Part shown: one piece after another, positions 1 through 22,734 of the stretch
Numbering within the stretch: the stretch's first letter is position 1
Layout of the letters: the number at the start of each line of letters is the position of its first letter
DNA from: a virus
Virus record (IMG/VR): IMGVR_UViG_3300028399_000030
Location: 1-22,734 of that record
Direction: 5' to 3' (one strand)
Length of the DNA stretch: 22,734 nt
Translations under genes and position numbers: made by a program
Notes under the pieces: model-generated
What the model was told of the DNA's origin: nothing
The model's input: the letters and a program-made list of their open reading frames with translations, nothing else
The model's database searches: none

Positions 1-654
1 TGGCTGGCGGACGATGCGGCCGTCACCGACAGCGACCTGACGCTGGGCTCGGTGGTGCTGTCGCCGAAGACGGTGGCCGGGTCGGTGGCCATGTCACGGC
101 GGCTGCTCAAGCAGAGCGCGCCGAGCATCGAGGATCTCGTCCGCCGCGACCTCGTGCGGGGCGCGGCCCTCGCCATCGACAAGGCGGCGCTCCAGGGCGG
201 CGGCGCCAACGAGCCGGTCGGCATCATCGCGACCACCGGCGTCAACACCCAGACCGTCACCAAGGACGCCTCGGCGAACCTCACGCCGACCTGGGCCGAG
301 ATCGTGGGCTTCGAGACCGCCCTCGGCGCCGACGAGGCGCTCACCGGCCGCCTCGCCTATGTCACCTCGGCGAGCGTCATGGGGACGCTCAAGACCACGA
401 CCAAGGACGCCGGCAGCGGGCTGTTCGTCCTCGAGGACGGCCAGATGAACGGCTACCCGGTCGTCATGAGCAACCAGATCCCGAACCGGCTCATCTTCGG
501 CAACTTCGAGGACGTGCTGATCGGCATGTGGGGCGTGCTGGACGTGATGCCGGACCCGGCCGCCAAGGCCGCCTCGGGCGGGCTCGTGCTGCGCGTCTTC
601 CAGGACGTGGACGTGGCGGTGCGGCACCCGCAGAGCTTCTGCATCGACGCCTGA
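1..654 (+). CDS. Major capsid protein, HK97 gp5-like (3' part)
   Basis: This is the C-terminal 217 residues of a phage major capsid protein; the reading frame is open from base 1, so the start lies left of the window. The HK97-fold capsid signature is readable: a PKTVAGSVAMSRRLL stretch at the start of the fragment, then SIEDLVRRDL and a helix with IDKAALQG followed by EPVGIIATTGV. The C-terminal part (GYPVVMSNQIP, then FGNFEDVLIGMWG, ending VAVRHPQSFC) matches the usual end of the family. The protein forms the icosahedral shell. Its position before the connector and tail genes agrees with the standard siphovirus order. The N-terminal scaffold (delta) domain, if present, is outside the window. 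Confidence 0.93.
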   Translation, partial: WLADDAAVTDSDLTLGSVVLSPKTVAGSVAMSRRLLKQSAPSIEDLVRRDLVRGAALAIDKAALQGGGANEPVGIIATTGVNTQTVTKDASANLTPTWAEIVGFETALGADEALTGRLAYVTSASVMGTLKTTTKDAGSGLFVLEDGQMNGYPVVMSNQIPNRLIFGNFEDVLIGMWGVLDVMPDPAAKAASGGLVLRVFQDVDVAVRHPQSFCIDA

Positions 655-668
655 TCGTGAGGGCTGCA

Positions 669-694
669 GGCGGCGGGGCGCCGGCCCCGCCGCC
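669..694 (+). other. Perfect 11-bp RNA hairpin between capsid gene and next gene
   Basis: Bases 669-679 and 684-694 are exact reverse complements with a 4-nt loop at 680-683, nearly all G-C. The stem lies 15 nt after the capsid stop and just before the Shine-Dalgarno of the next gene. No U-tract follows, so it is not a standard intrinsic terminator. A role in mRNA stabilisation or partial attenuation, giving more capsid than downstream product, is inference. Confidence 0.5.
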
Positions 695-714
695 ACGACG
701 TGAGGAGGTGCGAG

Positions 715-933
715 ATGGACAAGATCTGGATCGCGAAGGCCTGCGCCGTCGGCGGCAAGCCGGTCAAGACCGGGACGGCGCTCAGGGTGGGCAAGCTCCA
801 GGACGGTGCGGACATCACCGAGGCCGACGCCCGTCTGCTGCTCGGGATCGGCCGCGCCGTGGACGACCCGGCGAAGCTCCCCAAGGCGCCGAAGGAGGCC
901 AAGGCGGAGGCCAAGGCGGAGGCCAAGGGCTGA
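715..933 (+). CDS. Small phage protein of unknown function, downstream of capsid
   Basis: A 72-residue protein starting at the ATG preceded by a strong GAGGAGG ribosome site at 702-708; a GTG at 700 overlaps that site and is unlikely to be used. Residues 1-55 look like a compact small domain, and the C-terminus is a charged Lys/Ala/Glu tail built on a 12-bp DNA repeat (KAEAKAEAK). I do not recognise a family. Small genes in this position in HK97/lambda-like genomes often encode head decoration, head-completion or DNA-packaging accessory proteins (lambda gpFI position). That assignment is by context only. Confidence 0.7.
   Translation: MDKIWIAKACAVGGKPVKTGTALRVGKLQDGADITEADARLLLGIGRAVDDPAKLPKAPKEAKAEAKAEAKG
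901..924 (+). repeat. Two tandem copies of a 12-bp repeat encoding KAEA
   Basis: AAGGCGGAGGCC occurs at 901-912 and 913-924, with degenerate flanking partial copies. It lengthens the charged C-terminal tail of the small protein by whole codons and is a likely site of replication-slippage length variation. Confidence 0.7.
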
Positions 934-937
934 GGCG

Positions 938-1222
938 ATGCACGCCCGCGCCGAGCGCATGGCCCGCACCGTCTCCCGCCAGCTCGGCGGGCCGGCGGTG
1001 GTGCGCCGCGACGGCGCCGCCTGGCACGTGGAGGCTCTGATCGTGCCCGTGCTGCTGGACGCCGGCGACGGGACGGTGGCCGAGCGCCGGTGGCGCATCG
1101 CGGTTCCGGTGGCGGCCGTGCGGCTCGAGCCGGGCGATGTCGTCGAGGCCCGTGGCAACCGCTACACCATCGACACCGTCGACTACGACGACGGCGGCAT
1201 CCGGGTGGGGTGGGCGCGATGA
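938..1222 (+). CDS. Head-tail connector / joining protein (gpFII-like by context)
   Basis: A 94-residue protein beginning at the ATG 4 nt after the previous stop. The second half is beta-rich and ends with EPGDVVEARGNRYTIDTV followed by DDGGIRVGWAR, the kind of small beta-barrel ending seen in lambda gpFII-like and other head-tail joining (stopper) proteins. Such proteins attach to the portal/adaptor ring and provide the docking surface for the tail. The place between capsid and a minor-tail-Z-like gene supports this. The stop overlaps the next start (ATGATGA), suggesting coupled translation. Sequence similarity is weak, so the exact neck role (adaptor versus stopper) is uncertain. Confidence 0.55.
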   Translation: MHARAERMARTVSRQLGGPAVVRRDGAAWHVEALIVPVLLDAGDGTVAERRWRIAVPVAAVRLEPGDVVEARGNRYTIDTVDYDDGGIRVGWAR

Positions 1223-1827
1223 TGCGGCTCGAGGTGCGCGGGGCGCGGAAGGCCGAGCGTCGCCTGGGGCGGATGAGCCGGGCCGTGCGCCTGGCCGCCT
1301 ACCGGGCCCTCAAACGCACGGCGGTCACGGCCCGCAAGCTCGGCGCGCAGCAGATCGGCCGGGAGCTCAACCTCAGGCGCACCTACATCCGCGACAAGCT
1401 CAAGATCGTCGATCCGACCCCGGACCGGCTCCAGGCCGTCATCAAGGCGAGCAAGACGCGGGTGCTGCTCACCCGCTACGACGCGCGCCAGCTCGTGCGG
1501 GCCGCCCCGGGCGCCAAGGGCAGCCCCATCCGCGGTATCCCGCCGGGCCGGAAGGCGGCCGGCGTCAGCGTCAAGGTCAAGCGCGCGGGCCCGCGCCGCA
1601 AGCTGCGCGCGGCCTTCCTCGCCCCGCTCGGCACCAAGGAGAGCGGCGAGCGGATCCTGGGCGTGGCGATCCGCACCGGCCGCACCCGACGCGGCTTCAG
1701 GGTGCTCTACGGCCCGTCCGTGGACCAGGCCTGGAAGAGCGTGCGCCGCCAGGTCCTCGACGAGATCCAGCCGCTGCTCGAGCGGCGCTTCGCCGACGAG
1801 CTGCGGCACCGGCTGCGGAGGCTGTGA
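1219..1827 (+). CDS. Minor tail protein Z-like (neck / tail completion)
   Basis: A 202-residue, very basic protein. The N-terminal pattern AVRLAAYRALKRTAVTARK, then the IRDKLKIVD motif and the glycine/proline-rich SPIRGIPPGRKAAGV segment, match the general layout of the prophage minor tail protein Z (GPZ) family, which acts at the head-tail interface or in tail completion. Two adjacent ATG codons at 1219 and 1222 can start it; the first overlaps the upstream stop, as is typical in this operon. It ends with a TGATG overlap to the next gene. The family call rests on pattern recognition and position, not on an alignment. Confidence 0.65.
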   Translation: MMRLEVRGARKAERRLGRMSRAVRLAAYRALKRTAVTARKLGAQQIGRELNLRRTYIRDKLKIVDPTPDRLQAVIKASKTRVLLTRYDARQLVRAAPGAKGSPIRGIPPGRKAAGVSVKVKRAGPRRKLRAAFLAPLGTKESGERILGVAIRTGRTRRGFRVLYGPSVDQAWKSVRRQVLDEIQPLLERRFADELRHRLRRL

Positions 1828-2282
1828 TGCCCTCGCGCGCAGCCCAGATCCTGGACACGGTGGAGGCGGCGCTGCGGGACATCGACGGCACCGGCGGCTA
1901 CCTCACCGCGGCGGGCCAGCAGGTGCGCCGCGGGCGGGCGGCGCGGAGCGTCACCGACGGGCTGCCCCTGCCCGCGCTCGTGCTGCGGCCGGGCTCGGAG
2001 ACCGTGCTCGAGGCCATGCCGGCCCGCGTGCGGGTGAGCTTCGGGATGACGGTGGAGGCGCTGGCCGCGGCCACGGACCGCTTCGACGCGGCGCTCGCCG
2101 ACCTGGTGCACGACGTGCGCCGGGCGCTGATGCGCCTCACGCCGGGCGAGCCGCCTCTCGACGGGCTCGCCCAGCAGGTCCGCCTCGAGTCGGCCGAGTA
2201 CACGCCCCTCGAGGACGGCAGCGACATCGCGGTCGCGGAGATCGCGCTCTCGGTGACCTACGTGGACGATCTGGAGGGCTGA
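1827..2282 (+). CDS. Tail terminator-like protein (gpU-type by context)
   Basis: A 151-residue alpha/beta protein starting at an ATG that overlaps the previous stop (TGATG). It has an N-terminal helix (AAQILDTVEAALRDID), a central basic segment, an amphipathic helix around residues 85-100 (DLVHDVRRALMRL) and a C-terminal strand, DIAVAEIALSVTYVDDL. This is the usual shape of tail terminators (lambda gpU, TrP1 families), which form a hexamer that caps the tail tube and sets its length together with the tape measure. It sits directly before the tail tube gene, the expected place. The family link is inferred from size, order and secondary-structure pattern. Confidence 0.55.
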   Translation: MPSRAAQILDTVEAALRDIDGTGGYLTAAGQQVRRGRAARSVTDGLPLPALVLRPGSETVLEAMPARVRVSFGMTVEALAAATDRFDAALADLVHDVRRALMRLTPGEPPLDGLAQQVRLESAEYTPLEDGSDIAVAEIALSVTYVDDLEG

Positions 2283-2285
2283 CCC

Positions 2286-3026
2286 ATGGCGGATCGGAGC
2301 TACATCGGCAAGGGCAAGGTCTACCTCGGGCCCTACGGCGGAGGCGGGGCGCTGGTCTCCGTCGGCAACTGCTCGCGGCTCGAGCTCAGCATCGACGAGG
2401 AGAAGAAGGAGCTGCTCGACTTCACCTCGGCCGGCGGCGGCAAGGCGAACGTGGTCTCGCGGATCACGGGCGTGACCGTCGGCATGACGCTGCACGACAT
2501 CAGCCCGGAGAACCTCGCGAAGGCCCTGCGCGGGACGAGCTCGGCCGTCACCGCGGCGGCGGTCACGAACGAGGCGCATACCGCCTACAAGGGCGGCCTG
2601 GTGGTGTTCGACAGCCTGCCCGACCCGGCGCAGCCCGTGACCGTGACGGGTGCTGGCGGCACGCCGACCTACACCGAGGGCACCGACTACGTGCGCACCC
2701 GCACCGGCATCGAGGTCCTCGCCGGCGGCAGCATCACGGACGGCTCGACCATCGAGGTCGACTACACCAAGGCGGCCTCCGACGTGGTCGAGGCGCTCAC
2801 CCAGGCCGGCGCCGAGTTCACGCTCGTCTTCGATGGCCTCAACGAGGCCCAGGGCGGCAAGGCGGTGAGCGTGCGGCTGCATCGCGTGAAGTTTTCGCCG
2901 GCGCAGGGCCTCGGGTTCATCGCCGACGAGTTTGCCGGCCTCGAGCTGACCGGCGAGGTCCTCAAGGACGAGAGCATCACCGGCAGCGGGCTCAGCCAGT
3001 ACCTGCAGGTGACCCTGGCGCAGTAA
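2286..3026 (+). CDS. Major tail tube protein
   Basis: A 246-residue protein preceded by a GGAGG site at 2272-2276. The start MADRSYIGKGKVYLGPYG, the segment ELSIDEEKKELLDFTSAGGG and the strand-rich end (RLHRVKFSPAQGLGF, then LELTGEVLKDE) are typical of siphophage tail tube subunits, which stack as hexameric rings around the tape measure. Residues around 100-160 hold an inserted beta segment with TYTEGTDYVRT and GSITDGSTIEVDY, a motif seen in many tail tube proteins of this type. It is followed at once by the tail assembly chaperone pair and tape measure, the canonical order. Confidence 0.85.
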   Translation: MADRSYIGKGKVYLGPYGGGGALVSVGNCSRLELSIDEEKKELLDFTSAGGGKANVVSRITGVTVGMTLHDISPENLAKALRGTSSAVTAAAVTNEAHTAYKGGLVVFDSLPDPAQPVTVTGAGGTPTYTEGTDYVRTRTGIEVLAGGSITDGSTIEVDYTKAASDVVEALTQAGAEFTLVFDGLNEAQGGKAVSVRLHRVKFSPAQGLGFIADEFAGLELTGEVLKDESITGSGLSQYLQVTLAQ

Positions 3027-3029
3027 GCC

Positions 3030-3374
3030 ATGCGCGTCGAGCGTGAGATCGAGGTCGGTGGCCGCAAGGTGGTGGTGCGCGAGCTCACCGTGGGCGAGGT
3101 CCGCCGTTGGCTCAAGGAGCTCGCCGACCGGGCCGAGGCGGTCCGCGAAAACAGAGACGGCCTCGACATCGTCACCGAGGCGCTGTTCAAGGACGTCTCA
3201 CTCGACGACGTGCGCCGCATGACCGACCTCTCGAGGAAGGACCTGGACGCGCTCACGCCTTCGCAGATCCGCGAGATCGTGCGGGTCTGCGAGGAGGTCA
3301 ACCGGCATTTTTTCGATCTGCGCGCGCGCCTGATGGCGCTCGCTCAGGGGCTCGAGCCCAGCTCGAGCTCCTGA
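3030..3374 (+). CDS. Tail assembly chaperone, gpG-like (unshifted product)
   Basis: A 114-residue charged, mainly helical protein between the tail tube and tape measure genes. This is the location of the lambda gpG/gpGT tail assembly chaperones, which coat the tape measure and recruit tube subunits. A slippery heptamer at 3308-3314 (zero-frame CAT TTT TTC) lies 60 nt before its stop, and the -1 frame downstream stays open to just before the tape measure start. The unshifted protein ends in a poly-serine tail (SSSS). The ribosome site before the ATG is weak. The role is strongly supported by order plus the frameshift signal rather than by sequence similarity. Confidence 0.82.
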   Translation: MRVEREIEVGGRKVVVRELTVGEVRRWLKELADRAEAVRENRDGLDIVTEALFKDVSLDDVRRMTDLSRKDLDALTPSQIREIVRVCEEVNRHFFDLRARLMALAQGLEPSSSS

Positions 3375-3478
3375 CGCGGGGCGCCCTGGCGCTGGTCGCG
3401 GCGGGCCACGCGGCCGTGTGGGACTACCCCTGGGAGGTCTTCCTCGCGGCATTGGCCCAGGCGGGAAGGGGGCGGTAG
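3030..3478 (+). CDS. Frameshifted tail assembly chaperone, gpGT-like (149 aa, -1 shift at 3314)
   Basis: After decoding TTT TTC, a -1 slip resumes with CGA at 3314 and adds 54 residues: an Arg/Ala-rich linker, then ALALVAAGHAAVWDYPWEVF and a short helix, ending at the TAG at 3476-3478. The tape measure ATG follows at 3479 with no gap. The added T-domain is short, but its aromatic WDYPWEVF segment resembles the conserved end of other gpT-like extensions. In lambda the minor gpGT product joins the tape measure to tube subunits, and the G:GT ratio matters for tail assembly. No independent start or ribosome site is apparent for the -1 frame, which supports expression by frameshifting only. Confidence 0.8.
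3308..3314 (+). promoter_or_regulatory. Programmed -1 ribosomal frameshift site (T TTT TTC)
   Basis: The heptamer TTTTTTC sits in the zero frame as T TTT TTC, the canonical X XXY YYZ slippery form. Downstream, GCGCC (3326-3330) and GGCGC (3335-3339) can form a short stem, and bases 3350-3357 and 3361-3368 form an 8-bp stem with a 3-nt loop. Both are candidate stimulators. Confidence 0.85.
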
Positions 3479-5968
3479 ATGGCCGACGCGGTGGAGGTCG
3501 AGCTCCGGCTGCGGTTCGAGGACCGCGGCGTCCGCGGCCGCCTGGAGTCGATCCGGCGCGGCATGCGCGCCTTCGAGCGCGACGGCAGCCGGGCGACCCG
3601 CGCGCTCGTGCGCGGCTTCCAGCGCGCCAGCGAGGCGACGGTCTCGCTCGACCGCCAGATGCGGGGCCTGCGCCGCACGCTGCTGGGGCTCGCCTCAGCC
3701 GCCGCCGCCATCCGCCTCGGTCGTGGCATCGCCCAGGCCGCGCTCGACATGGAGTCGCTCGAGCGCGCGCTCGCGACGGTCACGGGCTCGGCGGCGGCCG
3801 CGGGCCGCGAGCTCATCTTCGTGCGCGACGTGTCCGCGCGCCTCGGGCTGGACCTCGAGACCTCCGTGCGCCAGTTCGCGGCGCTCGCGGCCGCCGCCCG
3901 CGGCACCAGCCTCGCCGGCGCCGGCGTGCGCCAGATCTTCGAGGCCGTCGCCCAGGCCGCCACCGTGCTGGGGCTCAGCTCGGACCAGCTCGGCGGCGCG
4001 CTCACGGCCATCCAGCAGATCATCTCGAAGGGCAACGTCTCCGCCGAGGAGCTGCGGCAGCAGCTCGGCGAGCGGCTGCCGGGCGCGTTCCAGATCGCGG
4101 CGCGCGCGATGGGCGTGACGACGCAGGAGCTCAACCGCATGCTCGAGCGCGGCGAGCTGCTCGCGACCGACTTCCTGCCGCGCTTCGCCGAGGCGCTGCG
4201 CCGCGAGTTCGCCGCCGGGGTGCCGGCGGCTACCGCGAGCGCGCGGGCCGCCTTCGAGCGGCTGCGGACGGCGCTCTTCGAGCTGCGCGTCGAGATCGCC
4301 CGCAGCGGCTTCCTCGACGCGCTGACGGAAGGCGTGCGGTCGCTGACGGAGGCGCTGAGCGATCCGAGGCTACGCGAAGGTCTGCAGGCCCTGAGCCGTG
4401 GGGTCGGTACGGCCACCACCGCGCTTGCCAGCGGCATCAAGGCCCTCAGCGGCGAGATCAGGACACTGCTCGAGCTGCTTGTCGGCGGCGCCATCCTCAA
4501 GGGCGCCTCCAAGCTTGTCGTAGCACTGAGAAAGGTCGGCACTGCAATCAAGACGCTTGAGGGGCGCGCGGGGCTGGCATCGGCGGCGCTACGCAGAGTC
4601 CCATGGGTGGGTGTCGCTATTGGCGCCGGCAAGCTGGCCGCCGCGTATGCGGAGTACCGCATCACGCTGGAGGAGATCCGGGCCGAGGAGCAGCGCAGGC
4701 GCAGGACGCTCGAAGCCGTCATCGATCAGACGGCCGCCTATGCCAGCGAGCAGGTCAAGGCCGAGGCAGCGCTTCGCCGCATGAGCGCAGCCGAGATCGC
4801 TGCCTATGCGGAGCGGCTGGACGCGGCGCGGCGCTACTACGAGGCGAGGCGTGACCTTGCGGCGCAGGCGGATCCTACCGGCGGGGCGGCGATCTCGGCG
4901 GCACGTGAGGCGCGCGTCCGGCGTGAGGCGCTGCAGCGGATCCGAAAGATTCTGGCCGAGCGGCTGGAGGCCGAGCGCGAGTTCGCCGATCGCATCAGGG
5001 CGATCAAGGACCGCGAGCTCGAGGCCATCCGTGACAGCCTGGCGGAGCAGCTCCGCGCCTACGACCGGGCCAACGAGCGCCTCCGCAACCTGCTCGACCA
5101 GCGCAAGGCCATCGAGCAGCGATTCGCCGAAGCGCGCGCGGCGCTCGAAGAGGCGCAGGGCGAGGGGGCGCCCGGCTTCATGGACCTCGCCACCCTCATG
5201 GCCGAGATCCGCCGCGCAGGCGCCGACCAGCTCTTCGACGAGATGCTCGCCAAGGCGGAGCGGCTGCGTGAGGCGACTGTGGCCGCCTTCCGCGAGGGCC
5301 TCATCTCGCGCGTGGACGCGCGCTTCTTCCTCCGCCAGGCCGAGCAGCTCGCCGGCGACGCGCTCGACGCCCTCGAGCGGCGCGCCCGCGACACGCTCGC
5401 CAAGGTGCAGGCCCAGATCGAGCAGCTCGTCGCCAAGGCCGAGTTCCTCAAGCGCATCGAGATCGGCTACGACGAGGAATCGGCGGTCGCCAGCACCGAG
5501 AGCCTGCGCCGGCGCATCCAGGCGCTCCTCGAGCGCAACCCGCTCAAGTGGCGCGTGGAGCTGGTGGGCCCCGACCAGGCCCGCGTCCGGGCCGACCAGC
5601 TTCTCGGCCTGGAGCGCAAGGCCGAGGGCGGCCTGGTGCTCGGTCCCGGCACGGAGACCTCGGACTCGATCCTGGCGCGCCTCAGCCGCGGCGAGTTCAT
5701 CGTGCGCGCAGCCGCGGTGCGCCGCTACGGCCTCGCCTTCCTCGAGGCGCTGAACGCCATGCGCCTGCCGCGTTTCGCAGGCGGCGGCCTGGTGCCCCAG
5801 GTCCCGGCGCTGCCCGGGGCCCTCGCGGGCGCAGGCGGCGCCACCACGAACGTCACTATCGTGCTCGACGGCGCCCGCTACGGGCCGCTCCGGACCGACC
5901 CGGAGACGGCCGACGGGCTCCGCGAGGCCCTGCTCCGCACCGCGCTCAAGCAGGGAGGCAGGGGATGA
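3479..5968 (+). CDS. Tail tape measure protein
   Basis: An 829-residue, mostly helical protein. The N-terminal domain (about 60-260) carries the tape-measure signature: MESLERALATVTGS, then LIFVRDVSARLGLDL, LGLSSDQLGGALTAI, the SKGNVSAEELRQQLGERLPGA segment and a DFLPRFAEALR end. Hydrophobic stretches near 345-395 could be membrane-active. A long coiled-coil part (about 390-650) follows, and the C-terminus has the usual GPGTETSDSILARLS...GEFIVRAAAVRRYG motif with a GGG-rich tail. At about 1.5 Å per helical residue it would set a tail of roughly 120 nm (inference). It begins one base after the gpGT stop and ends in an ATGA overlap with the next gene. Confidence 0.93.
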   Translation: MADAVEVELRLRFEDRGVRGRLESIRRGMRAFERDGSRATRALVRGFQRASEATVSLDRQMRGLRRTLLGLASAAAAIRLGRGIAQAALDMESLERALATVTGSAAAAGRELIFVRDVSARLGLDLETSVRQFAALAAAARGTSLAGAGVRQIFEAVAQAATVLGLSSDQLGGALTAIQQIISKGNVSAEELRQQLGERLPGAFQIAARAMGVTTQELNRMLERGELLATDFLPRFAEALRREFAAGVPAATASARAAFERLRTALFELRVEIARSGFLDALTEGVRSLTEALSDPRLREGLQALSRGVGTATTALASGIKALSGEIRTLLELLVGGAILKGASKLVVALRKVGTAIKTLEGRAGLASAALRRVPWVGVAIGAGKLAAAYAEYRITLEEIRAEEQRRRRTLEAVIDQTAAYASEQVKAEAALRRMSAAEIAAYAERLDAARRYYEARRDLAAQADPTGGAAISAAREARVRREALQRIRKILAERLEAEREFADRIRAIKDRELEAIRDSLAEQLRAYDRANERLRNLLDQRKAIEQRFAEARAALEEAQGEGAPGFMDLATLMAEIRRAGADQLFDEMLAKAERLREATVAAFREGLISRVDARFFLRQAEQLAGDALDALERRARDTLAKVQAQIEQLVAKAEFLKRIEIGYDEESAVASTESLRRRIQALLERNPLKWRVELVGPDQARVRADQLLGLERKAEGGLVLGPGTETSDSILARLSRGEFIVRAAAVRRYGLAFLEALNAMRLPRFAGGGLVPQVPALPGALAGAGGATTNVTIVLDGARYGPLRTDPETADGLREALLRTALKQGGRG

Positions 5969-6474
5969 GGGTCCCGCTCGTCATCGGTCCCGTCACCATC
6001 CCCGAGTACGCCATGCTCGGGCTGGAGCAGACCTACGAGCCGGTCGAGGGGGCCGTCCTGCTGCGCGCCTCTGACGGGAGCGCCCTCAAGCAGACGGCCT
6101 GGTCCAAGCTGCGCACGGTCATCACCGGCACGGGCTGGATCCCGGACGGGCTCGCCGGCATCGACTGGTCCTCGCCCCAGCTCATGCGTGCCAGCGCCCC
6201 GCGGTCGGTCTGGAGCACGAGCAACGTCATCACGCTGCCGGCCGCCCGGCGCGGCGACGTCGGCGTGCGCGGTTTCGCCATCGTGGACGACCGGCCGGTG
6301 GAGACGTCGGTCTCGATGGCCGGCGACACCGCCACGCTTGGGACCGTCTCGGGCGCGACGAGCTACTACGCCATGTACTGGCCCGAGTTCCTGGCCTACT
6401 TCGCGCCACCCCAGCAGCAGATCGACGTCACGGGCGCGGCGGTGCGGTGGCGCCTGGCGGGGGAGGAGGCCTGA
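5965..6474 (+). CDS. Distal minor tail protein, unknown family
   Basis: A 169-residue protein starting at the ATG that overlaps the tape measure stop (ATGA) and ending in a TGATG overlap with the next gene. It is beta-rich and begins RVPLVIGPVTIPEYAML, then KLRTVITGTGWIPDGLAGIDW, with a C-terminal YYAMYWPEFLAYF segment and an ending (VRWRLAGEEA) like other tail-tip subunits. In siphophages the gene after the tape measure usually encodes the distal tail protein that forms the tail-tip ring. I do not recognise a specific family, so this is a positional call. Confidence 0.6.
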   Translation: MRVPLVIGPVTIPEYAMLGLEQTYEPVEGAVLLRASDGSALKQTAWSKLRTVITGTGWIPDGLAGIDWSSPQLMRASAPRSVWSTSNVITLPAARRGDVGVRGFAIVDDRPVETSVSMAGDTATLGTVSGATSYYAMYWPEFLAYFAPPQQQIDVTGAAVRWRLAGEEA

Positions 6475-8363
6475 TGGCGCTCATCCAGGCGCCCATGCAG
6501 ATCGACGTGGTCGCCCCGTCGGGGCGGCTGCTTGTCGCCATGCGCATCGCCGTACGCCAGCGCGGACAGGTCAGCGCGCCGATTGCCATCAAGGTCGTGT
6601 CCGGGTTCGGACAGGTCCGTGCGCCGATGACGATTGCGGTGCGCGCCGCGGCGCGGGTAAGCGTGGGGCTTCGCGTGACGGTGCAGGATAGCACGTGGAG
6701 CGACCGCAGCCGCTGGCGGCTCGCGGCGGAGATCGGGGGGCAGGACGTGAGCGCGCTGCTGACCGGAACGGCAACGGTGGAGGCGGAGGAGGGCGTCGCC
6801 CGCATCGCCGAGCTCTCGCTGCTGCCGGACGCGCTCACGGTGCTGGGCCCGCCCGACACCTGGCCAGGCAAACCCGTGCTGTTGGATGTCGTCTTCGTGG
6901 ACGCGGCAGGCACGCAGCGCAGGCGCGAGCGCCTCTTCACGGGGGTCGTGGACACGCCTGCCTACGATCCGCGCACGCGCACGTGCAGCGTACGCTGCAC
7001 GGACGAGCTCCAGCAGCACATCGAGCGCCTCGACCGGGCTGGCATTGCCGCCATCCTGCCGGGCTCATACTGGTCGGACCGCGTTTTCGATGCCGGTGCC
7101 GAGCCGTGGGCGCACTTCGAGGACCGCCTCAGCACGCTGGCCGCCTCCTACGACCTCGACCGCTTCGGTGCAGGAAGGCTCGCCCCATGGGACGTCGCGG
7201 GCACGGCGCCGGACTGGTCCTGGGGGCCGTCGCAGGTGCTGGACCGCTCGGTGCGCATCGAGCTGGCCCACCGGCGCGCCATCACCACGACGGTGCGCCT
7301 CACCGTCGAGTATCGCTACCGGCGCCGCCGTCAACGCGAGCGCCGCTACGTCTGGAAGCATCCGTGGACCTTCTGCGACTACCTCAAGAAAGGCTCCACG
7401 CTGCCGGACAAGGACACCATCCGTAGCGCCGCAGCCGGCACCGGCTGGGCCCTCAAGAGCGAGCCGAGCTACGACCTCCTGCCGCCGAGCGGCTGGATCA
7501 GGTGCTCCGGCGCGGGGCTGCGCGCCTGGGTGATCCGCGAGGACCTACGTCAGAAGCTCGCCGTCGGCGCCACCTTCGAGCTTGCCGCGCGCTTCGTGCA
7601 GACGGTGACCGAGCGCTACCGCATCGAGGTGCGGGCCCCGGAAGCGGTCTCGCGCTATGGGGAGCAGCTCGTCGAGGAGACCTGGGGCATGGAAGAGCTC
7701 GCCGGCGACGAGTGGCGCTTCGAGGCGGGCTACGAGCCGCCCCCGGCCGGCGCCGTGCGTGACGGCAACGGCGACTGGATCGCCGACGACTACGACGATC
7801 CGGCCCGCGTCGACGCCATCGAGACGCTCATCGCCCGCGCCCGGCGCAGGATCCTCGCCTCGCTCCGGGCGACGCGGGTCTACGGCGAGGTGCCGATCGA
7901 GCCTGGGGTGGAGCGCCACCACGTCGCCCGAATCCAGGCGCTTGGCATCGATGCCACGGGCAAGGTCGCGCGCGTCCGGCACACGCTCGACATCGACGCG
8001 GGCCGCGCGACCACGGGGGTCGAAGTGGCGCTCTTCGTCGCCGACCCCGCCGGCGTCACGGACGACCTGGTGTCGGCGCCCGCTCGCCCCGACACGCTGA
8101 GCCCCGGCCCGGCCGACACCGTCATCGGGCTGCCCACGCACCTCGGCGGGCTCGCGGACTCGCCGCCCGAGGACCCGAACTGGGACGGTTACATCGGCAA
8201 CAGCACCACCTTCTGGCCCGGCGCGCCCGTCTACGACGAGCGCTTCGTGGTGAAGACGCCGGGATCCGGCGCCGACGGCGATCCCGCCGAGTTCGAGGCC
8301 GCCGGCGGCGGCTGGATTCCGCACCGGGTGCGCGTGCCCGTGGACGCGCTGACCATCGCATGA
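6474..8363 (+). CDS. Tail hub / tail-tip protein with N-terminal short repeats
   Basis: A 629-residue protein. Residues 6-73 are four to five imperfect repeats of 14-16 residues with the pattern (A/P)-M-x-I-x-V. Then comes a beta-rich domain (about 80-200) with VSALLTGTATVEAEEGVARI and LFTGVVDTPAYDPRTRTCSVRCTD, which resembles the entry domain of tail hub proteins (gp27/Mu gp44-like folds, where a field is defined and a differential change is reported). A central domain has an Arg-rich strand (EYRYRRRRQRERRYVW), and the C-terminal half looks like further beta domains. By order it should form the tail-tip hub. The next gene follows after 8 nt. Confidence 0.6.
   Translation: MALIQAPMQIDVVAPSGRLLVAMRIAVRQRGQVSAPIAIKVVSGFGQVRAPMTIAVRAAARVSVGLRVTVQDSTWSDRSRWRLAAEIGGQDVSALLTGTATVEAEEGVARIAELSLLPDALTVLGPPDTWPGKPVLLDVVFVDAAGTQRRRERLFTGVVDTPAYDPRTRTCSVRCTDELQQHIERLDRAGIAAILPGSYWSDRVFDAGAEPWAHFEDRLSTLAASYDLDRFGAGRLAPWDVAGTAPDWSWGPSQVLDRSVRIELAHRRAITTTVRLTVEYRYRRRRQRERRYVWKHPWTFCDYLKKGSTLPDKDTIRSAAAGTGWALKSEPSYDLLPPSGWIRCSGAGLRAWVIREDLRQKLAVGATFELAARFVQTVTERYRIEVRAPEAVSRYGEQLVEETWGMEELAGDEWRFEAGYEPPPAGAVRDGNGDWIADDYDDPARVDAIETLIARARRRILASLRATRVYGEVPIEPGVERHHVARIQALGIDATGKVARVRHTLDIDAGRATTGVEVALFVADPAGVTDDLVSAPARPDTLSPGPADTVIGLPTHLGGLADSPPEDPNWDGYIGNSTTFWPGAPVYDERFVVKTPGSGADGDPAEFEAAGGGWIPHRVRVPVDALTIA
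6489..6692 (+). repeat. Imperfect ~14-residue repeats at N-terminus of the hub protein
   Basis: The encoded units begin APMQIDVV, AMRIAVRQ, PIAIKVVS, PMTIAVRA and GLRVTVQD, with lengths 16, 14, 15, 14 and a final partial. The repeat is visible in protein, and only weakly in DNA, so it is an old or diverged array. Confidence 0.6.
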
Positions 8364-8371
8364 GGTAGGCC

Positions 8372-8788
8372 ATGCCGCTCACCTTCCAGTTCTACGAGGA
8401 CAGCAACCTCACCAACCCGGTCGGCACGCTCTCGTTCACCTTCGAGAGCGACGGGTCCACGGGCGCGATCGACACCGTGGTCTACTTCGGCTCAACGGAC
8501 GGCACCAAGACGCTCCAGGCGGTGAGCAACCCGGGCGTGGATCCCATCCAGGTCTCGGTGTCGGACAGCGCGCCCGGAAGCGGCCAGGAAGCGACCGCGG
8601 TCAAGCTCGCCACGACCCAGGCCGGCCTCGACACCGCCACGCCTGGCGCCGCGTTGAGCCTCGGCGCCAGCATCAGCGGCGGTGTGGCCAACGCCGTGGC
8701 GATCTGGATTCGGGTCGAGCCCACGACGCTCGCGGTGGGGACGAGCAACGAGCTCACGCTCACCACGAACGACGTGCAGGAGGTGTGA
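8372..8788 (+). CDS. Small beta-rich virion protein, unknown
   Basis: A 138-residue protein with a GAGGTAGG ribosome site just before the ATG. It is rich in Thr, Ser, Gly and Val and low in charge, with alternating strand patterns such as TLSFTFESDGSTGAIDTVVYFGS and a C-terminal AIWIRVEPTTLAVG...NELTLTTNDV. This matches an Ig-like or jelly-roll virion protein that would coat the tail tip or join fibres. It ends with an overlap into the next gene. I do not recognise a named family. Confidence 0.65.
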   Translation: MPLTFQFYEDSNLTNPVGTLSFTFESDGSTGAIDTVVYFGSTDGTKTLQAVSNPGVDPIQVSVSDSAPGSGQEATAVKLATTQAGLDTATPGAALSLGASISGGVANAVAIWIRVEPTTLAVGTSNELTLTTNDVQEV

Positions 8789-9123
8789 TGGCGGACGTGC
8801 TCGACAAGGCGGCGGTCAAGGCTCTGCGCGAGCTCGTCCGGCAGGAGGCGAAGCCGTCCGGCCCGCTACCGCCCGCACCTTCGCGGGCGGTCCCGGCGCA
8901 GACGGGTGTCGCCCGTCCCGCAGGCCTCAGGCAGGACGACGGCGGCGGTGGTGGCGGCATCGCCTCGCCGCTCTCCGAGGTGCCTGGCTCGCGCGTCTAC
9001 TACGCGCCGCAGAACGTGACGACCACTGACGGGGCGATCATCTTCCGCATCGAGGCGCTCAAGGAGATCCAGTTCGAGGACGCCAACGGCGAGACGATCA
9101 CGGTGCAGTTCCAGTCGTCATGA
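8788..9123 (+). CDS. Small phage structural protein, linker plus beta domain
   Basis: A 111-residue protein whose ATG lies 4 nt after a GGAGG site at 8779-8783; the GTG three bases upstream is too close to the site to be the start. Residues 1-25 form a helix (DKAAVKALRELVRQEAK), 25-58 a Pro/Gly-rich linker ending in a run of six glycines, and 60-111 a beta segment (GSRVYYAPQNVTTTDGAII...ETITVQFQSS). The arrangement suggests a tether or fibre-attachment protein of the tail tip. It ends in an ATGA overlap with the fibre-like gene. No family recognised. Confidence 0.6.
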   Translation: MADVLDKAAVKALRELVRQEAKPSGPLPPAPSRAVPAQTGVARPAGLRQDDGGGGGGIASPLSEVPGSRVYYAPQNVTTTDGAIIFRIEALKEIQFEDANGETITVQFQSS

Positions 9124-10997
9124 TCCCCATCAAGGTGCCCAACCTGGAGCTCTCGAGCGGCAAGCTGCCGGCGGCCTACCGCATCGATCCCGTCATGCTC
9201 GGGAATCCTTGGCATGGCCTGATCCGCCTCGGCGGATACGGCAATGACCAGCTCGAGACCAACGCGGGGCCGGTCGTGCCCTGCGATTATTCGAGCGCAT
9301 CTCTGTGGCCTGTGCAGCATTGCTATCTGTGGCGTCCTGGTCATGCACCGGGTGCGCCTGCGTGGATCGCCACTCCCAATCCTGATCCATCGACAGGCTA
9401 CGAGTACACCGACTATCTGCTTCACCCCTTCTATGTCAACAAAGGCTATCCCTCTTTTCCTCAGTTCATCTATCCGGAGCGAGCTGATTTCTCTGGGACA
9501 GAGGGATGCCACGGCAATTACATCGGTGAAGGGTGGCTCGCACATGGCTCCGACGGCCTCAACTGGTTCGTTGAGGCCCCAATCGTCAGTGGTTTCGCGC
9601 GTTACGATCCTGCCACAGATGAAGTGGCATTCGAAATTCGCGCACGTCCCTGGGGCGTCATTGCGCGCAATGAGCCAGCGCCTGTCGTATTGACCGGCAA
9701 CGCGCCTGCTGGGCAGGCCGGAAGTGCCGTACGTTTCGATGCCTATCCAGGGTATTTCGACGAGACGGCCGTGCATGATCTGGCAGTCGTAGCAGTTTCA
9801 CCTGATGGCACTCGCGTGCTCTTTGGGCTAGAGCTGAATCCGAGCGGGCAGGTCAAGACGCCGATGCGCGGTTATTTGGGGCTGTGGGAGGTCACGCTCA
9901 ATCTCGATGGTGCTGGCTCAACAATGACAGTCACGCTCACGAAGGACCGTGACGGCGCGTTGGGTTCTGTGAGCAAGACTGAAACGTTGACCATCTATGA
10001 GCGCAGAACACAGCTCAATGTGAACGAATATATCGATGCAAGTGGAAACAGGCATGTACAGTGGACAGGGTTGTCCTGGGTGGACGACACATCCACAACT
10101 CCTGAAGCAAGATACGAAGACAGGTTAGAGTCGTACAACCTGAACGGCCACGTGATCAGTGCTTACTTTGACCAATCCAACACGCTCAACTTGGTCTATG
10201 TCGATGCGACCTATACGCGCTCGGAGTCAGGGACGGAGAGCGCCAGCGCAGGTGGGGAATACGTCGAGGATCCCAGCGGGAATTGCATCTCAGACGATCG
10301 GTGGGCCTCGGCTGAGATCAGCAAAACGGGTAGTGCATCAGTGACCCTCACGATCCGAGACGATGCGGGGCAGTCCGTCTCGGTTTCGTACTCGCACTCC
10401 TTGTCTGCGAGCTACAGACACGACTGGGGATACAGTGGGTGCGGGGCCTATTACGACAACAAGACGCTCGACCAATCGGGCTCGATTTCGATGCCATGGG
10501 GGTCGTGGAATGACGCGATAACCAGTGACCCTGGCGGCGCCACCGCGGATGTCAAAGGGCTGGGTGACCTCGTGCTTTTCGGGTTTTATGAAAGTCCACC
10601 GAGTCCGTTCGCATACTTTCGGGGAAGGCTTGCTTTCGTTAACGAGGCTAATACGGCCTATGCCGTGGTGGCTGCCATTAACAATGAGTTGTGGGGGCAC
10701 ATCGCTGTGCGTGGATATCTCGACACTGCAACAAACGAGGAGGAGATAGTGGCTTGGGGTGATGACCCAGCCAATGTCCACGTTGGTCCGCTTTTCTCAC
10801 GATTTGGTGGAGTCGGAGGTGGATCGCTATCTTGGCCGAATTATCAGCCAAACCGTATTGCGACGCGTGCCCCGCTATGGCTCGAGCTGTATAACAGGGT
10901 GGGCGCTACGACAAATGCAACGTGTTGGCTCGCTTTCAACCCAGCGACTGGTCAGATTGGAACCGGCAATGATTTCAGGGGCGTGATTTGGCTGTAG
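9120..10997 (+). CDS. Probable tail fibre / receptor-binding protein (mosaic)
   Basis: A 625-residue protein starting at an ATG that overlaps the preceding stop. The first ~45 residues are encoded in GC-rich DNA like the neighbours, then composition drops sharply from about base 9250 to the end, with many A/T third positions. The protein is rich in Tyr, Trp, Asn, Ser and Thr, low in Lys, and beta-rich throughout, as expected for a secreted or surface-exposed adhesin. A central segment has short strands such as SGTESASAGGEYVEDPSGNC and SVSVSYSHSLSASYRHDW. No catalytic motif is evident. The composition step inside the gene suggests that a conserved N-terminal anchor was joined to a swapped host-range domain. 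Confidence 0.65.
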   Translation: MIPIKVPNLELSSGKLPAAYRIDPVMLGNPWHGLIRLGGYGNDQLETNAGPVVPCDYSSASLWPVQHCYLWRPGHAPGAPAWIATPNPDPSTGYEYTDYLLHPFYVNKGYPSFPQFIYPERADFSGTEGCHGNYIGEGWLAHGSDGLNWFVEAPIVSGFARYDPATDEVAFEIRARPWGVIARNEPAPVVLTGNAPAGQAGSAVRFDAYPGYFDETAVHDLAVVAVSPDGTRVLFGLELNPSGQVKTPMRGYLGLWEVTLNLDGAGSTMTVTLTKDRDGALGSVSKTETLTIYERRTQLNVNEYIDASGNRHVQWTGLSWVDDTSTTPEARYEDRLESYNLNGHVISAYFDQSNTLNLVYVDATYTRSESGTESASAGGEYVEDPSGNCISDDRWASAEISKTGSASVTLTIRDDAGQSVSVSYSHSLSASYRHDWGYSGCGAYYDNKTLDQSGSISMPWGSWNDAITSDPGGATADVKGLGDLVLFGFYESPPSPFAYFRGRLAFVNEANTAYAVVAAINNELWGHIAVRGYLDTATNEEEIVAWGDDPANVHVGPLFSRFGGVGGGSLSWPNYQPNRIATRAPLWLELYNRVGATTNATCWLAFNPATGQIGTGNDFRGVIWL

Positions 10998-11008
10998 AGG
11001 GAGGGGGA

Positions 11009-11905
11009 ATGCTCGCCAACTGGGTCAAGCAAGGGACAAGCACCACAGGAACGGGCGCCATCACGCTCGATGGCACGCCGCCGGCAGGGTACGTCGCGTT
11101 CAAGGATGTATTCGTTGATGGAGAGGTTGTTCTCTACGTCATAGAAGACGGAAATAATAGGGAACTGGGAATTGGAAAGCTAACCTCGGGGGCTAACTGG
11201 ACACTTACGCGCGGCTTTGTTTTCGAGACACTATCTGGGGGTACATATACGAGAGCAAGCGGCTTAACATCTGCTAGCCCCCTTTCGCTAAGCGGGAACG
11301 CTGTTGTAACCGTTGATGCGGCGACGCACTCTCTCGGGACATTTTTTAGGACGTTCAACGCGGGAGCGACGGTTCCAGGGATCCTTCCAGCCAATACCGT
11401 AGTAGACACGACATACGGGCTAACTGAACAGTTCTCCGCAACTGACGCGCTGGTTGCGTGGCCCGCTAGATTCAATCACTTCACTACAGTTAGCAAGGCA
11501 TATGTAGAGGTTACAACAGCTGCTGGGACTAAGATGCGGATTGGCATATACACGGACGGTGGGGGAGCTTCCTTTAGGCCCGGCAAGCTCTTAGCTGAAA
11601 CGGGTGATATTGATACGTCAACCACAGGTGTGAAGTCAGCAACCTTGAGTGCCACGGTTTTCTTGCGCCCTGGATGGTATTGGTTGGGCTTTATCGCTGA
11701 TGGGGACCCGACCCTTAGGACGTTCAGTGGTACGACCGGTGACGGGTGCGAGTTTCGTGGCACAACTGGCGTATACGGCCAAAACATACATAGAGGTGCG
11801 TATACAACTGGATGGACATCTATGCCGCCTGACGGGGCCTCCCTATCTGGATGGGGCGGCGAGAGCGCTGTCAAAGAAATTCCTGCTATCTGGTTAGTGC
11901 CATGA
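11009..11905 (+). CDS. Tail fibre protein with conserved phage N-terminal domain
   Basis: A 298-residue protein. The ATG at 11009 follows a strong GGAGGGGG site; a TTG at 10988 inside the upstream gene is less likely. Residues 1-100 (LANWVKQGTSTTGTGAI, then GYVAFKDVFVDGEVVLYVIE, DGNNRELGIGKL, ETLSGGTYTRAS and SLSGNAVVTVDA) match a widespread N-terminal domain of phage tail fibres. Residues 130-298 look like a beta-sandwich (KMRIGIYTDGGGASFRPGKLL, WYWLGFIADGDPT), probably carbohydrate-binding. The whole gene has lower GC than the structural genes around it. It overlaps the next gene by ATGA. Confidence 0.75.
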   Translation: MLANWVKQGTSTTGTGAITLDGTPPAGYVAFKDVFVDGEVVLYVIEDGNNRELGIGKLTSGANWTLTRGFVFETLSGGTYTRASGLTSASPLSLSGNAVVTVDAATHSLGTFFRTFNAGATVPGILPANTVVDTTYGLTEQFSATDALVAWPARFNHFTTVSKAYVEVTTAAGTKMRIGIYTDGGGASFRPGKLLAETGDIDTSTTGVKSATLSATVFLRPGWYWLGFIADGDPTLRTFSGTTGDGCEFRGTTGVYGQNIHRGAYTTGWTSMPPDGASLSGWGGESAVKEIPAIWLVP

Positions 11906-12417
11906 TTACCTATACAGAGAAAGGATACTGGCTTCATGAAGAGATCAGGCGCCAAGGCCACTGGCTCGAACAGCGCGACGGCGTGTGGGTCAGCAGCGAC
12001 GACGCGGCCGTGCAGGCCATCATCGACGCCTTCGACCCGCTCCCGCACGCCCAGCGCGAGGCGAGCGAGCGCGTGGACGAGGCGGCTGGCAAGGCGCGCG
12101 CCCGCTACATCACCTGGAAGCCTGGGCAGGAAGCGGTCTACCAGCTCAAGCGCGAGCAAGCGCAGGCCTACAAGGCTGCCGGCTACCCGGCGGACGCCTC
12201 GCCCTGGCCGCTGATCGACGCGGAAGCGCAGGCCCGCGGCATCAGCGCGCAGCAGATCGCAGACGAGATCCTCGCGATCGCCGCTGCCTGGGTGCAGAAG
12301 GCGGCGCAGATCGAGGCGATCCGCATGAAGGCCAAGGCCGACATCAAGGCCGCGACCGACTGGCAGGCCTGCCTCGCCATCGCTGAGCAGGCCGAGCGCG
12401 ATCTGGAGGCGGTATGA
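11902..12417 (+). CDS. Tail fibre assembly / accessory protein
   Basis: A 171-residue protein directly after the fibre gene (ATGA overlap). The N-terminus (MITYTEKGYWLHEEIRRQG) is in the low-GC DNA, and normal high GC resumes about base 11940. The C-terminal half is helical, with KARARYITWKPGQEAVYQLKR, AAGYPADASPWPLIDAEA and TDWQACLAIAEQAERDLEAV, a pattern found in phage tail fibre assembly and DUF4376-like accessory proteins (a regular chain ending in a helical bundle). Such proteins either help trimerise fibres or form a small helical tip. The family is recognised only approximately. Confidence 0.6.
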   Translation: MITYTEKGYWLHEEIRRQGHWLEQRDGVWVSSDDAAVQAIIDAFDPLPHAQREASERVDEAAGKARARYITWKPGQEAVYQLKREQAQAYKAAGYPADASPWPLIDAEAQARGISAQQIADEILAIAAAWVQKAAQIEAIRMKAKADIKAATDWQACLAIAEQAERDLEAV

Positions 12418-13307
12418 GCCTGGGGGCGCGTACGCTCGGCACTGGCACGCTCGGGGTGCCGGAGCAGGCCGGTGGCGGAGGCGTGACCGTCACCTCCGAT
12501 GCCGTGATGACCGTCGAGTGGGCGGCTCGAGTGGCGGCGGACGGCGAGGCCTCGGCCGAGTGGACCGCTGCTGTGCGGGCGGACGCCGGCGCACCCCTGG
12601 AGTGGACGGCCCGCGTGGTGCGCGATGCGGGTCTGCCGGCCGAGTGGACAGCGCGGGTGCGGCGGGATGCCGTGCTGCCGGTGGAGTGGCTCGGCACGAC
12701 CGTCGTCCAGGCGGACGCTGCGCTCCCCGTGGAGTGGACCCTGCGGCTGCTCGCCGATGGGGCCATGCCCGTAGATGGCACCGCGGCCGTGCGGGCCGAT
12801 GCGGGCGGGCCCGTCGAGTGGCTGAGCCGCATCCTGCGTGACGGCGCGCTGCCGGTCGAGGCCACCGCGCGGGTCGTGACGGATGGCGCGCTCCCCGTCG
12901 AGTGGACGGGAGGCGTGCTCGTGCAGGCGGACGCGCAGCTCCCCATCGAGTGGACGCGGGCGGTGCAGGCCGGCGCGCCGCTGCCCATCGAGCACCTGGT
13001 GATCGTCCCCGCGGACGCGCCGATTCCCACGGAGTGGACGGCGGGCGTCATCGCGGACGCCTCGGCCCCCGTCGAGTGGCTGCGGCGGGTCATCGGCGAG
13101 GCTGCATTGCCGGTGGACTGGCGTGGCGCGCTGCTGGTGCAGGCCGATGCCGTGATGCCGGTGGAGTGGACGGCTGCGGCACCGACGGCAAGGACGGTCT
13201 CGGGGACATGGACGCTCGCCGCGCGGGGGACGGTGTGGGTGATCGACGAGCGGGGCACGCTGTGGGCCCTGCCGGCGACTGGCATCTGGACAAAGGCTGG
13301 AGGGTGA
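12414..13307 (+). CDS. 16-repeat virion protein (DAxLPVEWxxxV repeats)
   Basis: A 297-residue protein starting with an ATGA overlap. After a 28-residue Gly-rich N-terminus, residues 29-258 are 16 uninterrupted units with the consensus D-A-x-x-P-V-E-W-x-x-x-V-x-x. Units are 14 residues long except the 5th, 10th and 15th, which are 16 and carry V-(V/L)-Q-A endings, giving a 72-residue super-period (4 x 14 + 16). The last 39 residues form a different beta motif (TWTLAARGTVWVIDERGTLW). The alternating hydrophobic pattern and position among fibre genes suggest a beta-solenoid or stalk. I do not recognise a named family. Function unknown. Confidence 0.7.
   Translation: MSLGARTLGTGTLGVPEQAGGGGVTVTSDAVMTVEWAARVAADGEASAEWTAAVRADAGAPLEWTARVVRDAGLPAEWTARVRRDAVLPVEWLGTTVVQADAALPVEWTLRLLADGAMPVDGTAAVRADAGGPVEWLSRILRDGALPVEATARVVTDGALPVEWTGGVLVQADAQLPIEWTRAVQAGAPLPIEHLVIVPADAPIPTEWTAGVIADASAPVEWLRRVIGEAALPVDWRGALLVQADAVMPVEWTAAAPTARTVSGTWTLAARGTVWVIDERGTLWALPATGIWTKAGG
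12498..13187 (+). repeat. 16 tandem protein repeats, 42/48 nt, in groups of five
   Basis: Thirteen 42-nt units and three 48-nt units run without gaps; the 48-nt units are numbers 5, 10 and 15. The nucleotide copies are diverged, so the array is visible chiefly through the repeated GAC/GAT-GCx...CCx-GTx-GAG-TGG codons. Units 7, 9 and 12 lack the Trp. Confidence 0.85.
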
Positions 13308-13311
13308 GACG

Positions 13312-14070
13312 ATGCCCGTGACCTCTGATGACATCGTGTGGTACGGCTCGGCCGTGATGCCCGAGGACGACACGGCCACGAACGTCGGGGGTGCGATCGA
13401 CACGACCAGGCGCGTGGTCTTCACGGACATGCAGGCGACCGGCACGGTCGGCGTCTACAGCTCGGACGCAGGCGACACCACGCAGACCGTGACGATCACG
13501 GGGCGTGACTCCACCGGCGTGGTGGTCACCGAGTCCCTCGCGCTCAACGGCACCACGAAGGTGATGGGGAGCCAGCAGTTCGAGCGCATCCTCAAGATCA
13601 CGCTGTCGGCGGCAGCCGCCGGCACCGTGACCGTTGAGGACAACCAGGCGACGCCGAACAAGGTCACGGACCTCGCGCCTGGCGAGATCGAGGTGCGCCG
13701 CATCTTCTACAACTCGGAGGCGGACGTGGCAGGCGGCGCGACGCGGAAGTACTACGAGAAGATCTTCTGCAAGAACACCAACACGGCAAGCGCGATGGTG
13801 AACGCGTCGATCCTCGAGCAGGCTGACCCGAGCGGCAAGATCGCCTTCGCGCTCGAGTCCGTCCTCAACGGGAGCGACACCAACGGAACGGGCAACAACC
13901 GGCAGGTCGCGCCGGCCGGCTACACCTTCGACAACACCACCAAGAGCGTGGCGGGTGGTAACCTGACGCCGGGAGATGCGCAGGGCGTCTGGCTCGAGCT
14001 GACGCTCAATCCTGGCGACGCCGCGCAGAACACCACCTACACGCTCCGCGCCAAGGGCTCCACGACGTGA
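13312..14070 (+). CDS. Beta-rich phage appendage protein, unknown
   Basis: A 252-residue protein with a GGAGGG site overlapping the previous stop. It is Thr/Val/Gly-rich with strand motifs in order: DDIVWYGSAVMPEDDTAT, RRVVFTDMQATGTVGVYSS, TQTVTITGRDSTGVVVTES, a TVTVEDN segment, and a C-terminal GVWLELTLNPGDAAQNT end resembling an Ig-like fold. Such proteins are common in the variable tail-tip region of siphoviruses, where they form decorations or fibre platforms. It ends in a GTGA overlap with the next gene. No specific family recognised. Confidence 0.6.
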   Translation: MPVTSDDIVWYGSAVMPEDDTATNVGGAIDTTRRVVFTDMQATGTVGVYSSDAGDTTQTVTITGRDSTGVVVTESLALNGTTKVMGSQQFERILKITLSAAAAGTVTVEDNQATPNKVTDLAPGEIEVRRIFYNSEADVAGGATRKYYEKIFCKNTNTASAMVNASILEQADPSGKIAFALESVLNGSDTNGTGNNRQVAPAGYTFDNTTKSVAGGNLTPGDAQGVWLELTLNPGDAAQNTTYTLRAKGSTT

Positions 14071-14390
14071 CGCTCCTCTACGACGAACGGACAGGGCGTC
14101 ACTACCTGCTCAAGCAGCCGCAGGACTCGCGGCTGTATGCGATGGACTTCGCGTCCCTGCTCGGCAGCGACACGATAGCCTCGGTGCAGTCGGTCACCGC
14201 GGAGGCTGAGGGCCGCGTCGGCGGTGCTGCATCGCTCACGGTCGGGGCTCCGACGGTCAACGGCACGAAGGTGGAGGTGAGGATCGACGGCGGAAGCCAC
14301 GGCGAGAACTACAAGGTCACGGTCGTCATCCAGACCACGGGCGGCGACACGCTCGAGGGCGACGGGTGGCTGTACGTGCGCGATCTCTAG
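14067..14390 (+). CDS. Fibre-tail adaptor-like Ig-domain protein
   Basis: A 107-residue protein starting at a GTG that overlaps the previous TGA. The order of motifs (MDFASLLGSDTIASVQSVTA, then GAPTVNGTKVEVRIDGGSHGENYKVTV, then TTGGDTLEGDGWLYVRD) matches the small Ig-like proteins that databases label fibre-tail adaptor. These carry W/D-x-x-x-L-G-x-D-T-I-A and a G-G-x-x-G-E-x-Y-x-V-T strand pair. They are thought to link tail fibres to the tail tip. The match is by eye. Confidence 0.6.
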   Translation: MTLLYDERTGRHYLLKQPQDSRLYAMDFASLLGSDTIASVQSVTAEAEGRVGGAASLTVGAPTVNGTKVEVRIDGGSHGENYKVTVVIQTTGGDTLEGDGWLYVRDL

Positions 14391-14412
14391 GGGGATGAAA
14401 GGGGAGAAGAGC

Positions 14413-14631
14413 GTGGGTGAGCACGACGTGTACGAGCGCCTGGCGACGCTGGAGAACGACAACAAGTGGCTCCGGCGCGAGGTCGAGACCATCAAGGGGT
14501 CGCTCGAGGAAATCAAGGACATCCTCCGCCGCTCCAACGGGCACCTGTCCTGGCGTGCCGTCGCCCAGCTCTCGACCGCCATCTCGGGGCTCGTCGTGCT
14601 CGTGACGTACCTGGTGCAGCGTCTGGGATGA
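14413..14631 (+). CDS. XhlA-like holin-associated membrane protein
   Basis: A 72-residue protein with an N-terminal coiled coil (VYERLATLENDNKWLRREVE, heptad-like to about residue 40) and one C-terminal membrane segment (about 51-69, AQLSTAISGLVVLVTYLV). This is the layout of the haemolysin XhlA family, which acts with a holin in lysis. I chose the GTG at 14413 because GGAG lies 6 nt upstream; an in-frame ATG at 14395 has its G-rich tract directly against the codon, which is too close. It is followed by an ATGA overlap with the endolysin, as expected for a lysis cassette. Confidence 0.7.
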   Translation: MGEHDVYERLATLENDNKWLRREVETIKGSLEEIKDILRRSNGHLSWRAVAQLSTAISGLVVLVTYLVQRLG

Positions 14632-15086
14632 GCGAAGCGATGCGTCTCTCGCCGCATTTCACGCTGGAGGAGCTGACGGTCTCGGAGGTGGCGGCCCGCC
14701 TCGGCATCGACAACACGCCGCCACGCGAGGTCATCGACAACCTCAAGGTGCTGTGCGTGCACCTCGAGCGCATCCGCTCGGCGCTCGGCGACCACCCGAT
14801 CATCATCACGTCGGGGTACCGGTCGCCGGAGCTCAACGAGCAGATCGGCGGCGCGCGCACGAGCGCTCATCTCAAGGGCCTGGCCGCCGATTTCATCTGC
14901 CCGTCCTACGGGTCTCCCATCGAGATCTGCGAGCGGATCGTGGACGAGGCGGTGCCCTTCGACCAGCTCATCTACGAGTACGGCCGATGGGTGCACCTGG
15001 GCCTGTCGGAGACGGAGTACCGCCACCAGGTTCTCACCATCTGCCGCGGGACAGGCTACATGCCCGGGCTTCGGGAGTGCGCATGA
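14628..15086 (+). CDS. Endolysin, peptidase M15 (D-Ala-D-Ala carboxypeptidase-like)
   Basis: A 152-residue zinc peptidase of the M15_3 type that cleaves peptide cross-links of peptidoglycan to lyse the host. Motifs seen: SPHFTLEEL at the N-terminus, a TSGYRSPELN loop at 61-70, SAHLKGLAADF at 79-89 and WVHLG at 121-125. The likely zinc ligands are H81, D88 and H123, with E117 as a possible catalytic acid. There is no signal peptide, so export would need a holin. Starts by ATGA overlap with the XhlA-like gene. It is complete at the usual length for single-domain phage M15 endolysins. Confidence 0.9.
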   Translation: MSEAMRLSPHFTLEELTVSEVAARLGIDNTPPREVIDNLKVLCVHLERIRSALGDHPIIITSGYRSPELNEQIGGARTSAHLKGLAADFICPSYGSPIEICERIVDEAVPFDQLIYEYGRWVHLGLSETEYRHQVLTICRGTGYMPGLRECA

Positions 15087-15164
15087 GTGGCCGCGGACGA
15101 GGCGCAGGTGATCCTGATCGCAGCTTTCTGGGCGGCGGTGCTCGTGCTGCTGATGCTCGAGTAG
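15087..15164 (+). CDS. Candidate 25-residue membrane peptide in lysis cassette
   Basis: Immediately after the endolysin TGA, a GTG opens a 25-codon frame: AADEAQ, then an unbroken hydrophobic stretch ILIAAFWAAVLVLLM, ending in Glu. A GGAG site at 15074-15077 is within usable distance. A competing start, ATG at 15083, reads the same DNA in another frame. The hydrophobic peptide and the cassette context are suggestive of a small membrane protein, such as an antiholin-like or holin partner, but the frame is too short to be certain. Confidence 0.35.
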   Translation: MAADEAQVILIAAFWAAVLVLLMLE

Positions 15165-15346
15165 TGCGCCGCTTCCCGGTCGAGCGGCTGCTCTCGAGCC
15201 TGCGCCGTCCGCCGCGCTGGCCCTACGACTGGCTTGGCTTCGAGTCGCTCACCGAGCGCGATCGGGCGGCACTGTGGGCCGTGCATCGCCACACGCGCCC
15301 GTGGCTGCACGCACGGCGTCTGTGGGCGCGAGCGAGGGTGTCCTGA
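15164..15346 (+). CDS. Small basic protein in lysis cassette, unknown
   Basis: A 60-residue, strongly basic protein (GTG start overlapping the TAG of the tiny membrane frame). It reads VRRFPVERLLSSLRRPP, then RWPYDWLGFESLTERDRAALW and a C-terminal HTRPWLHARRLWARARVS. The same frame can instead start at ATG 15083, adding 27 Gly/Ala/Arg residues that look like translation of the membrane-peptide gene in a shifted frame; that longer form has a well-placed GGGAG site. I cannot decide between them. Tail ends with a TGATG overlap. No family recognised. Confidence 0.5.
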   Translation: MRRFPVERLLSSLRRPPRWPYDWLGFESLTERDRAALWAVHRHTRPWLHARRLWARARVS

Positions 15347-15465
15347 TGGCTGAGGTCATTGCCTTCGTGGTGATCATCGTGGTGATCGTTGTGCTCGTGG
15401 CCGGACGCGAGCGCGCGCTGGCCGGCGTCCTGTGGGCCTTGCGGAGGATCATGGGCAGGCGATGA
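15346..15465 (+). CDS. 39-residue single-span membrane protein in lysis cassette
   Basis: A 39-residue protein whose N-terminal half is one membrane helix (VIAFVVIIVVIVVLVAG, residues 4-20), followed by a basic cytoplasmic-type tail (RERALAGVLWALRRIMGRR). Its ATG overlaps the upstream TGA, and its stop overlaps the next ATG. The tiny size and position suggest a pinholin- or antiholin-like part of the lysis system. That is inference from context. Confidence 0.6.
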   Translation: MAEVIAFVVIIVVIVVLVAGRERALAGVLWALRRIMGRR

Positions 15466-15701
15466 GACGCGCGCTCCTTGAGGCAGCCGAGATCGTCGAC
15501 GCCTGGCGCGTCGTGCCGCGCCTGATGCTCGCGCTCTACGGGCTCATGTGCTGGCACGTGGCGGACTGGTTCATGCACCTGCCCGACCCGTCCGGCACGC
15601 AGGCGGCCTTCGTGAGCACGATCTGGGGCGGCGCAGCGGCCTGGTTCGGGCTTTACGTGCGGTCGGGCCCACCAGGCCCGCAGCAGCGGGGTGGCTCATG
15701 A
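15462..15701 (+). CDS. Holin candidate, two membrane spans
   Basis: A 79-residue protein with two predicted membrane segments (about 18-38, VPRLMLALYGLMCWHVADWF; and about 48-66, AAFVSTIWGGAAAWFGLYV) joined by a short PDPSGTQ loop, and a hydrophilic Gly/Pro-rich C-terminus. This DWF-x-x-x-P-x-P-x-x-x-Q-x-AFVS...AAAWFGLYV arrangement recurs in holin-like membrane proteins of proteobacterial phages. It would assemble lesions in the inner membrane that release the endolysin. Neighbours are lysis genes on both sides, and both ends overlap the adjacent genes by ATGA. Confidence 0.65.
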   Translation: MRRALLEAAEIVDAWRVVPRLMLALYGLMCWHVADWFMHLPDPSGTQAAFVSTIWGGAAAWFGLYVRSGPPGPQQRGGS

Positions 15702-16078
15702 TCTGGCTCGAGCTGTTCCGGTGGGCGGGCAGGCTCGGTGCCGGAGGCCTCGGGCGCTGGCTCAAGCTCGGCCTGCTCGGGGCCGTGGTGGCCGCGGCCG
15801 CCGGCCTGGTGCTGTGGGTGCGCTCGGCCGAGAGCCGGGCGGCGACCTACGCCGCGGAGATCGCCATGCTGCGGTCCGAGCAGCGCTCGCTCCAGGAGCA
15901 GCTGCGGGCGGCCCGCGAGGAGCGACAGCGGGCGCTGCGGCTTCTGGGCGACCTCCGCCGCAAGGAGGCCGCCCGCCGGCGCGAGGTCGAGCGGCTCAGG
16001 GCCGCGCTGAAGGAGATTCCCAATGAGGGCTGCCTGGATCGTCCCCTGCCTGATCCTGTCGGCCGGCTGCTCCAGTAA
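15698..16078 (+). CDS. Rz-like i-spanin
   Basis: A 126-residue protein with a short cytoplasmic N-terminus, one membrane segment (about 22-41, LKLGLLGAVVAAAAGLVLWV) and a long periplasmic coiled coil (about 45-115). This is the standard layout of the inner-membrane spanin subunit Rz, which joins the outer-membrane subunit to fuse the two membranes in the last step of lysis. The gene for the partner starts inside its 3' end in another frame. ATG overlaps the upstream stop. Confidence 0.82.
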   Translation: MIWLELFRWAGRLGAGGLGRWLKLGLLGAVVAAAAGLVLWVRSAESRAATYAAEIAMLRSEQRSLQEQLRAAREERQRALRLLGDLRRKEAARRREVERLRAALKEIPNEGCLDRPLPDPVGRLLQ

Positions 16079-16292
16079 GCCGGTCGTCAGGACCGAGACG
16101 GTCTACGTCCGGCCGCCGCCCGAGCTGCTCGAGCCCTGCGAGCGGCCGGAATGGCGGGGGCGCACCTACCGCGACCTGGTCGAGCACGCAATCCGCCTGC
16201 GCGAGGCCCTGGAGGCCTGCGACGACCAGGTGGCCACGCTCAGGGAGTGGTCTAGTGCTGCGCCACGCCGAGATCCCGCCGATGCGTTATGA
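16023..16292 (+). CDS. Rz1-like o-spanin lipoprotein (overlaps Rz)
   Basis: An 89-residue protein in a different frame, starting 56 nt before the Rz stop. It has a short lipoprotein signal: hydrophobic core AAWIVPCLI and a lipobox L-S-A-G-C with Cys16 as the lipidation site. A Pro-rich stretch (RPPPELLEPCERP) follows, as is typical of Rz1-like o-spanins. It then has a helical end with Cys48-type and CDDQVATLREW motifs. It is anchored in the outer membrane and pairs with Rz. The overlap of Rz and Rz1, rather than complete nesting, is one of the known arrangements. It is the last gene of the late operon. Confidence 0.82.
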   Translation: MRAAWIVPCLILSAGCSSKPVVRTETVYVRPPPELLEPCERPEWRGRTYRDLVEHAIRLREALEACDDQVATLREWSSAAPRRDPADAL

Positions 16293-16323
16293 TGAGCCAA
16301 GTGAACGGAGAGGGTGAGGCAAG

Positions 16324-16333
16324 CAGACTTACC
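16324..16333 (+). repeat. Arm-type site candidate, left copy of CAGACTTACC
   Basis: CAGACTTACC here recurs exactly at 16515-16524, one copy on each side of the tRNA-like core. Flanking direct repeats of about 10 bp are typical of the arm-type sites bound by the N-terminal domain of phage tyrosine integrases. Confidence 0.45.
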
Positions 16334-16375
16334 TGCGGCTAGGACTCGCGCGATGCACGCAGGGGCATTGATAGC

Positions 16376-16392
16376 GGCTTGACACATAAGCC
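16376..16392. repeat. GGCTT-7nt-AAGCC inverted repeat beside the core
   Basis: Two 5-bp arms (16376-16380 and 16388-16392) surround 7 nt and lie 2 nt left of the tRNA-like segment. The geometry fits a core-type pair with a 7-bp spacer used by tyrosine recombinases, but short inverted repeats like this also occur by chance. Confidence 0.3.
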
Positions 16393-16394
16393 TC

Positions 16395-16417
16395 TTCGAG
16401 TCTCCCCTCCGGCACCA
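16395..16417 (+). other. Phage attachment site core (attP candidate): copy of a tRNA 3' end
   Basis: These 23 nt have exactly the layout of a tRNA 3' end: a T-loop TTCGAGT (positions 54-60), CTCCC (61-65, starting with the invariant C61), a 7-nt acceptor strand CTCCGGC, discriminator A, and an encoded CCA. The 5' neighbours do not complete a T-stem, so this is a fragment and not a tRNA gene. The implied tRNA starts GCCGGAG, which suggests tRNA-Leu, but this is not certain. Phage integrases commonly use such 3' ends as crossover sites because they rebuild the host tRNA. An integrase gene begins 163 nt downstream. Confidence 0.7.
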
Positions 16418-16433
16418 TCCGACAGCCCGAAAG

Positions 16434-16465
16434 CGCCCGTAACCGCTTGAGGTTGCGGGCGTTTT
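16434..16465 (+). terminator. Intrinsic terminator ending the late operon
   Basis: Bases 16434-16444 and 16451-16461 form an 11-bp stem (ten Watson-Crick pairs and one G-U) with a 6-nt loop, followed by TTTTCTCTT. It would stop late transcription before the integrase. It lies 16 nt after the tRNA-like CCA, so it may also be the copied terminator of the host tRNA gene. Confidence 0.85.
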
Positions 16466-16494
16466 CTCTTGCGGGCGGCGCATTTTCGGCCTAG

Positions 16495-16507
16495 ACTGCG
16501 CCGCAGT
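16495..16507. promoter_or_regulatory. Perfect 13-bp palindrome near putative integrase promoter
   Basis: ACTGCGCCGCAGT is symmetric around base 16501 and overlaps the end of the weak -10 candidate at 16492-16497. An operator for integrase control is possible, but nothing in the window shows which protein would bind. Confidence 0.3.
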
Positions 16508-16514
16508 AGATACA

Positions 16515-16524
16515 CAGACTTACC
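16515..16524 (+). repeat. Arm-type site candidate, right copy of CAGACTTACC
   Basis: Exact second copy of the 10-mer at 16324-16333, same orientation, on the integrase side of the core. Confidence 0.45.
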
Positions 16525-16542
16525 GCAGGGCGCCGTTTCTCG

Positions 16543-16573
16543 TCCCGCACATATCCCGCACGCGATCCCGCAC
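16543..16573 (+). repeat. Three helically phased TCCCGCAC octamers before the integrase
   Basis: TCCCGCAC occurs at 16543-16550, 16554-16561 and 16566-16573, with start-to-start steps of 11 and 12 bp, about one DNA turn. The last copy ends 6 bp before the integrase ATG. Phased same-face direct repeats suit cooperative binding of integrase arms, an excisionase or a repressor of int. Confidence 0.5.
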
Positions 16574-16579
16574 GCTCGC

Positions 16580-17566
16580 ATGGCCTACATCCGCAAGATC
16601 GCCTCCGGGTGGCGCGCCGAGATCCAGCGCCGCGGCATCCGCGTCTCACGCGTCTGCCGCACCCGTCAGGCCGCCGAGGCCTGGGCCCGCCAGGTCGAGA
16701 TCGAGATCGACGCGGGCCGCTACCGGCCGGCCGCCGGCAAGACCGTGGCCGATCTCCTCGAGCGCTACGCCCGCGAGGTGAGCTCCAGGAAGCGCGGCGC
16801 CCGCTGGGAGGCCATCCGCCTCCGGATCCTGCTGCGCGACCCACTCGCCCAGGTGCCGCTCGAGCGCCTGGCCGCGCCCGACATCGCCGCCTGGCGGGAC
16901 CGCCGCCTCCGCGATGTATCCGCGGCCACCGTACGCCGGGAGTGGACGCTGCTCCGCCACGCGTTCCGGATCGCGCAGGAGGAGTGGCACTGGATCGCCG
17001 AGCACCCGATGCGCACCGTCAAGCCGCCGCCGAAGCAGCCCGCCCGGCAGCGGCGCATCTCGGACGAGGAGATCGAGCGCATCCTGTGGGCGGCAGGCTG
17101 GCAGCCAGACCGGCCACCCGAGACGGTCACGGAGCGGGTCGCGGCGGCCTTCGTCTTCGCCCTCGAGACGGCCATGCGGGCAGGCGAGATCGTGGGACTC
17201 ACCTGGGACCGCGTCCACGGCTCGCACGTGCACCTGCCGCGGACCAAGAACGGCAACCCGCGCGACGTGCCGCTTTCGTTACGGGCGCGGTCGATCCTCG
17301 ATCACCTGCGGGCCTTCGAGTTCGAGGGCGGCAAGGTGTTCGGGCTCAAGTCCTCGCAGCTCGATGCGCTCTTCCGCAGGCTCAAGGCGCGCGCCGGCAT
17401 CACAGACCTGCATTTCCACGACACGCGGCGGGAAGCCCTGACGCGCCTGGCGCGGCGCTTCGGGCCGCTGGAGCTCGCCCGCATCAGCGGGCATCGCGAC
17501 CTGCGGATCCTGCTGGACGTGTACTACGCGCCTTCCGTGGAGGAGCTGGCGGCGCGGCTGGACTGA
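16580..17566 (+). CDS. Tyrosine integrase
   Basis: A 328-residue tyrosine recombinase. Residues 1-45 look like the arm-binding domain (AYIRKIASGWRAEIQRRG), residues 50-150 the core-binding SAM-like domain, and 160-328 the catalytic domain. Catalytic residues seen: R200 in ETAMRAGEI, K223 in RTKNGNPR, H280 and R283 in HDTRREA, H305 in SGHRDL, and the nucleophile Tyr at 315 or 316 (VYYAP). The start at ATG 16580 is chosen over an upstream in-frame ATG at 16469, because the upstream part runs through the octamer repeats and promoter region. It catalyses integration at the tRNA-like core. It converges on, and overlaps by 43 bp, the excisionase-like gene on the other strand. Confidence 0.93.
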   Translation: MAYIRKIASGWRAEIQRRGIRVSRVCRTRQAAEAWARQVEIEIDAGRYRPAAGKTVADLLERYAREVSSRKRGARWEAIRLRILLRDPLAQVPLERLAAPDIAAWRDRRLRDVSAATVRREWTLLRHAFRIAQEEWHWIAEHPMRTVKPPPKQPARQRRISDEEIERILWAAGWQPDRPPETVTERVAAAFVFALETAMRAGEIVGLTWDRVHGSHVHLPRTKNGNPRDVPLSLRARSILDHLRAFEFEGGKVFGLKSSQLDALFRRLKARAGITDLHFHDTRREALTRLARRFGPLELARISGHRDLRILLDVYYAPSVEELAARLD

Positions 17567-17835
17567 GCGCGGCGGCGGCCATCGCGCAGCGAGTACGGGA
17601 ACTGCCGCTCGGCCCAGCGGATGACCTCGATGGCCCGCCAGCGCAGCGGCCCGCGGCCCCCGAGGCGGATGGCGGGCGGGAAGTCGGGGCGGATCGCGTA
17701 GCGCTCCCGCACCTGGCGCTCCGAGACCTTCAGGTAGCGGGCGACCTCGGCCACGCCCCACAGGTCCACGGCCACCGGCACCTGGTGCAGGCGGCGGGCG
17801 ATCTCCTCAGCCAGGCGCTCGATGTCGGTGCTCAC
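17524..17835 (-). CDS. Excisionase / AlpA-like HTH DNA-binding protein
   Basis: A 103-residue protein with a winged-helix HTH (about residues 24-70): LWGVAEVARYLKVSERQVRERY, then FPPAIRLGGRGPLRWRAIEVIRWAE. This is the MerR-like/AlpA fold used by phage excisionases and AlpA regulators. GTG start overlaps the upstream TGA (GTGA). Its 3' end overlaps the integrase 3' end on the opposite strand, so each transcript is antisense to the other. As the last gene of the leftward operon, it would be made when the lytic early promoter is active, which fits an excision role. Confidence 0.78.
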   Translation of the reverse strand: MSTDIERLAEEIARRLHQVPVAVDLWGVAEVARYLKVSERQVRERYAIRPDFPPAIRLGGRGPLRWRAIEVIRWAERQFPYSLRDGRRRAQSSRAASSSTEGA

Positions 17836-18236
17836 GGCGTCTCGGCGGGCCTCTGATCGCGCTCCAGCGGCTCCCAGGCCTCGCAGCAGTGGTCTGCAAA
17901 GGTCCAGCGGCGCGGCTCGTCAGGGCTGCAGTCGTGGTAGCAGTACCCGTCCTGTGCTGCCTTCCGCTGCCACCAGAGGCAGGTGCTGCAGCGGCGTCCC
18001 TGCCCTCCGGTCAGGCCCAATGCCTGCTCCAGCTCGGCCACCCGCGCCTCGAGGCGCGAAAGGCGTGCCTCGAGGTCTCGGCCGGATTTCCCGTCGAGCT
18101 GGCGTGACTCGCGCTCGCGGTGCCATGCCAGACGGCAGCGGTTCGAGCAGAACCGCTGCCAGGGGCGCTTCACCTCGAAGCCCGCCCCGCAATGGGCGCA
18201 TGCGCGCAATGTCGGCTCAGAACGCGTTGCGCGCAT
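17832..18236 (-). CDS. Double cysteine-cluster protein with coiled coil, unknown
   Basis: A 134-residue protein with two metal-binding-type clusters. The first is CAHC at 13-16 plus C30/C34 in RFCSNRCRLAWHR, a typical FCS-type or zinc-ribbon pattern. The second is C83/C86 (CSTC), C99, C103 and C117-C118. A coiled coil (about 50-72, DLEARLSRLEARVAELEQAL) separates them, so a dimer with paired zinc domains is plausible. Such early phage proteins are often DNA- or RNA-binding or host-take-over factors. Two bases separate it from the HNH gene, and it overlaps the excisionase gene. No named family recognised. Confidence 0.65.
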   Translation of the reverse strand: MRATRSEPTLRACAHCGAGFEVKRPWQRFCSNRCRLAWHRERESRQLDGKSGRDLEARLSRLEARVAELEQALGLTGGQGRRCSTCLWWQRKAAQDGYCYHDCSPDEPRRWTFADHCCEAWEPLERDQRPAETP

Positions 18237-18238
18237 TC

Positions 18239-18556
18239 TCAGAGCCCCTCCAGCGCCATCTGCCCGCTCTCGAGCTCCCGTCTCAGCTTCCGGCTGCGGC
18301 GTCGCAGGACCGCGTCGTGCCGGTTGTGGCAGCGCTGGCAAAGCGCCGCCAGGTTCAGCAGGCTTGCCGCCTCCGGGTTCGGGTCGTAGACGTGCGCCGT
18401 CGTGAGCACCACCTTCGCCCCTGTCACTGGGTGCGGCTTGCCGTGCTCGGCACTGCACCACTCGCACCGGCCACGCGCCCGGACGAAGCGGACGAACCGC
18501 GAGCGCAGCTTCCAGTCCTTCGGATAGCGGCGGGCGTTCTCGGGGCGGATGGGCAT
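18239..18556 (-). CDS. HNH endonuclease
   Basis: A 105-residue HNH-family protein. The zinc knuckle is C31-x-x-C34 and C73-x-x-C76, and the catalytic set is H55 (TTAHVYD), an Asn in the LNLAALC segment, and H77/H80 in RCHNRHD, in the usual order. HNH proteins cut or nick DNA and can act in packaging, recombination, homing or defence. Here the gene is in the early operon, not near the terminase, so the role is unclear. Start ATG overlaps the upstream stop (TGATG); a longer in-frame start exists 10 codons upstream inside that gene. Confidence 0.85.
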   Translation of the reverse strand: MPIRPENARRYPKDWKLRSRFVRFVRARGRCEWCSAEHGKPHPVTGAKVVLTTAHVYDPNPEAASLLNLAALCQRCHNRHDAVLRRRSRKLRRELESGQMALEGL

Positions 18557-18894
18557 CAGTCCTTCCCCATACACGTCGCCCCACAATCAAGGCACTCGTA
18601 CATGGTGCTGCCCTTGAGGCGGGCGTTCTCGCTGCGGAGGCGTTCAAGTTCATCCGCGAGCTGGCCGAGAAGGCGGGCCATGTCGGGGGCAGCGGCGATG
18701 AGGCGAGCGTCCGCATCTCGCTCCAAGTAGTTCGTGCGCATGGACAACAGCCGGAACCCCGACTGGGACATAACAGTGCGGTATCGCCGACGCTTTGCCT
18801 CGCCCTCGCCGATGCGCCACGGCCCAGGCGTTGCTTCCTCAGCCAACTTTGCCATCTCCCGCGCACGGCGGATAAGGTCGGACGCATCGCTCAT
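18556..18894 (-). CDS. Ea22-like phage early protein
   Basis: A 112-residue protein preceded by an AGGAGG site. The EATPGPWRIG motif at 19-28, then a variable part, then DADARLIAAAPDMARLLGQLADEL is the pattern of the Ea22-like family widespread in temperate phages. A C-terminal cysteine cluster (YECLDCGATCMG) follows a helix (LERLRSENARLKG). The biochemical role of the family is unknown; lambda Ea22 is expressed early from the leftward operon, which matches its place here. Confidence 0.72.
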   Translation of the reverse strand: MSDASDLIRRAREMAKLAEEATPGPWRIGEGEAKRRRYRTVMSQSGFRLLSMRTNYLERDADARLIAAAPDMARLLGQLADELERLRSENARLKGSTMYECLDCGATCMGKD

Positions 18895-18923
18895 CTCGCA
18901 TCCTCCTGAGCGGTTTGGCGGCC

Positions 18924-19001
18924 CTACTCACGCGCTGGCCTCCGACCAACCGGACACCACGCTTCCAACCAGGCCAACGCGCTTTCGGGCCATGAACTCA
19001 T
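18924..19001 (-). CDS. Candidate 25-residue ORF in the early operon
   Basis: A 25-codon frame with ATG overlapping the previous gene's TGA (ATGA), the junction used throughout this operon. It encodes a Trp-rich peptide (SSWPESALAWLEAWCPVGRR). It occupies most of a roughly 100-bp gap that has no other content apart from the ribosome site of the Ea22-like gene. The overlap could be chance. No family recognised. Confidence 0.3.
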   Translation of the reverse strand: MSSWPESALAWLEAWCPVGRRPARE

Positions 19002-19348
19002 CTTCGCCACGTCACCTCTTCGGCGAAGACGCGCTCCTTTGCGCATTCGTTTGTGAGCGTCTGCTGCTGCCGGCGCGCTCTCCAGCGGCGCCGGTACTCG
19101 AGATAGCAGCCCTTGCACAGATTGTGCGTGCCGTACTGACCCGCTGGCGCGAAGTACCAGAAGTCGGTGTCGAGCGGATAGAAGTCGCCACAGCATGAGC
19201 AGTGCTTCTCGAGGAAGCCGTCTTCGATTCTGAAGCGGCCGCGCTCGAGCCCGCGCGCGATCTGGTCGGGCGTGAGCATCGGGCAGACGGGCCCGACGCG
19301 GCCATGCGGCGATGGCGGGCCCTTGCGGTGTGCAGCCAGGTCAAGCAT
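18998..19348 (-). CDS. Zinc-finger phage protein (CxxC...CxxC)
   Basis: A 116-residue protein with a central zinc-ribbon candidate: C50-x-x-C53 in HCSCCGDFYPLDTDFW, and C78-x-x-C81 in HNLCKGCYLEYRRRWRARR, followed by a basic helix. This CxxC-FYP-DTDFW...CKxCYLEYRRRW form is a known pattern in small phage or host proteins of unknown function, likely nucleic-acid binding. ATG at 19348 has a GGGAGAGG site just upstream; an internal ATG at 19279 is the alternative. It overlaps the small membrane protein gene upstream by 8 nt. Confidence 0.7.
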   Translation of the reverse strand: MLDLAAHRKGPPSPHGRVGPVCPMLTPDQIARGLERGRFRIEDGFLEKHCSCCGDFYPLDTDFWYFAPAGQYGTHNLCKGCYLEYRRRWRARRQQQTLTNECAKERVFAEEVTWRR

Positions 19349-19493
19349 CGCGCCTCTCCCGCTCGATGGGCACCACGGCCTCCTGGCCGAGCGGTACCTC
19401 GTCGGGCTCGTCGCCGGCGGCGAAGAGGCATGAGAGCGCCATGCCGACGACGAGCCCGAGGCACACCCCCGCGATGAAGGCGATCCCGGTCAT
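19341..19493 (-). CDS. 50-residue single-span membrane protein
   Basis: A 50-residue protein starting at ATG 19493, overlapping the ParB-like gene's stop by ATGA. It has an N-terminal membrane segment (GIAFIAGVCLGLVVGMALSC, about residues 3-25) followed by an acidic then basic tail (GDEPDEVPLGQEAVVPIERERR). A GGAGGA-type site lies in the upstream gene's last codons. Tiny membrane proteins in phage early operons are often superinfection-exclusion or host-modulating factors, but nothing here shows that directly. Confidence 0.6.
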   Translation of the reverse strand: MTGIAFIAGVCLGLVVGMALSCLFAAGDEPDEVPLGQEAVVPIERERRDA

Positions 19494-20878
19494 GCCGCGT
19501 CCTCCTGTGGCTCCGTCGCCTCTTCGGCCGCATGTTCGGCAAGGCGGTAAAAGCGTTCCTGGAGGAAGGCGCGGTCCTCGTCGGTGAGGTCGCGCCCCGG
19601 GTAGTCGGCCGGGGAGAAGCCGAGCGCGTGGGCGAGGTAGTACAGCTCGGCACGATAGGCGGGGCCGGCGAGCTGGGTGATGGCGCAGTCGTAGGCCTCC
19701 GCCTCTAGCTGCGCGACCACGTCCTCCGGCACGGTCGCGACCGCGGCGATGGACGCGATGTGCGGCCGCACCTTGTCCATGATCGCAAAAGTGAAGTCGC
19801 CCGAAAGCGTACAGTCGTAGCTCTCACCGACCGGGGCACCGGCCAGGAGCCACAGCAGCAGGGCGCGGGCGTGGGGGCGCAGTCGCAGGCGGATCTGGGA
19901 CGCTAGCCAGGCGTCGAGGTCCTCGAGCAGGCGCTTGCGACGCGCTCCCTCGGCCTCCTGCTCCGGTGCCTCCCCGCGGACTTCCGGGGGGCCGGCATCG
20001 GGCTCCTCGCCGGCGCGGGCGGCCGCATCGGCCCGCTCGGCCGCCTCCCGCTCGGCCTCGGCCGCGGCCTGGGCCTCGGCTTCGGCCTGCTTCGCGTCGA
20101 AGCAGTCCTCATCCAGGCAGAAGACCTGCTGGTCGATCTGGCGCTTCTTGGTGCAGCCCTTGCAAGCCTTGGTGGGATCGAAGCGCACGTTCCAGGATGG
20201 CTCTCCATGGAAGGACAAGCGCGGGTGGTGCTGGTAGAAGAGGGCTGCCGTGTGCCGCTCCAGCGCCTCGACGGTGGGCGGGGCATCCTGCGCGTAGATC
20301 CACTCCCGGAGCTGCTCCAGCACGGGCCCGCTCGCCGCGGCGGTGAGGATCGCCCGCGCGTGGGCGGGAGCGAGGCGCTCCTCCCGGAGCAGATCCTTGG
20401 CCCACTCGGGCAGGTCGAGCAGCCGCATGAGGTTTGAGACCTGCGAGCGGCTCATGCGGATGCCGCGGGCCTCCAGGCGTCTGGGGATGTCCTTCACCTG
20501 CAGGCCGTGCTCGCGGACGAGTTTCTTGAGAAACGCGGCCCAGTCGAGGGGCGTCAGCGGCTGGGCGTGGTGGTTGTCGGCGGCCTGGTCCAGCAGGTGC
20601 TCGACCGGGTCGTCGGCGCCGCGGTCCTCGGCGAGCAGAACGGGAATGGTCTCGAGGCCGGCCATCCTGGCGGCCCGCCAGCGGCGCTCGCCGTGCTTGA
20701 TGACGTAGCCGTCCTCGGTCTCGAGGACGCGGATCGGGTTCTCGATGCCCCGGGCGGCGATGTCTTCTGCCAGGGCGTTCAGGGCCGCCTCGAGGAACTC
20801 GACGCGGGGCTGGCCCGGGTCGGGCCGGACCGCGTCGATCGGGACCTCTGTGACCTGGCCGGGGCGGAGGCCGCTCAC
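19490..20878 (-). CDS. ParB/RepB/Spo0J-family protein with cysteine cluster
   Basis: A 462-residue protein with GTG start overlapping the upstream stop (GTGA). The ParB N-terminal nuclease-like domain spans about 8-105, with box I PDPGQPR at 19-25 and box II GERRWRAARMAG at 63-74. A central HTH follows (about 127-160, RMSRSQVSNLMRLLDLP). Cysteines C239, C242, C254 and C259 form a zinc-cluster motif, then an Ala/Glu-rich linker (about 263-325) and a unique C-terminal domain. Long frames further upstream are shadow extensions. No ParA gene is nearby, so a classic partition pair is not seen. It may act in regulation, replication or episomal maintenance. Confidence 0.85.
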   Translation of the reverse strand: MSGLRPGQVTEVPIDAVRPDPGQPRVEFLEAALNALAEDIAARGIENPIRVLETEDGYVIKHGERRWRAARMAGLETIPVLLAEDRGADDPVEHLLDQAADNHHAQPLTPLDWAAFLKKLVREHGLQVKDIPRRLEARGIRMSRSQVSNLMRLLDLPEWAKDLLREERLAPAHARAILTAAASGPVLEQLREWIYAQDAPPTVEALERHTAALFYQHHPRLSFHGEPSWNVRFDPTKACKGCTKKRQIDQQVFCLDEDCFDAKQAEAEAQAAAEAEREAAERADAAARAGEEPDAGPPEVRGEAPEQEAEGARRKRLLEDLDAWLASQIRLRLRPHARALLLWLLAGAPVGESYDCTLSGDFTFAIMDKVRPHIASIAAVATVPEDVVAQLEAEAYDCAITQLAGPAYRAELYYLAHALGFSPADYPGRDLTDEDRAFLQERFYRLAEHAAEEATEPQEDAA

Positions 20879-21114
20879 GATGCCGCCCTCCGGGGGAAGA
20901 GCACGACCTGGGCGCCGTGGCCGTGCTCGTCCACGCGGCAGTGCGGGCAGCGCTCGCCACGCCCGACGTAGGTCGGGCCGGCGAGCGGGCATTCGTGATG
21001 CCAGATCAAGCCGACAGCGAGCGCCTTCTCGCGCCACCGGCGCAGGCGCTCGAGATTGCGGACGGCCTCCTCGGCCTTGCGGTGGAGCTCGGAGCTGGGT
21101 CCGTAGTGGGGCAT
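20875..21114 (-). CDS. Small Cys/His protein, first gene of the leftward operon
   Basis: A 79-residue protein with an AGGAGGAG site 6 nt before ATG. The first half is a helix (HRKAEEAVRNLERLRRWREKA), and the second half has H39-H40, C42, C56-P-H-C59 and H64/H66, a possible zinc ribbon. It is the first gene after the leftward promoter, where phages often place short regulators (for example antiterminators). No family recognised. Confidence 0.65.
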   Translation of the reverse strand: MPHYGPSSELHRKAEEAVRNLERLRRWREKALAVGLIWHHECPLAGPTYVGRGERCPHCRVDEHGHGAQVVLFPRRAAS

Positions 21115-21172
21115 GGCTGCTCCTCCTGGTAAACCGCCTGTGCGGGCTTCTCTCCGAGGGCCCTCAGAGCCG

Positions 21173-21228
21173 CCGCCCCGGCCCCGGGCCCGGCCCGTCG
21201 GAAAGCCCTCCTCATGGGGCCGGGGCGG
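21173..21228 (-). other. GC-rich leader hairpin upstream of the leftward operon
   Basis: In the leftward transcript, bases 21216-21228 pair perfectly with 21173-21185 (13 bp) around a 30-nt loop. The leader is about 120 nt long between the -10 box and the first ATG, and no longer ORF in it looks real. The structure could affect translation or processivity; this is inference. Confidence 0.35.
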
Positions 21229-21244
21229 GGCGGTTACGGGAGGG

Positions 21245-21273
21245 AATATAGCGAGTGCTATATCTCATGTCAA
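21245..21273 (-). promoter_or_regulatory. Leftward early promoter (sigma70-type)
   Basis: On the minus strand TTGACA (21268-21273) is followed by a 17-bp spacer and TATATT (21245-21250): full consensus -35, optimal spacing, five of six in the -10. It faces the leftward operon that starts at 21114. Both operators below overlap or flank it. Confidence 0.85.
21246..21263. promoter_or_regulatory. Operator 1, ATATAGCGAGTGCTATAT
   Basis: A perfect inverted repeat with 7-bp arms and a 4-bp centre covers the spacer and most of the -10 of the leftward promoter. It shares TAGCRAGYGCTA with operator 2. Such TAGC-N4-GCTA sites are the kind bound by phage CI-type repressors; the C-terminal part of one is encoded at the right end of the window. 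Confidence 0.75.
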
Positions 21274-21285
21274 TAGCAAGCGCTA
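21274..21285. promoter_or_regulatory. Operator 2, TAGCAAGCGCTA
   Basis: Second copy of the TAGC-N4-GCTA element, directly upstream of the -35, with centres 25 bp from operator 1. Two operators over one promoter suggest cooperative repression. Confidence 0.7.
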
Positions 21286-21393
21286 CATGATGACCCCACC
21301 TTCAGGGCCGGGCGGGCGGAGGGGGGGCCGATTAGCTGGCCAAAACCAGGGGAACAGCGCGCAATAACGTGGCGCGAAAATTGCATGAAACTT

Positions 21394-21434
21394 GATACCA
21401 AAATGGTGTCACAGTGATACCGCAATGCTATGAT
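21394..21434 (+). promoter_or_regulatory. Rightward promoter with extended -10 and overlapping operator repeats
   Basis: An extended -10, TG-C-TATGAT, lies at 21426-21434; GTGTCA at 21406-21411 is a possible -35 with a 17-bp spacer. The same stretch holds three alternating copies of a GATACC/GGTGTC element. Arms 21405-21412 and 21414-21421 form a near-perfect 17-bp palindrome, and 21394-21400 with 21404-21410 form another. It faces the three-gene cassette at 21517 and looks autoregulated. Confidence 0.6.
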
Positions 21435-21516
21435 TCAGCTCGCCACCCGCTTTGCCGAAAGCAACGACACGGGCGCTGAAAGGGCGTTTCCAGAGCGGCG
21501 ACAGGGGACAAGTCAG

Positions 21517-21879
21517 ATGGAAGAGAAAAAGGAGTCTCGGCAGAAGCTTCGATTCAAGTACGTTTTCGACGATGACTACAATCCCGTATACGCGAACGGC
21601 GCGTATGGAGGCGTGTCTCCGCGGGGTGAGATCGTGATCAACTTTTACCATGAACGGCCGGCTTTGCCGCGTGACACATTTCAGGGATTGTCGGTATCCG
21701 GGTTTCCTGAGGGCGCTGAAGAGGTGCCCGACGAAGTCTCAAGGACACTGATTCGCAAGGTTACGGCCGGCGTGGTAATGAACTACGACACCGCGAAAGC
21801 TGTCCATGAGTGGCTCGGTCGCCATCTGAGGCGTCTGGAACAGGCGAGGAAGGAGACCGGCAATGGTGGCGACCGTTGA
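21517..21879 (+). CDS. First gene of accessory cassette, unknown (possibly DUF3467-like)
   Basis: A 120-residue protein. ATG 21517 is chosen with a GGGG-rich site before it; an in-frame ATG at 21430 lies inside the promoter -10 and is unlikely. Motifs: KYVFDDDYNPVYANGAYGGVSP then RGEIVINFYHERPALPRD, and a C-terminal AGVVMNYDTAKAVHEWLGRHLRRLEQ. The Y-A-N...V-x-S/P...I-x-F and V-V-M-x-x-x-x-A-K-A-(x)-x-x-x-L layout resembles DUF3467-type proteins, but I am not certain. Gene overlaps the next by 17 nt. Lower GC than the operons on both sides. It may be a partner or regulator of the HicB/HicA-like pair. Confidence 0.6.
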   Translation: MEEKKESRQKLRFKYVFDDDYNPVYANGAYGGVSPRGEIVINFYHERPALPRDTFQGLSVSGFPEGAEEVPDEVSRTLIRKVTAGVVMNYDTAKAVHEWLGRHLRRLEQARKETGNGGDR

Positions 21880-22246
21880 GTTCTTGCAGACGTCAGCCCC
21901 CGGCATAAAGGCACCCGTGGAAGCAGGGACTTCGACCACGGAGCTCGAGGAGCAGCGAGTCCCGCTGGAGGTATGGGACGACTCGGACACGTTCGATCTC
22001 ATACTGGAAGTTCCGGGCAAAAGGCTAGTGCGCCCCATCGAAGCTCACGTCCAGTGGGATGAAGTCCATTGGCTTGCGACGACCGAGGTGGCGCCTCTTT
22101 ATGCAACAGGTGCGAGCAGGGAAGAGGCCGTTGAGAGTCTCGCCCATGAGATCGGAATGCTCATTGATGAGCTGGAAGAGATGGACGAGCGCGAGCCAGA
22201 GTGGGATCTCGTGCTGCAAAGGCTAAGGGAATATGTGGAGCGATGA
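21863..22246 (+). CDS. HicB-like antitoxin candidate
   Basis: A 127-residue protein with an AGGAG site 7 nt before its ATG. Residues about 35-105 have the HicB layout of alternating strands and one helix: LILEV, HVQWDEVHWLATTEVAPLYATGASREEAVESLAHEI, matching the family's W-x-A...L-P-x-x-x-A-x-G-x-(T/S)-x-E-E-A-x-x-x-L core. HicB proteins neutralise HicA toxins and often bind their own operator, which the repeats at 21394-21421 could provide. The N-terminal ~35 residues are extra, and there is no obvious C-terminal HTH. The gene precedes its toxin partner, the less common B-A order. ATGA overlap with the next gene. Confidence 0.55.
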   Translation: MVATVEFLQTSAPGIKAPVEAGTSTTELEEQRVPLEVWDDSDTFDLILEVPGKRLVRPIEAHVQWDEVHWLATTEVAPLYATGASREEAVESLAHEIGMLIDELEEMDEREPEWDLVLQRLREYVER

Positions 22247-22518
22247 CCCAATATTCTGGGCTTCGGATCAAGCAGATTTGCGAAAACAAGCTCGGGATCG
22301 AGTTCAGAAGTGGCCGCGGCAGCCACCGCAATGGCTGGTACGTGAGGAACGGTAGAAAGCTGAAGCGCATCACGGTGCCCTGCACGCGTGATGAAGTTCC
22401 CCCCAAGACCTTCGGAAGCATGGCGCGCCAGCTTGGCTTGAACAAAAGGGAGTTCGACGAGCTATTACGCTGCATCCTGGACGAGGATGAGTATTTTGCG
22501 CTGATCATGCACCGGTGA
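22243..22518 (+). CDS. HicA-like toxin candidate
   Basis: A 91-residue basic protein with a dsRBD-like HicA pattern: an N-terminal helix, then FRSGRGSHRNGWYVRNG with a Gly-Ser-His motif (H28), KRITVPCTRDEVPPKTFGSM with TVP and P-K-T-F, and a helix ending RQLGLNKREFDELL. In known HicA proteins the His after G-S is the catalytic residue for mRNA cleavage in translation. The C-terminal extension to 91 residues is longer than the classic 60-70. The ATG overlaps the previous stop (ATGA), giving coupled antitoxin and toxin synthesis. Divergent from classic HicA, so a related nuclease or inactive relative is possible. Confidence 0.55.
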   Translation: MTQYSGLRIKQICENKLGIEFRSGRGSHRNGWYVRNGRKLKRITVPCTRDEVPPKTFGSMARQLGLNKREFDELLRCILDEDEYFALIMHR

Positions 22519-22521
22519 TGG

Positions 22522-22540
22522 CGCGCGTTATGCGCGTTTC
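22522..22540 (+). terminator. Weak convergent terminator
   Basis: CGCGC (22522-22526) and GCGCG (22532-22536) pair around a 5-nt loop and are followed by TTTC. It lies between the rightward cassette and the convergent repressor gene, overlapping the repressor's last codons. The short T run makes it weak. Confidence 0.35.
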
Positions 22541-22734
22541 CCGTGCCACATGTAGATGACCTTGGCGATCACTTCGACGTCCGAGACGACCTGGTCGCGG
22601 TAGCGCGCGTTGTCGCTGATGAGCGCGATGCCGCCGGGGACGAACTGGAGGCGCTTGACGAGCAGGGCGCCCTCGAGGCGGACGACGTAGATCCCGTCGG
22701 TGAGCTCCTCGCGGGTGTAGGTGCGGCGCTCGAC
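22528..22734 (-). CDS. CI/LexA-type repressor, S24 peptidase C-terminal part (partial)
   Basis: The last 68 residues of a phage repressor; the gene runs off the right edge. The visible part has TDGIYVVRLEGALLVKRLQ, which contains the catalytic Lys of the S24 Ser-Lys dyad (residue 27 of the fragment, ALLVKRL), then VPGGIALISDN, YRDQVVSDVEVIAKVIYMWHGKRA, the typical end of CI-like repressors. This domain dimerises the repressor and self-cleaves in response to RecA during the SOS response. The catalytic Ser and the HTH lie outside the window. It likely binds the TAGC-N4-GCTA operators at 21246-21285. That pairing is inferred. Confidence 0.88.
   Translation of the reverse strand, partial: VERRTYTREELTDGIYVVRLEGALLVKRLQFVPGGIALISDNARYRDQVVSDVEVIAKVIYMWHGKRA

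Follow-up and report, generated by a model that had tools for sequence, protein, structure and literature searches.

The DNA analysed here (the window) is a linear IMG/VR virus record of 22,734 bases, without end repeats and with no host DNA identified in it. Genes to the left of position 16395 encode a capsid fragment, tail proteins, a tape measure protein, an M15 endolysin and a spanin pair, and those to the right encode a tyrosine integrase, an excisionase-like HTH protein, an HNH nuclease, ParB, a HicA-like protein and the end of a CI-type repressor (Table 1). Since the left edge of the window cuts the major capsid gene and the right edge cuts the CI-type repressor gene, the contig is phage throughout, as judged from the genes identified. 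Comparison of the window with phage records by megablast gave no match. In the tail-fibre region (12414-13307), a protein made of degenerate D-A-x-x-P-V/I-E-W motif repeats was found, accompanied by 37-nt repeats in the DNA. Beside the repressor gene, positions 21520-22518 hold a DUF3467 protein, an ORF of 127 aa that matched no family and the HicA-like protein, the latter assigned from a Pfam match below cutoff and from phrog_353 (toxin). These three may form a toxin-antitoxin-like set in the lysogeny region.

Between the two groups of genes lies TTCGAGTCTCCCCTCCGGCACCA, 23 nt on the plus strand (16395-16417), which has the form of the last part of a tRNA gene, beginning with the T-loop and ending with CCA. 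It is composed of TTCGAGT (T-loop), CTCCC (3′ side of the T-stem), CTCCGGC (3′ side of the acceptor stem) and ACCA. ARAGORN found no whole tRNA in the window, and the window had no Rfam match. Two places in the window fit the pattern TTCRANY-N13-CCA, this core and a site at 12031 within a late-gene ORF, so that a tRNA-end motif alone is weak evidence. The core is adjoined by the tyrosine integrase gene, as in an attP that targets a tRNA; the integrase ATG lies 162 nt past the CCA, and an alternative upstream start, TTG, is present at 16469.

Table 1. Features of the putative attP region and of neighbouring genes in the window
Feature	Position	Strand	Basis
Rz-like ORF, overlapping the Rz1-like gene	15698-16078		phrog_214, E 1.3e-9
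Rz1-like outer spanin, last late gene before the core	16023-16292	+	PHROG_456 Rz-like spanin, E 2.6e-25
P (left) arm of attP	16293-16394	+	86.4% to left arm of L102 attP, 89.1% to L167 (110 nt each); unlike host side
Candidate arm-type site CAGACTTACC, copy 1	16324-16333	+	exact in L102; one mismatch in L167
attP core	16395-16417	+	exact match at tRNA-Leu(TAG) in L162, L164, L165, L166; attL match starts at 16395
P′ (right) arm, core to integrase gene	16418-16579	+	99.4% to L102, 90.9% to L169 over 165 nt
Intrinsic terminator hairpin with T-rich tail, phage-borne	16429-16466	+	-30.3 kcal/mol, z -5.2
Candidate arm-type site CAGACTTACC, copy 2	16515-16524	+	invariant in L102 and L169
Three CCCGCAC, candidate P′ arm-type sites	16544-16573	+	invariant in L102 and L169
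Tyrosine integrase	16580-17566	+	PF00589, E 2.4e-18; phrog_1, E 1.5e-49
Excisionase-like HTH protein, convergent with integrase	17524-17835	-	PF12728; phrog_66 excisionase, E 3e-8
ParB-like gene	19490-21037		
CI-type repressor, C-terminal end	22531-22734	-	PF00717 Peptidase_S24, E 7.5e-9; phrog_4 repressor, E 2.3e-12

Matches of the core and related prophages

The core goes beyond a chance resemblance, because genuine tRNA-Leu(TAG) genes end in exactly this sequence. Among 369 genomes searched, from a class reached via integrase relatives (the class of G269), three (G990, G791 and G898) had the exact 23-nt core and six had it with at most one mismatch. Exact copies occurred at five places, four of which are tRNA-Leu genes with anticodon TAG as typed by ARAGORN; the fifth (L163) is a displaced fragment. 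When 76 relatives of G898 were searched, again just the same three genomes had the exact core. Identity with the window extends beyond the 23-nt core at two empty host sites, which share 26 nt (16395-16420). A reading made from the sequence alone had placed a tRNA 3′ end here between late genes and integrase, and had proposed that host genomes be searched for a tRNA sharing at least these 23 nt, perhaps a leucine tRNA, with GCCGGAG at its 5′ end. The search recovered such a tRNA, which is a tRNA-Leu(TAG) and carries the predicted 5′ sequence. Judged from its sequence, 16395-16417 is the attP core of a temperate siphovirus-like phage and a copy of the end of tRNA-Leu(TAG).

The genome bin G898 holds three core copies, L169 (contig C329), L167 (C171) and L168 (C189). 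The first is of attL type, with a whole tRNA-Leu (ARAGORN) that ends in the core and is followed by a phage integrase gene; it matches the window at 93.6% over 16395-18236, from the first base of the core onwards, and at 90.7% over 19074-21237. L167 is of attR type: phage late genes are followed by a core fragment, at which ARAGORN found no tRNA, and then by host genes. Its identity with the window is 97.2% (2183-9235), 84.3% (11901-15322) and 87.8% (15482-16250), then 89.5% up to the core. The host side of L167 has a DUF155 gene and then an ORF that is 83.6% identical in DNA to the ORF behind the empty tRNA at L168. Together with L170 and L171, L168 represents the empty tRNA-Leu(TAG) sites (G898, G990 and G791), where about 30 nt separate the CCA from the start of an ORF. 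This ORF contains a HELxHH-like sequence, as seen by eye, and had no Pfam match.

Flanks were compared over 110 nt to the left and 165 nt to the right of the core. The left flank of the window resembled the left flank of L167, and its right flank the right flank of L169 (identities in Table 1); on neither side was there a resemblance to the host flanks. Such a set of attP, attL, attR and attB sequences is the pattern expected for site-specific integration. A restored tRNA (L169) and a displaced fragment (L167) are present in relatives, as in a lysogen, if it is assumed that both contigs belong to a common prophage. As L167 and L169 lie on separate contigs in a mixed bin, they may stem from two strains, and the divergence of the host-side ORF of L167 and its intervening DUF155 gene both count against taking the two contigs as the ends of one prophage. 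The arrangement expected of an integrated prophage, with late genes and integrase at opposite ends, is seen in these relatives, and the attP reading is borne out by related prophages at tRNA-Leu(TAG), in which the integrase gene lies by the restored tRNA and the late genes lie at the other end.

Similar arrangements are found in known systems. The genome of Acinetobacter phage vB_AbaS_TRS1 was assembled as a circular contig, and its attP sequence was found at the prophage boundaries (PMC5064099). Like the window, TRS1 (KX268652) has endolysin, small ORF, attP, tyrosine integrase and convergent excisionase in this order, and its integrase is 43.7% identical to that of the window over the whole length. 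Unlike the window, its core is reversed relative to the integrase gene, with the CCA end away (by eye), and no strong terminator follows the CCA. In prophage records of the TRS1 integrase clade, the core was found near both ends in three of six; in the other three, no repeat of at least 14 nt linked the ends. By eye, a tRNA-like core inverted relative to the integrase gene, with the CCA end away, was seen at L133, L002, L154, L156 and L134; the integrase clade thus uses both core orientations.

A draw of 398 genomes from the phylum yielded four with an integrase relative at E 1e-70, namely G198, G269, G449 and the bin of a further contig, L102, described below. The core, as oriented by eye relative to the integrase gene, lies as in the window in G198 and is inverted in G269 and G449. 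The G198 prophage resembles the window in having a 45% identical integrase, encoded directly behind a tRNA-Leu(TAA) in the same orientation, and a second core copy with two mismatches in the 23-nt pattern lies 54.5 kb downstream. It differs in its choice of leucine tRNA and in a short hairpin that overlaps the tRNA end (by eye). In PMC2951348, argW-intS of the KplE1 prophage is given as an STI arrangement, in which the tRNA is followed by an integrase gene of like orientation; this is the commonest shape (736 of 1273), and autoregulation of STI integrases is described as proposed and as confirmed in several cases. The lysogen form at L169 is like KplE1, with the integrase gene behind the tRNA and in the same direction; unlike KplE1, the gap between CCA and integrase gene in the window measures 162 nt and contains a strong hairpin.

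State of the phage genome

A second copy of the junction was found in L102 (JALSGW010000160.1), a 3.4-kb contig from an Alphaproteobacteria-labelled bin, which carries the endolysin end, spanins, core, terminator, integrase and excisionase genes. On sequence grounds L102 is a second phage contig in the attP state. It was the sole genome-contig match of a 22-mer made of the core end and downstream bases, and it accounted for the exact core in the phylum draw (1/398); the 23-mer core was absent from the viral contigs scanned. In the L102 bin, where only 27 tRNAs were found, no other core copy was present within two mismatches, and among the bin and 59 relatives the core with at most one mismatch occurred in 1/60, in the bin's own phage contig. 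Matches with at most three mismatches were present in 72 of 240 genomes of the bin's class, none better than two apart from L102. Near matches typed in that class belonged to tRNA-Leu or tRNA-Thr, with a tRNA at 13 of 14 loci. An integrase search of 31 genomes of the bin's order returned the bin itself only. The L102 bin is without a matching tRNA, and it is a different class that contains the targeted tRNA and the prophage relatives. L102 is probably misbinned, and its bin is probably not the host.

Because phage DNA lies on both sides of the core, while the integrated relative has late genes and integrase at opposite ends, the window is in the attP state. We consider it very highly probable that the window holds the attP of a temperate tailed phage in unintegrated form, as free circular or virion DNA, the circular form itself being presumed. 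For a temperate phage outside the chromosome, such an arrangement is ordinary, textbook biology. Three states had been offered from sequence alone, of which the unintegrated phage genome is favoured; an episomal prophage gains nothing from ParB, and a tandem lysogen stays on the list at low probability.

A tandem lysogen would place two related prophages head to tail in one tRNA-Leu gene, with the window spanning the inner junction, and would give an identical local sequence. Such arrays are on record: Islander counted 125 tandem arrays with at least two members (PMC4383910). This state needs two phage copies, however, and the window is a virus contig without identified host DNA. Moreover, the attP junction occurs in two separate contigs, the window and L102, with no positive sign of a tandem. 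A free circle or virion DNA is far likelier, and a tandem lysogen is judged improbable.

The ParB-like gene could instead keep the phage as a plasmid, with the core as a relic. However, L169 is integrated behind tRNA-Leu and has the ParB region, the integrase and excisionase reading frames are intact, and the proteins scanned, which represent part of the ORFs, included no ParA. Since an integrated relative carries the ParB region, ParB is no sign of an episome, and relatives with that region were found integrated rather than maintained without integration. We regard an episomal prophage as very unlikely.

Slightly less probable still is an assembly chimera, in which attL and attR reads were joined via the core repeat of about 26 nt. 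The repeat is short and both junction types occur in one bin, as this explanation would require; against it, L102 has the same junction in a different record and with a different left arm. The final word size of assemblers is usually greater than 26 nt, which also argues against a chimera. That the window contains one end of an integrated prophage beside unrelated DNA has nothing in its favour besides the tRNA end itself and can practically be dismissed: bacterial genes next to the core, which would have spoken against attP, were not seen, and in relatives each flank of the core aligns to phage DNA and not to a host flank.

Hairpin, arms and exchange at the core

The hairpin behind the CCA has a stem of 16429-16444 paired with 16451-16466, and none of 200 shuffles folded as well. 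It was the sole terminator-like site found by a scan of 15000-17600. It begins 11 nt past the CCA and its G+C-rich part about 15 nt past; the sequence-only reading, which put a terminator 16 nt after the CCA, was close to the latter figure. At L169 (attL) the hairpin is kept behind the restored tRNA (-27.9 kcal/mol, z -6.3). Scanning of 165 nt past the CCA gave no intrinsic terminator at any of the three empty sites, and the stretch behind the CCA at L168 folded no better than shuffles. The proposal that the hairpin doubles as a replacement terminator for the host tRNA agrees with its position behind the restored tRNA in the lysogen, but not with the empty sites; with no intrinsic terminator found at the three, the hairpin is an added terminator and not a visible replacement. 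In the free phage it probably terminates the late transcript, and in the lysogen that of the tRNA. The same statement, of a phage-borne terminator behind a tRNA attachment site, was not recognised among the open-licence papers listed by literature searches.

The 10-nt sequence CAGACTTACC forms a direct repeat spanning the core. Arms sharing at least 10 nt were obtained in 28 of 2000 shuffles, so that the arm repeats beat chance only modestly. The three CCCGCAC copies start at 16544, 16555 and 16567, with spacings of 11 and 12 nt. The integrase promoter would be expected in the P′ arm; a scan for an integrase promoter overlapping the attachment region found no sigma-70-like promoter.

Comparison of the window with L102 gave 15/113 mismatches to the left of the core, 1/162 in the right arm and 18/1395 in the integrase-excisionase genes. 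Across 16282-17974, identity rises from 86-87% to about 99% at 16390-16405, within or immediately ahead of the core's T-loop half, and falls again near 17975. The left arm of L102 is closer to L167 (92.0%) than to the window (86.7%), whereas its right arm and integrase gene are closer to the window (98.7%) than to L169 (93.6%). These data, from three sequences and one noncoding arm, suggest that the integration (int-xis) module was exchanged at the core. It is a tentative possibility, which we consider less probable than not by some distance, that the core is a swapping point for integrase modules among phages that use the same tRNA, and that this attP has a built-in insulator hairpin.

Proposed integration and its meaning

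In integration, the integrase would bind the candidate arm sites, CAGACTTACC at 16324 and 16515 and the CCCGCAC copies of the P′ arm, and would recombine the core with the identical 3′ end of the host tRNA-Leu(TAG). Strand exchange would probably take place in the T-loop. For mycobacteriophage Ms6, PMC1762012 describes an attP core of 26 bases and suggests that strands are exchanged in the 7-bp T-loop. That core, like the one in the window, begins TTCGA and reaches from the T-loop to the 3′ end of the tRNA, although its target is a tRNA-Ala of mycobacteria. Exchange in the T-loop as in Ms6 is consistent with identity from the first T-loop base and with the change point between the window and L102. 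The phage copy of the core would restore the tRNA, and the host would therefore keep a working gene; the integrase gene would adjoin it in the same direction, with the late genes at the far end. The excisionase would serve the reverse reaction. In the lysogen, the hairpin would then stand directly behind the restored tRNA and would stop tRNA transcription from entering the integrase gene, and in the free phage the same hairpin would stop late transcription from entering it.

The attachment site ties an uncultivated phage to a host lineage. It also provides a set of attP, attL, attR and attB sequences for an integrase that is small and has a well-defined target, and this set could serve for integration work in that lineage. 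A modest point open to testing is the terminator that the phage brings in right behind the restored tRNA. Prophage insertion would part the HELxHH-like ORF from the tRNA-Leu(TAG) promoter. If the core is indeed a module-swapping point with an insulator, the hairpin would shield the integrase gene against late transcripts when the phage is free and against tRNA transcripts when it is integrated, and would keep transcription of tRNA-Leu(TAG) from reaching the ORF that lies closely behind this gene at empty sites.

Follow-up and report, generated by a model that had tools for sequence, protein, structure and literature searches.

In the paaR-paaA-parE operon, PaaR supplies DNA binding for the antitoxin, and in lambda, rexAB is co-transcribed with cI. 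According to Makarova et al. 2009, HicA-HicB occurs only as a unique pair (PMC2701414). A 2024 classification by Gerdes distinguishes 14 HicA contexts (classes 1-14), in which the hicB-hicA order is ordinary (classes 2 and 5-8) and many small class 2 HicB proteins lack a DNA-binding domain (PMC10865869). In TAC systems, SecB-like chaperones serve HigBA, HicAB, and MqsRA, and a C-terminal extension of the antitoxin imposes chaperone dependence (PMC5105189). In CmdTAC, a phage capsid protein draws the chaperone off and so releases the toxin, the chaperone being a capsid sensor (PMC11618068). Three-part toxin-antitoxin systems are important because their third protein can, as in CmdTAC, sense phage infection. 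The viral locus described here, in which a DUF3467 gene leads a HicB-like and a HicA-like gene, together with DUF3467-type genes that stand first before several unrelated toxin-antitoxin pairs, suggests a tripartite toxin-antitoxin system of a kind not yet described. A DUF3467 gene is missing from all 14 published HicA contexts (PMC10865869), and the suggestion in the preliminary description that the system is undescribed survives this literature check; of the gene order that it took to be distinctive, the extra leading gene lies outside the published contexts, whereas the B-A order is ordinary.

The window, meaning the whole stretch of DNA analysed, comprises 22,734 nt (positions 1 to 22,734 of IMG/VR record IMGVR_UViG_3300028399_000030). 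Its gene content by Pfam and PHROG is that of a temperate siphovirus fragment, with a major head protein at the contig start and genes for a tape measure protein, a tyrosine-type integrase, a ParB-like protein, and a CI/S24 repressor. The trio is flanked by the leftward early operon on one side and the repressor gene on the other, and it is read on the plus strand, convergent with cI on the minus strand (Table 1). In agreement with the preliminary description, three overlapping genes of 120, 127, and 91 codons were found, translationally coupled by a 17-nt overlap between the first and second genes and a 4-nt ATGA overlap (22243-22246) between the second and third, with hicB adjacent to and co-translated with hicA. 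The GC content of the trio (57.0%) was also below that of both neighbours, as had been described (71.7% leftward and 67.2% for the cI fragment, with 68.7% for the contig); 8.7% of the 1-kb windows of the contig, chiefly at 9.2-12 kb, were equally GC-poor, and the trio is not the sole low-GC stretch. This second block (window 9200-12000, GC 0.53-0.59 vs. 0.69 for the contig) adjoins the tail genes, holds two genes (9120-10997 and 10988-11905), and is probably a recent acquisition.

The promoter-like site directly upstream of the trio is distinct from the leftward promoter, and two promoter-like sites were seen in the region against 0.3 expected. The direct repeat that overlaps the upstream site is possibly the operator of the trio. 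The near-palindromes over the leftward promoter, of which there were two in the window against 0.17 expected for a pattern composed after the sites had been seen, are candidate CI (repressor) operators.

Table 1. Features of the trio and its surroundings in the window.
Feature	Position	Strand	Basis
DUF3467 protein P0001, 120 aa	21517..21879	+	Pfam PF11950, 29.5 bits, E 7.6e-7
HicB-like antitoxin P0002, 127 aa	21863..22246	+	Family profile vs. canonical HicB
HicA-like toxin P0003, 91 aa	22243..22518	+	PHROG 353 toxin; profile vs. canonical HicA
Promoter-like site GTGTCA-17-TATGAT, extended -10, directly 5' of the trio	21406..21434	+	9/12 consensus match only
Direct repeat TGATACC(A/G)(A/C)AATG, twice, overlapping the putative trio promoter	21393..21427	+	Repeat search; two copies only
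Leftward promoter TTGACA-17-TATATT	21273-21245	-	11/12 consensus; stronger than the trio's site
Two near-palindromes TAGC(G/A)AG(T/C)GCTA (2 copies of TAGCRAGYGCTA) over the leftward promoter	within 21245..21285		Pattern composed after the sites had been seen
S24/CI-type repressor, C-terminal part, truncated by the contig end	22528..22734	-	Pfam Peptidase_S24 7.5e-9; PHROG 4 repressor 2.3e-12

The third protein, P0003, matched the PHROG 353 toxin family (E 1.8e-7) and Pfam HicA_toxin (PF07927; E 4.9e-5), the latter at 23.8 bits, which is under the cut-off of 27 for curated membership. Profile comparison of the P0003 family with canonical HicA gave a score of 59.5 (P 2.8e-11), against 14.9 for the best of 60 shuffles, and P0003 is, on these sequence grounds, a divergent HicA. 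It retains the G26-S27-H28 motif and carries a C-terminal extension of about 20 residues. In its closest relatives (L027, L039, and L050-L053), the histidine of this motif is missing and Glu or a neighbouring residue is found instead, while S-H is kept in L055/L056. The remaining core is kept in L050-L053 and related HicA-like proteins in which this histidine is replaced. In HicA of B. pseudomallei, the H24A variant is non-toxic, the histidine being needed for toxicity (PMC3969222). Because our canonical HicA set was gathered with a pattern demanding the histidine, its conservation in that set is not evidence.

The second protein, P0002, matched no Pfam or NCBIfam family and had no significant PHROG match. 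It is 32-35% identical to second genes of other trios described below. The partial RNase H-type domain of HicB was not matched in the Pfam scan, but comparison of its family profile with canonical HicB gave a score of 37.1 (P 1.3e-5) against a shuffled maximum of 13.8. Judged by this comparison, P0002 is probably a divergent HicB. Its C-terminus coincides with the end of HicB-like proteins from two-gene loci, the extra length being N-terminal, where a low-complexity segment of about 50 residues is found; no DNA-binding domain and no Phd/YefM domain was detected in P0002.

The first protein, P0001, is a member of DUF3467 at 29.5 bits against the curated Pfam cut-off of 25. We know of no function for this Pfam family. 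A relative of P0001 (51% identical) leads a MazF operon on another virus contig (L002/L003), and relatives in Geobacter-type genomes are 37-45% identical. Comparison of the P0001-type subgroup with core DUF3467 profiles gave a score of 34.5 against a maximum of 16.8 in 60 shuffles, and the operon-linked DUF3467 types form divergent subgroups, several of them under the Pfam cut-off. The profile comparison of each protein proposed in the preliminary description placed the HicA, HicB, and DUF3467 relations above shuffles, in keeping with its HicB-like and G-S-H-bearing HicA-like calls, and replaced its wholly unknown leading protein with a named family. PADLOC and NCBIfam gave no match for P0001, P0002, or P0003, and in the full-text literature, with subscription journals mostly outside it, DUF3467 was mentioned in a single paper, on chlorhexidine and Porphyromonas gingivalis. 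Sequence searches for a relative of DUF3467 with a solved structure found none, two structure predictions were of low confidence (pLDDT 55 and 67), and a fold search with these models gave nothing usable (best E 0.33); therefore, no conclusion on the fold was drawn.

DUF3467 was also considered as a SecB homologue. The profile comparison with SecB scored 11.1 against a shuffled mean of 11.8, which is shuffle level, and the SecB family was absent from the trio proteins in the Pfam scan; this candidate was rejected at the sequence level, and a relation of a purely structural kind is possible. Distant SecB-like proteins, weak matches that lie above the Pfam cut-off, were seen at L123-L126.

To look for the same trio elsewhere, as the preliminary description had suggested, we surveyed genomes of one bacterial phylum, that of Geobacter-type genomes, with up to 395 genomes per search. 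The same order of DUF3467-type, HicB-like, and HicA-like genes was found in five divergent bacterial genomes (L027, L039, L058 (= L186), L059, and L211). Identity to P0001 is 23-44% for the DUF3467 proteins of these trios (17-44% when all six are compared with one another), and identity to P0003 is 19-47% for the HicA-like proteins. The DUF3467 protein of L059 is above the Pfam cut-off, those of L211 and L027 match under it, and for L039 and L058 the call comes from the subgroup profile, of which L039 is itself a member. Because the trios are divergent, single inheritance from a recent ancestor is unlikely. A DUF3467-type gene stood directly upstream on the same strand at 5 of 19 HicA-like loci, against about 0.001 expected from about 0.35 such genes per genome and an assumed average of about 3,200 genes per genome, with genome relatedness uncorrected. 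The other 14 or so loci, a few of them on short contigs, have the pair without DUF3467 (L050-L057, L063, L209, L210, and L212 among them); the gene is therefore not needed by all pairs of the P0002-P0003 type. The trio is thus conserved in bacterial genomes of this phylum, so that one of the two refuting outcomes named in the preliminary description did not occur. The HicBA version turned up in no further virus: single-sequence searches of viral contigs, phages, and plasmids gave no relatives of P0003, nor did later profile scans of viral contigs give any P0003-type protein. The viral trio therefore rests on the window and on the MazF variant of L002/L003. At L195 (G130:C123), the DUF3467-HicBA trio is directly preceded by a VapBC-like pair (299-1010), which suggests a toxin-antitoxin gene cluster.

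The pair behind the same first gene is exchanged among operons. DUF3467-type genes lead MazF pairs in L002/L003 and L028, the former operon being flanked by a terminase gene on one side and, beyond one intervening gene, by a CI-type repressor on the other. They also lead RelE-like pairs in L102, L104, and L105, an assignment made by eye and from a weak PHROG RelE-like match for L104 (E 0.011). A recurring unnamed pair without a Pfam match, consisting of a W-(N/D)-G-x-G protein and an N-R-(S/E)-K protein, follows DUF3467 in L032 (1842-2844), L033 (1842-2838), and L181 (1868-2885) and is a candidate toxin-antitoxin pair. A second recurring unnamed pair follows it in L029 (420-1044), L183 (1818-2436), and L185 (reverse strand, 1805-2445); in L185, an integrase-like gene comes directly after the pair. 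The scanned proteins of both sets matched no Pfam family, apart from a weak winged-helix similarity in L029. Further candidate pairs were seen in L098 and L191. In all of these operons, DUF3467 comes first, and the genes overlap, as most do, or nearly touch. Most of the antitoxins, in this small sample, start with 40-60 low-complexity residues before the toxin-binding core; the RelE-like operons lack this segment.

The majority of DUF3467 genes stand alone or beside ordinary genes, such as MiaB-like ones, and since most lie away from toxin-antitoxin genes, the family has other roles. The position directly before a MiaB-like gene recurs in many genomes and is a conserved pairing (L034-L038, L168, L175, L179, and L184).

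The reading that we favour, with about even confidence, is that the trio forms a type II toxin-antitoxin operon of three parts in which the DUF3467 protein acts as an antitoxin-binding helper or sensor, in the manner of SecB in TAC. By homology, HicA would be an RNA-cleaving toxin that HicB binds and neutralises. The DUF3467 protein, translated first from the shared mRNA, would bind the antitoxin, probably at its long low-complexity N-terminal segment as this emerges from the ribosome, and would keep it folded or safe from proteases. If infection by another phage or loss of the prophage titrated the DUF3467 protein off or removed it, the antitoxin would fail and HicA would halt translation. 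In a lysogen, the outcome could be that superinfecting phages are warded off or that the prophage is stabilised post-segregationally. Because the component is common to several toxin families, action on antitoxins or on regulation is likelier than action on one toxin, and the occurrence of a single leading gene with many different pairs is in keeping with a helper that acts on antitoxins, as SecB does in TAC. A broader proposal, which we regard as tentative and somewhat doubtful, is that DUF3467-type proteins serve generally as a third, non-SecB component of type II toxin-antitoxin systems in phages and chromosomes, a promiscuous antitoxin partner of HicBA, MazEF, RelBE-like, and unnamed pairs that senses infection or prophage loss.

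The main rival follows from the finding that recognised DNA-binding domains (HTH, RHH, or AbrB in Pfam) are mostly absent from the antitoxins of DUF3467-led operons, the exception being the weak winged-helix similarity in L029. The DUF3467 protein could then be the transcriptional regulator of the operon or a DNA-binding partner that, like PaaR, replaces the domain missing from the antitoxin and binds the direct repeat. The MazE-like second genes of L002 and L028 accord with this, having an acidic tail of the toxin-binding type while the usual DNA-binding half is absent, as does the overlap of the repeat with the putative promoter. However, a two-copy repeat may be chance, the small class 2 HicB proteins without a DNA-binding domain manage without such a partner (PMC10865869), and the strands-plus-one-helix pattern predicted for DUF3467, at low confidence, contains no known DNA-binding motif. 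We consider this regulatory role unlikely, although its probability is not negligible.

Could the first gene simply be an independent passenger with an unrelated job, placed before an ordinary hicBA pair? The solitary state of most DUF3467 genes and the many hicBA-like pairs of the P0002-P0003 type without one would suit such an arrangement, which nevertheless appears improbable given five divergent trios beyond the window where about 0.001 were expected, and given the same leading gene before at least five kinds of pair, invariably in first place and with gene overlap in most cases. It is also conceivable that the pair is no longer a toxin and antitoxin, the HicA-like protein having turned into an RNA-binding protein with altered catalysis, and the trio into a regulator of expression in lysogeny. 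The close relatives of P0003 that lack the toxicity-essential histidine would fit, but P0003 itself keeps G-S-H, L055/L056 keep S-H, and the remaining HicA core is conserved, and we judge this quite improbable.

If, as in the helper reading that we prefer, a second family, unrelated to SecB, has the third-component place, in front of several toxin families, a domain of unknown function would gain a function. DUF3467 could serve as bait for new toxin-antitoxin pairs, at least two unnamed pairs having already been seen, and its operons could show whether antitoxins came under the control of a helper on more than one occasion. Since a DUF3467 operon lies close to the repressor gene in two phages, a role in the lysogen is testable.

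Compared with described systems, the trio resembles lambda rexAB in its location between the leftward promoter and cI, and this part of the rexAB-like placement given in the preliminary description stands. Unlike rexAB, it lies on the strand opposite to cI, has a promoter-like site of its own, and shows no recognised relation; since it faces the repressor on the other strand, the two do not share a transcript in the way that rexAB and cI do. Homology to rexAB was considered and dropped; Pfam and PHROG gave no RexA or RexB family match. HipBST (PMC10627512) and paaR-paaA-parE likewise have an accessory gene beside an antitoxin-toxin pair, but their families are different, and no sequence resemblance was recognised. 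The trio shares with type II hicBA (Gerdes 2024 classes 2 and 5) the position of hicB before hicA, the overlap, the HicA core with G-S-H, and, probably, the HicB core by profile; it differs in its leading DUF3467 gene, in a HicB of 127 aa without detectable Phd/YefM, and in the short C-terminal extension of its HicA. The pair alone resembles published class 2, but the HicB of the trio is longer. With TAC, including CmdTAC, the trio has in common a three-gene operon and a third protein that occurs with several unrelated toxin-antitoxin families, including HicAB. In contrast to TAC, its third component is DUF3467, which is not SecB by sequence and precedes the pair, whereas the third component of the M. 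tuberculosis operon stands at the end, and the extra segment of its antitoxin is N-terminal rather than a C-terminal ChAD. On these three counts the trio is therefore not a member of TAC, though it may work like one.
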